Assembly (NCBI GenBank): GCA_029558715.1 | Contig: JAKQEA010000047.1 | Coordinates: forward strand, 1 to 64,000 | Length of the DNA stretch: 64,000 nt | Source: Bacteroidota bacterium | GTDB taxonomy: Bacteria; Bacteroidota; Bacteroidia; Chitinophagales; Chitinophagaceae | Reading direction: 5' to 3' | Part shown: positions 1 through 64,000 of the stretch, in pieces | Numbering within the stretch: the first letter of the stretch is position 1 | How the letters are laid out: each line of letters begins with the position of its first letter | The notes under the pieces: model-generated | Databases searched by the model: none | What the model saw: the letters and a program-made list of their open reading frames with translations, nothing else | Told to the model about the DNA's origin: nothing | Program-made: the position numbers and the translations under genes

Positions 1-767
1 CCGTATCTACTTGTGCCAGCAGATTGTAGTCCCTTCTGTGTAAGAGCAATGAATCGGTAATATCTGAATAGTTTTCAATTCTAAAATTCCCACCTTTTTC
101 TATAAACCTGAATTTCCTTATCTGGTTGGTGTATTGTTGAACAAAGCCAGGTCCATGGTCAGGTCCATGAGGGGTTATAGCGTCCCTCAAAACGTTGACC
201 TCCTACCAGGAAGAACTGATCTCCAAGTTTATTAAGCCGGCCTCCGGTTACAGCCATTCTTTCATCGGCTAACTGGTACAGGTATGGACTTATATCCTGA
301 TTATAAATAATAGCATTGATCAACTCATTTACTTTTATACTGATCAAAGACGGATAGGTGATATGATCTTTTTTTGTTTCGCTATAGCCATAGCCGCCAA
401 TGATCAACAACTGGTTACCTTGTTGAAAAAATTCCATATTGCTGCTCTGCAGTTGTTCTGCTAAAGCTGCTGGGAGGGAGAGAATACTTTTTTTCCAGAC
501 TTTTTCTTTTTTAAGGTCCAGTACAATCAGTTCTGTGTTATTATATTTTTTGTTGAAGGAAGCAAAAGGTTGTCTGCGGTGAAGGCCATCGGTTCTGCCG
601 CCGATCAATAATACTTTATCTTTATGCTTTGCCCATGCATACGACTGCAGGCCTTTAAAACCTTCGGGTATAACCGGCTCCAGCTTTATTTTAAAGGGGT
701 AAAAAGATTGCGCATTGATATTAATGGTTAATACCAGACTGCTTAACAAAACAAAGGAAAGTTTCAT
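1..767 (-). CDS. Kelch-repeat/galactose-oxidase-like secreted protein, truncated by the window edge and apparently frameshifted at a G4 run (171-174)
   Basis: ORF 159-767 has a signal peptide and repeated LLIGGR/LLIIGGYG/FFLVGGQRF kelch-like strands. Removing one base of GGGG at 171-174 continues the frame as ...RYNPHGPDHGPGFVQQYTNQIRKFRFIEKGGNFRIENYSDITDSLLLHRRDYNLLAQVDT to the window edge. Confidence 0.6.
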
Positions 768-770
768 AAA

Positions 771-1466
771 TTATTCAGGAATTGATAGGGTTAAAGTGCC
801 TGTACCAGCCGAAAAATTTTCAAGGTGGCCAACAATAGTTTTCTTTTTATCCATCACATGTATATGCATATTTGTTGTGTGATGGGTAAATATGCTGTGA
901 TGTTTATTGGAATAAAAACCCAGTAATACAACGGATTCGTTGCTGAAGCTGCCATACTTTGCAAACTGCTTATGGTTGTCAAAAGTATGAGCTACTCCTT
1001 CTTTCCAGTCGATTACATGCCAGGAGGCAATGTTGATATTCCCTTTGATCAAAAAAGGGAATGGCTCTTCCAGAGCCTGTCCCTTTTGTGATGCAAATTT
1101 TTCGACAGCCTTCTCAAGGGAAGTATAATCTTTTATCTGATCGGTGATTCGGATCGTTTTCCATTTTGGTACTTGTGAATAAACTAGCATAGCGGCCTTC
1201 ACTTTTTCAGTGATAACGGTAATGGGCTGTTCTGCATTTACTTTACACCAGTAGGGTTTACTATCAATAATAAGTACTTCCCCTTTAATACCTTCGGCAG
1301 GACCAAGACCGTAGATATGTGGGTGGTTTACCAGGGTATCCAGTGCAATATGGGCGGAAAAATCTGCTTGTCGCATAATTTTCTTCATTTCGCCAGCTAC
1401 TTTCACATCTGTCTTTGGAGGAATAATAAGAACGGCTCCAAAAAATGCAACCAGGAAGAATTTCAT
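771..1466 (-). CDS. alpha-acetolactate decarboxylase family protein with N-terminal signal peptide
   Basis: IYGLGPAEGIKGEVLIID and HHSIFTHHTTNMHIHV match the acetolactate decarboxylase fold and its His motif. Start set at MKFFLVAFF (1466), because the 1511 start would overlap dps. Confidence 0.7.
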   Translation of the reverse strand: MKFFLVAFFGAVLIIPPKTDVKVAGEMKKIMRQADFSAHIALDTLVNHPHIYGLGPAEGIKGEVLIIDSKPYWCKVNAEQPITVITEKVKAAMLVYSQVPKWKTIRITDQIKDYTSLEKAVEKFASQKGQALEEPFPFLIKGNINIASWHVIDWKEGVAHTFDNHKQFAKYGSFSNESVVLLGFYSNKHHSIFTHHTTNMHIHVMDKKKTIVGHLENFSAGTGTLTLSIPE

Positions 1467-1480
1467 TTTCAATTGTACTA

Positions 1481-1954
1481 TTATTTGTTCAGGAAAGAGG
1501 AATACATCCAAACTAATTTTTCCTGCTGACGGATATAGTCGCTCATTAAAGCATTTGTTCCTTCATCTTCAGCATCAGCTGATAACGTTAATAATTCCCT
1601 TTCTATTTCCAGCAACACTTTAAAGGCGTCAAGTACTCCTTTTACAGCTTCTTTTCCGTCATGTACATTTCTCCTTTCCTTTATCCTGGATAGTTTAAGA
1701 TAGTCAGTATAAGAATGGCTCGGAATATGGCCAAGCGTCAATATCCTTTCTGCCACTTCGTCAATTTTCAACTGAGTGTCTGTATACAATTCTTCAAACT
1801 TTAGATGTAGTTCAAAGAATTTATCTCCTTTGATATTCCAATGAAATCCGCGGGAATTAATATAAAATAATTGGAAGTTTGCTAATAGCAGGTTTAGCTT
1901 TTCGGCGAGTTCTCTTGCTTTGTCAGCATTGAGGCCGATCTGATTTTTTTTCAT
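1481..1954 (-). CDS. dps: Dps/ferritin-like DNA-binding stress protein
   Basis: LLANFQLFYINSRGFHWNIKGDKFFELHLKFEELYTDTQLKIDEVAERILTLG is a typical Dps ferroxidase region. Confidence 0.9.
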   Translation of the reverse strand: MKKNQIGLNADKARELAEKLNLLLANFQLFYINSRGFHWNIKGDKFFELHLKFEELYTDTQLKIDEVAERILTLGHIPSHSYTDYLKLSRIKERRNVHDGKEAVKGVLDAFKVLLEIERELLTLSADAEDEGTNALMSDYIRQQEKLVWMYSSFLNK

Positions 1955-2000
1955 GTCGAAATTTTATACTCTAAATTAGCTATTTGCATAAAGCCAGCAG

Positions 2001-2014
2001 GTGATTTTTATCAC
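2001..2014. promoter_or_regulatory. Candidate Crp/Fnr-type operator upstream of dps
   Basis: GTGATTTTTATCAC inverted repeat (GTGAT-N4-ATCAC), centre about 54 bp upstream of the dps start. Confidence 0.55.
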
Positions 2015-2117
2015 GAACTACCTGTTTGCGATAATGTAAAACCGGGCAGATAATTCCCGGTTTTTGGTTGATATTTAAATCCTGATAGCGGCTGCTCAAA
2101 AAGCAAGCTAAATATAC

Positions 2118-2567
2118 TCAGATAACAGCCACTTCCTTTTCCTGTACCAATATGGTCGGATCAAAGATGATAGCGGATTTGACCGAATTGGATATCAGGC
2201 AGGCTTTTTCACTCATTTCTAATACTCTTTTTGCTTTTTCCTGCATTTCCGGGTTATTGATAACTAATGTGGGACGAAGAAGTACTTCTGTCATCATAAA
2301 TTTCCCTTCCACTTTATCAAGTTTACCGTTTGCCTGGCTGTTAAATGATTCAAATTCCAATTTAGAATTTTCGGCTATAGCCAAAAAAGTTGTCATCAGG
2401 CAACTGTTAATTGATGCTACAAAAAGATGTTCAGGTGACCAGATTTTTTCTATTCCCTTTTGAAATTCCGGCGGGGTAGCCACTTCAATGGACTGAGTTA
2501 ATACCGGGGAACTGATGAATCCTTTTCTGTTTTCTTTCCAGGTTAGATCTACTTCGTAGTTGTACAT
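2118..2567 (-). CDS. OsmC/Ohr family protein
   Basis: 149 aa; SPEHLFVASINSCLMTTFLAIA and CLISNSVK motifs of the OsmC family. Confidence 0.85.
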   Translation of the reverse strand: MYNYEVDLTWKENRKGFISSPVLTQSIEVATPPEFQKGIEKIWSPEHLFVASINSCLMTTFLAIAENSKLEFESFNSQANGKLDKVEGKFMMTEVLLRPTLVINNPEMQEKAKRVLEMSEKACLISNSVKSAIIFDPTILVQEKEVAVI

Positions 2568-2629
2568 AATCGTGTATTTGTAATTTGAATGTTGTGAATC
2601 AAAATTATTATCTGGAATATGGTTGAAAG

Positions 2630-2643
2630 ATGATTTTGATCAC
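2630..2643. promoter_or_regulatory. Candidate Crp/Fnr-type operator upstream of osmC
   Basis: ATGATTTTGATCAC, about 63-76 bp upstream of the OsmC start. Confidence 0.5.
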
Positions 2644-2705
2644 CGTGCAGTTTAACATTTAACAATAATGCTATTTAGTAATAGTGGACGATATTTTTTT
2701 TGCCA

Positions 2706-2719
2706 GTGACTTATATCAC
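2706..2719. promoter_or_regulatory. Candidate Crp/Fnr-type operator in the divergent osmC/SQR intergenic region
   Basis: GTGACTTATATCAC inverted repeat. Confidence 0.5.
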
Positions 2720-2765
2720 ACAGCTAAGGAAAAGTTATTAGAATGACGTAAAATCATTTCAGTGG

Positions 2766-2779
2766 TTGACAGGTATCAT
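2766..2779. promoter_or_regulatory. Candidate weaker Crp/Fnr-type operator upstream of the SQR-like gene
   Basis: TTGACAGGTATCAT, about 98 bp upstream of the 2871 start; imperfect. Confidence 0.35.
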
Positions 2780-2870
2780 CCGATTTTGTGACACAACTCG
2801 CAGAAATACAAACAGGTAGTAGTGAATTTTACAGTGTAATTAATTCTCAGCTCAACTAAACAAACAGCAT

Positions 2871-4106
2871 ATGAAACATCTCGTAATATTAGGCGCAGGA
2901 ACTGCAGGAACCATGATGGCAAATCATTTAAGTCATCATTTGAAAAGACCGGAATGGAGAATCAGCATTATAGATGAAAAAACTGAACATCACTATCAGC
3001 CAGGTTACCTTTTTCTGCCCTTTGATATATATGAACCGGAAGATATAGTGAAATCTATTGATGAGTTTATTCCCAAAGCAGTTGATCTTGTCCAGGGAGC
3101 AATTGATAAGGTAGTACCATCAGAAAACAAAGTGCTGATGCATGATGGTAGTGTATTGGTTTACGATGTACTGATCGTGGCCACAGGTGCCAAAACTGCA
3201 CCGGAAGAAATTGAAGGAATGAAAGGCAGTGAATGGTATAAATCTGTTTTCGACTTTTATACTTTCGAAGGTTCACTTTCCCTGAGAAATAAACTAAGAG
3301 ATTGGAAGGGCGGTAAATTGGTGGTACATATAACTGAAATGCCCATTAAATGCCCTGTTGCACCACTTGAATTTGCATTTCTGGCCGACTCTTATTTTAA
3401 GCATAAGCATATGCGGGATAAAGTAGATATCACTTATGTTACCCCGCTTAGTGGCGCTTTTACCAAACCAAAAGCTACTGAAGCACTGGAGCATCTGCTT
3501 CATGAGAAGAATATAAATATTGAGAGTGATTTTGCAATTGAGCATGTAGATAATGAAAAAAAAGAAATTGTCGATTATGGCGGCAGGGCCATCCCCTTTG
3601 ATATACTTGTTACTGTCCCTACTAATAAAGGAGATGAGGTGATAGCGAGGTCAGGAATGGGTGATGATCTCAATTATGTGCCAACACATAAGGCTACTTT
3701 ACAATCAAAAGAGTATGCAAATGTGTTTGTATTAGGGGATGCAAGCAATATACCGGCTTCCAAGGCTGGCTCTGTTGCTCACTTTGAAGCAGAGATTCTA
3801 ACCGATAATATCCTTCGTTTTGTCAAAGGAGAGCCATTAAAAGACGAATTTGACGGACATGCTAACTGTTTTATCGAAACCGGTAATGGTAAGGCATTAC
3901 TGATCGACTTTAACTATACACATGAACCGGTAGAAGGGACCTTTCCGTTTCCTGGAGTAGGACCATTGAGATTATTGAAGGAAAGCAGGATGAATCATAT
4001 GGGAAAACTAGCTTTCAGGTGGATTTACTGGAATGTATTATTAAAAGGAACACATATACCATTTGTTTCTGCATCTATGTCAGAGGCAGGAAAAAAATAT
4101 AATTAA
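2871..4106 (+). CDS. FAD-dependent sulfide:quinone oxidoreductase-like protein
   Basis: N-terminal Rossmann LVILGAGTAGTMMANHL, YDVLIVATGAKTAPEEI, IKCPVAPLEFAFL and VFVLGDASNIPASKAGS. Exactly two cysteines (KCPVAP, ANCFIE). Confidence 0.85.
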   Translation: MKHLVILGAGTAGTMMANHLSHHLKRPEWRISIIDEKTEHHYQPGYLFLPFDIYEPEDIVKSIDEFIPKAVDLVQGAIDKVVPSENKVLMHDGSVLVYDVLIVATGAKTAPEEIEGMKGSEWYKSVFDFYTFEGSLSLRNKLRDWKGGKLVVHITEMPIKCPVAPLEFAFLADSYFKHKHMRDKVDITYVTPLSGAFTKPKATEALEHLLHEKNINIESDFAIEHVDNEKKEIVDYGGRAIPFDILVTVPTNKGDEVIARSGMGDDLNYVPTHKATLQSKEYANVFVLGDASNIPASKAGSVAHFEAEILTDNILRFVKGEPLKDEFDGHANCFIETGNGKALLIDFNYTHEPVEGTFPFPGVGPLRLLKESRMNHMGKLAFRWIYWNVLLKGTHIPFVSASMSEAGKKYN

Positions 4107-4124
4107 CATTTTAAATCAACAATT

Positions 4125-4433
4125 ATGGAAAAAACTATTGCTGGCAAATCAATTGCCGTAAACGAAGAAGGATATTTGACCGACTTCAAACAGTGGGATA
4201 AATCAGTTGGTGAAGCGCTGGCTGCAGAAGCTGAGATAAACCTGACACCGCGGCACTGGGATGTGCTGACTTACCTGCAAACCGAGCACAAGAATGAGGT
4301 GCCACTTAGTATAAGGAAAATTGGAAAGAGTGGGGTAGTGGATATAAAGGAGTTTTATCAATTATTTCCAAAGGCTCCCTTGAAAACAGCAACTAAAATT
4401 GCGGGCATTCCTAAGCCAGCCAGTTGTATTTAG
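4125..4433 (+). CDS. TusE/DsrC/DsvC family sulfur-relay protein
   Basis: 102 aa; DFKQWDKSVGEALAAEAEINLTPRHWDVL and C-terminal GIPKPASCI with penultimate Cys. Confidence 0.9.
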   Translation: MEKTIAGKSIAVNEEGYLTDFKQWDKSVGEALAAEAEINLTPRHWDVLTYLQTEHKNEVPLSIRKIGKSGVVDIKEFYQLFPKAPLKTATKIAGIPKPASCI

Positions 4434-4454
4434 TAACCTAAAAACGTATCAATC

Positions 4455-4937
4455 ATGAGTGCAAATAATGGTGAAATTAAAAAGATGATGATCATCTTGT
4501 CAAAAGGTACACTGGAGAATGTATATGCAGCTTTTGTATTGGCCAATGGCGCCCGGATGGAGGGAATAGATGCTGAAGTTTTCTTTACCTTTTTTGGCCT
4601 GGAAGCAATTCATAAGAAAAAATTATCACACCTGCATGTGGCTACAGTTGGTAACCCCGCTATGCATATACCTACTATGCTGGGTGGCTTGCCGGGTATG
4701 GAAGCGCTTGCTTCGAATATGATGAAAAAGGAAATGGAAAAAATTGATATGCCTGATGTGCAGGAATTCCTTGATATTTTATCCGCATCGGGGGTAAAAA
4801 TGTGGGCTTGTAAACTGGCGATGGATATGTTCCATTATAAGAAAGAGGATTTATTTGAAGGAGTCGAAGAGGTTATTACGGTAGGAGATTTTTATATGAA
4901 AAGTGAGGGTGAGGGAGTACACATGCTGTTTATTTGA
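4455..4937 (+). CDS. DsrE/DsrF/DrsH-like (DsrE2-type) sulfurtransferase
   Basis: IILSKGTLENVYAAFVLANGA, FFTFFGLEAI, PGMEALASNMMKKEM, VKMWACKLAMDMF, HMLFI. Confidence 0.85.
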   Translation: MSANNGEIKKMMIILSKGTLENVYAAFVLANGARMEGIDAEVFFTFFGLEAIHKKKLSHLHVATVGNPAMHIPTMLGGLPGMEALASNMMKKEMEKIDMPDVQEFLDILSASGVKMWACKLAMDMFHYKKEDLFEGVEEVITVGDFYMKSEGEGVHMLFI

Positions 4938-4991
4938 GAAAGAGAGTTAATTATTGCTGTATCGAAGTAAGCAGTAGTTTATTCCAGTTAA

Positions 4992-5023
4992 AAAATAAGC
5001 GACCCGTGGTCGCTTATTTTTTT
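4992..5023. terminator. Bidirectional rho-independent terminator
   Basis: AAATAAGCGAC-CCGTG-GTCGCTTATTTTTTT hairpin between convergent genes. Confidence 0.8.
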
Positions 5024-5033
5024 AAAGATATTT

Positions 5034-5567
5034 TTAATGAGGCAATTTTTCTCTAAAATACCCATAGACCCATGTGCCGACAATCGCACTTAGCAATGTA
5101 ATAACGATTACCGTAGCTCCCGTACCAATTTGTGCAAATAGGGGACCGGGGCAAGCACCGGTAATAGCCCAGCCAAAACCAAATATCAGGCCTCCGTATA
5201 TATTCCCTTTATTGAATTTTTTGGATACAAATTCAATTGGCTCGTTATAAATAGTTTTTATTTTAAATTTTTTGATAATCCAGACTGATATAATACCAAC
5301 CGTTACCGCTGAACCAATAACGCCGAACATGTGAAAGCTCTGGAGGCGGAACATTTCCTGTATCCTGAACCAGGAAATAACTTCCGCTTTTACCAAAATG
5401 ATCCCGAATAATATGCCTGCCACAGCATATTTCAGATTATACCACCAGGGGTGTTTTAATTCCGATTCGTTAAAACAAACAGCATCAAGTGAACGAACCT
5501 CGAAATCGGTATTTTCAGTTAGAAATTCATGGTGTTTCTTTTCCTGAAATTTTTCATTTATTTCCAT
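5034..5567 (-). CDS. YeeE/YedE-type sulfur-compound transporter, C-terminal half protein
   Basis: GGLIFGFGWAITGACPGPLFAQIGTG motif; hydrophobic. Confidence 0.85.
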   Translation of the reverse strand: MEINEKFQEKKHHEFLTENTDFEVRSLDAVCFNESELKHPWWYNLKYAVAGILFGIILVKAEVISWFRIQEMFRLQSFHMFGVIGSAVTVGIISVWIIKKFKIKTIYNEPIEFVSKKFNKGNIYGGLIFGFGWAITGACPGPLFAQIGTGATVIVITLLSAIVGTWVYGYFREKLPH

Positions 5568-5574
5568 GGTATGC

Positions 5575-6138
5575 TTATAATTTTAAAATGTAAGGGAGAA
5601 CTATGTTAGCTACAATGAAACCACCTGTCATAAAACTGATTGTAGCGACTAATGAAGGCCATTGCAGATTAGAAAGACCCATAATGGCATGTCCGCTGGT
5701 GCATCCTCCTGCATAACGGGTACCAAAACCAACAAGGAACCCTCCTGCAACTGTCATGACAAGTCCACGGACACTTAATAATGATGGCCAGGTAAACAGG
5801 TCTTCGGGAACAAAAGAGTTATAATTGGTAATACCATATGTAGCCAGCTCAGCCTGAAGTTGTGGATTTACCTGTATGGGATCACCAGTAGTTAGCAGTT
5901 GTATTGCTATGAAACCGCCCATCAGGATACCAACCACGAAGAATAAATTCCAAATCTCTTTTTTCCAGTCATACTTGAAAAAAGAAATTTTAGCTGGTAA
6001 ACAGGCTGCACAAATATGTCTGAGCGAGGATGATATGCCAAACGACTTATTACCTATCAGTAACAAGGCGGGTACCATTAGCCCTATCAATGGACCGGCT
6101 ACATACCAGGGCCAGGGTTGTTTTAGAAATTCAAACAT
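5575..6138 (-). CDS. YeeE/YedE-type sulfur-compound transporter, N-terminal half protein
   Basis: GFGTRYAGGCTSGHAIMGLSNLQWPSLVAT motif; multiple transmembrane segments. Confidence 0.88.
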   Translation of the reverse strand: MFEFLKQPWPWYVAGPLIGLMVPALLLIGNKSFGISSSLRHICAACLPAKISFFKYDWKKEIWNLFFVVGILMGGFIAIQLLTTGDPIQVNPQLQAELATYGITNYNSFVPEDLFTWPSLLSVRGLVMTVAGGFLVGFGTRYAGGCTSGHAIMGLSNLQWPSLVATISFMTGGFIVANIVLPYILKL

Positions 6139-6186
6139 AAAATTTTATTTTAATGAACAAATTTGGTGGCGATTTTAAAACTACCC

Positions 6187-6202
6187 GGTGATAATTATCA
6201 CC
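6187..6202. promoter_or_regulatory. Candidate Crp/Fnr-type operator upstream of the yeeE pair
   Basis: Perfect 16-bp palindrome GGTGATAATTATCACC, about 50-65 bp upstream of the 6138 start. Confidence 0.6.
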
Positions 6203-6211
6203 AATAATATC

Positions 6212-7237
6212 CTAATTATTTTTTTCAACAGTTCTCCTGGAAATTATTGGTTGGTAAGGTCCGAATTTATGCTGAGTTTCAGTAAATCCATCAGCATAGG
6301 GACCAAAAGGATGATCAAAAGGTTTTTTTGAAATATCCGGCCAGTCTTTACTCAGATCTTTTGCAGGCCTGGGCTGGCTGTTTACATAAGCGGCCACATC
6401 CCATGCTTCTTCTGTTGATAATTTCGGGCTGGCATGAGTTGCCTGGTTGAAAGGCATATTACTTTTAATATAACCAGCAAAATTGCTTAACCTGAAAAGA
6501 CCAGCGCCATTGTTGTAACTATGCTCTCCCCAAAGCGGCGGATAGTCATAACTTTTGCCATTTATACTTAACTGCCCTTCTCCTTTTTCACCGTGACAGC
6601 TTTTGCATTGTGCTGTATAAACTTCTTTTCCTTTTACCGGATCTGCCGCCCTGTCAAGAAATGGCAGTTTCTCAATCCCGCTTCCAACAGGCTTTTCTCC
6701 TTTTTTTACATCTTTCCCAAGCCATTTAATATACGCATAGATGGCCTGGTATTCTTTGCTGTTGCTGTCCGGAGCAACGCCATTCAAACTTCTTTCAAAG
6801 CAGTCACTCACTCTTTTGTAGAGGCTTTCCATGCTTCCGCTACGGTCACGAAATTTCGGATAGGTAGAAAACACAGCGCTGTAATTATTGCCCCAGTTTT
6901 TTTTGCCGGCATTTAAATGACAGTTTTGACAATTCATACCGTTGGTTATTTGAGCAACAGAGCCATGCGGGCCAAAATATCTTGCTGTATGTGCCACAAT
7001 ATCTTCTCCATACATAACTATCTCTCTTTCTTCTCCCTGTAATTCATTATCTGTAAACAAACTTGGAGGTATCCAGGTACTATCTTTTATTGCAGCATTA
7101 TAAACAGGAGTAGCTCCCTGTTTAATGGCTTTAACTATTTCTGAAATTGAAACAATAGTTATACTTATCACTATTATTGCCAGTTGCCAGTTTGATTTAA
7201 TATTCTTCCACATATTTGTTTGCTTATCGGAATTCAT
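6212..7237 (-). CDS. Diheme c-type cytochrome, thiosulfate dehydrogenase (TsdA)-like
   Basis: Two CXXCH motifs (CQNCHLNAG, CKSCHGEKGEG); N-terminal membrane anchor; RSGSMESLYKRVSDCFERSLNG region resembling TsdA. Confidence 0.75.
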   Translation of the reverse strand: MNSDKQTNMWKNIKSNWQLAIIVISITIVSISEIVKAIKQGATPVYNAAIKDSTWIPPSLFTDNELQGEEREIVMYGEDIVAHTARYFGPHGSVAQITNGMNCQNCHLNAGKKNWGNNYSAVFSTYPKFRDRSGSMESLYKRVSDCFERSLNGVAPDSNSKEYQAIYAYIKWLGKDVKKGEKPVGSGIEKLPFLDRAADPVKGKEVYTAQCKSCHGEKGEGQLSINGKSYDYPPLWGEHSYNNGAGLFRLSNFAGYIKSNMPFNQATHASPKLSTEEAWDVAAYVNSQPRPAKDLSKDWPDISKKPFDHPFGPYADGFTETQHKFGPYQPIISRRTVEKNN

Positions 7238-8924
7238 ACGTTGTTCCCTGTAATTGTGTAAGCAGTGTATGGGGTTGGTCAGTTGCAGTGGCTCTCATCT
7301 CCAGTTTTGGTGATACTGGTGAATGGGTGGCAAGGTATTCTTCTATCACCTTGTGCATTAACACACCAAGTTTTTTCGGATTCTTTACCTTTTCAATACG
7401 GCATAATGTGTCATCAGGATCACCTTCTCTTTCACAGGCCACAATGCTGTACTCTTTGCTAAGGTCTAATGTTTCACCTTTTATTTTAACCCAGTTGACT
7501 CTTTTGCCAAATTCATTTCCAATAGTGAAATTCACTTCCATACCGGCAAAGCGAACAAACCAACCGCCAAACCTTTTGGATGGATCTTTTGCAAATGCAT
7601 TCTGCAGTTCTTTCTCCAGCCAATCCCAGAGTTGTTTGCCAGTTACCATCCCGGTCTTTGCTTCACTGTCTACTGGCAACATATTCCACAGAAATTCTTT
7701 GGTAATGTCGGCTTTTCCTTTTCTTGGATCAACAGCGAGCGGCTGGCAAAAACGAAAACCATTACTTAAAGCAATATCTGTTTTGAATTTCCAGTGAATG
7801 GCATCTGTGATAAGATTATCCATAGGAGTTTCCATTACAAAGTATCTTACCAATGGAGTTGTGGTCATACCAATTACTTTGGATAATTCCTTTTTAAAGG
7901 GGATCTCTGCTGTATTAATCTGAGCCAGTATTTTTTTATCTGCCGGATATTTGACCGGATCTACATCAAGCAACTGGTATTTATAACTTTTCATCTTTCC
8001 GTTTTCCACTTCTATATCAAGTTTGCCAAGGAATGAACCAAAAGCGCCACATTCCACTACTTTGGTATATTTTCCCTCGATTGGCACTCTTACTCTCTCA
8101 TGTGTATCTGCCCCAAGAATAAAATCAGCACCTTCTACAGCCGGATTATTTGCCAGCCCCACTTGTTGGGCCAATCCCATATGCGTCACAATAAAAATAA
8201 TACCACAGCCTTCCACATCTTTCAACAACCTTATGTATTTGGCTACGTTATAATCAGCATGTTCAAAACGAATGCCTTCACTATAAGCAGGTGATTGTCG
8301 TTTGGGAATCAGATGATCTGTATAGCCAATAAAACCAACTTTAGCGCCGGCAATATATTTTATCCAGTAAGGAGGATAGATCAATTCGCCATTGTCTGCA
8401 TCATTTGTTTTATGCCACATATTAGCACAAATCTTGGCGGCGGTAGCATGTCCCATATCAAATAACATCTTCTTTTTCTTATATACTACTTCCCAGTTCC
8501 CTGGAAGGATAAGATCGTAATTAAAATCATTCAGTAGTGGTATCAACGCTTCACCTTCAGTTAATGATGCTACTGCACTGCCATGAAAATAATCACCCCC
8601 GTCAATAAGAAGTGTATTACCCGGATTTTGCTTCCTGAAATGATTGATCATGGTCTTTAATACAGCAAGACCACCTCTTCTTCTGTAAACGGGTTTCTCA
8701 TTTTCCCAGAAAAATTCGTCATGGGTGTGGAGCTGCGCATGTATATCGGAGGTATAAAGTATAGAGAAACGTCCGGGCAAGCCTTCCGTTACCTCTTTGG
8801 CTAATTCACCTGTAGCGGCTATAGCTGTTGAGCCTAATGTGGATCCCATACCAGCCAGTGCAGCTTTTTTTAAAAAATCACGGCGGGAGTTGTTGTTGTT
8901 ATCATTGTTTATCCATGAAGACAT
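7224..8924 (-). CDS. SoxB-like metallophosphatase/5'-nucleotidase-family thiosulfohydrolase with Tat signal
   Basis: Tat motif SRRDFLKKAALAG; ILYTSDIHAQL, LLIDGGDYFHGSA, LPGNWEVVYK, DFILGADTHERV, NGFRF. Start set at MSSWINN (8924), because the 8993 start codon lies inside the operator palindrome. Confidence 0.8.
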   Translation of the reverse strand: MSSWINNDNNNNSRRDFLKKAALAGMGSTLGSTAIAATGELAKEVTEGLPGRFSILYTSDIHAQLHTHDEFFWENEKPVYRRRGGLAVLKTMINHFRKQNPGNTLLIDGGDYFHGSAVASLTEGEALIPLLNDFNYDLILPGNWEVVYKKKKMLFDMGHATAAKICANMWHKTNDADNGELIYPPYWIKYIAGAKVGFIGYTDHLIPKRQSPAYSEGIRFEHADYNVAKYIRLLKDVEGCGIIFIVTHMGLAQQVGLANNPAVEGADFILGADTHERVRVPIEGKYTKVVECGAFGSFLGKLDIEVENGKMKSYKYQLLDVDPVKYPADKKILAQINTAEIPFKKELSKVIGMTTTPLVRYFVMETPMDNLITDAIHWKFKTDIALSNGFRFCQPLAVDPRKGKADITKEFLWNMLPVDSEAKTGMVTGKQLWDWLEKELQNAFAKDPSKRFGGWFVRFAGMEVNFTIGNEFGKRVNWVKIKGETLDLSKEYSIVACEREGDPDDTLCRIEKVKNPKKLGVLMHKVIEEYLATHSPVSPKLEMRATATDQPHTLLTQLQGTTYEFR

Positions 8925-8986
8925 TGGCAATCGTTTAGGTGAAAAAATACTGAATTTAAAGTTGGTTCTATTTACCTGATTGCTAC

Positions 8987-9000
8987 GTGACAACAGTCAC
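8987..9000. promoter_or_regulatory. Candidate Crp/Fnr-type operator upstream of the soxB-like gene
   Basis: GTGACAACAGTCAC; GTGAC/GTCAC perfect inverted repeat, about 70 bp upstream of the 8924 start. Confidence 0.55.
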
Positions 9001-9109
9001 ATTTAGTCAATTCTTGATTTTAGTTCATTTGACCCGGAGGTTTCGCAACATTACTTTTACCGGTAAATTACTTTTTATTTGGCTACGATGAATATTTTAG
9101 TGGTACAGT

Positions 9110-10528
9110 TCAGAATTGGTAGTTAAAGACAAGATTCCACAGGCCCATGTCCACTTTATTGATCACATATTTATCATTATTGTATGAGTTCCCTGTTTTA
9201 CTCTTATACACATAAAGGAGTTGTGATTCAAGTCCCTTCAGGATGCCTGAAAATTTATAGCGGATATCAATATTTAGCTGGTTATAAGAGGGCAGGCCGT
9301 ATTTGTTAAGTGCATAATTAGTTACTTCAGGAAGTTCATAATAACCGGCTGCAATGGCAGTACTAATCCTGAGGCGGGGAATTTTATAGTTTAATTTTCC
9401 AACCACGGCATGAACATCACCCAATCCTTCATTTCTTTCTCTTGGTAAAAAAGTAAAGAAAGGGTCACGGCCCCATTCTCTTGGCATCAGGTACCTGCCA
9501 TGTGCAGTAATGCGATTGTAATTCAGCGTTGTTTCCCATTTCTCATTTATCCAACCCAGTTTTGCTCCCAGTGTATACGCTTTACTCCCTTTTCTGAAAT
9601 AAGTTTTTGAAGGATCTTCATTACCCCCGTCTTTCACAGCATCCTGTCTTATTATTTGGGCAGCAGCTATCAACTTTGACTTGCCAGATATAACATATTC
9701 GTAATCGGCCTGTAGCATAGCGCTATTGAAGATATTTTCTGTAAACTGATTCCAGAGTTGAAATTTCAGGTTTTTATTATGCTGATAAGTAATACCTGTC
9801 AGTACAATGCCATTACTTTTAAGGTTGCCGGCATAGCCAGATTTATTTCCGGTTTCAGTTATTCCAACCGGGTATACACCTATGGATTCACCTGCCTTAT
9901 ACCACCTTACAGTACTTCGTGGAGATATTCCATAGAGATAGCCGAGTTGTAATTTTATTGTTTTAGCTGGATTTATTTCTGCCCATAAGCCTTCTACTTC
10001 GGTAGGCCTCATTCTTCCATCCTGAAGATTTATAAAAGGAGTATTGATAAGTTGTTTACCAAATGTGATTGTTGAATTTTTGAGATAATATTTGATATAG
10101 AGTTCTTCCAGTCTGTCAATATCTTTTTTATTTGATGGGTCTTCAATATCAAACAACCCGGTTTCATACCGGTTCATTTGATTTGTCTTGGGATCGGGTA
10201 TTGTAAGATCAGACGAGCCAATATTAAAAACGAAAAAACCGCTTACACCTATTTGAAAATTCTTGAACTTCCCTGTTTCAAATTTGATGCCTCCGCCAAC
10301 TGCATGAGCATAATAATCTGTCAAATCGCTTTTATTTTCAGTAGCCATGAAATAATACCGAAAATGGCCGCTGACAGTGCCCCTCCTGAATGCAGAAAGG
10401 AGAGAGTTAGAGTCAGCTTCGATCTCTTTTTCTTTCCATAATCCGGGTTTTTCATTTACTTCCTGGTGTTGACCCAAAAGACTAAATGACATACACAGCA
10501 AAACAATTAATGTAAAAAGCTTTTTCAT
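9110..10528 (-). CDS. OprD-like outer-membrane porin
   Basis: Signal peptide MKKLFTLIVLLCMSFSLLGQ, amphipathic beta-strand pattern, RRGTVSGHFRYYFMATEN, KLNYKIPRLRISTAIAAGYYELP; C-terminal aromatic F. Confidence 0.65.
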   Translation of the reverse strand: MKKLFTLIVLLCMSFSLLGQHQEVNEKPGLWKEKEIEADSNSLLSAFRRGTVSGHFRYYFMATENKSDLTDYYAHAVGGGIKFETGKFKNFQIGVSGFFVFNIGSSDLTIPDPKTNQMNRYETGLFDIEDPSNKKDIDRLEELYIKYYLKNSTITFGKQLINTPFINLQDGRMRPTEVEGLWAEINPAKTIKLQLGYLYGISPRSTVRWYKAGESIGVYPVGITETGNKSGYAGNLKSNGIVLTGITYQHNKNLKFQLWNQFTENIFNSAMLQADYEYVISGKSKLIAAAQIIRQDAVKDGGNEDPSKTYFRKGSKAYTLGAKLGWINEKWETTLNYNRITAHGRYLMPREWGRDPFFTFLPRERNEGLGDVHAVVGKLNYKIPRLRISTAIAAGYYELPEVTNYALNKYGLPSYNQLNIDIRYKFSGILKGLESQLLYVYKSKTGNSYNNDKYVINKVDMGLWNLVFNYQF

Positions 10529-10599
10529 TCTTTTTATAATAGCGGTGAAACAAACTAAGAAGGCAGGCAGACCGTAGAAAGGATGATAAGTAAGAGATG

Positions 10600-11031
10600 T
10601 CAGAAACCAGCTTTAATATAACTCCAGCCTTGTTCCTGTTTGCGGACAATTTCTCCAATTCCCATTTTTACAAACCCAGCTTCGGAGATAATTGACTCCT
10701 TCGGAATCTTTCTTTCTGCCATAGTATTTTCACAGGCTATGAACTCAATCCCCATATTTTTGAAATGAGTGATTTTTTCCTGCTGTGTAGTTTTCCCTTT
10801 TGTGAGAAGATCAAGGCCCGGTCCGTGAGCTACTACTTCAATGATTACACTATCGCTCCACCCGGCTTTCAGGTGTTTCAGGTTATTCATCAATCCTTTC
10901 CATACAAGGGTGTCATTGCTGCTTAGTTGCATAATGATGCGATGTTTTGAAGGCCCAGCTGAATTAGTTTGTGCCTGGATCTGCGTACTAAACAGTATTA
11001 TGGCGATTATGATAAAAAAATTCTTATACAT
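10600..11031 (-). CDS. Exported DsrE-family protein
   Basis: Signal peptide ending IQAQ; HRIIMQLSSNDTLVWKGLMNNLKHL and IEFIACENTMAERKIP. Confidence 0.75.
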   Translation of the reverse strand: MYKNFFIIIAIILFSTQIQAQTNSAGPSKHRIIMQLSSNDTLVWKGLMNNLKHLKAGWSDSVIIEVVAHGPGLDLLTKGKTTQQEKITHFKNMGIEFIACENTMAERKIPKESIISEAGFVKMGIGEIVRKQEQGWSYIKAGF

Positions 11032-11054
11032 AAGCTTGTAATTTCTAATTCCGA

Positions 11055-11477
11055 TTATTGTTCTTTCTTTCCTTTCCAGCTGCTAAAACCTCCTTCCAGG
11101 TCATATAGTTTTGTAAAACCTGATTCTTTCATCAGTAGCATAGCTTCTTTGCTCCTTTTTCCACTACGGCAATATAAAAGATACGTTTTTGTTTTGTCCA
11201 GCACTGCAACCTGTTTCTTAAAATCCTCAGTTTTTAATACATCAATTTGCAAAGAACCGGGAATATGACCAGCAATATATTCGTCAGGTGTCCTTACGTC
11301 AAGGAGGACAGTATTCTTTTTTGTAATGAGTCGTTGAAATTTTTTCTGGGAAACAGTTTTTCCGGCACTATTTTGTTGTGCTTGCACACAAACGGTACTG
11401 CAAAGGCCTGCCAGCAGTACCCCGGTAAAAAGGATCAGCCACTTTTTCTTTATTACCAGTTGAACAGAAGACCTCAT
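11055..11477 (-). CDS. Exported rhodanese-like protein
   Basis: Signal peptide; VLLDVRTPDEYIAGHIPGS and catalytic YCRSGKRS. Confidence 0.88.
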   Translation of the reverse strand: MRSSVQLVIKKKWLILFTGVLLAGLCSTVCVQAQQNSAGKTVSQKKFQRLITKKNTVLLDVRTPDEYIAGHIPGSLQIDVLKTEDFKKQVAVLDKTKTYLLYCRSGKRSKEAMLLMKESGFTKLYDLEGGFSSWKGKKEQ

Positions 11478-11788
11478 GATGCAATTTTATTTTTGAGGCT
11501 TGTCCATGGACCGCCATTATACACTTCTATGCCTGCTGACTGAAGAATACTCTTTGCCATACCGCTCCGGGCACCACTTCTGCAAACAGTAATAACTGGC
11601 TTGTTGATTTTTTTCAACTCGGCCACTTTGCTGCGGATATTGTCCAGCGGAAAATTTTTCGAGCCAGGTATATGTCCGGCTTTATATTCTCCCGGGGAAC
11701 GAACATCAACAATAATAGCACCGTTGCTTACCAGTTCTTTATAATTAACCGATGTGCCACCAAATATTTTCTTTAAAAATCCAAGCAT
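11474..11788 (-). CDS. Rhodanese-like protein
   Basis: IIVDVRSPGEYKAGHIPGSKN and VCRSGARSG. Confidence 0.9.
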   Translation of the reverse strand: MLGFLKKIFGGTSVNYKELVSNGAIIVDVRSPGEYKAGHIPGSKNFPLDNIRSKVAELKKINKPVITVCRSGARSGMAKSILQSAGIEVYNGGPWTSLKNKIAS

Positions 11789-11794
11789 AATACA

Positions 11795-12076
11795 TCAGTT
11801 TAGAAGGAATTGCATATCACCAAGGCCCCCGCCATTAAATACATTAGCAACTCCCTTTTGTTTTAAAATACTTACCGCCATTCCGCTTCTGTTGCCACTA
11901 CGGCAATAAAGAACAATGGGATTTTTTTGTGATTTAAATTCTTCTGCTTTATAGAGAATCTCCTCCAATGGAATATTTTTCGCACCAGGGATATGCTCCA
12001 TTTCAAACTCCCAGGGACTGCGCACATCAACTACTATCGTTGAAGGGCTCTTTACCAGTTCTTTTAATGTGTTCAT
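11795..12076 (-). CDS. Rhodanese-like protein
   Basis: IVVDVRSPWEFEMEHIPGAKN and YCRSGNRSG. Confidence 0.9.
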   Translation of the reverse strand: MNTLKELVKSPSTIVVDVRSPWEFEMEHIPGAKNIPLEEILYKAEEFKSQKNPIVLYCRSGNRSGMAVSILKQKGVANVFNGGGLGDMQFLLN

Positions 12077-12088
12077 GTATGTTATTTT

Positions 12089-12736
12089 TTATAATGTTTT
12101 TTTGGCAAGGTACCAATCTACCATTTCAAGCTTACTGGCTTTTCGTTCTGCCAGTGCCTCTATCGTTTTTGGTGCAGGGATAATTACTTTCTTTCCCGGC
12201 TCCCAGTCAAGCGGCATGGCCACTTTGTGTTCGTCAGATGTTTGCAGGGCTAGTAAGGTCCTTTTAATTTCAGCCATGTTACGGCCAACATTAAGCGGAT
12301 AATACATTATTAAGCGAACCTTTCCTTCTGGATCAATAATAAATACAGCCCTTACTGCTGCAGTTTCACTTTCGCCTGGTTGCAGCATGCCATAAAGTTT
12401 TGATATACTCATGTCAATATCTGCAATAATCGGGAACTCAAATAGTACACCTGTTTTTTCATGTACTGCATTTACCCAGGCAATATGGGCATGAATGCTA
12501 TCAATGCTCAAACCCATCAGTTTTGTGTTGTGGTTGGCAAAAAACTCTTTCTCTTTTGCAAAGCCGCTCATCTCAGTTGTACATACAGGGGTAAAATCTG
12601 CCGGGTGCGAGAATAAAATCACCCAACTTCCTTTATTGTAGTCAGAAAACTTAAGCTTGCCGGTAGTAGTTACCGCCTCAAAATCCGGAGCTTTATCGCC
12701 GATTCTTGGCATGCTTGTTATAGTATTTGCTTCCAT
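12089..12736 (-). CDS. 1-Cys peroxiredoxin (Prx6-like)
   Basis: FSHPADFTPVCTTEMSGFAK; single cysteine in the protein; Prx6-like C-terminal extension. Confidence 0.9.
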   Translation of the reverse strand: MEANTITSMPRIGDKAPDFEAVTTTGKLKFSDYNKGSWVILFSHPADFTPVCTTEMSGFAKEKEFFANHNTKLMGLSIDSIHAHIAWVNAVHEKTGVLFEFPIIADIDMSISKLYGMLQPGESETAAVRAVFIIDPEGKVRLIMYYPLNVGRNMAEIKRTLLALQTSDEHKVAMPLDWEPGKKVIIPAPKTIEALAERKASKLEMVDWYLAKKTL

Positions 12737-12762
12737 AAGTAATTTTTTTGAATTTTAAAAAT

Positions 12763-12781
12763 GCCGGGGATTACCCCCGGC
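12763..12781 (-). terminator. Hairpin downstream of the MBL-rhodanese gene
   Basis: GCCGGGG...CCCCGGC stem, followed on the minus strand by ATTTTTAAAATTC. Confidence 0.5.
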
Positions 12782-12807
12782 TTCATTAACCATTAACCAA
12801 CCAACAG

Positions 12808-14226
12808 TTATAATAGTGTCGATGGGCACACATAATCACTTGTTTTAAATTTGCCGTTTTCTTTCAATGCTTTGAAGCCACTCTTAACATCAATAAGGTT
12901 ATCATATCCCCTTGCACGAAGAATTGAGTTGAAGATCATGGAGCGATATCCTCCTGCACAATGCACATAATAGGTTTTATTCTTATCGATCTGTGCCATA
13001 CTCTCATTGACAAAGTCTAAAGGAGCATTTTCTGCGTCAATAATATGCTCACTCAGGTACTCGCTTTTTTTACGTACATCAAGTATGTTCACTTTTTCTT
13101 TCGTCATGGTGTCAGCTAAATCAGCGGCATCAACAGAAGCGATCTGGTCTACTTCTTTTCCGGCATTCTTCCAGGCATTGAAACCACCTTTCAGGTAACC
13201 GATAGTAAAGTCGTAACCTACCCGGGCCAATCTGGTTATTACTTCATCTTCACGACCTTCATCTGTTACTAATAATATTTCCTGTTTGATATCTGGAATC
13301 ATAGCACCTACCCAAGGTGCAAACTGGCCATCAATACCGATATTGATAGAATTGGGTACAAAACCTTTGGCAAAGGTTTGCGGATCTCTTGTGTCCAATA
13401 TCAAAGCACTGGTTTCATTGGCTGCTGCTTCAAAAGCATCCGGGCTTAGTGCATGCTGACCTCTTTCGAGTACTTTGTCAATACTTTCATATCCTTGTAT
13501 ATTCATCATTACATTCAACGGGAAATAAGCCGGAGGGGCCACTAGTCCTGTAGTTACTTCTTTAATAAACTCTTCTTTGGTCATATTGGCCCGGAGAGCA
13601 TAGTTTGTTTCTTTCTGATGGCCCAATGTATCTGTAGTTTCTTTGCTCATGTTCTTACCACAGGCACTTCCGGCTCCATGGGCAGGATATACGATAATAT
13701 CATCCGCCAGGGGCATTATTTTATTGCGTAAAGAATCGAACAAATAACCCGCCAGTTTATCCTGTGTCAGTTCGGAGGCTACTTTTTGTGCCAGGTCAGG
13801 ACGGCCTACGTCACCGATGAACAAAGTATCACCTGAGAATAATCCTGCTTCTTTTCCATTTTCATCTTTTAACAGGTAACAGGTACTTTCCATAGTATGA
13901 CCGGGTGTATGCAACACTTTCAGCGTAACATTACCTACTTTAAATTCTTCACCATCTGTAGCAATATGTGCTTCAAATGCCGGCTTTGCATTCGGGCCAT
14001 ATACAATCGGAGCTCCTGTTTTTTTGCTCAGATCAAGGTGACCACTAACAAAATCAGCATGGAAGTGTGTTTCAAAAACGTACTTGATCTTTGCATTGTT
14101 ACGTTCGGCCTTCTGTATATAAGGCTCTACTTCACGAAGCGGATCGATAACAACAGCTTCGCCATTACTTTCTATGTAATAAGCACCTTGTGCCAGGCAA
14201 CCGGTATAAATTTGTTCTACTTTCAT
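12808..14226 (-). CDS. Metallo-beta-lactamase-fold persulfide-dioxygenase-like protein fused to two rhodanese domains
   Basis: ETHFHADFVSGH, LHTPGHTMESTCYL, SGDTLFIGDVGRPDL, VYPAHGAGSACG; rhodanese domains LILDTRDPQTFAKG and VNILDVRKKSEYLSEH...HCAGGYRS. Confidence 0.9.
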   Translation of the reverse strand: MKVEQIYTGCLAQGAYYIESNGEAVVIDPLREVEPYIQKAERNNAKIKYVFETHFHADFVSGHLDLSKKTGAPIVYGPNAKPAFEAHIATDGEEFKVGNVTLKVLHTPGHTMESTCYLLKDENGKEAGLFSGDTLFIGDVGRPDLAQKVASELTQDKLAGYLFDSLRNKIMPLADDIIVYPAHGAGSACGKNMSKETTDTLGHQKETNYALRANMTKEEFIKEVTTGLVAPPAYFPLNVMMNIQGYESIDKVLERGQHALSPDAFEAAANETSALILDTRDPQTFAKGFVPNSINIGIDGQFAPWVGAMIPDIKQEILLVTDEGREDEVITRLARVGYDFTIGYLKGGFNAWKNAGKEVDQIASVDAADLADTMTKEKVNILDVRKKSEYLSEHIIDAENAPLDFVNESMAQIDKNKTYYVHCAGGYRSMIFNSILRARGYDNLIDVKSGFKALKENGKFKTSDYVCPSTLL

Positions 14227-14284
14227 TTAAAATGTTTTTTTTATTATTGAATATCAAATTTCGTATGCTGCTAAGTCCTGTACA

Positions 14285-14298
14285 GTGACATCAATCAC
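14285..14298. promoter_or_regulatory. Candidate Crp/Fnr-type operator upstream of the MBL-rhodanese gene
   Basis: GTGACATCAATCAC, centre about 65 bp upstream of the 14226 start. Confidence 0.55.
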
Positions 14299-14300
14299 AA

Positions 14301-15113
14301 TCAATGACCACCGCCGCCGGGGAAGAACAATTCTTTAACAATAATGTAAACACCCATTACCAATACAAACCAGCCAAACCCTTTTTTTAGCTTATCGCCA
14401 TCTATTTTTTTGCTCAGTGCATCACCAACGAAAATACCAGCTATGGCCAATGCAGTAACACTCAGTAATAATTTCCAGTCCATAGTAAAATTGGATAAAT
14501 CACCCGTAAATCCGATTAAAGATTTAGCTGCTATGATCAGTAAAGAAGTTCCGACAGCCTGTTTCATAGGAAGCTTACTAAATAATACAAGAGCGGGTAT
14601 GATGAGGAATCCTCCACCTGCACCAACCAGACCAGTTAAAACTCCTACGACAGCGCCTTCCAGCAGTATCATAGGGTAATTGAATTTTTGTTCTCCATTT
14701 TCTGTTTCTTGTGTTTTCTTTTTATCACGGATCATCGATACAGATGCAAAAACCATTAGAATAGCAAACAGTACCATCATCAGGATACTTTTGGTAACCA
14801 CAAAATCTCCGATATTGAAAACTTCTTTCGGAATCCCGGGAACGATAAATTTCCGGGTAGCAAAAACAGCAGCAATAGATGGGATGCCGAAGATGATGGC
14901 AGTTTTCAGGTTCACCATTCCCTGCTTGTATTTTGGAACAACACCCACAAGGCTGGATGACCCCACTATGAAAAGTGAATAGGCTGTTGCTAAAACAGGC
15001 TCAACGCCAAACAAGTAAACCAATACAGGAACTGTAAGAATAGAACCACCCCCGCCAATAAGTCCAAGTGAAATACCAATTATAAGGGAAGCAATATAGC
15101 CGATGATCTCCAT
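14301..15113 (-). CDS. TauE/SafE family sulfite/sulfonate exporter-like permease
   Basis: SLGLIGGGGSILTVPVLVYLFG and GLTGLVGAGGGFLIIPALVLF repeats. Confidence 0.9.
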   Translation of the reverse strand: MEIIGYIASLIIGISLGLIGGGGSILTVPVLVYLFGVEPVLATAYSLFIVGSSSLVGVVPKYKQGMVNLKTAIIFGIPSIAAVFATRKFIVPGIPKEVFNIGDFVVTKSILMMVLFAILMVFASVSMIRDKKKTQETENGEQKFNYPMILLEGAVVGVLTGLVGAGGGFLIIPALVLFSKLPMKQAVGTSLLIIAAKSLIGFTGDLSNFTMDWKLLLSVTALAIAGIFVGDALSKKIDGDKLKKGFGWFVLVMGVYIIVKELFFPGGGGH

Positions 15114-15156
15114 GTAATATTTTTTGCAAGATTAGATGAAAGACCACTTTTACAAT

Positions 15157-15170
15157 GTGACAGAAATCAC
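15157..15170. promoter_or_regulatory. Candidate Crp/Fnr-type operator upstream of tauE
   Basis: GTGACAGAAATCAC, flanked as TGTGACAGAAATCACA (15156-15171), about 50 bp upstream of the start. Confidence 0.6.
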
Positions 15171-15181
15171 AGCGTAATCAG

Positions 15182-15802
15182 CTACGGCACAAGCTCAATC
15201 ATATTGCGATGAAGCTTTACAAGATTTCTCTGCTCCATCTTTTTCAGCAGCCTGGAAATTACTTCTCTTGAACTGTTCAGGTCGTCGGCAATCTGCTGGT
15301 GGGAAATATCAATACTTTTTTTACCTGTTTTTTCTACATATCGTTTAAGATAAAATTCAAGACGTTCATCCATATTCCGGAAAGCGATATTATCAACTAC
15401 TGATAGTATTTCATCAAAACGGTTGCGATAGGTCTGAATGACAAACTGATACCATGTTTTGTATTTATTCATCATATCATCCATTAATTGTACAGGTATC
15501 ATCAGCACTTCAGAGTCTTCTTCCGCTACAGCCATTATTTCACTGGTATGCGATTGAAGGGCGCAGATCATAGAAACAGCGCAGGCCTGGCCCGGTCCAA
15601 GATAATACATGAGAAACTCACCTCCCTCCTGATTTTCACGATAGATCTTTACACGGCCTTCCAGTACAAGCGCAGTAGATTTGATATATTGCCCGGTTCT
15701 CATAATAACATCACCGGCATTGAAGCTTCGCTGTACTGCTTCTTTTTCAATAGCATTGATAAGTCCGGGTTCAAATTGGGGGAAGAGTTCTTTCCAGTTC
15801 AT
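15182..15802 (-). CDS. Crp/Fnr family transcriptional regulator
   Basis: cNMP-like N-domain; HTH DISHQQIADDLNSSREVISRLLKKMEQRNLV. Confidence 0.92.
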   Translation of the reverse strand: MNWKELFPQFEPGLINAIEKEAVQRSFNAGDVIMRTGQYIKSTALVLEGRVKIYRENQEGGEFLMYYLGPGQACAVSMICALQSHTSEIMAVAEEDSEVLMIPVQLMDDMMNKYKTWYQFVIQTYRNRFDEILSVVDNIAFRNMDERLEFYLKRYVEKTGKKSIDISHQQIADDLNSSREVISRLLKKMEQRNLVKLHRNMIELVP

Positions 15803-15811
15803 TTTGCAAAG

Positions 15812-17092
15812 TTAGGGGTCTAATATTTTTTCCATCTTCATACTTCTGCTGCCCTTGATGAGAATATGGCTGTCAGAATATTTCTGCTGTTTAAACCATT
15901 CGGTAGCCTGAACTGAGTTCTCAAATGTCAGAAAGGGGTGTTCGAATTTCAGAAAGTCGCCACCAACCAATACAACCTGCTTCCAGCGGTGATGATTTAT
16001 CTCTTCGACAATTGCTTTATGTTCTTCCAGGCTTTCTTCGCCGAGCTCTGCCATGGCCCCGAGGATTAGTACTTTACTATCGGCATGCAGCTTTGCAAAG
16101 TTTTCAATTGCCAGTTTCATACTGCTGGGATTAGCATTGTATGCATCAAGAATAATTTTATTGCTGCCAGTTTCAATCAATTGAGACCGGCTGTTGGATG
16201 GAGTATAATTCTCTATTGCTTCTTTGATCTTATTATCAGGCACATTAAAGTATTTACCGATGGCAACAGCCAGTAGTACATTTGGTAAGTTATAATCACC
16301 CACTAACCTGGTTTTAATACGACCGGCCAAAGAGCCTTTAGTAATATTTACTTCGAGAAAAGGTTCATTATCCAGGGCCACTCCCTCAATATCTGCTGCA
16401 GCTGTGCCATACCTGATAATGTTTGGTATTCCCCTGCTCATTACCTTTAAATAATCATAATCCGACATCACGAAAGCAGTGCCATTGTGGGTACGTAAAT
16501 AATCATAGAGTTCACCTTTCCCTTTTCTCACCCCCTCTACGCCTCCAAAACCTTCGAGGTGTGCCTTCCCACAATTAGTAATGATCCCATGAGTTGGTTG
16601 CGTATACCCGCAATAGCTGGCTATTTCTTTCTGGTGATTAGCACCCATTTCTATAACCGCTATCTCTGCGTCCTTCTTTATTTTCAGAATTGTAATTGGA
16701 ATCCCGATATGATTATTCAGGTTACCTTCTGTGGTATATGTTTTATAGGCAGAAGAAAGAACAACATGTACAAGCTCTTTAGTGGTTGTCTTGCCATTAC
16801 TGCCTGTAATAGCGATAACAGGAATGCTTAATTGTTCCCGGTGATACCGTGCTAACTGTTGCAAAGTGGTTAGTACATCATCAACCAGTATCGTCTTTCC
16901 GGGTACTTCATAATCGGCTTCATCAATGACAGCATACACAGCGCCGGCATTTATTGCTTGCCGGGCAAAAGTATTGCCATTAAAATTATCCCCTTTCAAT
17001 GCAAAGAAAATATCGCCGGGTTTTAATTGTCGGGTATCTGTCTGTACAGAAGGATATTGTTTATAAATTTTGTAAAGGTCTTCAATAAGCAT
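15812..17092 (-). CDS. murF: UDP-N-acetylmuramoyl-tripeptide--D-alanyl-D-alanine ligase
   Basis: PVIAITGSNGKTTTKELVHVVL, TTEGNLNNHIGIPITIL, AVIEMGANHQKEIASYC, DAYNANPSSM. Confidence 0.93.
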   Translation of the reverse strand: MLIEDLYKIYKQYPSVQTDTRQLKPGDIFFALKGDNFNGNTFARQAINAGAVYAVIDEADYEVPGKTILVDDVLTTLQQLARYHREQLSIPVIAITGSNGKTTTKELVHVVLSSAYKTYTTEGNLNNHIGIPITILKIKKDAEIAVIEMGANHQKEIASYCGYTQPTHGIITNCGKAHLEGFGGVEGVRKGKGELYDYLRTHNGTAFVMSDYDYLKVMSRGIPNIIRYGTAAADIEGVALDNEPFLEVNITKGSLAGRIKTRLVGDYNLPNVLLAVAIGKYFNVPDNKIKEAIENYTPSNSRSQLIETGSNKIILDAYNANPSSMKLAIENFAKLHADSKVLILGAMAELGEESLEEHKAIVEEINHHRWKQVVLVGGDFLKFEHPFLTFENSVQATEWFKQQKYSDSHILIKGSRSMKMEKILDP

Positions 17093-17120
17093 ATGGCAAA
17101 AGTAAAGTAGTGGGTAATAA

Positions 17121-17145
17121 AAAACCCCCCGTATCCGGAGGGTTT
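17121..17145 (-). terminator. Rho-independent terminator of gldJ
   Basis: Minus strand AAACCCTCC-GGATAC-GGGGGGTTTT. Confidence 0.75.
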
Positions 17146-17166
17146 CTAAGATTTTATTTTATCAGC

Positions 17167-18720
17167 TTATCTTTTTTGTCTTTTAGTTTTGAAGTGCTGG
17201 CCAGTTTTACGCTTATTACCTTCAGGGCTGCCCATACGGTTCATAGCGCAACGGAAACCAAGAGTACTTAGTGCCTGGTCTTCTTCAAGATGACGACGAG
17301 AGCCAGGAGTTAACCAATATGCTCTGTCATTCCAGCTACCACCTTTGTAAACTTTTGATTTTTCCGGGTGAATTAGCGTTGTATTAGCATAACCATAAGA
17401 AGACTGTGATAACGAGTCACCATCGAGGAAGTCGATAACATTACCTCTTTGGTAGTTTCTGCGGTTTTTGCTTTCCTCATCAGTTACAGCTACCATCTTC
17501 ACACGGCCAAGACTGTCTTTCTCATATCTTGTTGAAGGATCCATAGTAGATGGATCAGCAACATATAATTTTTTGTATTCATTACCGCGGAATGGTGCCG
17601 GTTGATCATCAAAATCGAGAGAAGAAAGAGGACGGTAAGTATCTTCCACCCACTCACTAACATTACCAGCCATGTTATAAATACCAAATCCATTTGGATA
17701 GAAAGATTGAACAGGAGCAGTGTAGAAGGCACGGTCATTTAGACCACCAGCCACACCGGCATTATCACCAGAGCCTCTTTTGAAGTTAGCCAGAAAAACT
17801 CCCTGCCAGCTTCCGCGACGGGTATCACGAAGCCCGTTTACGTTTTGTGACCAGGGATAAACTTGTTTATTTGACTGTAACTCTTCCCCTCTTTTACCTT
17901 CTTTAAGGCTGGGGCGGGGGTTTTGATTGATCAAACCATAAGCAGCATATTCCCACTCTGCCTCAAAAGGAAGACGGTAGTCAGGTGAAAGAAGACCTGA
18001 TTCATAAGTTGGTGCAATTGGGGGTTGTCCCTTTTTAGATTGCATAGCTTTACCGGGAGGGGCAGTGTATAACCCTAATAAGTATGATTTGGTATTAAAA
18101 TTATTGTCACCCTGTTGTGCACCGGGTTTTTGATTGGCTTTATTGATATATCCTTTCTGAACCAGTGTCCCTTCGTTTACACGATCACTTCTCCAAAGAC
18201 AAAAATCTTTTGCCTGTCTCCAGTTTACACCAACAACAGGATAATCGTTGAAACCAGGATGGCGGAAATAGAATTCAACCATTGGTTCATTATAACTTAA
18301 CTCACTTCTCCACACCAGTGTGTCAGGCAAAGCACCTTCCAGTATTTTTGCATTAGCGGGATCAGTTGGGTCAAACACTTTTGTCAACCAGTGAAGATAC
18401 TCACGGTAGTGAACGTTGGCCACTTCAGTACGGTCTATGTAAAAAGAAGGAACAGAAACACGACGGGGAATATTATTCCAGTCACCCATTACATCTTCCT
18501 CCGTTTGTCCCATGGTGAAGGTACCGCCTTCAACAAATACCAGACCCGGGCCAAGGCCCTGTTCTTTGGCCTTTGAAACCTGGAAACCACCCTGATTCTT
18601 ATCATTGTAGTTCCAACCAGTTACATCGGACTTATCGTATTTCTTTTTGCCAAAAAGGCCTTTTCCTTTACAGGATGCCAGCAGCACCACACAGGATAGT
18701 AGGATTGTTAAGTTTCTCAT
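17167..18720 (-). CDS. gldJ: Gliding motility/T9SS lipoprotein GldJ (SUMF1/FGE fold)
   Basis: Lipobox MRNLTILLSCVVLLASC, GLVFVEGGTFTMGQTEEDVMGDWNNIPRRVSVPSFYIDRTEV; adjacent to divergent porU-porV. Confidence 0.85.
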   Translation of the reverse strand: MRNLTILLSCVVLLASCKGKGLFGKKKYDKSDVTGWNYNDKNQGGFQVSKAKEQGLGPGLVFVEGGTFTMGQTEEDVMGDWNNIPRRVSVPSFYIDRTEVANVHYREYLHWLTKVFDPTDPANAKILEGALPDTLVWRSELSYNEPMVEFYFRHPGFNDYPVVGVNWRQAKDFCLWRSDRVNEGTLVQKGYINKANQKPGAQQGDNNFNTKSYLLGLYTAPPGKAMQSKKGQPPIAPTYESGLLSPDYRLPFEAEWEYAAYGLINQNPRPSLKEGKRGEELQSNKQVYPWSQNVNGLRDTRRGSWQGVFLANFKRGSGDNAGVAGGLNDRAFYTAPVQSFYPNGFGIYNMAGNVSEWVEDTYRPLSSLDFDDQPAPFRGNEYKKLYVADPSTMDPSTRYEKDSLGRVKMVAVTDEESKNRRNYQRGNVIDFLDGDSLSQSSYGYANTTLIHPEKSKVYKGGSWNDRAYWLTPGSRRHLEEDQALSTLGFRCAMNRMGSPEGNKRKTGQHFKTKRQKR

Positions 18721-18897
18721 TGTTTTTTGCATAAACCTATGAATTGGAATAATTTTAACGCCGGATGGGGTGAAATATTGCACCCTAAATAACTTTTACC
18801 TGCCGGAAATGCGAATATAGACAGTTTAGGTAAAAACGGATACGCAGAAATACCTTTTTTTAAACGGGAAATTCCCATCAGACCAATACGTTAGCAC

Positions 18898-21800
18898 ATG
18901 AAGTTGTTCCGGGATATTGTTTTGACAGGAATCCTCCTTTCAGGCTCTTTTTTAGCTCCTGCGCAACGAATTTATTCTACAAGTTCTGTACTGAGCAGCG
19001 GCAGTTGGTACAAATTAGGTGTAAAGCAAAGGGGAGTTTACAAGATTGATATTCCTTTTCTGGCCAGTCTGGGAGTAAACACTACCGGACTTTCGTCCAA
19101 CTCGGTAAGATTATTTGGGAATGGTGGCGCAATGTTGTCAGAAGCAAATGCAGGACAATGGCTGGATGACCTCGCAGAAAACAGTATTCAGGTGGTAGAT
19201 GGCGGCGATGGTGTCATTAATGGTACTGATTATATACTTTTTTATGCTCCGGGGCCGGATGAATGGAAGAAAGATTCGGTCAATAAAAGATTCATTCATC
19301 AAAAGAACCTTTACAGTACCGAGTCTTACTATTATTTAACTATTGGAGGGAATGGAGAACGGGTACATAATACTCCATTGTCAGGCCCTCCGGCTATTAC
19401 TGTAACCAGTTTTTCTGAGAGGTTCTTTCATGAATCAGATACCATCAATTTCCTCGCAAGCGGTAAGGAATGGTATGGGGAGGAATTTACCAACGCTCCG
19501 GGAAAAAGTTTAACAAGAACATTTACCGTTACTATTCCTGACATTCTTGTTAATACACCTTTATTACTGCAAAGTAATTGTGTAGCAAGATCAGTAGGTA
19601 CCAGCAGCCGTTTTGATATTAAAATAAATGACCAGCCAGCGGGACAGCAACTCATTAATTCAGTTGGTGGTGGTCAGTATGATTTGTTTGTACAGCCTTC
19701 AACAGTATTATTATCCTCGACGGCTTCTCAAAGTAATGTCAGCATTAACTATACTTATGTGCCGGGAAGTTTTAATTCGCAGGGATGGCTTAACTGGTTT
19801 GAAATTTTTGCCAGGCGGAATTTGTCAATGAATGGAGTAGATCAGTTATTGTTCAGAGACTGGTTAAGTGTAGGGAATACTAATGCAGAATTTATCGTAA
19901 AAAATGCCACCTCTTCTACCCAGGTTTGGGAAGTTACCGATCCTTTGCACCCTTCACGAATGATAGGAGCTCTTTCAGGTACTGAATTCAGGTTTGTAAA
20001 TGATTGTTCCCGCTTGAGAGAGTATATAGCTTTCAATAATAGTGCCTTTTTAATTCCTGCGGGAATAGGGAGAATCAACAACCAGGACCTGCACAATACT
20101 TCGCCAGCAGATTTTTTAATTGTCACCCATTCATCTTTATTGCCGCAGGCACAAAGGCTTGCACAATTTCATCAGCAGAAAAATAGCTTACGGGTGGTTG
20201 TAGCGACAACTGAACAGGTATTTAATGAATTTGGCAGCGGCTCTCCGGATCCTACCGCCATTCGGGACTTTGTAAAAATGTACCATGATAAGTATGGCAC
20301 TAATACAGTTGATAAACTAAAATACTTATTGTTATTCGGAGATGCCTCCTTTGATTATAAGGACAGAATAAATAACAATACGAATCTTGTTCCTTCGTAT
20401 CAAAGTGTTTTTTCTACCGATCCTCTGTCAACTTATGCCTCAGACGATTTCTTTGGATTTTTGGATGACAACGAGGATATCAATTCCGGGCTGGTTATTA
20501 ATTACCTGGATATCGGAATTGGCCGTGTGCCGGCGAAAAACACAGCCGAAGCCAAAAATTTTGTAGACAAAGTAGAAGCTTATTTTGCCCCTGAGAGTTT
20601 TGGTCCCTGGCGAAATAATCTCACTTTTATTGCAGATGATGAAGATGATAACCTTCATTTGCAGGATGCCGAGACAATAACTACAACCGCATCATCGGCA
20701 GGAGCGGTGTTTAATCAGCGAAAAATATACCTGGATGCTTATCAGCAGGAGAGTGGGGCAGGGGGAAGCCGTTATCCGCAGGCCAATCAGGCTATTAATA
20801 ACCAAATTTATAATGGTACTCTTATCTGGAATTATAATGGTCATGGCGGTTCAAGGAGACTGGCAGAGGAAACTGTACTGGATCAGGATATAGTGAACGG
20901 CTGGAGCAATACCAACCGGTTGCCATTGTTTATTACTGCTACCTGCGATTTTGCACCGTACGATAATCCAACAATAAACTCTATAGGTGAAAATATTTTG
21001 CTGAGGCAAAAAAACGGGGCTATCGCACTGATGACTACAACAAGGCTTGTTTTTGCATTCAGCAACCGGGTAATGAATAATAATTACGTCCAATTCGCTT
21101 TACTGCCTGATGCGAACGGCAAATACAGAACACTTGGGGAGGCAGTAAAAGAAGCAAAGAACTATACATACCAGACTTCAGGGGATATAGCCAACAACAG
21201 GAAATTTACATTATTGGGTGACCCTGCCATGTCACTTGCGTTTCCTTCTCTGGGAGTAAGGGCAACAAGTGTAAACGGTATAGCCGTTTCACAGGCCGAT
21301 ACATTAAGTACTGCTGAAAAAATTGTAATCGAAGGTGAAGTCATCGACATTTCGGGCAATGTATTATCAGGATTTAATGGTAATGTTTATCCGGTTGTTT
21401 TTGATAAATTTCAAACAATAAATACGCTTGGCAACGACCCCGGTAGCCCGGTTACCAGTTTTCAAACGCAAAACAATATTCTTTTTAAAGGTAAAGCATC
21501 GGTACAGAACGGGAGGTTTACATTCTCTTTCAAAGTGCCAAAGGATATTAATTTTCAATATGGTTTCGGGAGACTTAGTTTGTATGCTGAAAACGGTACA
21601 CAGGATGGCAGTGGTCTTTTTACCAATTTTGTGGTTGGGGGAACCGGAAGTGGTATCAACAACGATAATGAAGGACCGGAAATAAAGGCCTGGTTAAATG
21701 ATGAGCAATTTGTAAATGGCGGGCTTGCTAATCAAAAACCGGTGTTACTTGTTAAGCTTATCGATTCTTCGGGAATAAATACAACTGGTACCGGCATAGG

Positions 21801-22323
21801 CCATGATATTGTGGCTACATTAGATAACGATAACAACCAGTATTTCATCCTTAATGATTATTACCAGGGTGAACTAAATAGTTACCAGCAAGGTATGGTG
21901 CGGTTCCAGCTTCCCGAATTACCTCCGGGCCCACATTCAATTAAGATCAAAGCATGGGATGTATTGAATAATTCCAGTGAGATTACATTGGATTTTATTG
22001 TTGCAAATGATGCTGAGTTGGAGCTTAGCCATGTCTTGAACTACCCCAATCCTTTTACTACCAATACCCGTTTTTGGTTTGAGCATAACAAACCTGGGCA
22101 ACAATTACAGGTACAACTCCAGGTAATGACGATAACAGGCCGTATAATAAAGACGATCATCGAAACAGTAAATTCTTCCGGAAATCGTGTCTCCGACATT
22201 CTCTGGGATGGAAAGGATGAGTATGGCGACAGGCCCGGCAGAGGGGTGTATTTATATAAAATCCGGGTAATATCATCAGATAAAAAGACAAAAGAAGTGT
22301 TGGGTAAGCTGGTAATTTTATGA
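18898..22323 (+). CDS. porU: Type IX secretion system sortase PorU (C25 gingipain-like)
   Basis: 1141 aa; LIWNYNGHGG and LFITATCDFAPYD catalytic His/Cys regions; C-terminal FlgD-like LSHVLNYPNPFTTNTRF...DGKDEYGDRPGRGVYLYKI. Confidence 0.9.
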   Translation: MKLFRDIVLTGILLSGSFLAPAQRIYSTSSVLSSGSWYKLGVKQRGVYKIDIPFLASLGVNTTGLSSNSVRLFGNGGAMLSEANAGQWLDDLAENSIQVVDGGDGVINGTDYILFYAPGPDEWKKDSVNKRFIHQKNLYSTESYYYLTIGGNGERVHNTPLSGPPAITVTSFSERFFHESDTINFLASGKEWYGEEFTNAPGKSLTRTFTVTIPDILVNTPLLLQSNCVARSVGTSSRFDIKINDQPAGQQLINSVGGGQYDLFVQPSTVLLSSTASQSNVSINYTYVPGSFNSQGWLNWFEIFARRNLSMNGVDQLLFRDWLSVGNTNAEFIVKNATSSTQVWEVTDPLHPSRMIGALSGTEFRFVNDCSRLREYIAFNNSAFLIPAGIGRINNQDLHNTSPADFLIVTHSSLLPQAQRLAQFHQQKNSLRVVVATTEQVFNEFGSGSPDPTAIRDFVKMYHDKYGTNTVDKLKYLLLFGDASFDYKDRINNNTNLVPSYQSVFSTDPLSTYASDDFFGFLDDNEDINSGLVINYLDIGIGRVPAKNTAEAKNFVDKVEAYFAPESFGPWRNNLTFIADDEDDNLHLQDAETITTTASSAGAVFNQRKIYLDAYQQESGAGGSRYPQANQAINNQIYNGTLIWNYNGHGGSRRLAEETVLDQDIVNGWSNTNRLPLFITATCDFAPYDNPTINSIGENILLRQKNGAIALMTTTRLVFAFSNRVMNNNYVQFALLPDANGKYRTLGEAVKEAKNYTYQTSGDIANNRKFTLLGDPAMSLAFPSLGVRATSVNGIAVSQADTLSTAEKIVIEGEVIDISGNVLSGFNGNVYPVVFDKFQTINTLGNDPGSPVTSFQTQNNILFKGKASVQNGRFTFSFKVPKDINFQYGFGRLSLYAENGTQDGSGLFTNFVVGGTGSGINNDNEGPEIKAWLNDEQFVNGGLANQKPVLLVKLIDSSGINTTGTGIGHDIVATLDNDNNQYFILNDYYQGELNSYQQGMVRFQLPELPPGPHSIKIKAWDVLNNSSEITLDFIVANDAELELSHVLNYPNPFTTNTRFWFEHNKPGQQLQVQLQVMTITGRIIKTIIETVNSSGNRVSDILWDGKDEYGDRPGRGVYLYKIRVISSDKKTKEVLGKLVIL

Positions 22324-22490
22324 AAAACCGGAATTTTGCACCTCAAAAAGAAATTTTAACAATAAAATCGAAAAGAAGACGTTTTTTCAGAAATTTGCCC
22401 GTTGGCTGACGCCTTCCGGGAACCTAAAAACCGTTGAGTACCACCTAAAATCGACAATTTTTTCGTTTCAGATAAAATTCTCTATTTTAG

Positions 22491-22520
22491 TTTTGTATTT
22501 ATTCAAAAGCTCTATATTTA
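22491..22520 (+). promoter_or_regulatory. Candidate Bacteroidota-type promoter of porV
   Basis: TTTTG-N17-TATATTTA, resembling TTTG/TAnnTTTG, upstream of ATG 22543. Confidence 0.4.
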
Positions 22521-22542
22521 CACCATTATTAAAAAATTTCTA

Positions 22543-23703
22543 ATGAGACCAACTGCTTTAAAACTAACTGCCGGAATCCTGCTTTTTTGTGGATTGTCAT
22601 CTGCTGTAAAAGCTCAGGTAGAACCAATTAACGTTGTTACAACTGCTGTTCCTTTCCTTCGAATTTCACCAGATGCCCGTTCGGGCGGTATGGGAGAACT
22701 TGGTGTTGCCACTTCTCCTGATGCTTATTCAGGTTTATGGAATATCGGTAAAGTAGCTTTCAATCAATCAAAAGGTGGAATAGGTGCTACTTATACACCA
22801 TGGCTGAAAGATCTTGTAAATGATGTTTATCTCGCTACACTTTCCGGCTACTACAAATTCGATGAAAACCAGGCATTTTCTGGTTCTGTTCGTTACTTTA
22901 GTCTTGGTAATATTACTTTTACCGATAATCTGGGTAACGACTTTGGTAGTTTCCGCCCCCGTGAATTTGGTATCGATGTAGGATATTCCCGTAAACTTTC
23001 AGCAAAAAGCGGTGTAGGTATCGCTTTGAAATACATCAACTCAAATCTTGCTGGCGGTACTACTGTAGGTAGCACTACTTACAAAGCAGGTAGCGCTGTA
23101 GCAGCTGACCTGGCATACTATCATGATGGCAAGAAGCCTACAGGTAGTGGTTGGGCCTGGGGTGCAGTTTTGTCTAACCTCGGTTCAAAAATTTCTTATA
23201 CCGATAATGCAGATGCTAAGGATTTCATTCCTGCAAACCTCGGACTTGGCGCTAACTATACCAGCAAATTCAATGATGTTAATTCAATCTCTTTCGGTGT
23301 TGAGGTTAATAAATTATTAGTACCAACTCCTCCTACTGACCCTGCTACTCCTCAGCAATTAGCAGATTATAGAAGTAAAGGTGTAGTCGGAAGCTGGTTC
23401 AGTTCTTTCGGTGATGCTCCTGATGGCTTCGGCGAAGAGCTGAAAGAATTCCAATTGTCATTGGGTGCTGAATACTGGTACAATAACCAGTTTGCCCTGC
23501 GTGCCGGATATTTCTATGAGAACAAAAACAAAGGTAACCGCCGTTATTTTACAACTGGTTTAGGTCTTAAGTACAATGTTTTTGGTTTCAACTTTGCCTA
23601 CCTTATTCCAACAGGTGCTGGAGTAAGTCGTAATCCGCTTTCAAACACTCTTCGTTTCTCTGTATTGTTTGACCTCGACGGTAGTGCTAAAGCAACAAAA
23701 TAA
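22543..23703 (+). CDS. porV: T9SS outer membrane protein PorV
   Basis: TTAVPFLRISPDARSGGMGELGVATSPDAYSGLWN; immediately downstream of porU. Confidence 0.92.
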   Translation: MRPTALKLTAGILLFCGLSSAVKAQVEPINVVTTAVPFLRISPDARSGGMGELGVATSPDAYSGLWNIGKVAFNQSKGGIGATYTPWLKDLVNDVYLATLSGYYKFDENQAFSGSVRYFSLGNITFTDNLGNDFGSFRPREFGIDVGYSRKLSAKSGVGIALKYINSNLAGGTTVGSTTYKAGSAVAADLAYYHDGKKPTGSGWAWGAVLSNLGSKISYTDNADAKDFIPANLGLGANYTSKFNDVNSISFGVEVNKLLVPTPPTDPATPQQLADYRSKGVVGSWFSSFGDAPDGFGEELKEFQLSLGAEYWYNNQFALRAGYFYENKNKGNRRYFTTGLGLKYNVFGFNFAYLIPTGAGVSRNPLSNTLRFSVLFDLDGSAKATK

Positions 23704-23729
23704 TAAATTTTCTTCTTTTCAATATTTAG

Positions 23730-23758
23730 AGTCCCGGTAAAGCACCGGGACTTTTTTT
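23730..23758 (+). terminator. Rho-independent terminator of porV
   Basis: AGTCCCGGT-AAAGC-ACCGGGACTTTTTTT. Confidence 0.9.
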
Positions 23759-23832
23759 ATGTACCATGCAAATAGTAAGAGGCATTTCGTAAGGTAAGAT
23801 GGCTTTTGATGATATTTGTAAAAAGAATTGAT

Positions 23833-24315
23833 ATGTCATATCGTATAGGATCAGGAGTAGATTTTCATCAGCTGGCAGAAGGCAGAGAGCTTTGGATAGG
23901 GGGGGTCAAAATTCCTCATCATAAAGGTGCGTTAGGGCATAGCGATGCAGATGTGCTTTTACATGCTATCTGTGATGCGTTATTGGGGGCTTTAAGCCTC
24001 GGAGATATCGGCGTTCATTTTCCAAATACTGACCCTGCATACAAGAATATTGATAGTAAAATATTATTGCAAAAAACAATTGCTTTAATACACCAGGAGG
24101 GTTTTGTTGTGGTAAATGTGGACAGTACTCTTTGCCTTGAAGCCCCTAAAATAAAATCCTATGTACCGGAAATGCAAAAGATCGTAGCAGATATATTAGG
24201 AGTTGAGAGAAAGGATATTTCTGTAAAAGCAACCACAACAGAACAAATGGGGTTTGCAGGAAGAGAGGAAGGGCTAATGGCCTATGCCACTGTGTTGCTC
24301 CGCAAAAAGGCATAG
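23833..24315 (+). CDS. ispF: 2-C-methyl-D-erythritol 2,4-cyclodiphosphate synthase
   Basis: [52 protein letters not shown]; conserved start MSYRIG at 23833. Confidence 0.95.
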
Positions 24316-24343
24316 TAACGTTACTGATACTTATCTTTGCGGC

Positions 24344-24787
24344 ATGGCCGGAATTGAAGTAAGAATTATTAATCAATCATCTAATCCTTTGCCGGCTTAT
24401 GCAACAGCTGGTTCTTCAGGAATGGATATCAGGGCTAACCTGGATGTCCCTTTTACTTTAAAACCATTTGAGAGAATACTGGTGCCTACGGGACTGTTTA
24501 TCGAGTTACCCGAAGGTTATGAAGCGCAGATTCGTCCAAGAAGCGGCCTGGCAATCAAGCAGGGGATTACTTGTCTGAATACTCCCGGCACTATTGACGC
24601 AGACTACCGGGGCGAAATTAAGATTATCTTAATCAACCTTTCAACAGAAGAACAGGTCATTCAGCATGGAGATCGTATAGCACAAATGATTTTTCAAAAG
24701 GTAGAGAAATGTACCTGGAATGAAACGGACAAATTAGCATTCACAGAAAGGAATGATGGAGGATTCGGCCATACAGGTAAGCAATAA
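24344..24787 (+). CDS. dut: dUTP diphosphatase
   Basis: [60 protein letters not shown]; start MAGIEV. Confidence 0.95.
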
Positions 24788-24799
24788 AGGCGTTTAATT

Positions 24800-25618
24800 A
24801 TGATCAGATTTCCAATTGTTTTTATTTTATTTACCTGCTTGCTTTGCTCCTGCAAGGATACCCGGAAGATTCAATCGGCCATAGTAAAAAAAGATTCTGT
24901 AGCAATTGTCACCCCTCCGGTTTACAATGGCAAAGAAGACTCACTTGCTTTTATAAGAGAAAGTTATAATCATATTCTTAATCATAAAATTGACTTTACT
25001 ACTTTTTCGGCAAAGATGGATGTAGATTATGATGACCCAGATGGTAAGAAGATGGATGTAAATGCTCAGATCAGAATGTATAAAGACAGTATAATCTGGG
25101 TATCCATTACTGCGATATTAGGTATCGAAGGGTTGCGGGCATATATAACCCCCGATTCTGTCAAGTTGCTCGACAAGCAAAACAAGATTTACATTGCCCG
25201 CAGTGTAGCTTACTTACAGGAAATAACAGCTTTGCCCCTGGATCTCCCTTCCCTGCAGGACTTACTTATAGGAAACCCGGTGTTCCTTGATTCTAATATT
25301 ACATCATATAGTAAATCAACCGGATCCGTTTCTTTACTTGGAATAAACGAAATATTCAAAATGCTGATTACGATAAGCGATCCGGAGAAACTCTTACAGA
25401 GCAGTAAGCTGGATGATCTTGATGAGCAGAGAAACAGGACCAGTTATCTTACTTATTCTGATTACGAGACAAAGAAGGGAGTAGCTTTTTCCAAAAAAAG
25501 AACCATTACAGTATCGGAGAAAAAAAAGCTTGGTATTAAGCTGAATTTTAAGCAATATGAATTTAATGAAACGTTAAGTTTCCCCTTTAATGTGCCGAAA
25601 AATTATAAGTCTGAATAG
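24800..25618 (+). CDS. DUF4292-like lipoprotein
   Basis: Lipobox FTCLLCSC; KMDVNAQIRMYKDSIIWVSITAILGIEGLRAYITPDSVKLLDK. Confidence 0.8.
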   Translation: MIRFPIVFILFTCLLCSCKDTRKIQSAIVKKDSVAIVTPPVYNGKEDSLAFIRESYNHILNHKIDFTTFSAKMDVDYDDPDGKKMDVNAQIRMYKDSIIWVSITAILGIEGLRAYITPDSVKLLDKQNKIYIARSVAYLQEITALPLDLPSLQDLLIGNPVFLDSNITSYSKSTGSVSLLGINEIFKMLITISDPEKLLQSSKLDDLDEQRNRTSYLTYSDYETKKGVAFSKKRTITVSEKKKLGIKLNFKQYEFNETLSFPFNVPKNYKSE

Positions 25619-25698
25619 CCGGATAAAATTTATTTTGCATATTGCCGTTATCATATATCATTCCGCACCCTGTTTTTTTAACCCATATCCCATTTAGT

Positions 25699-27039
25699 AT
25701 GAGAAAAAAAATAGTCTTACCGTTATTGTTCATTGGATTTGCCACTTTAATTTATGGTCAACCCGATCAGGATAAATCACAGCTGGAGAAAGAAAGGCAG
25801 GAAATTCAACGGGAATTGAAAGAAATACAGAGTATGTACAATAAGGTAAAGGGGCAAACAAAGCAAACCCTTGGCCAGTTGAATATGTTAAACCGGAAAA
25901 TAAACCTGCAGGAACAATATATTGGTACCATTAATAAAGAACTAAGGTCCATTGATGATGATATTTATCTCAGTGAACTGGAAATCTACCGTTTGAATAA
26001 GCAACTGGATACACTGAAAACACAGTATGCCAGGACAATTGTATACTCATATAAGAACAGGAGTAATTATGATTACCTGAACTTTATTTTTTCTGCCGGC
26101 AGTTTCAATGATGCCATCAAAAGGGTAGCCTACCTGAAAAGCTACAGGGCATACAGGGAAAAACAGGTGAGTACAATATTAGAAACACAGCAATTAATAG
26201 CTCAGCGCAAACGGCAGCAATTGGTCAGAAAAGATCAAAAGAATGTTGCATTGCAAAGCCAGACCAAACAGGTGCAGGAACTGGCAGTGCAGAAAAAGGA
26301 AAAAGATGCAGTGGTCTCGCAACTAAAATCAAAAGAAAAGGAATTGCAGGGGCAAATAGCTTCCAAGAAGAAAAGAGACAGGGATCTTCAAAATGCAATT
26401 ACCGCCATAGTAAGAAGAGAAATTGAAGCTGCGAAGGCTAAAGCTAAAGCGGAAGCTGATGCAAAGAGAAAGGCTGATGAAATTGCAGAAAAGAAAAACC
26501 CCGAGAAACCTTCAACTACAACAGGTCCCGCTACTACCCCTGCTACAACTGGCGCCACCAGCAAAAGAAATGAAGTAACGAAGAAACCTGATAGTTATCT
26601 TGATCTTAATGCAAAAGATGTGGCTTTAAACACCAGTTTTCAGGCTAATAAGGCAAGACTCCCCTGGCCGGTTGATAACGGAGTGGTAACGCTTAGGTTC
26701 GGTAATAATAAAATTGAAAATACCCTGTTGACATTTGATAATCCCGGTCTTACTATAGCAACGCCTTCTTCAGGAGTAGCTGTAAAAGCAGTATTTGACG
26801 GCGAGGTAAGTGGCGTCTATAACCTTGGAGATGGCATGGCTATTACCATCAGGCATGGAAAATATTTTACTACTTACAGTAATTTATCCGGAGTAACTGT
26901 ATCAAAAGGGGCAACAGTTAAAACCGGACAGCAGATAGGAAGGGCCGGAAAAGACGATGATGGCAATGGAGGACAGGTTGATTTCATTCTTATGATTGAA
27001 ACAAAAAATATTGATCCCTTGCCATGGCTGCGTCGTTGA
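25699..27039 (+). CDS. Murein hydrolase activator EnvC-like, coiled coil plus M23/LytM domain
   Basis: Long coiled coil, then WPVDNGVVTLRFG...AVKAVFDGEVSGVYNLGDGMAITIRHGKYFTTYSNLSGVTVSKG. Confidence 0.88.
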   Translation: MRKKIVLPLLFIGFATLIYGQPDQDKSQLEKERQEIQRELKEIQSMYNKVKGQTKQTLGQLNMLNRKINLQEQYIGTINKELRSIDDDIYLSELEIYRLNKQLDTLKTQYARTIVYSYKNRSNYDYLNFIFSAGSFNDAIKRVAYLKSYRAYREKQVSTILETQQLIAQRKRQQLVRKDQKNVALQSQTKQVQELAVQKKEKDAVVSQLKSKEKELQGQIASKKKRDRDLQNAITAIVRREIEAAKAKAKAEADAKRKADEIAEKKNPEKPSTTTGPATTPATTGATSKRNEVTKKPDSYLDLNAKDVALNTSFQANKARLPWPVDNGVVTLRFGNNKIENTLLTFDNPGLTIATPSSGVAVKAVFDGEVSGVYNLGDGMAITIRHGKYFTTYSNLSGVTVSKGATVKTGQQIGRAGKDDDGNGGQVDFILMIETKNIDPLPWLRR

Positions 27040-27097
27040 TAGTATAACTGTGAAAAATCAACATATTACAAAGCCACGAATTTTCGTGGCTATGTTG

Positions 27098-28216
27098 TTA
27101 TAGAAATTTTTCATATAATTTTTCGTATAGGGGTACGATATTATGTATATCAAATTTCTTTGCATGTGCCGCGGCTCTTTCCTTAAACCCTTTTAATATC
27201 TCATCATTCTGCAAGATGGATAAAGCCTGCTTGCTCATAGTGTCTACTTCGCCTACATCAGCCATATAACCTGTTTCTCCCGGAATATTTATTTCGCCAA
27301 GGCCACCTGCATTGGTAGAGATAACCGGTACACCGGCCGCCATTGCTTCCAACGCAGCCAAACCAAAACTCTCATACTCTGATGTTAGCAGGAAGAGGTC
27401 TGCGATTGCAAGTATATCTTCCATTTGTTCCTGTTTGCCCACAAAGCGTATCTCATCACATACTCCCAGTTCGCGGCTCAGATCTTCCGCTGTACTTCTT
27501 TCTGGTCCGTCGCCAACAAATAATAGCTTTGAGGGTATTTGTTTATTCACTTCTGCAAAGATCTTTACCACATCCTGTACTCTCTTTATTTTCCTGAAAT
27601 TGGAGGCATGGAGAAGGATTCTTTCTCCATTTGGGGCTATTACTTTTCTGAATGCATCAATCGGTTTTCTGCTGAAACGGCTAACATCAACAAAATTGAC
27701 AATTACTTCGATCTCTTTCGTGATATGAAAATGCTTGAATGTCTCATCCCGGAGATTTTGTGATACAGCCGTGATAGCATCGCTTTCATTAATGGAAAAA
27801 GTTACTACAGGTGCATAGGTTTTATCTCTTCCAACCAACGTTATATCTGTTCCATGCAGAGTGGTGATAACAGGAATATTCTTACCCTCTTTTTTTAAGA
27901 TCTGCTTGGCCATATAAGCTGCTGATGCATGAGGAATGGCATAATGCACATGCAGCAGATCAAGATCATTGTTTTTGATTACATCCACCATAGTACTGGC
28001 CAGTGCTGTCTCATAAGGAGGATAGTCAAACAACGGATAGGTAGGCACCTGTACTTCATGATAAAGTATATTGGGCGTAAACCCACCTAATCTTACAGGC
28101 TGCTGATAAGTAATAAAATGAACGAGGTGGCCTTTCTGGGCCAGGGCTTTACCCAGTTCTGTGGCCAGCACACCTGAACCTCCAAACGTAGGGTAGCAAA
28201 CAATACCAATTTTCAT
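27098..28216 (-). CDS. bshA: N-acetyl-alpha-D-glucosaminyl L-malate synthase BshA
   Basis: MKIGIVCYPTFGGSGVLATELGKALAQKGHLVHFITYQQPVRL, ITTLHGTDITLVG, TSEYESFGLAALEAMAAGVPVI. Confidence 0.9.
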   Translation of the reverse strand: MKIGIVCYPTFGGSGVLATELGKALAQKGHLVHFITYQQPVRLGGFTPNILYHEVQVPTYPLFDYPPYETALASTMVDVIKNNDLDLLHVHYAIPHASAAYMAKQILKKEGKNIPVITTLHGTDITLVGRDKTYAPVVTFSINESDAITAVSQNLRDETFKHFHITKEIEVIVNFVDVSRFSRKPIDAFRKVIAPNGERILLHASNFRKIKRVQDVVKIFAEVNKQIPSKLLFVGDGPERSTAEDLSRELGVCDEIRFVGKQEQMEDILAIADLFLLTSEYESFGLAALEAMAAGVPVISTNAGGLGEINIPGETGYMADVGEVDTMSKQALSILQNDEILKGFKERAAAHAKKFDIHNIVPLYEKLYEKFL

Positions 28217-28333
28217 AATTCAAAAATTCAAAGGACGTCTAAGGTAACGGTTTTAGACGGGTTTGGTTTACCACTCATCTTAAATAATTATCTTCATTTC
28301 TGATTTCAATTAGTTTTAATAAAATTCAGGCTC

Positions 28334-29737
28334 ATGCGAAAACTACCATTTCTGTTATTGTTTGCTTTTACTGTTCAAATTTCCTTTGCCCAGACGGAAG
28401 ACTCAATTTTCATTAAGCGTATTTCAGATGAAATACTGACAAATGGAAAGGCCTATGAGAACCTGAGGCATTTAACAAAAAAAATAGGTGCAAGACTGGC
28501 AGGCTCACCCGGTATGGTAAAATCAGAACAGTGGGGACTGAAAGTTATGCAGGAAAGTGGTGCACATAAAGCCTGGATGCAGGAATGTATGGTGCCGCAT
28601 TGGGTGAGGGGCGGAAAGGATATTGCCAGCGCTGCCTACATACCTGAAAGGGGGGAAGTAAAAAGCGGCCCTTATCCAACATCAGTTAAGAAAGAACTGG
28701 ATATAATTGCGCTTGGCAACTCTGTAGGTACAGGCAACAATACTCTTACAGAACAAGTAGTATTAGTTAACTCTTTTGATGAACTGGAAAAAAAGAAGGA
28801 AGAAGTAAAGGACAAGATTGTTTTTTATAATTATAAGTTCAATCCAACTTATATTAATACATTTTTATCTTACCGGGATGCTGGGCAATACCGTGGGCAA
28901 GGTCCAAGCCGTGCAGCAAAGTATGGAGCAAAGGCTGTAATTGTAAGAAGCATGAGTCATGCTGCCGATAATCATCCCCACACCGGAGCAATAAGATATG
29001 ACAGTGCTTACGCAAAAATCCCGGCTGTTGCCATTGGACTGCAAGACGCTGACTGGTTGAGCGAGCAATTGCAAAAGCGAAATGTGATGGTAACTCTTAA
29101 AACAAATGGCCATTTCCTGCCCGATACAATCGGACATAACATTATTGGAGAATTAAGAGGTACAGAATTTCCCGATGAAATAATTACTGTTGGTGGCCAC
29201 TTAGATAGCTGGGATAATTGTGAAGGCGCCCATGATGATGGGGCCGGCTGTGTACAGACAATTGAAATGCTCAGGGCATTTAAAGCCATTGGATATAAAC
29301 CTAAGCGAACAATTCGTTTTGTGTTATTTGCAAACGAAGAAAATGGTTTAAGAGGTGGAAATAAATATGCTGAGGAAGCAAAAGCAAAGAATGAAAAACA
29401 TATTCTCGCTATGGAAAGTGATGCTGGTGGGTTTACGCCGAGGTCATTGGGCTTTAGTGGAAGCGATGTACAATATGAAAAAGTACTTTCCTGGAAAGCA
29501 TTGATAGCTCCTTATGGCTGCACAGAAATTAATAAAGGCGGCGGCGGTGCTGATATTGGTCCTTTAAACAGAGCTTTAAAAACACCAACGGCCAGCCTGA
29601 ATCCTGATAGCCAACGCTACTTTGATATTCACCATGCCCGGAGTGATGTATTCGAAGCAGTAAACAAAAGGGAACTTGAATTGGGTGCGGTGAATATGGC
29701 TGCCTTTATATACCTGGTTGATAAATATGGCTTGTAG
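28334..29737 (+). CDS. Exported M28-family metallopeptidase
   Basis: Signal peptide; ITVGGHLDSWDNCEGAHDDGAGCVQTIEML and FVLFANEENGLRGG. Confidence 0.88.
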   Translation: MRKLPFLLLFAFTVQISFAQTEDSIFIKRISDEILTNGKAYENLRHLTKKIGARLAGSPGMVKSEQWGLKVMQESGAHKAWMQECMVPHWVRGGKDIASAAYIPERGEVKSGPYPTSVKKELDIIALGNSVGTGNNTLTEQVVLVNSFDELEKKKEEVKDKIVFYNYKFNPTYINTFLSYRDAGQYRGQGPSRAAKYGAKAVIVRSMSHAADNHPHTGAIRYDSAYAKIPAVAIGLQDADWLSEQLQKRNVMVTLKTNGHFLPDTIGHNIIGELRGTEFPDEIITVGGHLDSWDNCEGAHDDGAGCVQTIEMLRAFKAIGYKPKRTIRFVLFANEENGLRGGNKYAEEAKAKNEKHILAMESDAGGFTPRSLGFSGSDVQYEKVLSWKALIAPYGCTEINKGGGGADIGPLNRALKTPTASLNPDSQRYFDIHHARSDVFEAVNKRELELGAVNMAAFIYLVDKYGL

Positions 29738-29740
29738 AAG

Positions 29741-31072
29741 TCATTTAAGCAGGCTGTTAATGGCAGCCTGAACAGTTGCGAAAGGAAATGAATTGATCGT
29801 CTTTTGCATCTGTTTTCTTATTTCTGCTGTACAAAGATTACCTGTGCTGCCTTCATGTGTGTGGTTGATATTGGTATTATAAGTGAATTTTCCTGCTTCA
29901 ATATCCAATCCCACTTTTTTATAGGCATCTCTGAAAGGCATTCCGTCATTAACCAGTTTATTCACTTCTTCCACACTGAAGAGGTATTTGTATTTCTCAT
30001 CGGAGAGGATATCTTTTTTGATTTCAATATTCGACAACATTAGTCCTGTCATTTCAATGCAATCACCAAGTATTTTAAATGATGGAAACAAATGCTCTTT
30101 CAGTAACTGAAGGTCCCGGTGATAACCAGAAGGAAGATTAGTGGTCATCATAATAATCTCATTGGGTAGTGATTTGATTCGATTGCAATGTGAACGGATC
30201 AATTCAAATACATCCGGGTTCTTTTTATGCGGCATGATACTGCTGCCGGTGGTCAATTCTGCAGGGAAACTAATAAATCCGAAATTCTGGTTCAGGTACA
30301 GGCAGGCGTCCATACTTAGCCTTGCCAGTGTGTCGGCTACATTTGCCAGCGACTGGGCTACGATTCGTTCAGCTTTACCTCTTCCCATTTGTGCATACAC
30401 AACATTATAATTCAAATCTTCAAAACCAAGCAGTTTTGTGGTAATGCTTCGGTTGATTGGAAAAGAGGAGCCATAACCTGCCGCAGATCCTAAAGGATTT
30501 TTATTGACAACATCATAAGCTGCTTTTATGGTTATAATATCATCAACTAAGCCTTCTGCATAGGCACCAAACCATAGGCCAAATGAGGAGGGCATGGCTA
30601 ATTGCAAATGTGTATAACCGGGTAACAGATGGTCTTTATACTTTTCGCTTTGTGTTTGGAGCAAATCAAAGAGCGGTTGAATTTTTTTTACCAATTCTTC
30701 CAATTCATTCCGGAGAAACAATTTTACGTCAACAAGCACCTGATCATTGCGGCTGCGGGCAGAATGTATTTTTTTGCCTGTGTCGCCCAATTTTTGCGTC
30801 AACAATAACTCTACTTGTGAATGAATATCTTCCACATCCTCCTGTAGTTTGAATTCCCCTCTTTGTATCTGTTGATAAATATTCTTTAGTTCTTTCTGTA
30901 ATTGCGATAATTCATCTTTGGTCAGTAATCCAACTGATTCCAGCATTTCTATATGAGCCAGTGAGCCAAGTACATCAAATGCAGCCAGGTATATATCCAT
31001 CTCCCTGTCTTTTCCAACAGTAAATGTTTCCACTTCCTTTAATGAGGTTTTATCTTTTTGCCACAATTTCAT
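29741..31072 (-). CDS. argH: Argininosuccinate lyase
   Basis: HSARSRNDQV, LPGYTHLQLAMPSSFG, GSSIMPHKKNPDVFELIR. Confidence 0.95.
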   Translation of the reverse strand: MKLWQKDKTSLKEVETFTVGKDREMDIYLAAFDVLGSLAHIEMLESVGLLTKDELSQLQKELKNIYQQIQRGEFKLQEDVEDIHSQVELLLTQKLGDTGKKIHSARSRNDQVLVDVKLFLRNELEELVKKIQPLFDLLQTQSEKYKDHLLPGYTHLQLAMPSSFGLWFGAYAEGLVDDIITIKAAYDVVNKNPLGSAAGYGSSFPINRSITTKLLGFEDLNYNVVYAQMGRGKAERIVAQSLANVADTLARLSMDACLYLNQNFGFISFPAELTTGSSIMPHKKNPDVFELIRSHCNRIKSLPNEIIMMTTNLPSGYHRDLQLLKEHLFPSFKILGDCIEMTGLMLSNIEIKKDILSDEKYKYLFSVEEVNKLVNDGMPFRDAYKKVGLDIEAGKFTYNTNINHTHEGSTGNLCTAEIRKQMQKTINSFPFATVQAAINSLLK

Positions 31073-32139
31073 ACTACCTGGTTTAAAAGCTGTATATATA
31101 ATTCAATTCCCTGCTGTATTTCGTTGATATAAATATACTCATTGGCTGTATGACTTCTGGCAGAATCTCCCGGACCCATTTTCAACGCTGGAAAAGGCAT
31201 TAATGCTTTGTCTGAAGTAGTAGGGGAGCCATAGTAAGTTCTGCCAAGATTTAATCCTGCCTTCACTAAAGGATGGTCTAAGGCAATTGAGGTAGAACGT
31301 AGTCTTGTGCTCCTTGGATTTACCTCACACAGAACATTGGCTTTAATAATATCAACCACTTCTTCAAAGCTGTATAATTCATTTATCCTTGTGTCCACTA
31401 CAAATTTGCATACAGCCGGAACAACATTGTGTGCTTTATTTTCTGTTTCAATAACTGTTACATTCATCTTGGAAGGTCCAAGAAGGTCAGATACTTTTTC
31501 GAAATGAAAATTTTGGAACCATTCAATATCCTTCAACGCTTTGTAAATGGCATTTTCACCTTCATTGCGGGCAGCATGTCCTGCTTTTCCATGACTGATG
31601 CAATCCAGCACCATTAACCCTCTTTCAGCTACAGCCATTTGCATCTGTGTAGGTTCGCCAACAATGGCACAGTCAATCGTTGGTAAGTAGGGTAGTGTAT
31701 ATTCTATACCACCAGTACCGCTGATCTCTTCTTCAGCAGTAGCAGCAATTATAATATTATATTTTAAATCCTGCTTGTCGTAGAAATAAAGAAAAGTAAC
31801 TATCAGTGAAACCAGGCAACCACCGGCATCATTACTTCCGAGACCAAAAAGTTTTCCATCTTCAACAACAGGCGAGAAAGGGTCTTTGGTATATTGGAAA
31901 TTGGGTTTTACTGTGTCGTGATGAGAATTAAGGAGGATTGTTGGTTTTTTCTCATCAAAATATTTGTTTAGGGCAAATACATTATTGCCAACTCTTGTAT
32001 GTTCAATCCCCTTTGCTCCTATGAAGCGGCAGAGTATTCCGGCTGTCTGGTCTTCTTCTTTGCTGAATGAAGGAGTAGCGATCAGTTCTTTCAACAACTC
32101 AACTGCTTCGTTTTGTAATATGTAAATTTCTTTATTCAT
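31069..32139 (-). CDS. argE: M20 family N-acetylornithine/N-acetylcitrulline deacetylase
   Basis: ILLNSHHDTVKPN, LFGLGSNDAGGCLVSL, AATAEEEISGTGGIEY; located in the arg operon. Confidence 0.85.
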   Translation of the reverse strand: MNKEIYILQNEAVELLKELIATPSFSKEEDQTAGILCRFIGAKGIEHTRVGNNVFALNKYFDEKKPTILLNSHHDTVKPNFQYTKDPFSPVVEDGKLFGLGSNDAGGCLVSLIVTFLYFYDKQDLKYNIIIAATAEEEISGTGGIEYTLPYLPTIDCAIVGEPTQMQMAVAERGLMVLDCISHGKAGHAARNEGENAIYKALKDIEWFQNFHFEKVSDLLGPSKMNVTVIETENKAHNVVPAVCKFVVDTRINELYSFEEVVDIIKANVLCEVNPRSTRLRSTSIALDHPLVKAGLNLGRTYYGSPTTSDKALMPFPALKMGPGDSARSHTANEYIYINEIQQGIELYIQLLNQVV

Positions 32140-32917
32140 TTATTATTGTCGTTCCTGAAGAGCCATTGATCAGTTCTTTCAGATTTTCTGCTTTGCCAAT
32201 GATTACTTTATCAACGCCACTTTTCAGAGCGGCAAATGCATTATCCAATTTTGGGATCATGCCCGCAAATATTTTATTTTTTGACTTCAATTGCTGGTAA
32301 TTAGATGGTTTTATTTCCGGAATGACTGTTGTGTCATCATTGGCATCCAGCAGCACACCACTCTTCTCAAAGGAATAGATAAGCTGGACATCATAGAGCT
32401 CACTCATTCCCCTGGCAATCTCCTGGGCAATGGTATCTGCATTCGTATTCAGCAGCTGTCCCTGCTGATCATGAGTAATGGGTGCAAACACAACTGCAAT
32501 ATTCTTCTCCAGCAGGCCGCTGATAAGTTCAGTATTGATCGCATCCACATCACCTACAAATCCATAATCGAGGACAGGGTGTTGCCTTTTATGCGCCAGT
32601 ATTGCATCACCATCTGCCCCGCAAAGACCCATTGCATTACAATTATTGGCCTGTAGTCCTGCGACAATATTCTTATTAATGAACCCGGCATAGACCATCG
32701 TAACAATTTTCAGCGTCTCCGCATCGGTAATTCTTCTGCCATCAACCAATTGTTGTTCGATACCTAACTTCTCGGCCAGCCTGGTGGCAAGTTTACCGCC
32801 ACCGTGTACCAATATCTTTTTTTCTTCGATAGAGGCAAATTCTTTTAAGAATGAAGCCAGCTTCGCTTCATCATCAATGATGTTTCCGCCAATTTTTATG
32901 ACATATAGTTTAGCCAT
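32132..32917 (-). CDS. argB: Acetylglutamate kinase
   Basis: YVIKIGGNIIDDEAKL, ILVHGGGKLATRLAEKLGI, MGLCGADGDAILAHKR. Confidence 0.95.
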   Translation of the reverse strand: MAKLYVIKIGGNIIDDEAKLASFLKEFASIEEKKILVHGGGKLATRLAEKLGIEQQLVDGRRITDAETLKIVTMVYAGFINKNIVAGLQANNCNAMGLCGADGDAILAHKRQHPVLDYGFVGDVDAINTELISGLLEKNIAVVFAPITHDQQGQLLNTNADTIAQEIARGMSELYDVQLIYSFEKSGVLLDANDDTTVIPEIKPSNYQQLKSKNKIFAGMIPKLDNAFAALKSGVDKVIIGKAENLKELINGSSGTTIINE

Positions 32918-33881
32918 TGCTTCTTAGTATCTCAGCCAGTACTGCCTGTGCAGCCCAAACTCTGTTTGATGCTTCTTGTGTAACAATACTATTAGGGCCA
33001 TCCAGAATTTCGTCACTCAGTTCCACATTTCTTCTTACTGGCAGACAGTGCATCACTTTCGCATTGTTGGTCAGCTCCAGTTTTTTATTGGTCAGCATCC
33101 ATTTTGGATCGCTTTCATAGATCTTTCCGTAATCATTATAAGTGCTCCAGTTCTTTACATAAACAAAGTCTGCATCTTTCAATGCTTCATTTTGATTATG
33201 AGTAATGATAGCCCCTTTTGTAAATTCCTCACTCAGCTCATAATCCTCAGGATGAGTGATGACAAACTCTGCTTTGCCCCATGCATTTACCCATTGAGAA
33301 AAACTATTGGCCACACATTGGGGTAGCGGTTTTACATGCGGAGCCCATGTCAGCACAATCTTTGGTTTGCTCACAATCCCGGAAGGAGAGTTTAGCAAAG
33401 CCTCCCGGATGGTTATAATATCAGTTAATGATTGCAACGGATGAAGTGTTGCACTTTCCAGGCTTACTACAGGGATACCAGCATATTTAATAAACTGTTT
33501 AATGTACAGTTCACTATAGTCATCATCCCTGTTTTTTAGTGAAGGAAATGTTCTGATGGCAAGGATATCAAAATACTTTCCAAAAACGGGTGCTGCATCT
33601 TTAACATGTTCAACCGTTGTACCACTCATAATGGCTTCTTCTTCAAATTCAAGCATCCATCCTTCGCTTCCTACGTTAAAGATAATGGGTTCCATTCCCA
33701 GGTTTTGCGCAGCGATTTGTGTACTCAATCTTGTTCGCATACTGGGATTGAGAAATAAACAACCAATACGTTTATTGGTTCCGAGTGATTTATCTGTGAA
33801 TGGATTTGCTTTATAAGCCAGGGCCTTTTGCACCAGGGCATCAATATTATTTACATCATGAACAGATACAAAATTTTTCAT
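32910..33881 (-). CDS. N-acetyl/N-succinyl-ornithine carbamoyltransferase (ArgF')
   Basis: LFLNPSMRTRLSTQIAAQNLG, HPLQSLTDI, MHCLPVRRNVELSDEILDG; Bacteroidota-type arg operon context. Confidence 0.88.
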   Translation of the reverse strand: MKNFVSVHDVNNIDALVQKALAYKANPFTDKSLGTNKRIGCLFLNPSMRTRLSTQIAAQNLGMEPIIFNVGSEGWMLEFEEEAIMSGTTVEHVKDAAPVFGKYFDILAIRTFPSLKNRDDDYSELYIKQFIKYAGIPVVSLESATLHPLQSLTDIITIREALLNSPSGIVSKPKIVLTWAPHVKPLPQCVANSFSQWVNAWGKAEFVITHPEDYELSEEFTKGAIITHNQNEALKDADFVYVKNWSTYNDYGKIYESDPKWMLTNKKLELTNNAKVMHCLPVRRNVELSDEILDGPNSIVTQEASNRVWAAQAVLAEILRSNG

Positions 33882-33883
33882 TC

Positions 33884-35044
33884 TTAACTGACGGGATTAG
33901 GTGTAGAAACCAGGTTGTGTATTTCTTCTTTTATAGACTCGATGAATTGTTCAGCGTCTCTTTTCTTCAATGCCAGCGAAGGAAGCAAGCGGATTACATT
34001 TGGTTTGGCTTCCCCTGTGAAAATTTTCTGATTCCACAAGAGATTCTTTTTGAGATCCTTTAATTCTTCCGGTACGTCAAAGCCAATCATAAGTCCCCGG
34101 CCTCTCACATTTTTTAATTGGAGAATTGACCCAAGTTCATCCCTGATGTATTTACCAACCATCACTGCATTACCCATCAATTTATCTTCTTCAATAATTT
34201 CCAGTACGGCTAATGCTGCAGCACAGGCCAGGTGATTACCACCAAATGTAGTGCCCAACTGAAAATGTTTGGGTTTAATATGCGGAGCAACAATGATACC
34301 GGCGACAGGGAAACCATTACCCATGCCTTTCGCCATAGTATAGATATCTGCGTTCACCCCGGCGAAATCATGACTGAAAAATTTGCCGCTTCGGCCATAA
34401 CCACATTGCACACTGTCAGCAATATATACTGCGCCATTTTCATCACAATGGGAACGTATTTTTCTCAGGAACGAATCGTCAGCTACATTGATACCTCCCA
34501 CTCCCTGGATTCCTTCGATAATAACAGAGGAAATCTCTTTGCCATTTTCTTTGAAACATTCTTCTAATGCATCCTCATCATTGAAGGGAAGAAAGATAAC
34601 ATTCCCGGTTTCGTTTATAGGTGCGACATAATTTTTATTGTCTGTCACAGCAACAGCAAGTGATGTCCTTCCATGAAAGGATTTACTGAATGCAACGACT
34701 TTTTTTCTTCCATTGTGAAAACTGGCAAGTTTCAATGCATTTTCATTTGCTTCGGCTCCGCTGTTACAGAGAAACAGCTGGTAATCTTCTTTACCGGAAA
34801 CCTTTCCCAATTTTTCTGCCAGTTGCTGTTGCAGAGGAATACGGATTGAGTTAGAATAAAAAGCAATCTTTTCCAGTTGTTCCTCTATGCGTTTCACCCA
34901 ATGCGGATGAGTGTGACCAATACTGATCACCGCATGGCCACCGTACAAGTCAAGATACTGCTCGCCTTTATCATCCCACACATAGGAGCCTTTGGCTTTT
35001 ACTATTGTGATTTCATTGATCGGGTAAACATCGAAAAGATTCAT
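33884..35044 (-). CDS. argD: Acetylornithine/succinylornithine aminotransferase
   Basis: YLDLYGGHAVISIGHTHPHWV, LFLCNSGAEANENALKLA, MAKGMGNGFPVAGIIV. Confidence 0.93.
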   Translation of the reverse strand: MNLFDVYPINEITIVKAKGSYVWDDKGEQYLDLYGGHAVISIGHTHPHWVKRIEEQLEKIAFYSNSIRIPLQQQLAEKLGKVSGKEDYQLFLCNSGAEANENALKLASFHNGRKKVVAFSKSFHGRTSLAVAVTDNKNYVAPINETGNVIFLPFNDEDALEECFKENGKEISSVIIEGIQGVGGINVADDSFLRKIRSHCDENGAVYIADSVQCGYGRSGKFFSHDFAGVNADIYTMAKGMGNGFPVAGIIVAPHIKPKHFQLGTTFGGNHLACAAALAVLEIIEEDKLMGNAVMVGKYIRDELGSILQLKNVRGRGLMIGFDVPEELKDLKKNLLWNQKIFTGEAKPNVIRLLPSLALKKRDAEQFIESIKEEIHNLVSTPNPVS

Positions 35045-35053
35045 TAGTATAAT

Positions 35054-36040
35054 TTAGAAGTAATTCGCCTTGAGTTTAAGCCCTGAAGTTTCATCTACAC
35101 CAAATAGCAGGTTCATATTTTGAACGGCCTGTCCGCTGGCTCCTTTTAACAGGTTATCAATAGCAGAATGGACAACCACCTTGCTTCCGGCTTTCTCCAC
35201 TTGTAAAATTGCTTTATTGGTATTTACTACCTGCTTTAAAAAAATTGGTTCTTTACTCACATGGGTAAAAGGATGACCAGCATAAAAAGTTGAGTATAGT
35301 ACATTTAATTCTTCAATACTTAAATCACAATGGGTAGTGGAACTGATAAAAATACCCCTGGTAAAATCACCTCTCCAGGGAACGAAACTCAGGTCAATGT
35401 CGTTTTTGGGTTGAAGGTGTAAAAGGGATTCACCAATTTCTCCCAGGTGCTGATGGGTTAATGTCTTATAAGCCTGGATATTATTTGCCCTCCAGCTAAA
35501 GTGAGAAGTGGTTGACAAAGACTGACCGGCGCCTGTCGAACCGGTGATACCTGTTGTATATATATCCTTTAATAAACCGGCTTTTGCCAGTGGTAATAGC
35601 CCTAATTGTATGGCTGTAGCAAAACAACCAGGGTTGGCAATATTATTGGCTGTTTTGATTTTATCCCTATTCAATTCTGGGAGTCCATACACAAATTGCC
35701 TGTTACCAATAGATGATTGAGCTTCAAGTCGGAAATCATTAGCAAGGTCAATGACTTTTATTTTGTCTGAAATCTTGCTTTCTGTCAGAAATTTCTTTGA
35801 CTCTCCATGTCCCAGGCAAAGAAATAGCACATCAATATTATCACTCAACTTATCTGTAAAAGTCAATTCTGTGTCACCAATCAGATCCTGGTGAACAGAA
35901 TGGATCGGTTTGCCGGCATTACTCCGGCTATGAATAAAAGAGGCCTCCACACCGGGGTGATTTAACAACAGCCGTATTAATTCACCTCCGGTGTAGCCTG
36001 CACCTCCGATTACACCTGCTTTAATTTTTACCATCCGCAT
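35054..36040 (-). CDS. argC: N-acetyl-gamma-glutamyl-phosphate reductase
   Basis: AGVIGGAGYTGGELIRLLLNHPGV, VYGLPELNRDKIKTANNIANPGCFATAIQLGL. Confidence 0.95.
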   Translation of the reverse strand: MRMVKIKAGVIGGAGYTGGELIRLLLNHPGVEASFIHSRSNAGKPIHSVHQDLIGDTELTFTDKLSDNIDVLFLCLGHGESKKFLTESKISDKIKVIDLANDFRLEAQSSIGNRQFVYGLPELNRDKIKTANNIANPGCFATAIQLGLLPLAKAGLLKDIYTTGITGSTGAGQSLSTTSHFSWRANNIQAYKTLTHQHLGEIGESLLHLQPKNDIDLSFVPWRGDFTRGIFISSTTHCDLSIEELNVLYSTFYAGHPFTHVSKEPIFLKQVVNTNKAILQVEKAGSKVVVHSAIDNLLKGASGQAVQNMNLLFGVDETSGLKLKANYF

Positions 36041-37226
36041 CAGTTTTTACCAAATGATAAATGGATGTCTGGTTGCCAAAAATCTTGCTGAAGCCTCTCA
36101 CATCATCACCGGTAAAGCCGGTATTCATCTCGCCATATTTGCCAAACTTGCTGTTCATCAGGTCGTATTTACTTTCAATACCAATTACCTGGAAACGATA
36201 AGGCATCAGTTGCACAAAAACATCACCTGTTACATTTTGCTGGCTATTTTGCAGAAATGCTTCAATATCTCTCATCACCGGGTCGAGTATCTGGCCTTCA
36301 TGCAGCCAGTTTCCATAGAATTGTGCCAATTGATCTTTCCACTGCAACTGCCACTTGGTCAGTACATGTTTTTCCAATGCATGATGTGCTTTTAAAATAA
36401 CCATCGGGGCTGCTGCCTCAAAACCTACACGGCCTTTAATACCAATAATGGTATCGCCAACATGTATATCACGGCCAAGGCCGTAAGGACCTGCAATGGT
36501 TTGTAAATACTGAATGGCCTCAGCAGGATGAATGAATGTGTTACCATTGACCGACCTCAACTCGCCTTTCTCAAAACTCAATTTCACTTCTTCGCTTCCT
36601 GTCTTTGTTACCTGTGTGGGCCATGCTTCTTCCGGCAATATACCTTTTGAAGAAAGTGTTTCCTTGCCACCCACACTGGTTCCCCAAAGACCTTTATTAA
36701 TAGAATACATGGATTTGTCGAAATTCATGTCCACGCCTTTGGCCTTCAGGTAAGCAATTTCTTCTTCGCGGCTGAGTTTCAGATCTCTTATCGGGGTAAT
36801 TATCTCCACACCCGGAATCATGATGTGAAAGATCATGTCAAACCTTACCTGATCGTTGCCGGCTCCGGTACTACCATGTGCTACTGCATCCGCTTTTAAT
36901 TTTTTTGTATGTTCGGCAATATGCAATGCCTGGCTCAGTCTTTCAGCTGAAACGGAAAGCGGATAAGTATTATTTTTCAATACATTACCATAGATGAGAT
37001 ATTTTATGATGCGATCGTAATATCCTTTTACCGCATCAATGGTGGTGTGAGTTTTTACACCCAGTTTGTATGCATGTGTTTCAATTTGCTTCAATTCTTC
37101 CTCGTTGAAGCCCCCGGTATTTACGATGATACTGTGTACCTCATAGCCTTTATCTTTCCCCAGGTATTTAGCGCAGTAAGAAGTGTCTAATCCCCCGCTA
37201 AATCCGAGTACAACTTTCCTGGACAT
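36021..37226 (-). CDS. argG: Argininosuccinate synthase
   Basis: VVLGFSGGLDTSYCAKYL; AHGSTGAGNDQVRFD. Confidence 0.95.
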   Translation of the reverse strand: MSRKVVLGFSGGLDTSYCAKYLGKDKGYEVHSIIVNTGGFNEEELKQIETHAYKLGVKTHTTIDAVKGYYDRIIKYLIYGNVLKNNTYPLSVSAERLSQALHIAEHTKKLKADAVAHGSTGAGNDQVRFDMIFHIMIPGVEIITPIRDLKLSREEEIAYLKAKGVDMNFDKSMYSINKGLWGTSVGGKETLSSKGILPEEAWPTQVTKTGSEEVKLSFEKGELRSVNGNTFIHPAEAIQYLQTIAGPYGLGRDIHVGDTIIGIKGRVGFEAAAPMVILKAHHALEKHVLTKWQLQWKDQLAQFYGNWLHEGQILDPVMRDIEAFLQNSQQNVTGDVFVQLMPYRFQVIGIESKYDLMNSKFGKYGEMNTGFTGDDVRGFSKIFGNQTSIYHLVKTDADGKN

Positions 37227-37237
37227 ATTATTTCTAA

Positions 37238-37957
37238 TTATAAGTGAAAGAAATGATGTAAAAGAGATTTTGGCTTTCCTCCGCCGTTGCCATTGGAATC
37301 AGTTTTATCCTTTTTCAGAAACGGTCTCAGCAGCTTCCATTGTTTAAATTTCAGGAGCCTTTCAAATCCCTTTTTGTTCTCTTCAAAGTATTGCTTTGTT
37401 TCTTCCGGTTCGTAATGGTCTTTCGGATCGTAGAGCATAGCGGTACACATACAATTCTTTCTTTCTTTACTCATCAGAATATCATAGTTCACACAGCTTT
37501 TACAGCCGGCCCAGAAAGCCTCGTCTTGTGTAAGTTCTGAATAAGTTACAGGTTCATATCCAAGGTCACTGTTGATTTTCATTACAGCAAGGCCGGTAGT
37601 TAGCCCAAATAATTTTGCCTCGGGATATTTTTCTCTTGACAGGTCGAAGATTCTTTTCTTAATGGATTTTGCTACACCACTTTTCCGGAAGGCGGGTGCT
37701 ACAATCAAACCGCTGTTAGCAACATACTCACCATGGCTCCATGTTTCAATGTAACAAAAACCTACCCATTCATTCTGGTCGGTGATAGCAATCACCGCTT
37801 TGCCTTCATCAATTTTTTGTTCAATATAATCAGGCGAACGCTTGGCAATACCGGTGCCCCTGGCAGCAGCCGAGGCTTCCATTTCATCAGTGATTGTTTT
37901 CGAGTAGACTTTGTCTGAGACAGTTGCTACCCTGATAATGATATTTTGATTGTCCAC
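37238..37957 (-). CDS. GNAT N-acetyltransferase, likely the N-acetylglutamate synthase step of the arg operon
   Basis: NSGLIVAPAFRKSGVAKSIKKRIFDLSREKYPEAKLFGLTTGLAVMKINSDLGYEPV; first structural gene of the arg operon. Confidence 0.8.
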   Translation of the reverse strand: MDNQNIIIRVATVSDKVYSKTITDEMEASAAARGTGIAKRSPDYIEQKIDEGKAVIAITDQNEWVGFCYIETWSHGEYVANSGLIVAPAFRKSGVAKSIKKRIFDLSREKYPEAKLFGLTTGLAVMKINSDLGYEPVTYSELTQDEAFWAGCKSCVNYDILMSKERKNCMCTAMLYDPKDHYEPEETKQYFEENKKGFERLLKFKQWKLLRPFLKKDKTDSNGNGGGKPKSLLHHFFHL

Positions 37958-38023
37958 TTTTAAAACTGCATTGGTATAATACGGTTCACCAGTCCTGAAT
38001 AAATTTCTTCGGGGGAATCTTCA

Positions 38024-38059
38024 CTGACAGGGACCATGGTGAGGGGTTCGTCCTGTCAG
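38024..38059 (-). promoter_or_regulatory. Candidate attenuator-type hairpin overlapping the leader stop codon
   Basis: CTGACAGG (38052-38059) pairs with CCTGTCAG (38024-38031) in the leader mRNA; no clear U-tract. Confidence 0.35.
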
Positions 38060-38178
38060 AATACAGGGCGACGTCGGGGGCGGGAAAAAGTAAACACATC
38101 AAAGCCAACGGAATAAACCCCGCTGGTAATCGGCGCATGGAACGCAAATTGTTTTGTATGTGTCAGAATATTAGCCAT
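38056..38178 (-). CDS. Candidate arginine-operon leader peptide (40 aa)
   Basis: MANILTHTKQFAFHAPITSGVYSVGFDVFTFSRPRRRPVF*: four Arg codons (CGC CCC CGA CGT CGC) just before the stop, about 100 bp upstream of the first arg gene. Confidence 0.45.
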   Translation of the reverse strand: MANILTHTKQFAFHAPITSGVYSVGFDVFTFSRPRRRPVF

Positions 38179-38262
38179 GTAGCTTAACAAGTTGTAACTT
38201 GGACGCAAATTTATAATAATAATTGGTTTAAGCTCACAAAATTTTTGTTATAAACCTCTTTT

Positions 38263-38727
38263 ATGGACGAACAAGTAACCACACAACCTGAACAACCGTT
38301 AGCACAACCACCTGTTAAGAAAAAATCCTGGTTCAGGAAATTTGCCACAAGAATTCTTATTTTCCTTTTTATTGCCCTGGCTATATTTATTTATGTGAAA
38401 TTCTTTTATGTCTTTGGTGAAGGAAGTAAAGCCGGAGAGCTGAACTTCTTTGTAAAGAAGGGATATATTTTTAAAACATATGAAGGCAGGGTGATACAAA
38501 CGGGGTACAAATCTAAAGTTCCGGGAAGTATCCAGTCGAATGAATTCGAGTTTTCTGTAGTAGATGAAAAAGTAGCACAGCAGTTAATGTCAAATAGTGG
38601 TGCTTTTATGGAACTGCACTATAAAGAATACCTTGGAGCTTTGCCCTGGAGGGGGATGAGCAAATATGTGGTAGACAGTATTATTTCAATACAAAGGCCA
38701 GGTAATACGCAGACACCATTTCAATGA
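38263..38727 (+). CDS. Conserved single-TM membrane protein of unknown function
   Basis: Pro/Gln-rich N-terminus, one TM helix ILIFLFIALAIFIYVKFFYVF, extracytoplasmic domain. Confidence 0.7.
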   Translation: MDEQVTTQPEQPLAQPPVKKKSWFRKFATRILIFLFIALAIFIYVKFFYVFGEGSKAGELNFFVKKGYIFKTYEGRVIQTGYKSKVPGSIQSNEFEFSVVDEKVAQQLMSNSGAFMELHYKEYLGALPWRGMSKYVVDSIISIQRPGNTQTPFQ

Positions 38728-38728
38728 T

Positions 38729-39424
38729 TTATTGGGCAAGTAGTAAGTATATGGCCAGGCGTTTATGAACATCCGGTCTTTCTTTTTGCCAGGCAGAAAT
38801 CTTTTTTGTTTTTACCCATTCTTTTGGCCCGGTAAGATCAACAGCAATACAAAGCCATGTTGAACTGTTGCAGTTTTTGAGAAGAGATTCTATTAGCTGG
38901 TTATTACGATATGGCGTTTCGATGAATATTTGTGTGCAATTTTTCTTTGCAGATTCTGTTTCCAGTTCCTTTATTGTTTTTATACGCTGCTGATTATCGA
39001 TAGGCAAATAACCACAGAATTTAAATTGCTGACCATTCATACCGCTTGCCATCAGGGCTAATAATATAGAACTGGGCCCTGTTAATGGCCTTACGGTAAT
39101 ATCCATTTCCTGGGCAATGGCTGTTAATGCCTGCCCGGGATCAGCTACTCCCGGGCATCCTGCTTCACTTACGATGCCAATATTTTTGCCCTCCTGTATT
39201 TTTTTTCTGAAAATAACAGCGGCTGTCTCAGTTTCTGTCATGTTCACCCATTCATAGTTATCAATCACCATTTCTTTCCACAGTTGTTTAAAGTAGCGCC
39301 TGGTGGTTCGCTCATTTTCTACAAAGAACACATGACATTCTTTAATTACATCTTTTATATAGGCAGGAATTGCAGGTAATCCCTCTTCCTGCAGAATGGC
39401 TGGTATGAGATATACAGTAGCCAT
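38729..39424 (-). CDS. SAM-dependent methyltransferase (RsmI/tetrapyrrole methylase family)
   Basis: ATVYLIPAILQEEG, GIVSEAGCPGVADPGQALTAIAQEMDITVRPLTGPSSILLALMASGMNGQQFKFCGYLP. Confidence 0.85.
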   Translation of the reverse strand: MATVYLIPAILQEEGLPAIPAYIKDVIKECHVFFVENERTTRRYFKQLWKEMVIDNYEWVNMTETETAAVIFRKKIQEGKNIGIVSEAGCPGVADPGQALTAIAQEMDITVRPLTGPSSILLALMASGMNGQQFKFCGYLPIDNQQRIKTIKELETESAKKNCTQIFIETPYRNNQLIESLLKNCNSSTWLCIAVDLTGPKEWVKTKKISAWQKERPDVHKRLAIYLLLAQ

Positions 39425-39429
39425 ACCTG

Positions 39430-40176
39430 TTAACTGTTTTTTACTTTATGCACACTTAGTGTTGCGGCGATGATAGCATAGGCCGGGGCAAGAATAATAA
39501 GAATATGCATGGCAAAAAAAAGCAGCCCGTTGCCAATAGCAAGACCTTTATGACGGGCGGTAAAGGCAACACTCTGTGAAACACTGAAGTTGTTTCTGGC
39601 AAAACTGTAATCGAGCATCGAAACGCCGAAATAATAGCATTCCATAAGCAGTGCAATGACAGGGGTGATCCAGCCAATGAGCGGCACCAGTGATAATAAG
39701 ATCAGGGCAACGAGGTATACTGATTGCCATCCTGCGTTACGCATAGCAAGCTGTATGCCCCGCACCGCATCTTTTTTTACTTCAGACCAGTTGAAAGTAT
39801 GTTCCTTGCCATCTATAATGGCTTCTGTTTTTTCGCTCAGGTAAGTGAAAACAGGCGAGCCAATTATCAGGATTACATACTTGAATAAGGAAAAATAGAA
39901 AAGCACCAGGATAAGACGGAGCATCATACCGGTCATTACAAAAAAGAAACTTAGCCATTCACTTCTTTCTTTTTGCAGCCAGTTTTCAATACCCAGTTTG
40001 TCGCTGATCCATGAAACTACATTATCTGACGACTGCCAGAAGAAGAGCATACCTGCAATAAAGAGGAGTGTATAAATTATTCCCGGGATCACTATCCATT
40101 TGAATAATTTATGCTTTTGAATAAAGCGGCGGGCTTCTTCCCAGGATTGGAATGCAATGACGATTTCTTTCAGCAA
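39430..40176 (-). CDS. EI24/CysZ-like membrane protein
   Basis: Multi-TM; LVPLIGWITPVIALLMECYYFGVSMLDYSFARNNFSV. Confidence 0.75.
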   Translation of the reverse strand: MLKEIVIAFQSWEEARRFIQKHKLFKWIVIPGIIYTLLFIAGMLFFWQSSDNVVSWISDKLGIENWLQKERSEWLSFFFVMTGMMLRLILVLFYFSLFKYVILIIGSPVFTYLSEKTEAIIDGKEHTFNWSEVKKDAVRGIQLAMRNAGWQSVYLVALILLSLVPLIGWITPVIALLMECYYFGVSMLDYSFARNNFSVSQSVAFTARHKGLAIGNGLLFFAMHILIILAPAYAIIAATLSVHKVKNS

Positions 40177-40258
40177 AGCCTTATTTTGAGGACTAAATAT
40201 AGACCATTGACAACAGGAATGAAAATGATTTACCTGTTTTTTTGGTCACCGGAAAAGA

Positions 40259-40861
40259 ATGAAAAAACTAAAACCTGATTTTTTCAGACGGGCTAATGTT
40301 CTGCAGATTGCAAAAGACCTGATTGGGAAAGTACTGGTCACTAACTGGAATGGTATTATTACTTCAGGGCGAATAGTAGAAGTGGAGGCTTATAATGGGG
40401 TAGCAGATAAAGCTTCTCATGCTTTTGGAGGCAGGAGAACCAGCCGAACAGAGATCATGTACGCAGAAGGAGGTGTAGCTTATGTTTATCTCTGCTATGG
40501 TATTCATCATTTGTTTAATGTAGTAACGTATAAAAAAGAAATACCGCATGCCATTCTGATCCGGGCACTGGAACCGATAAAAGGGATTGACCAGATGTTG
40601 TCAAGGACAGGAAAGAAAAAGGCTGATTATACTTTGACAAAAGGGCCGGGAAATGTTTCAAAGGCAATGGGTATTCATGTTTCTCATACAGGATATTCAT
40701 TACAGTCAAAAAAATTATTTATCGGAGATGATGGATTTGTTGCCGGGAAAGGAAAAATAAGATCTTCTCCGAGAATCGGTGTCGGATATGCCGGCGAAGA
40801 TGCTTTACTGCACTATAGATTTTTTTTAGATAACAATTTATATGTTAGCGGAAAAAAATAA
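40259..40861 (+). CDS. DNA-3-methyladenine glycosylase (AAG family)
   Basis: VEVEAYNGVADKASHAFGGRRTSRTEIMYAEGGVAYVYLCYGIHHLFNVVT, LTKGPGNVSKAMGI. Confidence 0.92.
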   Translation: MKKLKPDFFRRANVLQIAKDLIGKVLVTNWNGIITSGRIVEVEAYNGVADKASHAFGGRRTSRTEIMYAEGGVAYVYLCYGIHHLFNVVTYKKEIPHAILIRALEPIKGIDQMLSRTGKKKADYTLTKGPGNVSKAMGIHVSHTGYSLQSKKLFIGDDGFVAGKGKIRSSPRIGVGYAGEDALLHYRFFLDNNLYVSGKK

Positions 40862-40944
40862 AAGGCAAAACTTATTATTGAAAAAACCTGGTGTTGTTCC
40901 CGATTCGTTACAAGATTGTATCTTGAAATCATAAAACGAAAAGC

Positions 40945-42414
40945 TTGACTGAAAAATCAAAACAACTGGCGAAAATCATTTCATTGCTTTTGGGAATAGC
41001 AATTGCCTTATTCCTGTACTTTGTCAATCCTTTTGGAGTAGAACATACAGCTAATAAAGTGCTGGCAGTTGCAGGATTAATGATCACCTGGTGGGTGTCA
41101 GAAGCATTGCCGATGCCGGTAGTGGCCTTATTACCACTGGTCCTTTTCCCGTTGTTGAATATCAGCAAGCTGGAAACAGCCGCTTCGGGCTATGCCAATC
41201 CGGTGATTTTTCTATTTATGGGAGGATTTATGCTTGGACTGGCCATCGAGAAATGGAACCTGCACCGCCGGATAGCACTTAATATAGTGAGACTTACAGG
41301 TACGAGTGGAGACAGGATCGTATTGGGTTTTATTCTTGCCACCGGGTTGTTAAGTATGTGGCTGAGCAACACTGCCACTACCATGATGATGTTTCCGATA
41401 GCCCTGTCAGTTATTCATGTAATGAAAGAGAATAATGCTGGCAACGGTAGTATTGCAAATTTTTCCCTCACTATTATGCTGGCTATTGCTTATGCTTCTA
41501 ATATAGGAGGGATAGCCACCATTATCGGGACTCCACCGAATGTAGCTTATATCGGGTATATTGAAAAAAAGTTTCCTGGCTCACCGGTTGATTTTGTAAG
41601 CTGGATGTTGCTTTGTATGCCTATGGCAATCTTACTGTTGATATGCCTGTACTGGGTAATGGTAAAATGGTTGTTCCCCAATCGAATTAAGTCTGACACT
41701 GCAACAAAAGATTTGATACGGAATGAAATAACAAAGCTTGGTCCTTTATCTGTTGCAGAAAAAAGAGTGCTTATTATTTTTATTTGTACTGCCTTTTTAT
41801 GGATAACCCGGAAATTTATCAACGAAGTTCAGTCTTTCTTCAAACTGGATGATACAATCATAGCTTTGCTCTGTGCTTTAGCATTATTTATTTTTCCATC
41901 AGGCAAAAAGGAAATTAGTAAAGAAGATGAAACAGGTTCTTTACTTGAGTGGAGTGATACAGGTAAAATGGCATGGGGCATACTGCTGCTTTTTGGAGGA
42001 GGTATTTCGCTGGCAGGGGCCCTGGAAAATGCGGGTCTTATAGAACAAATGGGTGGATGGCTGGCTCAGTTTTCAGGTAATGGATTTGTACTCGTACTGG
42101 TCATTACTGTTGTAACGATCTTCCTCAGTGAGGTGATGAGTAATGTGGCGCAGGTAATTGTCTTCGCACCCGTTGTTACTTCATTGGCAATTGCATTAAA
42201 AATGGATCCTTTGTTATTAGGAATTCCAATGACACTGGCTGCCAGTTGTGCCAGTATGCTGCCGATGGGCACTCCTCCTAATGCTATCGTTTTTGCAAGC
42301 GGTTATATTAAATTAAAGCATATGACCAAAGCAGGATTAATAATGAATATCATTTCTATCATTTTGATCACTTTGTTTAGCTGGTTTCTTTTGCCATTGT
42401 TAATGAGAGTATGA
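40945..42414 (+). CDS. SLC13/DASS family anion:sodium symporter
   Basis: AVAGLMITWWVSEALPMPVVALLPLVLFPLL, FMGGFMLGLAIEKWNLHRRIAL, SNTATTMMMFPIALS, LPMGTPPNAIVFASGYIK. The + strand codon at 40945 is TTG. Confidence 0.9.
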   Translation: MTEKSKQLAKIISLLLGIAIALFLYFVNPFGVEHTANKVLAVAGLMITWWVSEALPMPVVALLPLVLFPLLNISKLETAASGYANPVIFLFMGGFMLGLAIEKWNLHRRIALNIVRLTGTSGDRIVLGFILATGLLSMWLSNTATTMMMFPIALSVIHVMKENNAGNGSIANFSLTIMLAIAYASNIGGIATIIGTPPNVAYIGYIEKKFPGSPVDFVSWMLLCMPMAILLLICLYWVMVKWLFPNRIKSDTATKDLIRNEITKLGPLSVAEKRVLIIFICTAFLWITRKFINEVQSFFKLDDTIIALLCALALFIFPSGKKEISKEDETGSLLEWSDTGKMAWGILLLFGGGISLAGALENAGLIEQMGGWLAQFSGNGFVLVLVITVVTIFLSEVMSNVAQVIVFAPVVTSLAIALKMDPLLLGIPMTLAASCASMLPMGTPPNAIVFASGYIKLKHMTKAGLIMNIISIILITLFSWFLLPLLMRV

Positions 42415-42441
42415 TCTTATTGACCGGAAAGAACAGGCATT

Positions 42442-42472
42442 AAAAAAGCGAAGCATCTGCTTCGCTTTTTTA
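42442..42472. terminator. Bidirectional rho-independent terminator
   Basis: AAAAAAGCGAAGCATCTGCTTCGCTTTTTT between convergent genes. Confidence 0.88.
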
Positions 42473-42489
42473 ATTATAATAATTTGATT

Positions 42490-43503
42490 TTAGAACCGCG
42501 GACAGTTCAGTTTTTTAGCATTTGGATCTGATGGTTTCTTAATATAAATAAGTGATAATTCCATACCACCTCTTGTATTTGAGGCAGGTTTCAGGCTGGA
42601 AGTATTGGCATCATAAGAAGCTCCGATCTGGATACCTTTAAATTCAAGGCCGATATAGGGAATAGCTGCATCATTAAAACGATACCAGGCTCCCAGGTAA
42701 ACATTTACCGGGTCATCCTCATTATTATTTACATTATATGAAAAGGCACCACCTACTACTGTGTTATGTGCTTTTGCCTGCATACTGTGGTTAGCGGCTA
42801 TGTGAAGGTAATTATATGAACCTACAGGTATCTTACCGCCTGCCTGGATAGTAGTTCTTGTATTCAACAGGTATTGGCCGCCCTGGAAACTTTCTTTCGG
42901 ACGATTGATATGATACATGGAAGCGCCGATATAGAAATTATTGTATCCATTTGTGCTGCCATTATATAACACACCGGCATTCAAATCAAAATAGCTCAGG
43001 TTAATTTGGCGGCTGTCGAATATCTCGCTGGTTACACCAGTGAAGCCGAGCGGTGTTAACTGGTCCTGGAAAAGCACCTTGGTTACATCCAGTCTTTTAC
43101 TAACAAAAGTTCCCTGGAAGCCAGCACCCACCTGGTGAAACCCATCTTCATCAAGTCCTTTATGATAGGCAAGAGATAATCCTGCATAGTTTGTTACGAG
43201 TACACCATCTCCGGCCCTGTCTGTTACACCAAGGATACCAACACCTAGCTGATCTATTTCAGCTATCCGATCCTTCATAATACCAAAATCTACCGAAACA
43301 GTTTTTGTAACAAAGGCATTGTTAATAGTAGGCCATTGATTACGGTAATTACCAGCTACCCGGAAAGAACCATCAAACTTGCCGGTCAGGGCAGGGTTGA
43401 GTGTAAGCGGGGAAGCGAAAAATTGAGAAAAATTAGGGTCCTGAGCTTTTGACACACTGGCCACAGCCACACAAACCAACAGGGTAGAAAGAATTTTTTT
43501 CAT
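42490..43503 (-). CDS. PorP/SprF family T9SS membrane protein
   Basis: AQDPNFSQFFASPLTLNPALTGKFDGSFRVAGNYRNQWPTI. Confidence 0.92.
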   Translation of the reverse strand: MKKILSTLLVCVAVASVSKAQDPNFSQFFASPLTLNPALTGKFDGSFRVAGNYRNQWPTINNAFVTKTVSVDFGIMKDRIAEIDQLGVGILGVTDRAGDGVLVTNYAGLSLAYHKGLDEDGFHQVGAGFQGTFVSKRLDVTKVLFQDQLTPLGFTGVTSEIFDSRQINLSYFDLNAGVLYNGSTNGYNNFYIGASMYHINRPKESFQGGQYLLNTRTTIQAGGKIPVGSYNYLHIAANHSMQAKAHNTVVGGAFSYNVNNNEDDPVNVYLGAWYRFNDAAIPYIGLEFKGIQIGASYDANTSSLKPASNTRGGMELSLIYIKKPSDPNAKKLNCPRF

Positions 43504-43776
43504 CTCAGCAAATAAGTTTTTTCAGTTATCGGGCAGCGATTAACAGAAAACGAGGTTTTAGGAAACTAAACGCTTTACTATTCAATTTGATTGCCTTATT
43601 CATCCATTAAATCTGCCCGGTACGAAACGGGAAAGTACAACAATTTACAGACCTGTGAAATAGAATTAATGCTGCTTTTTAAAAGTTACCGGCTTTTTTG
43701 ATACATGTATCCGTGACGATTCTAAAGCGTTGAAAGTAAAACCGGTAACCAGGAAATTGTGTCTTTGAACAGTCAG

Positions 43777-44427
43777 TTACATCTGCATTTTGGGTCCAAA
43801 AGCCAGGTCGCCTGCATCACCCAATCCGGGAACAATATAACCTTTGGCAGTAAGCTCATCATCAATATCTCCACACCAGATTGTTACTGAAGGCTCCTCT
43901 CTTTTTACATATTCTATGCCAACGGTACAGGCAATTGCCGCTACAATATGAATTTCACGGGGTTGTCCTTCATCTTTTAGAAAATGGATGGTTTTTACGA
44001 GGGAAGAACCCGTTGCAAGCATTGGATCAGAAATTATTACCACCCGGTTTTCCAACTCAGGGCAGGAAACATAATCAAGACTTATGTCAAAGCTACCATC
44101 CTTATGATGCTTACGGTAGGCAGATATAAAGGCATTATCAGATTGATCAAAATAATTCAGCAAACCCTGGTGAAGGGGAAGCCCTGCTCTCAGGATAGTT
44201 GCCAGTACAGGATGTTCTTTAAGTACTTTATGTACTGCAATGCCTAAGGGAGTTTGAATTTCCTTTTCTACAAACGGCAGCACTTTGCTTATTTCATACG
44301 CAGCCACTTCTCCTATTCGTTCGAGATTACGACGAAACCGCATCCGGTCTGTTTGCACATTCATATCTCTTAATTCGCCTACCCAATTGCTGATAAGGGA
44401 ATGTTGCTGGCTGAGATTTACAATCAT
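43777..44427 (-). CDS. upp: Uracil phosphoribosyltransferase
   Basis: ATILRAGLPLHQGLLNYF and VVIISDPMLATGSSLVKTI. Confidence 0.9.
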   Translation of the reverse strand: MIVNLSQQHSLISNWVGELRDMNVQTDRMRFRRNLERIGEVAAYEISKVLPFVEKEIQTPLGIAVHKVLKEHPVLATILRAGLPLHQGLLNYFDQSDNAFISAYRKHHKDGSFDISLDYVSCPELENRVVIISDPMLATGSSLVKTIHFLKDEGQPREIHIVAAIACTVGIEYVKREEPSVTIWCGDIDDELTAKGYIVPGLGDAGDLAFGPKMQM

Positions 44428-44534
44428 CTTGAAGATTTACTTTTGACATCCTTTTTTTGCTCTGGCCAATAAATGTCAGGCGGGGCAAACAAAGGATAAA
44501 TTACTTTTGGCAAATCTAAACTAAAATTGGTTTC

Positions 44535-45137
44535 ATGGTTTACAGGGCTATTGGTTTAAAGGGAGATGATTTGGAAAATGGTGTTGAGCTTACGTTTGTA
44601 GAATTTCAGGAGCAGGCAGGGCAGTGGGATTATGAGATACTCCAAAATGAGACTATTGCTTATACCGATGCATGGCGGGAGCAATTAAAAAATGCGGGTA
44701 ATCTGTCACTGGCTGGTTATCATTTGCTTCATACAGATTATGGACATTATATAGCAGGATTGCTCAATCAATTCATTGACCGGAACAACCTGCATTATAA
44801 AATATCGCTGATCGCTTTTCCCGGATATACACTTTTTAACCAGGGTAAATCGATGCAGTTGGGCGATGTTGCGGCCGTGGCAGCTATCACACAATTACCG
44901 GTTATAGGAGACTTTTATTCAATAGATGCAGCCTTAGGAGGCAGCCCGCCGGTTACCAGTAAAATACTTACCCAAAAACTCTCTTTAAAAGAAAAGGATG
45001 CCGGCATCAGTAGTACAGTTTTGTTTGCGTTTATGGCGGTGCTGCGCTGGCGGCAGGAGTATAACGTATTTGCCTCGGAAAGCGGGGCTTCAAAAAATTC
45101 TATTGGCGGAGGCTTATGGACCGGTCAGGAGGCCTGA
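44535..45137 (+). CDS. Shortened, motif-degenerate anhydro-N-acetylmuramic acid kinase (AnmK)-like protein
   Basis: ELTFVEFQEQAGQWDYEI, QLGDVAAVAAITQLPVIGDFYSIDAALGG and C-terminal VLRWRQEYNVFASESGASKNSIGGGLW resemble AnmK ends. About 200 aa; SGTSxDG is replaced by KGDDLENG. Confidence 0.6.
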   Translation: MVYRAIGLKGDDLENGVELTFVEFQEQAGQWDYEILQNETIAYTDAWREQLKNAGNLSLAGYHLLHTDYGHYIAGLLNQFIDRNNLHYKISLIAFPGYTLFNQGKSMQLGDVAAVAAITQLPVIGDFYSIDAALGGSPPVTSKILTQKLSLKEKDAGISSTVLFAFMAVLRWRQEYNVFASESGASKNSIGGGLWTGQEA

Positions 45138-45222
45138 TCCATGATATAAATCATTCGCAGGGTTCTCTTTCATCATGGCTTTTTGGAATTGTTGAAGGTA
45201 GCTTAGCCACCAACTAAAAAGG

Positions 45223-46764
45223 TTGTTGCCATTGGCTAAGGATAAGCAGATAGAACTGTTCAGTCAGCAAGCCCCGACTGAAAAGGAGATGTTTTGTAAA
45301 CTCCAGCAAAACTTTGCCCCTCAATACAAAGCTGTTTTTCATGATAAGATGGCTGCTAAAACAGTTGTCGTTATTCCTAGTTTGACACTCGATCCTGTCA
45401 TCCTTGCCAAAATTGACGGAATTGTACATTATGAAGAAAGGCTATTATGCCTGCTCTTGTTATTACGGATGCCCAAAACACATATAATATATGTGACGAG
45501 CACACCAATAGATCCCATTATTATCGACTACTATCTTCATTTGCTGCCAGGTATTACAGGCGATCATGCAAGGCAGCGCATACATTTCTTCAGTTGTTAT
45601 GATGCGTCGCCGGTTTCTTTAACTGAAAAAATATTGGCAAGGCCCCGGTTGATAAAACGAATGATGAATGCGATACCGGATGGCCACCTGGCTCACCTGG
45701 CTTGTTTTAATGTGACAGAACATGAAAGGAAGCTGGCTGTTACACTGGGATTGCCGGTATACGGTTGCGATCCCGACCTGCTTTTTTGGGGAACCAAATC
45801 AGGCAGCCGGGAAATCTTCAAAGAATGCGGTGTTGATACTCCGATCGGCTATGAGAACCTTCAAAACGAGGCACAGGTAATAAAAGCATTAGCCGATTTG
45901 TATGAGAACAACCCTTTGATAAGGAAAGCAGTAATAAAAATGAATGATGGCTTCAGCGGAGAAGGCAATGCGGTGTTTTCTTACCAGAAAATTACAGGTA
46001 CAGGAAATGTCGAATCTCAGATCATGGAATTATTGCCCGCAGAGATTGAAATTGTAGCTTCTGATCTCACCTATCAGCAATTCATGCATAAGTTTGCCAG
46101 TATGGGAGGTATTGTAGAAGCTTTTATTGATGCGCCACAGAAAGCATCGCCGTCTGTTCAGTGCCGTATCAATCCACTGGGAAAGATTGATATCATTTCC
46201 ACCCATGACCAATTGATGGGTGGCCCCGATGGACAGGTATTCCTTGGAGGAACTTTCCCTGCCAACAAGGAGTATAGTATTGAAGTAGGTACACTAGGTA
46301 AAAAGATATCTGAAGTGATGAAAAATAAAGGAGTGATGGGCAGATTTGGGGTCGATTTTTTATCAGTTAAAGAGAATGAGGAATGGAAGCACTATGCAAT
46401 AGAAATAAATCTCCGGAAAGGGGGTACCACACATCCTTATATCATGCTTCAGTTTCTGACAAACGGAGATTATAACCCTGATACAGGAAAATACATACTG
46501 GCTGATGGCAATGAAAAGTGTTACCTTTTTACAGACAACTTACAGGATGACAGATTCAAAGGCCTGGTTCCTTCCGACCTGATGGAGATTGCCATGCTAA
46601 ATAATCTGCATTATGATACTACCAAGGAGGAAGGAGTGATGTTTCACTTAATCGGGGCCTTATCTCAATTTGGTAAGATCGGGCTCGTATGTATTGCTTC
46701 AACTTTCGAACGGGCTAAATATTTTTATGACGAAACCGTAAGGGTCTTGGAAGGAGAATGCTGA
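45223..46764 (+). CDS. ATP-grasp peptide-ligase PGM1-related protein (TTG start)
   Basis: VVVIPSLTLDPVILAKIDGIVHYEERLLCLLLLLRMP, PIDPIIIDYYLHLLPGITGDHARQRIHFFSCYDASPVSLTEKIL, VIKMNDGFSGEGNAVF, INLRKGGTTHP. Confidence 0.8.
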   Translation: MLPLAKDKQIELFSQQAPTEKEMFCKLQQNFAPQYKAVFHDKMAAKTVVVIPSLTLDPVILAKIDGIVHYEERLLCLLLLLRMPKTHIIYVTSTPIDPIIIDYYLHLLPGITGDHARQRIHFFSCYDASPVSLTEKILARPRLIKRMMNAIPDGHLAHLACFNVTEHERKLAVTLGLPVYGCDPDLLFWGTKSGSREIFKECGVDTPIGYENLQNEAQVIKALADLYENNPLIRKAVIKMNDGFSGEGNAVFSYQKITGTGNVESQIMELLPAEIEIVASDLTYQQFMHKFASMGGIVEAFIDAPQKASPSVQCRINPLGKIDIISTHDQLMGGPDGQVFLGGTFPANKEYSIEVGTLGKKISEVMKNKGVMGRFGVDFLSVKENEEWKHYAIEINLRKGGTTHPYIMLQFLTNGDYNPDTGKYILADGNEKCYLFTDNLQDDRFKGLVPSDLMEIAMLNNLHYDTTKEEGVMFHLIGALSQFGKIGLVCIASTFERAKYFYDETVRVLEGEC

Positions 46765-47046
46765 TCTTATTTCTTTGCAGCAGGGTATTTACTCTTTGTA
46801 TACAATTACCTGTTTCCCTTCAATTTTGGCCAATCCATATTACCTGAATACATACTTTCTGTATATGCGGTAACAGCATCACGAATAGCCTGAAATTCAG
46901 CTATCTGTTCATTCGGAGTCATTTTTTTATAAGTGGATAATAAATGATTAATTTCAGCTACTAAAGCCTTGGAAATTGGGGTAATTGGTAAAATCTGATC
47001 CGTTTTGGCGGGTATCCGTATCAAAAAGTAAAAAAGACGTTTTTCG

Positions 47047-49098
47047 ATGAGTACAGATGCGGGTATACAAATATTAAGAGATAAAATTGATAGCCTAAAC
47101 CAGCAGGCCTGGGATGCGAGAGTATATGACTCGCCAAAGGCATTTGAATTGAGCAGAGAGTCTGTAGAACTTGCAAGAAGCATACAGTATAATAAAGGAT
47201 TGGCGTACGGACTCTTATCGCTGGGATTTTGTTATGTACGTCTTTCAAAAAATAATGAAGGACTCTTACTGTTAGAAGAATCATTAGCGCTGTTTCAGTC
47301 ACTCAATGATTTAAAGGGACAATCTGTAGTGTATGAATACCTGGCCATTATTCGGCGCAACTGGGGTGATTTTGGCGCTTCCCTCGGGTTTCTTTTTAAA
47401 GCCCTTGAGCTGAGTGTGCAAACCCGTTTCAGGGAGAATGAATCAACCAACCATTACCAGGTTGGGGTTACTTACAAGCATCTTGGAAATTTTGAAAAAG
47501 CCCTTGATTCTTTGTATAAAAGTATGTCCATTTTAAAGGAGCTAAAAAACAGGTTCCTTGAGTCCTATCCCATTAATGTTATCGGGTCTATCTATTTTGA
47601 TAACGGAGATTATACTAAAGCATTGGAATATTACCAGGAAGCTTTGATAAGGCGGCAGGAGACCGGTGATAAATGGGGAATGGCCGGTAGCCTTGACAGC
47701 ATTGGTTTTACCTATCTCAAACTGCAGGATTATCACCAGGCAATTGATTATTGTACACGAAGCCTTGCAATAAGCCAAAGCACCGATGATAAAAGAAGCC
47801 AGGCCAATGCCCTGCTTCACCTGGCGGAAATTAATAAACAGAAAGGTGATACCGTGCAGGCTACAAAATTTTGCAATGAAAGCCTGTATATAAGAAGGGC
47901 AAGCGGGGATAAAAGAGGAGAGGTAGAGATTCTTTTATTCCTGGCTGAGCTTCACAAAACGGATGCTGAAAAAAAGCAAGATAAAGAGATAGTTGAATGG
48001 CTTTCATCAGCACTTATCATTGCAACAGAAATAAAGGCGCTTGATCAGTTGAGCAAAACCCGCTTCCAGTTATATGAATACTATAAAGGAGCCGGAAATC
48101 CCGATGAAGCGCTAATGCAACTCGAAATTCATATCGATCTCGAAAAAGAGTTGCATAAAAATTCCATAACTCAAAAAGTGCAGAACCTGGAAATATCCCA
48201 CAGAGCGGAGGAAGCCAGAAAGGAAGCTGAAGCCATCGGATTGCGGAACATGGAACTGACGCAGTTGAATGAGGAAATTGAAGCGCAGAAGCAAAAACTG
48301 GAAGAGGCGCTCACTGAACTGAAGTCGGCCCAGGCTCAGTTAATACAATCTGAGAAAATGGCTTCATTAGGCGAACTCACGGCAGGCATTGCCCATGAAA
48401 TTCAGAATCCGTTAAACTTCGTCAATAACTTTTCAGAAGTAAGCAACGAATTGCTGGATGAAATGAAACAGGAAATAGATAAAGGAGAGATGGATGAAGT
48501 AAAAGCAATTGCAGATGATGTAAAGCAAAACCTGGAAAAAATATTGCACCACGGTAAAAGGGCCGATGGTATTGTAAAAGGTATGTTACAACATTCCAGA
48601 ACAAGTACTGGTCAAAAAGAACTGACAGATATCAATGTATTGGCTGATGAATATTTACGGTTGGCGTATCATGGACTAAGAGCCAAAGACAAGTCATTCA
48701 ATGCAACGATGAAAACTGATTTTGATGAAAGTATCCCTAAGATTAATGTCATTCCACAGGATATAGGAAGAGTGATTCTGAATTTAATTACCAACGCATT
48801 TTACGCTGTGTCAGAAAGAAAGAAGTTGAATATAGAAGGATATGAGCCGGTTGTTACGGTAAGTACAAGAAAATTTAATGACAGGATTACAGTGCATGTA
48901 AAAGATAATGGAACGGGCATTCCTCAAAAAGTAATGGAAAAAATATTTCAACCTTTTTTTACTACCAAACCCACAGGGCAGGGAACTGGTTTAGGTTTAT
49001 CATTGAGTTATGATATTGTAAAAGCACATGGTGGGGAGTTGAAAGTTGAGACGATTGAGGGAGAAGGGAGTGAGTTTATTATTCAATTACCCTTGTAA
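47047..49098 (+). CDS. Cytoplasmic TPR-repeat sensor histidine kinase
   Basis: Multiple TPR units (e.g. VIGSIYFDNGDYTKALEYYQEALIRRQETGDKWG), coiled coil, H-box MASLGELTAGIAHEIQNPLNFVNNF, HATPase NLITNAFYAV...DNGTGIP...FFTTKPTGQGTGLGLSLSYDIVKAHGG. No signal peptide. Confidence 0.92.
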   Translation: MSTDAGIQILRDKIDSLNQQAWDARVYDSPKAFELSRESVELARSIQYNKGLAYGLLSLGFCYVRLSKNNEGLLLLEESLALFQSLNDLKGQSVVYEYLAIIRRNWGDFGASLGFLFKALELSVQTRFRENESTNHYQVGVTYKHLGNFEKALDSLYKSMSILKELKNRFLESYPINVIGSIYFDNGDYTKALEYYQEALIRRQETGDKWGMAGSLDSIGFTYLKLQDYHQAIDYCTRSLAISQSTDDKRSQANALLHLAEINKQKGDTVQATKFCNESLYIRRASGDKRGEVEILLFLAELHKTDAEKKQDKEIVEWLSSALIIATEIKALDQLSKTRFQLYEYYKGAGNPDEALMQLEIHIDLEKELHKNSITQKVQNLEISHRAEEARKEAEAIGLRNMELTQLNEEIEAQKQKLEEALTELKSAQAQLIQSEKMASLGELTAGIAHEIQNPLNFVNNFSEVSNELLDEMKQEIDKGEMDEVKAIADDVKQNLEKILHHGKRADGIVKGMLQHSRTSTGQKELTDINVLADEYLRLAYHGLRAKDKSFNATMKTDFDESIPKINVIPQDIGRVILNLITNAFYAVSERKKLNIEGYEPVVTVSTRKFNDRITVHVKDNGTGIPQKVMEKIFQPFFTTKPTGQGTGLGLSLSYDIVKAHGGELKVETIEGEGSEFIIQLPL

Positions 49099-49136
49099 TA
49101 ATAGTTTAAATTCAATTGCTGTTAATTAGTTATTTT

Positions 49137-50294
49137 ATGAAAGCAAAGACAATAAATGGAAAATCAACGGAAGAAATAAGAATTGCTTTAGAGCAAAGCA
49201 TGGCTGATGAATTTAGACCAACGCTGGCTATTGTGTTTTTATCAATTAAGCAAGACAGAAAAGCCGTTTGTGAAGTTTTGAATAATAAGGGTATTGATAT
49301 TTTCGGTGCTACTTCTGCAGGAGAATTCACTAATGGACATCAGAGCCAGGGTGAAATAGTAATGCTGTTACTCGATATAAGTAAGGATAACTATTGTATT
49401 CTGCTGGAAGACATTGGTGACAGAAGTTTAAATGAAGTCGCCCATAACATTGCACAGGCTGCAACGCAAAAATTCAACAGATCCGGTTTAATTCTTAGCG
49501 GAACAATTTTATCAGGTACAGGTAAACTATTGGATGGAAATACTGTGGTGAAAATAATGGAAGAAGTTTTTGGCCCCGGCGTAAGCATGTTTGGGGGCAT
49601 GGCAGGTGATGATATAACATTTACCGGCACCCATGTTTTTACGAATAAGCAATCTTCCGATTATGGCCTGCTGGTGCTGGTACTCGATGAAGAGAAAATA
49701 AGTATGCATGGTATGGCTATTTCCGGCTGGAAACCAATGGGGGTAATGCGTACCGTAACCCAAAGCGATGATAACCTGATTTATACTATTGATGATCTTC
49801 CGGCATTGAAAATTTACCTCAGGTTTTTAGGAAAAGACACTTCTACTGCTGCTGATCAGATAAATTTCTTCGAGTCGATCTCTGTCCACTATCCTTTCCT
49901 GATAGAACGCAAGGGAAGGGATCCTAAAATTTGTGGCCCTATCGGGTATGACAAAGAAAAAAATGCACTGATATGCGAATCTTATGTTCCGCAAGGGGCC
50001 CGCTTCCGGTTTTCCACTCCCCCTGATTTTGAAATTATCGATACCGTAATAACAAAAGCAATTGAGTTAAAAACTGAATCGCAAACAGATGCTGATGCAT
50101 TGCTGATATTTTCCTGTGCCGGCAGGTTAAGTGCATTGGGGCCTATGGCTCAACAGGAAAATGAAGGGCTTGCTGATGTATGGAAAGTTCCGATGGCAGG
50201 TTTTTATACTTATGGCGAATTTGGTAAAGGGCTTGACGGCCAACATGAGTTTCATTCCAGTACCAACAGCTGGGTGGCATTAAAAGAAAAATAA
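49137..50294 (+). CDS. FIST-domain protein 1
   Basis: FIST N/C architecture: ALAIVFLS..-type strand, GIDIFGATSAGEFTNG, MFGGMAGDDITFTGTHVF, LLIFSCAGRLSALGPMAQQENEGLADVWKVPMAGFYTYGEFG. Start at MKAKTINGKSTEEI (49137). Confidence 0.88.
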   Translation: MKAKTINGKSTEEIRIALEQSMADEFRPTLAIVFLSIKQDRKAVCEVLNNKGIDIFGATSAGEFTNGHQSQGEIVMLLLDISKDNYCILLEDIGDRSLNEVAHNIAQAATQKFNRSGLILSGTILSGTGKLLDGNTVVKIMEEVFGPGVSMFGGMAGDDITFTGTHVFTNKQSSDYGLLVLVLDEEKISMHGMAISGWKPMGVMRTVTQSDDNLIYTIDDLPALKIYLRFLGKDTSTAADQINFFESISVHYPFLIERKGRDPKICGPIGYDKEKNALICESYVPQGARFRFSTPPDFEIIDTVITKAIELKTESQTDADALLIFSCAGRLSALGPMAQQENEGLADVWKVPMAGFYTYGEFGKGLDGQHEFHSSTNSWVALKEK

Positions 50295-50306
50295 TTAATT
50301 AAGAAA

Positions 50307-51443
50307 ATGATAGCAAAATCAATAAAAGGAAAAACAGCAGAAGAAATCAAAGTCGCATTAGAAACATTGACAACCGGTGGTTATCTGCCAACATTGGCGC
50401 TGGTCTTTCTTTCTGTAATGAATGAAATAGAGACCATTTGTTCTTTACTGGACAAAGAAGGAATTGCCATTTTTGGTGCTACTACGTTTGCAGAGTTTAC
50501 AGAACAGGACGCTGAAAATACAGGTATTGCTGTGTTGCTTTTGGATATCAACCCCGCTTATTTCAGAATTGTTTTAAAAGATAATGGGGAAGGGTCCGGT
50601 TATGAAATTGGTTGCCACATTGGAGAAACTGGTATAAATACATTTACTAATCCTGCATTTATTATTTCTACCGCCAATTACACAATTCCCGGCGCATCGA
50701 TCATACAAGGAATGATTGAAAAAGCCGGGGCAGATGTCACGATTGTAGGTGGTAAAGCCGGGGAAATGATAAACATGGAAGGAAAAGTTTTTACCAATAC
50801 TCAATCAAGTGATAATGCTATCATTTCATTGATACTCGATCAGGATAAAATAACTTTAAAAGGAATGGCAGCCTCAGGTTGGAAACCTGCAGGAACTGAA
50901 AAGAAAATTACACAATGTACGGGACAATGGATCTATACCATCGATGATCAGCCGGCATTTGAGGTGGTTAAAAAATTCCTTGGAAAGGATATTGTAGAAG
51001 ATAAAAATAAGGAAGGCATTGTAAAACTAAGCATCATCTATCCTATACAATTATACCGGGAAGGAGGAAGCCCGTATATGCTTCCCATCTTATTTGCCAA
51101 TACAGAAGATAATTCTGTTATGCTGGCAGAAGCAGCACCGGAAGGTTCCTTATTCCGGTTTTCAATGCCACCGGATTTTGATGTAATTGATATGGTGATT
51201 AGAAGTTCGTTGGAAGTAAAAGAAAAACAAATGCCCGAAGCAGATGCTCTCGTCATTTTTTCCTGCATAGGCCGGTTAGGATCGTTGGGACCCATGGCTT
51301 CAAAAGAAGTAGAAGGATTGGCTTATACCTGGAAAAGCCCGATGATTGGATATTATTCTCTTGGTGAATTTGGACGGGTAGCCAATGGTAAACCTGAGTT
51401 TCATGGTACTACTGTAAGCTGGGTAGCATTAAAAGAAAAATAA
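50307..51443 (+). CDS. FIST-domain protein 2
   Basis: Paralog of 49137-50294: MIAKSIKGKTAEEIKVALE, GIAIFGATTFAEFTE, IVGGKAGE, ALVIFSCIGRLGSLGPMASKEVEGL, terminal SWVALKEK. Confidence 0.87.
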   Translation: MIAKSIKGKTAEEIKVALETLTTGGYLPTLALVFLSVMNEIETICSLLDKEGIAIFGATTFAEFTEQDAENTGIAVLLLDINPAYFRIVLKDNGEGSGYEIGCHIGETGINTFTNPAFIISTANYTIPGASIIQGMIEKAGADVTIVGGKAGEMINMEGKVFTNTQSSDNAIISLILDQDKITLKGMAASGWKPAGTEKKITQCTGQWIYTIDDQPAFEVVKKFLGKDIVEDKNKEGIVKLSIIYPIQLYREGGSPYMLPILFANTEDNSVMLAEAAPEGSLFRFSMPPDFDVIDMVIRSSLEVKEKQMPEADALVIFSCIGRLGSLGPMASKEVEGLAYTWKSPMIGYYSLGEFGRVANGKPEFHGTTVSWVALKEK

Positions 51444-51445
51444 TT

Positions 51446-52651
51446 ATGAACGCAAAATCAATCAAAGGAAAATCTATAAAAGAAATCAGTTCTGCATTAA
51501 CGGGAAATATGGCCGATGGATTCAAGCCAACTCTAGCCATTGTATTTATATCTGTTAAACAGGACAGGGAAGCTATTTCCAGATTATTGGACGAAAAAGG
51601 CATCCAGATATTTGGTGCTACCACTGCTGGTGAATTTATTGATGGCGAAATTGAAGAAGGCAGCATTGTGATGTTATTGCTCGACATGAACACAGCTTAT
51701 TTTAAAATAGAATTTTTGGAAACAAGGCAGGAGACCGCCTTCGAAGACGCAACCAAACTGGGCATTACCGGAAAGGAAACTTTTACCAACCCGGCGTTTA
51801 TTATAGCAAATAGCGGTGTGTCTTTAGATGGTGAACCATTTGTTGAAGGCATCATACAGGGTTATGGAAAATCTCCTTCGTCCGCAGACAGGGAAGTAAC
51901 CATATTTGGAGGTAAGGCAGGCGATGATCTGGCATTGGAATCAACATTTGTTTTTACCAACGGTAAAAGTAATGACTGTGCATTGGTAGCACTCATTATT
52001 GATGAAGATAAGGTAGATGTCAGGGGTATTGCTACTTGTGGCTGGCAGGCTATTGGTACCACAAAAACAGTTACAAAAAGCGAAGGTAATACTGTGTATA
52101 CCATCGACGATAAACCAGCATTGGATATGCTCATGAATTACCTTGGTGTTGAGATAAAGCAGGAAGGCAGTAAGGACATCGTGACATTTCTAAGCTCCTG
52201 GTATTATCCCTTGCAGGTGGAACGTGAAAATGTAGATCCTGTAATACGCACAGCTATGTTTGCCAATCGGGAAGACCGTTCACTTATTTGTTCCGGAAAA
52301 GTGCCTCAGGGGTCAAAGATCAAGTTTTCGATGCCACCGGATTTTGACTCCATTGATACAGTCGTTGCAGAATGTAAGGTCATTAAGGACGAAGCACAGC
52401 AGGAAGCTGATGCCCTGATCATGTTCTCCTGTGTGAGCAGGTATTTATCTTTTGGAGTTGTAATGAAAGAGGAGATAGAGCAGGTGCAAAAAATCTGGGA
52501 TGCACCCATGGCAGGCTTTTTTTCCTATGGCGAATATGGAAAATCCCTGCCTGTCCGGCAGGCAGGCCTGTCTCCGGGTAACGCAGAGAAAACCGCTAAA
52601 TATGATTATCATAATAATACATGCTGCCTGGTGGCACTAAAAGAAAAATAA
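51446..52651 (+). CDS. FIST-domain protein 3 with a 14-aa insertion near the C-terminus
   Basis: Paralog: MNAKSIKGKSIKEISSAL, GIQIFGATTAGEFIDG, FGGKAGDDLALEST, terminal CLVALKEK. Confidence 0.88.
   Translation: MNAKSIKGKSIKEISSALTGNMADGFKPTLAIVFISVKQDREAISRLLDEKGIQIFGATTAGEFIDGEIEEGSIVMLLLDMNTAYFKIEFLETRQETAFEDATKLGITGKETFTNPAFIIANSGVSLDGEPFVEGIIQGYGKSPSSADREVTIFGGKAGDDLALESTFVFTNGKSNDCALVALIIDEDKVDVRGIATCGWQAIGTTKTVTKSEGNTVYTIDDKPALDMLMNYLGVEIKQEGSKDIVTFLSSWYYPLQVERENVDPVIRTAMFANREDRSLICSGKVPQGSKIKFSMPPDFDSIDTVVAECKVIKDEAQQEADALIMFSCVSRYLSFGVVMKEEIEQVQKIWDAPMAGFFSYGEYGKSLPVRQAGLSPGNAEKTAKYDYHNNTCCLVALKEK
52546..52566. repeat. REP-like palindrome inside FIST gene 3
   Basis: CCTGCCTG-TCCGG-CAGGCAGG perfect 8-bp stem, encoding LPVRQAG within an insertion absent from the paralogs. 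Confidence 0.6.
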
Positions 52652-52655
52652 AATC

Positions 52656-53795
52656 ATGAAAGCAAAATCAATCAGAGGAAAATCGACTGAAGAAATTAAA
52701 ACTGCTTTGGCAGAAAGTGTGGCAGACGGTTTTAGACCAACGTTAGCCATCTGCTTTATTTCAAAAAGTCTGGACAGGAAAGCAATTAGTGATTTACTAG
52801 ATGAAGAAGGCATAACCATATTTGGCTGTACCACCAATGGCGAGTTTATTGATGAAGTGCCAGAGAAAAATTCTGCTGCTATTTTGTTGCTTGATATGAA
52901 GAAAGATCATTTTCAAATCTACTTTGAAGAATATCCTGATAAAGATTATCGGGATGTGGCAAAAGGAATTGCTCAAAAAGCAAAGGCAAAATTTTCAGTA
53001 CCGGCTTTTTTAGTTGGCATTAGTAATGCTGCCGCAGATGGCGAAGAAATATTGCGGGGTATCGAAGATGTAGCAGGGCCAGAAGTAAATGCATTTGGCG
53101 GCGCAGCCGGTGACGATTATGCATTCTCGGAAACATTTGTTTTTACCAATGGAAAAGATAGCGGCCACGCTATGGTATGTATTGCAGTGGATGAATCAGA
53201 AGTAGAAATAAAAGGTATTGCCACTTGTGGATGGAAACCAGTGGGTACAGAAAAAGTAGTTACCAAAAGTGAAGGTAACCATGTGTATACAGTAGAAGAT
53301 ATGCCTGTGCTTGACTTAACTGCAAAATATGGTGGCATTGAAAATGTTACTCCTGAAAACAGTAATTTACTGGTAGAAATTGCTGCCAACTTTCCTTTAC
53401 AACTACAGCGAGAAAAAGGCGACCCGGTTATGCGGCCAGGCCTTGTGGTTGATTGGAACGATCGATCTTATTACACCAGCGGATCAGTGCCACAAGGATC
53501 AAAAGTCAAATTCTCTTTACCACCTGATTTTGATGTAATGGAAAAAGTAGTCAAGGGGGTGCAGAATTTAAAGGCAACTGAAATGCCGCAAGCGGATGCC
53601 TTGGTAGTTTTCAGTTGCGCCGGACGAATACTTTCACTGGGGCCATTGATGAGTAAAGAGTTAGAAGGGGTAAAGAATGTATGGAATGTGCCTATGGCGG
53701 GTATGTTCTCCAATGCAGAACTTGGAAGAGCTACAGGTGGTAACCTTGAAATGCATAACCTCACTACCTGTTGCATAGCATTAAAAGAAAAATAA
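52656..53795 (+). CDS. FIST-domain protein 4
   Basis: Paralog: MKAKSIRGKSTEEIKTALAESVADGFRPTLAICFIS, GITIFGCTTNGEFID, FGGAAGDDYAFSETFVF, terminal CIALKEK. Confidence 0.88.
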   Translation: MKAKSIRGKSTEEIKTALAESVADGFRPTLAICFISKSLDRKAISDLLDEEGITIFGCTTNGEFIDEVPEKNSAAILLLDMKKDHFQIYFEEYPDKDYRDVAKGIAQKAKAKFSVPAFLVGISNAAADGEEILRGIEDVAGPEVNAFGGAAGDDYAFSETFVFTNGKDSGHAMVCIAVDESEVEIKGIATCGWKPVGTEKVVTKSEGNHVYTVEDMPVLDLTAKYGGIENVTPENSNLLVEIAANFPLQLQREKGDPVMRPGLVVDWNDRSYYTSGSVPQGSKVKFSLPPDFDVMEKVVKGVQNLKATEMPQADALVVFSCAGRILSLGPLMSKELEGVKNVWNVPMAGMFSNAELGRATGGNLEMHNLTTCCIALKEK

Positions 53796-53796
53796 G

Positions 53797-54837
53797 ATGA
53801 ACCCGCATTTGCAAAATGTATTGAATATAGTTCAGCAGGACAAAAACCTGTCTGAAGATCAAATAGCTGCTATTACAAAATCATTAAAGGACGCCGATAA
53901 GGAATTAGAGATAACGGCATTCAAGCTTGACCGGACAGAAAAAGTAAAACGTACCACAGCTATTCTTTTAGAAGAGACGATTGAAGAACTGGAGCAGAAA
54001 AGAAAAGCCATTGAAGAAACAAATACTGCCCTGCAAAAATCATTGGAAGAGTTAAAAGCTGCACAGCAGCAGCTTATTCAATCAGAAAAAATGGCGAGCC
54101 TTGGTGAATTGACCGCCGGTATTGCTCATGAAATTCAAAATCCGCTAAACTTCGTCAACAATTTTTCTGATGTAAGTACAGAACTGGTAGATGAAATGAA
54201 TGATGAAATTGATAAAGGAAACCTGGAAGATGCCAAACAGATTGCGCAGGACTTAAAACAAAACCTTGAAAAAATTAATCATCATGGCAAACGGGCAGGT
54301 GATATTGTAAAAGGAATGCTTCAGCATTCAAGAACCAGCAGCGGACAAAAAGAACTGACCGATATCAATGCGTTGGCGGATGAATACCTGCGCCTCGCTT
54401 ATCATGGGCTAAGGGCTAAAGACAAAACATTTAACGCTGCCATGAAAACAGATTACGATGAAAGTATCGGGCTTATAAAAATTATTCCGCAGGATATAGG
54501 CCGTGTTGTTCTGAATCTTATCACCAATGCTTTTTATGCGGTTACAGAAAGAAAAAAGCTTGCTGTTGAAGGCTATGAACCGATAGTTACTGTAAGCACA
54601 AAGAAATATAGTGACAGGGTTGAAGTGCAGGTAAAAGATAATGGCACCGGCATTCCGCAAAAAGCACTGGATAAAATATTTCAACCTTTTTTTACAACCA
54701 AACCAACCGGTCAGGGTACAGGTCTGGGATTGTCATTGAGTTATGATATTGTAAAAGCACATGGCGGGGAAATAAAAGTAACTACAGCAGAGAATGAAGG
54801 GACTGAATTTATTATCAGTATACCTGTTAATCAATAA
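53797..54837 (+). CDS. Soluble histidine kinase with only a coiled-coil N-terminus
   Basis: 346 aa; N-terminal ~100 aa coiled coil; H-box ASLGELTAGIAHEIQNPLNFVNNFSDVS and HATPase core nearly matching the flanking kinases. No TM or signal peptide. Confidence 0.9.
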   Translation: MNPHLQNVLNIVQQDKNLSEDQIAAITKSLKDADKELEITAFKLDRTEKVKRTTAILLEETIEELEQKRKAIEETNTALQKSLEELKAAQQQLIQSEKMASLGELTAGIAHEIQNPLNFVNNFSDVSTELVDEMNDEIDKGNLEDAKQIAQDLKQNLEKINHHGKRAGDIVKGMLQHSRTSSGQKELTDINALADEYLRLAYHGLRAKDKTFNAAMKTDYDESIGLIKIIPQDIGRVVLNLITNAFYAVTERKKLAVEGYEPIVTVSTKKYSDRVEVQVKDNGTGIPQKALDKIFQPFFTTKPTGQGTGLGLSLSYDIVKAHGGEIKVTTAENEGTEFIISIPVNQ

Positions 54838-54840
54838 AAG

Positions 54841-57800
54841 ATGAAACTGACCAAAAAACTGGAAGCGGAGATACTAAAGATTTACTACACCTATTGGGAA
54901 AGTTATTCCAAAGGGGATGTCAAAGCATTTGCCGGTACGTTGGATAAAACCTTTGAAATGATCGGCACTTCCGAATCTGAAATTTGCCATACCAGGGAAG
55001 AGGGGATAAAATTCCTGGAGGCCCAGATAAAAGAACTGGTCGGTAAGGTGGAAATGAGGAACCGGAAAATCAGCGTGGTGCCCGTCAATGAACTAATGCT
55101 GGTAAATGAAAGATGTGACATCTATACCCTGGATGGCCGGAAATGGATATTTTATTCAAAAATCAGGATATCAACTTTTCTCCGTAAAACAACTTCCGGA
55201 TGGAAAGTTTTTCAGCAACACGGTTCCCTTCCCGATATGCGGGTGCAGGAAGGAGAGACGCTGGCTATTAAGAAAATCAGCAAGGAGAACCTTCAGCTCC
55301 GCGATGCCATCAAGCGCCGCACCATTGAACTGGAAGAAAAGAACAGGGAACTGGAAATAGAAACAGCGCTGGAAAAAGTCAGAACTGTTGCGATGGGTAT
55401 GAAGAGACGGGAAGATATGCTCCAGATCTGTAAAACCATTTCACAACAACTGGCAAAGCTTGGCGTAAAGGAAATCCGAAATGTGCAGACCGCCATTTTT
55501 AATGTGCCACAGGGTACTTACATGAATTATGAATACTATGCTAAGCACAATAAAACATTTGTTACCGAAACTGAATATACTAATCACAAGATAGCGAGGG
55601 CCTTTGCAGCAAAAATGCTGAAAGGAAGAGGTGAGGTTTCCATTACGTATATAAAAGGAAAGCAAAAGGTAAAGGAGTGGCTCAACTATCAGAAAGGCAC
55701 CAATGTTTTCATTGATACATATCTGAACACGGCAACATCTCTTACCTATTATTGGTATTCACTGGGGCCGGTGGCGTTGGGTATCTCTACCTATACGCCG
55801 TTGACAAAGGATGAGCAACTGTTGTTCAGCCGTTTTCTGAAAGTGTTTGAACTGGCTTACCGCCGCTATTTGGATATTGAAAAAGCTGAAGCACAGGCAA
55901 GAGAAGCGCAGATAGAAGCAGCGTTGGAAAGAATAAGAGCAGCCTCTCTGGCCATGAGAGATTCCTCAGCATTAAGCTCAATCATTTTCAGGCTGTATGC
56001 TGAACTTACAAAACTGGATGCCAAACTTGACCGGTGTTTTATCATGATTGTAAATCAGGAAAACAAGGGCATCACCTGGTGGATGGCCGGCCAGGAAGGT
56101 TTGTTGGCAGAGAATGGTTTTTTCGTTCAGATGAATCAGCATGCCTCTCACCTGATGTACCTCGATTACTGTAAGCAGCGGAAGAAAAAATGGACCTACC
56201 TGTTTGAAGGAAAGGAAAAAAGAGACTGGGACCGCTTTGGATTCAGTAAAACAGAACTGGCGAGGCTACCTGAGCCTGTCAAAGCGTTTATGGCTGCCGC
56301 AAAGAAGGTATTCCTCTCCGGTTCTTCTGATCAATTTGGTTCATTGGTAACAGGCAGTTTTGAACCCTTGCCGCAAGAGCAGCAGGAAATCATCAGTCGG
56401 TTTACCATCGTTTTCAACCAGGCATACATCCGTTTTCTCGACTTGCAAAAAGCCGAGGCACAGGCAAGGGAAGCTCAGATAGAAGCGGCGTTGGAACGAG
56501 TGCGAAGCAGAAGTATGGCCATGCACAAAAGCGATGAGTTGCTTGAAGCGGGTGAAATTCTTTTTGTGGAAATGCAAAAGCTCGGTATTGAAAGCTTAAC
56601 TGCCGGCTATGTTTTAATGGATAAGGATGAAAAAAAAGGGTTCAATTATATGCCTGATCCATCCACTAAAAAAATGTTTCAGCTACCCGTAATTATTCCG
56701 CATAATGAGACAGTGCATATGCAACAGGTGGTTGAAAACTGGAAGAAGGGCAAGCCTTTTTTCATCGTTGAAATGGATGAAGAAGAAACTATTAAGCACC
56801 AAACATTTATTGCGGAACGCAGTACGAACTTTACACTGACTGCAGCACAGCTTATTGCCATTTCACCGGCGAAATTGGTGCTGCATAATTTCTATTTTAA
56901 AGAAGGGTATATTTTGATAGTAGGCGGTACCAAATTATCTGCTGAGCAAACAGATATTATGTTGCGCTTTACGAAAGTATTCCAGCAAGCCTATACCCGT
57001 TTTCTCGATCTGCAAAAAGCCGAAGCACAGGCAAGGGAAGCAGAAATTCAACTGGCTTTGGAAAGAGTTAGGGCAAGAAGCCTCGCCATGCACCATACTT
57101 CAGAATTGCAGGAGGTGGTGAACATTGCTGCACAGCAATTACATGGTATCGGTATAGATATTAATGGGGGTGTATTTATTGCAATCAATACCGAAATAGA
57201 TAAAGAACTATCCATCTGGGCATCAGGAGGAATGGCTGACTATATACAAAAAGTTATTGTTCCCGAATTGAACAAACCGATTTTTACAACGTTGCGGGAT
57301 GCTATCAAAAGGGGGAATAGTTTTCTGATCGAAACGTTCAGTGACAAAGAAAAGCGGGAAATGTTTACCCATCTTTTCAAATACGAACCATGGAAAAGCC
57401 TGCCGAAGGAAAGAAAGGAAGAATTGCTGTCCCGGAAAGGGGGATTTGCCCGTTCAGTAATTATTTCACACTATACTACCATCTCCATTACCAATCATCA
57501 TGGCAAAGCATTTAGTGAAGAAGAAAACGAAATACTGAAAAGGTTCGGAAAAGTATTTGAGCAATCCTATATCCGTTTTCTTGATCTGCAAAAAGCCGAA
57601 GCACAGGCAAAAGAAGCACAGATAGAAGCGGCATTGGAAAAAATCCGTTCCCGTTCATTAGCGATGCATAAAAGCGATGAACTGAAAGAAGTGGTGGCAG
57701 TTTTATATCAGAAATTACAGGAGTTGGATTTTGATATGGACAAAGGCGCTGCTATAATGATTACTTATACGCCGGATTCAAAAGATATTACCCAATGGAT

Positions 57801-60800
57801 AACGGATGCCACACAAACCTATGCAGTTCCTTTCTCTATCCCGTTTACAGAATATACTATTCCACTAGACCAGGATACTGCGAGAGAAAAGGGTTTGCCA
57901 ATTTTTTCAAGGCTATATACCCGGAAAGAAAAAAATGAATATTTCCGCTATCTGTTTAAGCATACACAATACAGCCAGATACCGGAACCGGTACAAAAAA
58001 TGATACTTGACAGTAAACATTTTGGTATTTCAATAGCCCTTGAAAAAAATTCTGCAATTGCTATTCCATCCACTGTCGGAAAATTAGTTACCAGTGAAGA
58101 AATAAATATCCTGAAAAGATTTTCTAATGTATTTGAACAGTCTTATACCCGTTTTCTTGACCTGCAAAAAGCCGAAGCACAGGCACAGGAGGCACAGATT
58201 CAATTAGCATTAGAAAGAGTTCGTGCAAGAACAATGGCCATGCAAAGAAGTGAAGAACTGCCAGAAACTTCATTAGTGCTTTATCAACAGTTCGAGCAAT
58301 TAGGTGAACCGGCTGAGCAGCTAACCATAGGCGTCGTTCACGAAGAAAATAATGTCATCGAGATCTCAGCAACGCTGCATGGGGGTGTATTGAATAAAAT
58401 TTACTGGCACAGTATAGATGAGCCCTTTATGATGAATAAAGTTTACCGGGCCTGGAAAACTCAGCAAAAAACACTCATTGTAGAATTGAAAGGTGATCAA
58501 TTGAATGCTTACAATAAGTATCGTAATGAGTTGACCAAATCAGAAATGTTTCCAACCGATTATGATGATGAACACCGGCGCATAGTATATGCAGCTTTTT
58601 TTTCTAAGGGGATGTTGGCGTTCGCAGTCAACGAACCTCGTCCGCCCCAATCTCTTGAGTTGTTAGAAAGGTTTGCTTCGGTATTCGATCTTACTTATAC
58701 CCGTTTCCTCGATCTGCAAAAAGCAGAAGCACAAACAAGAGAAGCTGAAATAGAATTAGGTTTGGAGAGAGTGAGGGCAAGAGCCATGGCCATGCAAAAA
58801 TCGGATGAACTGTCTGATCTGGTTGATACGGTTTTTAAAGAATTAACCAAACTTGATTTTGCATTAAATTGGTGCATCATTAATATCATTGATGAGCCAT
58901 CTCTCACCAATATGGTTTGGGCTGCCAACCCCGAAACAAATAAGCCGCCGGAATCCTACCTGATGAAGTTTGAAGATTATCCTTTTCATCATTCCATGCT
59001 GAAAGGATACCGGGATCGAAAACCAAAACATGTATACGTTATAGAAGGAAAAGAAAAAACAACTTACGACAATTATCTCTTTAATGAAACAGAATGGAGA
59101 AGAGTTCCCAAAGCTGCGCAGGATGCTTCAAGAGCGATGAAAAGATATGTAGCCACTTTCACTTTTAGCAACTTTGGCGGGTTACAAACAGTAGGAGAAG
59201 AATATCTTTCTGAACAGAACCTTGATATACTCAGCCGCTTCGGAAAAGTATTCGATCTCACTTATACCCGTTTCAATGATTTACTAAAAGCCGAAGCACA
59301 GGCAAGAGAAGCACAAATTCAATTGGCATTGGAGCGGGCAAGGTCACAAAGTATGACCATGCAACATTCCTCTGAGCTGGACAATACATTGCGGGTATTT
59401 CATGAACAGGTTTTACAACTAGGCATTCCATCAGCATTTTCATTTTTGTGGCTGCCGGATGAAGAAAAAGAACGGCATATTTTCTGGGCAGCATGGGAAG
59501 AACATAAATCGTTTGGCAGTAAGGCCATCAATTATCCGCTGGACATGAATGAACCGGCTACAGCACAATGTTTGATTGACTGGAAAAGCAAACCCGTAGT
59601 AGCTTATCATGTTCCGCCGGAAGGAGTGGAAAGTTATTTTGCCGCATGGAGCGAATTGATTGACGGCGTTGAACATCTGCAATCAGCAAACTTCAGGGAT
59701 GGATTGTATTATGTAGAAGCCTTTAACAAGTACGGCTGCTTTGGCGTTTTGGTCAAAAACGATTTGGATGAAGTTGAAAAGAAAATATTGTATCGCTTCG
59801 CCGTAGAGTTTGAGCAAACCTACACCCGCTTTCTTGACCTGCAAAAAGCAGAAGCACAGGCAAAAGAAGCGCAGATAGAAGCAGCATTGGAAAGAGTGAG
59901 AAGCCGTTCGATGGGTATGCAGAAAAGTGAAGAGCTTAAAGAAGTAATTAAATTAGTTTACCAGCAACTCATTCATTTAAATATTAATCTTGACCATGCA
60001 GGTTTTGTTGTTGACTATACACCAAAAGGAGATTGGACTTTCTGGATTGCCGATGAACAGGATATTCCTGCTAAAATAACGCATCCCTGGTTTGAATCTG
60101 TTTGGGCTAATCAATTCAACGAAGCAAAAGAAAAAGATGCAGACCTCTTTGTCACCAATTTAAATTTTGAACAAAAGAATAAATTTTACAATGAGCTTTT
60201 GTCTTATGTTCCCGGGTTACCCCAGGCATCAAAAGATTTTTATTTAACCTGTCCCGGTCTTGCCGCATCAACTGTATTGTTTGATGATGTTGCGCTCTAT
60301 ATTGAAAACTTTTCAGGTAAGCCTTATACTGATGAAGATAATAAAACGCTGATGCGCTTTGGAAAAGTGTTTCAGCAGACCTATACCCGTTTTCTCGACC
60401 TGCAAAAAGCAGAAGCACAGGCAAGAGAAGCACAGGTAGAAACGGCGTTGGAAAAAGTACGGAGCCGCTCTTTGGCCATGCATAAAAGTGATGAACTTCT
60501 TGAAGTAGTCACAGTAATATTTGAACAGTTGAAAAATCTGGGACTACAGCTCTGGAGCTGCGGCATTGTCCGCTTTCACTCGAAACAATCCTCCGAAGCT
60601 GAGGTATGGATGACAAGACCAGATGGGAAAATGATGGGGCAATCGTTTGTCATACCACTTGACAAAGTGCCTGTATATAAGAAACTGTATGAAGCCTGGA
60701 AGAACATGGAAGAATTTCATATTGAGTCACTACAGGATATGGATATCATCAAACATCACAACAGCATTGCTTTACTCAATGTTATTCCGGTAGACAAAAT

Positions 60801-63516
60801 GAAACAGGCAGCAGGCAGGGAATTACCCCGACAAATGTTTTTTCACTGTATCAATTTTTCAGATGGATTTCTTGGCGTTATTACCACTGAAGCTGTCGAA
60901 GATGAAACCTTGCTGCTGCGCTTCGGAAATACATTTAAACAATCTTATACCCGTTTCCTTGATCTGCAAAAAGCCGAAGCACAGGCAAGAGAAGCACAGA
61001 TACAGCTTGCATTGGAAAGAGTAAGGGCAAGAACAATGGCCATGCACCAGAGTAGTGAATTGAATGAAGCTGCGGAACTGTTATACAAGGAACTCACAAA
61101 ACTTGGCATTGAAAAATTAACCTGCGGGTTCACATTACTGGACGATACGACGGGCGCCGGCACCTGTTATATGGCTAATCCGGAGGGTAGTTTTCTATGG
61201 GAACCATTTCGCTTAAATCATACCGGCAGCCCGGGTTTTCTTTCCATGTATGAAAGCTGGCAGAAACGAGAAGCATATCATACGTTTGAATTATCAGGTC
61301 AGTCAAATGTAGATCATAACAGGTACCTGGCAGAAAAAGCAGAAAATTTTCCGATACCAGTTGAACAATTGCTAGCCATACTTCCTCCAGTAACATATTC
61401 CAACACAATTAATTTCCAGTATGGCTATTTGCTGGTGGTAAGTCTTTCACCTTTTACTAAAGATCAGGTTGAAATTCTTAAACGCTTCGCAAAAGTTTTT
61501 GAACAGACTTATACAAGATTTCTTGATCTGCAAAAAGCCGAAGCGCAGGCAAGAGAAGCAAAAATTGAAGCGGCTTTGGAAAAAGTACGCAGCCGCACCA
61601 TGGGTATGCAACATAGCAATGAATTACCTGAAGCCGCCAATTTATTATTCCTCGAAGTGCAGGCATTAGGTATACCTGCCTGGAGTTGCGGGTACAATAT
61701 CCTGGCAACGGATAAAAAATCAAGTACCTGTATCATGAGCAGTGAAGGCCGTCTTCAGTCAGCTTTTCATCTTCCCTTTATAAATTCAGGCGAACCTTCT
61801 TTTGCCGAATGGCTGGAAGCAATTGAAAAAGGAGATTTTTTTGTACAGGAACTCAGTGGCAAAAAAATTGAGGATCATTATAATTATATGAAGACCCTGC
61901 CACAGGTAGGGCCGGTTATAAAGGAACTGGAAGATGCAGGACTCTCCCTCCCCACGTACCAGATCAACCATCTTTCATTTTTTAACGGGGGGTTTCTCTT
62001 ATTTATCACTTACGAACCGGTGCCACATGCTTATGATATATTCAAAAGGTTTACCACTGTTTTTGAACAAACCTATACCCGCTTCCTCGATCTGCAAAAA
62101 GCAGAAGCACAGGCAAGAGAAGCACAGATTGAAACGGCATTGGAAAAAGTAAGAAGCCGCACACTGGCCATGCAGAAAAGCGATGAGCTGGCAGAAACAG
62201 CCACCGTTTTATTTCAACAATTAATTGCATTGGGGATTGAACCCAACCGGCTCTACATTATCCTCATCAAAGAAGACAGTGCTGATATGGAAGCATGGGT
62301 AACAGATGAGGATGGCAGTAAAGTGAGCATTGGCTTTACAAGCAATTACAGGAAAAACGCTTCCTTATTAAAAATGTATAAAGGCTGGAAGGAAAAAAGA
62401 AACAGCCTGGTAATAGATATGAAGGGAGAAGAACTGAAGGAATATTTTCATTACCTGCATAATGAACTGCATGTACCTTTTAAAGGCGGACTGGAACAAA
62501 AAAGAAGGGTGCAGCATATTGCTTATTTCAGTCATGGTTTAATTGGCATGGCTTCGCCGGATGAACAGCCCGTTGAAACGTTACAATTACTGGAGCGATT
62601 TGCGGCTGTGTTCAATCTTACCTTCACCCGTTTCAACGACCTGCAGGTTGCTGAAGCACATGCCCTGCAGGCCGAGCAGGACCTGGTTGCCATAAAAGAA
62701 GCCAAGCAAAAAGCAGAAGAGGCCCTGGCCGAATTGCAGGTTACCCAAAAGCAACTGATACAATCCGAGAAAATGGCCAGTCTTGGGGAACTCACCGCTG
62801 GTATCGCCCATGAAATTCAGAACCCGTTAAACTTCGTCAACAACTTTAGCGAAGTAAGTAAGGAATTACTGGATGAAATGAAGGAAGCGATAGAAAAAGG
62901 TGATACGGAAGATGCCAGGGAAATCATGAATGATGTGATCCAGAATTTAGAAAAGATCAATCATCATGGTAAACGGGCAGATGGTATTGTAAAAGGTATG
63001 CTGCAACACAGTCGCAGCAGCAGCGGGCAAAAAGAGCCAACTGATATTAATGCATTGGCAGATGAATATTTGCGATTGGCTTATCATGGGTTAAGGGCAA
63101 AGGATAAGTCTTTCAATGCCACCATGATAACTGATTATGATGCAGCAATTGGCAATATCAATGTTATTCCGCAGGATATGGGAAGAGTGATTTTGAATTT
63201 AATTACCAACGCTTTCTATGTAGTGGCAGAAAAGAAAAAAGAAAATAGTGAAGGATACGAACCAACTGTTTCTGTGAGTACAAAAAATGAGGGCAACAAT
63301 ATTCTGATTAGTGTAAGAGACAATGGCAATGGTATCCCACAAAAAATACTCGATAAAATCTTTCAACCCTTCTTTACTACCAAGCCCACAGGACAAGGAA
63401 CAGGTCTGGGTTTATCGCTGAGTTATGATATTGTGAAAGCTCATGGAGGAGAACTGAAAGTGGAAACAAAGGAAGCAGAAGGAAGCAAATTCATAATTGT
63501 ATTACCATTTAGTTAA
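54841..63516 (+). CDS. Giant multi-sensor histidine kinase: NTF2/SnoaL-like domain, 13 tandem ~188-aa GAF-like modules with signalling-helix linkers, C-terminal HK core
   Basis: 2891 aa single ORF. Recurrent RFLDLQKAEAQAREAQIEAALERVRSRSMAMHKSDEL linker; C-terminal SEKMASLGELTAGIAHEIQNPL and FFTTKPTGQGTGLGLSLSYDIVKAHGG. Confidence 0.9.
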   Translation: MKLTKKLEAEILKIYYTYWESYSKGDVKAFAGTLDKTFEMIGTSESEICHTREEGIKFLEAQIKELVGKVEMRNRKISVVPVNELMLVNERCDIYTLDGRKWIFYSKIRISTFLRKTTSGWKVFQQHGSLPDMRVQEGETLAIKKISKENLQLRDAIKRRTIELEEKNRELEIETALEKVRTVAMGMKRREDMLQICKTISQQLAKLGVKEIRNVQTAIFNVPQGTYMNYEYYAKHNKTFVTETEYTNHKIARAFAAKMLKGRGEVSITYIKGKQKVKEWLNYQKGTNVFIDTYLNTATSLTYYWYSLGPVALGISTYTPLTKDEQLLFSRFLKVFELAYRRYLDIEKAEAQAREAQIEAALERIRAASLAMRDSSALSSIIFRLYAELTKLDAKLDRCFIMIVNQENKGITWWMAGQEGLLAENGFFVQMNQHASHLMYLDYCKQRKKKWTYLFEGKEKRDWDRFGFSKTELARLPEPVKAFMAAAKKVFLSGSSDQFGSLVTGSFEPLPQEQQEIISRFTIVFNQAYIRFLDLQKAEAQAREAQIEAALERVRSRSMAMHKSDELLEAGEILFVEMQKLGIESLTAGYVLMDKDEKKGFNYMPDPSTKKMFQLPVIIPHNETVHMQQVVENWKKGKPFFIVEMDEEETIKHQTFIAERSTNFTLTAAQLIAISPAKLVLHNFYFKEGYILIVGGTKLSAEQTDIMLRFTKVFQQAYTRFLDLQKAEAQAREAEIQLALERVRARSLAMHHTSELQEVVNIAAQQLHGIGIDINGGVFIAINTEIDKELSIWASGGMADYIQKVIVPELNKPIFTTLRDAIKRGNSFLIETFSDKEKREMFTHLFKYEPWKSLPKERKEELLSRKGGFARSVIISHYTTISITNHHGKAFSEEENEILKRFGKVFEQSYIRFLDLQKAEAQAKEAQIEAALEKIRSRSLAMHKSDELKEVVAVLYQKLQELDFDMDKGAAIMITYTPDSKDITQWITDATQTYAVPFSIPFTEYTIPLDQDTAREKGLPIFSRLYTRKEKNEYFRYLFKHTQYSQIPEPVQKMILDSKHFGISIALEKNSAIAIPSTVGKLVTSEEINILKRFSNVFEQSYTRFLDLQKAEAQAQEAQIQLALERVRARTMAMQRSEELPETSLVLYQQFEQLGEPAEQLTIGVVHEENNVIEISATLHGGVLNKIYWHSIDEPFMMNKVYRAWKTQQKTLIVELKGDQLNAYNKYRNELTKSEMFPTDYDDEHRRIVYAAFFSKGMLAFAVNEPRPPQSLELLERFASVFDLTYTRFLDLQKAEAQTREAEIELGLERVRARAMAMQKSDELSDLVDTVFKELTKLDFALNWCIINIIDEPSLTNMVWAANPETNKPPESYLMKFEDYPFHHSMLKGYRDRKPKHVYVIEGKEKTTYDNYLFNETEWRRVPKAAQDASRAMKRYVATFTFSNFGGLQTVGEEYLSEQNLDILSRFGKVFDLTYTRFNDLLKAEAQAREAQIQLALERARSQSMTMQHSSELDNTLRVFHEQVLQLGIPSAFSFLWLPDEEKERHIFWAAWEEHKSFGSKAINYPLDMNEPATAQCLIDWKSKPVVAYHVPPEGVESYFAAWSELIDGVEHLQSANFRDGLYYVEAFNKYGCFGVLVKNDLDEVEKKILYRFAVEFEQTYTRFLDLQKAEAQAKEAQIEAALERVRSRSMGMQKSEELKEVIKLVYQQLIHLNINLDHAGFVVDYTPKGDWTFWIADEQDIPAKITHPWFESVWANQFNEAKEKDADLFVTNLNFEQKNKFYNELLSYVPGLPQASKDFYLTCPGLAASTVLFDDVALYIENFSGKPYTDEDNKTLMRFGKVFQQTYTRFLDLQKAEAQAREAQVETALEKVRSRSLAMHKSDELLEVVTVIFEQLKNLGLQLWSCGIVRFHSKQSSEAEVWMTRPDGKMMGQSFVIPLDKVPVYKKLYEAWKNMEEFHIESLQDMDIIKHHNSIALLNVIPVDKMKQAAGRELPRQMFFHCINFSDGFLGVITTEAVEDETLLLRFGNTFKQSYTRFLDLQKAEAQAREAQIQLALERVRARTMAMHQSSELNEAAELLYKELTKLGIEKLTCGFTLLDDTTGAGTCYMANPEGSFLWEPFRLNHTGSPGFLSMYESWQKREAYHTFELSGQSNVDHNRYLAEKAENFPIPVEQLLAILPPVTYSNTINFQYGYLLVVSLSPFTKDQVEILKRFAKVFEQTYTRFLDLQKAEAQAREAKIEAALEKVRSRTMGMQHSNELPEAANLLFLEVQALGIPAWSCGYNILATDKKSSTCIMSSEGRLQSAFHLPFINSGEPSFAEWLEAIEKGDFFVQELSGKKIEDHYNYMKTLPQVGPVIKELEDAGLSLPTYQINHLSFFNGGFLLFITYEPVPHAYDIFKRFTTVFEQTYTRFLDLQKAEAQAREAQIETALEKVRSRTLAMQKSDELAETATVLFQQLIALGIEPNRLYIILIKEDSADMEAWVTDEDGSKVSIGFTSNYRKNASLLKMYKGWKEKRNSLVIDMKGEELKEYFHYLHNELHVPFKGGLEQKRRVQHIAYFSHGLIGMASPDEQPVETLQLLERFAAVFNLTFTRFNDLQVAEAHALQAEQDLVAIKEAKQKAEEALAELQVTQKQLIQSEKMASLGELTAGIAHEIQNPLNFVNNFSEVSKELLDEMKEAIEKGDTEDAREIMNDVIQNLEKINHHGKRADGIVKGMLQHSRSSSGQKEPTDINALADEYLRLAYHGLRAKDKSFNATMITDYDAAIGNINVIPQDMGRVILNLITNAFYVVAEKKKENSEGYEPTVSVSTKNEGNNILISVRDNGNGIPQKILDKIFQPFFTTKPTGQGTGLGLSLSYDIVKAHGGELKVETKEAEGSKFIIVLPFS
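55300..62640 (+). repeat. 13 tandem coding repeats of ~184-192 codons within the giant kinase gene
   Basis: (R/K)FLDLQKAE linker codons begin at 55864, 56431, 56998, 57574, 58150, 58702, 59269, 59827, 60388, 60952, 61516, 62080 and 62629. Module 1 lies before 55864, after a variant helix near 55330. Confidence 0.9.
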
Positions 63517-63527
63517 TATATAAAAAG

Positions 63528-64000
63528 ATGAAGATTTTAATTGTAATAATTCTATTTTTTTATTTCCCGGTGCAACTCTGTGCTCAAGTTCAAGTTGACA
63601 GCATGTCTCCGGGCTATAATCCATTTTTAGCAGATAGCCTGCGCTCAAAGATTGACCGGGCTGACACTGATTCTGCAAAAGCCTGGAACATGATTTTGCT
63701 TTACTGGGCAATTGAAGGGATTCAGTCAGATAGTGCACTAGTTATTGCGAAACAAGCCTATGAATTCTCAAAAAGTAAGCAATTGAAATTTATGGAGGTC
63801 TATGCATTGATGGCTATAGGATATAATCAAAAAAACACGGGAGATTATGCTGAATCATTAAAAACATACTTACAGGCATTTGAAATATTAGGGTATTCTT
63901 CTTTTCATGAAAGTAACAGCCTGCCTGATTCTGATGGTTCTGTTTTTGACCGGGATATTTTGCATGAATATGCAGAGACACAGAGACATATGGGTTTTTT
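63528..64000 (+). CDS. Exported TPR protein (likely sensor N-terminus), truncated by the window edge
   Basis: ATG 63528 opens MKILIVIILFFYFPVQLCAQVQVDSMSPGYNPFLADSLRSKIDRADTDSAKAWNMILLYWAIEGIQSDSALVIAKQAYEFSKSK..., with no stop before 64000 (hence absent from the ORF track). Confidence 0.75.
   Translation, partial: MKILIVIILFFYFPVQLCAQVQVDSMSPGYNPFLADSLRSKIDRADTDSAKAWNMILLYWAIEGIQSDSALVIAKQAYEFSKSKQLKFMEVYALMAIGYNQKNTGDYAESLKTYLQAFEILGYSSFHESNSLPDSDGSVFDRDILHEYAETQRHMGF

Follow-up and report, generated by a model that had tools for sequence, protein, structure and literature searches.

Serial GAF sensors placed on a helical spine that runs into the DHp domain are known from bacteriophytochrome and cyanobacteriochrome kinases, which have a PAS-GAF-PHY-HK layout or tandem CBCR GAF domains. 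Helix-joined serial GAF domains also control cyclic nucleotide in CyaB1 and CyaB2, the cyanobacterial tandem-GAF adenylate cyclases, and in PDE2A. Merged helices and heptad-dependent linkers are features of poly-HAMP and tandem-PAS kinases and of the YF1/YHF linkers, and in a LOV kinase with engineered linkers the activity depends on linker length with a period of seven residues (PMC6798134). The S-helix connects sensor and output domains through parallel helices, has a heptad-related length, and carries an ERT signature in its central heptad (PMC1592074). Multi-sensor kinases are already known, and what is notable in the system described here is the shuffling of the sensor modules. In the open-access literature searched, neither a phylum-wide family of 4–22 serial GAF sensors in scrambled, non-redundant sets nor arrays like these (tandem-GAF kinases in Bacteroidetes, domain shuffling, FIST clusters) were found.

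The window, the whole stretch of DNA that was analysed, had a length of 64,000 nucleotides and was taken from a Chitinophagaceae genome (contig JAKQEA010000047.1) assembled in 235 contigs and 4.02 Mb. It contained a giant array histidine kinase gene (54841–63516, forward strand, as for its parts and for the kinase and FIST genes beside it), which started with ATG and encoded 2891 residues without an internal stop, the single uninterrupted reading frame that had been described in the first-pass annotation. The protein was composed of an N-terminal NTF2-like SnoaL_3 domain (residues 13–132; 54877–55236; Pfam E 8.1e-11), a lead-in helix to the first module read from the sequence (residues 137–176; 55249–55368), 13 modules, a signalling helix entering the kinase (62686–62781), placed by the spacing survey and a structural model, and a C-terminal kinase core. 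The core contained intact HisKA (residues 2648–2728; 62782–63024) and HATPase_c (residues 2778–2890; 63172–63510) domains by Pfam. The H box with the phospho-acceptor motif HEIQNPLN, the N box (NLITNAF), the G1 box (DNGNGIP), the F box (FQPFFTTKP), and the G2 box (GQGTGLGLSL) were all present. By its domains the protein is a sensor histidine kinase, for which autophosphorylation and phosphotransfer are predicted. No transmembrane segment was seen in the kinase, with a top 19-residue Kyte–Doolittle mean of 1.26, and the NTF2/SnoaL-like head, the C-terminal kinase core, and the cytoplasmic location proposed earlier were in agreement with these results.

LE[RK][VIA]R anchors were found 13 times, at residues 177, 362, 551, 740, 932, 1124, 1308, 1497, 1683, 1870, 2058, 2246, and 2434. 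The anchor-to-anchor period was 184–192 residues, which matched the 13 modules at 183–192 residues of the earlier reading. The modules were alignable end to end, the exit helix and the linker being almost invariant, and residues Arg158, Phe159, Phe163, and Arg169 (module numbering) and several linker residues were invariant in all 13, as expected from the exit helix previously written as L.RF.KVFEQ.YTRF. Whole modules were 22–43% identical in pairs, and the trimmed module bodies were at most 32% identical within the protein by BLAST, so that the strong divergence claimed for the bodies was borne out. No exact 40-mer was repeated inside the gene; therefore, ordinary short reads suffice for counting the modules, and long reads are not required. 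Arrays matched by the module profile of the window were also present in isolate genomes, on contigs of up to 4 Mb.

The fold of module 9 was predicted by AlphaFold2 with 100 aligned relatives, and the model (pLDDT 94.7, pTM 0.88) had its elements in the order typical of a GAF domain, a fold defined by a six-stranded sheet with helices at the N- and C-terminal ends, and showed a full sheet. When the model was compared with the PDB by Foldseek, the top matches were GAF domains, with an E-value of about 1e-5, a probability of 1.0, and a TM-score of about 0.5–0.6. The best matches were 3k2n, GAF-A/B of PDE2A in second place, the GAF domain of PtsP, and the YKG9 GAF domain, and phytochrome chains containing a GAF domain were among them. 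Modules 12 and 13, modelled together with the kinase, had the same element order as module 9. On these models the modules have the GAF fold that had been proposed from helix pattern and length, and the single-module prediction, in which a structural coiled-coil spacer was tested, gave a GAF domain instead. The Pfam GAF profiles did not reach the curated cut-off in any of the 13 modules, one of which matched GAF_2 with an E-value of 0.0024; essentially no family was recognised in the modules by Pfam and NCBIfam, and the module sequence profile gave only chance matches against the PDB (E > 1). The lack of a Pfam match weakens the case for the Pfam GAF families, not for the GAF fold. Weak, fragment-only Pfam matches to DCC1-like and RNA_pol_N inside the modules were dismissed. 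No PAS or PHY domain was found in the window modules by Pfam, and no invariant cysteine of the bilin-binding kind was present in the 13-module alignment. The array also differed from the phytochromes in its NTF2-like head, in the 4–22 modules found in the family, and in the shuffling of modules between proteins.

The connections between the domains were of nearly fixed length. The stretch from YxR[FY] to LE[RK] was 18 residues in 793 of 794 cases over all arrays, after correction of a pattern artefact; the 30 cases of an apparent 29-residue linker were the same 18-residue linker, with the pattern matching 11 residues earlier. The inter-module linker reads LxKAEAQAREAQIEAALERVRSRS. It resembled the S-helix as a helical connector with a heptad-related length, and the ERT signature of the S-helix was absent from the linker consensus. 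The spacer between the last module and the LGELTAGIAHEI motif (H-box segment) measured 35, 42, or 49 residues in all 66 cases. These are not 66 independent events because the spacer class tracked the type of the last module, the 35-residue class occurring only with type T4. The classes differed by exactly one heptad per step, and the window kinase belonged to the 49-residue class. In the C-terminal model (modules 12 and 13 and the kinase), a 48-residue helix joined modules 12 and 13, and a 108-residue helix ran from module 13 into DHp. The best overall fold matches of this model were full-length bacteriophytochromes; the model was a monomer with a pTM of 0.57, so that the relative placement of its domains is uncertain. 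The 18-residue linker and the heptad-step spacer fit signalling along a continuous coiled coil, and the continuous helices of the model, together with the constant linkers, uphold the stacked signalling helices of the first-pass annotation. The poly-HAMP and tandem-PAS kinases differ in having other folds, and single-module exchange was not found for them in the literature searched.

A family scan with patterns taken from module 11, covering a single genome for each species, yielded 76 loci from the best 80 of 224 confirmed candidates, almost all from Bacteroidota. There were 61 complete kinase arrays of four modules or more (from the best 80 of 224 candidates and related genomes), with a median of 10 modules and a maximum of 22. 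The homologue search with module counts proposed earlier was thereby carried out. An NTF2-like N-terminal homologue (phmmer) headed 32 of the 61 complete arrays, and at least 165 residues preceded the first module in 45 of them. The module was detected in 27 of 296 sampled genomes of the phylum. Arrays ending in a SpoIIE phosphatase were found in Ignavibacteria and Calditrichota (L084:8915–12421 and L080:2–2860). Giant array kinases with different module sets lay back to back at five loci (L010, L053, L026, L061, and L123).

Ten of the 13 window modules had a counterpart at 53–89% identity in giant kinases of other Bacteroidota. Module 1 (55369–55923) was of the first-slot type T9, which occupied slot 1 in 14 of the 14 arrays carrying it. 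The body of module 2 (55924–56490; type T28) was 89% identical to slot 2 of L079, and bodies 83–86% identical to that of module 3 (56491–57057; T7) were located at slots 4, 7, 9, and 13 elsewhere. Module 4 (57058–57633; T36) was matched by slot 2 of L114 at 78% and slot 10 of L070 at 74%, and the best relative of module 6 (58210–58761; T62) among the matches listed was 56% identical. Relatives of module 7 (58762–59328; T10) at 70–74% occupied slots 2, 3, 8, and 11, and those of module 8 (59329–59886; T12) at 70–78% occupied slots 4, 7, 10, and 13. Module 9 (59887–60447), delimited by its anchors, belonged to type T1 with 44 members. Relatives of module 12 (61576–62139) at 65–67% were found at slots 3, 8, and 10, and module 13 (62140–62685), of the last-slot type T6, was 77% identical to slot 10 of 10 in L073. 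For modules 5 (57634–58209), 10 (60448–61011), and 11 (61012–61575), no counterpart of that closeness was found among the matches listed, the best being 44, 34, and 43% identical, respectively.

Over all arrays (636 modules), 86% of the modules had a counterpart of at least 50% identity in another locus, and 59% had one of at least 70%. Each module type had its own set of invariant residues. The third codon positions of matched modules were 41–74% identical where the corresponding proteins were 69–89% identical, and this far greater divergence of the third positions indicates old types that are kept by purifying selection. The earlier suggestion that the modules have different ligands or partners, which may well apply here, gains weight from the fact that every body represents a conserved type subject to such selection.

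The first and last window modules kept their positions in other arrays, and the internal ones were scattered. Internal modules of the window occurred 96 times at 50% identity or more in 56 arrays, with the same slot number in 8, and their order pairs elsewhere were concordant in 30 cases and discordant in 28. The type of module 13 was found mainly in the last slot. In all arrays the order agreement was 62.5%, compared with 50 ± 2% after shuffling; cluster T0, in which 50% single-linkage clustering merged several types, was excluded from this order test. The order and repeat tests were repeated at identity cut-offs of 55–70%, and the concordance was 62% at 55% and 85% at 70%, which means that order decays with divergence and that the shuffling is gradual. 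The same type was present twice in one protein in 4 cases where 27 were expected (0–14 against 8–39 at the other cut-offs).

Eight examples of exchanged modules were compared together with their surroundings. The body, lead, and tail were 73–89% identical, whereas the bodies of both flanking modules were only 16–29% identical in seven of the eight examples, and in the eighth one neighbour was 50% identical. Exchange also crossed orders: module 3 was 86% identical in L020 (Cognataquiflexum) and 83% identical in L017 (Algoriphagus), compared with 66% for ArgG. The ArgG of the window genome was closest, at 88–89%, to those of L069, L079, and L035; in L069 the kinase core was 90% identical, yet only 3 of 13 modules were common at 50% or more, all of them at 60–67%. 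Judged from these alignments, modules are swapped one at a time, cleanly and between constant linkers, also across orders. Linker codon sharing was 0.61 in the window gene and 0.48 in all arrays, compared with 0.39 expected in both, and was 0.42 between proteins. The residual sharing fits recombination in the linkers, with a constraint on the DNA as the alternative. The constant linkers would permit in-frame swaps of whole modules between arrays, by which lineages would change their sensor set.

The kinase gene was embedded in a cluster of related signalling genes, including several kinases with cores 72–80% identical to its own. Upstream lay a TPR histidine kinase (47047–49098) with a core 77% identical, four proteins in a row, namely FIST sensor protein 1 (49116–50294; Pfam FIST and FIST_C), FIST-like proteins 2 (50307–51443) and 3 (51446–52651), assigned by eye from their likeness to the proteins at 49116 and 52656, and FIST sensor protein 4 (52656–53795; Pfam), and a short coiled-coil histidine kinase (53797–54837) with a core 72% identical. 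The two kinases were assigned by core comparison and domain scan, and by domain scan the start of a further TPR histidine kinase (63528–64000) was found downstream, extending past the window. Seven kinases of the genome (window contig C226, 47047–67368; contig C140) had a near-identical core at 71–80%, with one partial at 62%, and this likeness suggests, at the level of sequence, convergence on one regulator. FIST genes were located near arrays in 30 of 90 loci, within the fetched flank.

In relatives, the window-type cluster went on, in one operon-like arrangement, with a response regulator made of a single domain and with the RR-cyclase, in which a class III cyclase is joined to a response regulator. 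The RR-cyclase was present in 10 of the 27 module-positive genomes compared with 21 of 296 overall in the phylum sample (Fisher 1.3e-6), these ten being all the module-positive genomes listed up to same-class level. The distance between RR-cyclase and array was 4–12 kb in 7 of the ten, which came from several genera. Among close relatives, array and RR-cyclase overlapped in 6 of 7 (p 1.5e-5). In the seventh, G021, the close RR-cyclase was absent and the array was joined directly to a cyclase (L119). Direct fusions of an array of 6–8 GAF modules to a class III cyclase were found at L119:6053–11122, L120:5572–9693, and L033:7040–12316; modules of the L119 fusion were up to 83% identical to kinase-array modules, and those of L033 were more distant. 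Because arrays also end in cyclase or SpoIIE, the array is a portable input stage. No close RR-cyclase was found at E 1e-80 in the other 17 genomes with the module, which belong to other classes, so that other partners must exist. The window contig ended at 67368, and the RR-cyclase of the window genome was located on a separate contig, C141.

The cyclase carries a lysine and a threonine at the purine site, with aspartate in place of the threonine in the fusions, and these residues presumably point to the adenylate type, with ATP as substrate. A cyclic nucleotide, which would be produced through the RR-cyclase, is the best-supported output of the window kinase. CyaB1, CyaB2, and PDE2A have two GAF domains where the present arrays have many, and here the cyclase would mostly be reached through a kinase and a response regulator. 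A gene of the PycTM family (PF18967), the effector of the Pycsar system (PycC/PycTM), directly followed the RR-cyclase in six Flavobacteriaceae array loci (L009, L012, L013, L018, L032, and L058), and phage defence is a possible function in these lineages. The array-linked cyclases would differ from Pycsar in their adenylate-type appearance, and the gene after the RR-cyclase in the window genome encoded an HD-YitT membrane protein instead of PycTM. Pycsar was set aside for the window genome, PycTM in the genus being mostly proteins of 420–500 residues on other contigs. PADLOC matches to PycC were likewise set aside as evidence of defence, as the models also match ordinary class III cyclases.

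The reading considered probable is that of a soluble sensor kinase with many inputs, in which the signal would pass from a GAF spine through the kinase to the RR-cyclase and a cyclic nucleotide. The kinase would presumably be dimeric, with the NTF2-like head on top of a 13-GAF rod, whose domains are connected along a continuous, phase-locked helical spine with the DHp helix at its end. For each GAF body a separate cytoplasmic ligand or partner is most likely, and binding would alter the twist or packing of the spine. The summed inputs would set the balance between kinase and phosphatase, and the phosphoryl group would most likely be passed to the single receiver and to the receiver-class III adenylate cyclase, with a cyclic nucleotide, probably cAMP, as the output. 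A wider proposal is rather improbable: a phylum-wide pool of GAF modules with conserved specificity would be exchanged singly by linker recombination, giving every strain a particular repertoire of cytoplasmic sensors on a single output spine, and in some lineages the array would feed a cyclic-nucleotide/PycTM effector, perhaps in defence or danger sensing in the manner of a recombining innate receptor.

The last step of the preferred route is where the most serious alternative arises, namely that the true output is a conventional transcriptional or single-domain regulator and that the RR-cyclase is a mere frequent neighbour. The single-domain receiver that adjoins the RR-cyclase and the module-positive genomes of other classes lacking that cyclase would fit such an output, but array-cyclase fusions exist, and G021 has a fusion and no RR-cyclase; about one chance in a few is left to this alternative, which makes it doubtful. 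A different role of the modules themselves, in which they form a hub with a particular protein bound to each GAF body, possibly a FIST protein or a neighbouring kinase, appears unlikely. Some GAF domains work through protein contacts, and FIST proteins and several kinases with near-identical cores are encoded next door to the array; however, lone modules move between organisms with no matching partner gene noticed alongside, and the FIST neighbours at only a third of the loci, within the fetched flank, also speak against docking.

Slightly less likely again is that the modules are mainly structural and do little sensing, the array being a long rod to hold the NTF2 head away from the kinase, or a scaffold for other proteins. 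Some GAF-like domains, such as those of NarX/NarQ, are regarded as simple signal transmitters (PMC8199190) and offer a precedent. The divergent bodies unrecognised by Pfam would suit a rod, as would array lengths of anything between 4 and 22 modules without apparent loss. A spacer would not need bodies 70–89% identical across families despite diverged synonymous sites, and the type-specific invariant residues, the rarity of repeated types, and the GAF fold with its full sheet argue for sensing as well. That the array was built by tandem duplication, with orthology behind the similarity between species, is very improbable. Duplication is the usual route by which tandem arrays grow, and close relatives have a partial order in common. 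Against it, a paralogue of at least 50% identity inside the same protein was found for 3.9% of the 636 modules, fewer than the 10.2% expected in one random other array, and the window internal modules stand in random order elsewhere. The swapped modules with unrelated neighbours, the few modules common to L069 despite its closely similar core, and the match of module 3 in another order also oppose vertical growth.

The natural recombinants, which number in the dozens, carry one and the same module at varying distances from the kinase, and on kinase, cyclase, or phosphatase outputs. With them it becomes testable how many inputs a single coiled-coil spine is able to integrate, and swappable sensor domains in a fixed linker register amount to a parts kit for biosensors.

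Other genes of the window were assigned partly by eye. The genes at 43777–46764, upstream of the kinase and FIST cluster, comprised a uracil phosphoribosyltransferase and AnmK, both assigned by eye, and an ATP-grasp-like gene, and this set recurred in the neighbourhood at L035 and partly at L119. A carbamoyltransferase (32910–33881), of the N-acetyl/succinylornithine type by eye, was located within an arginine gene cluster.
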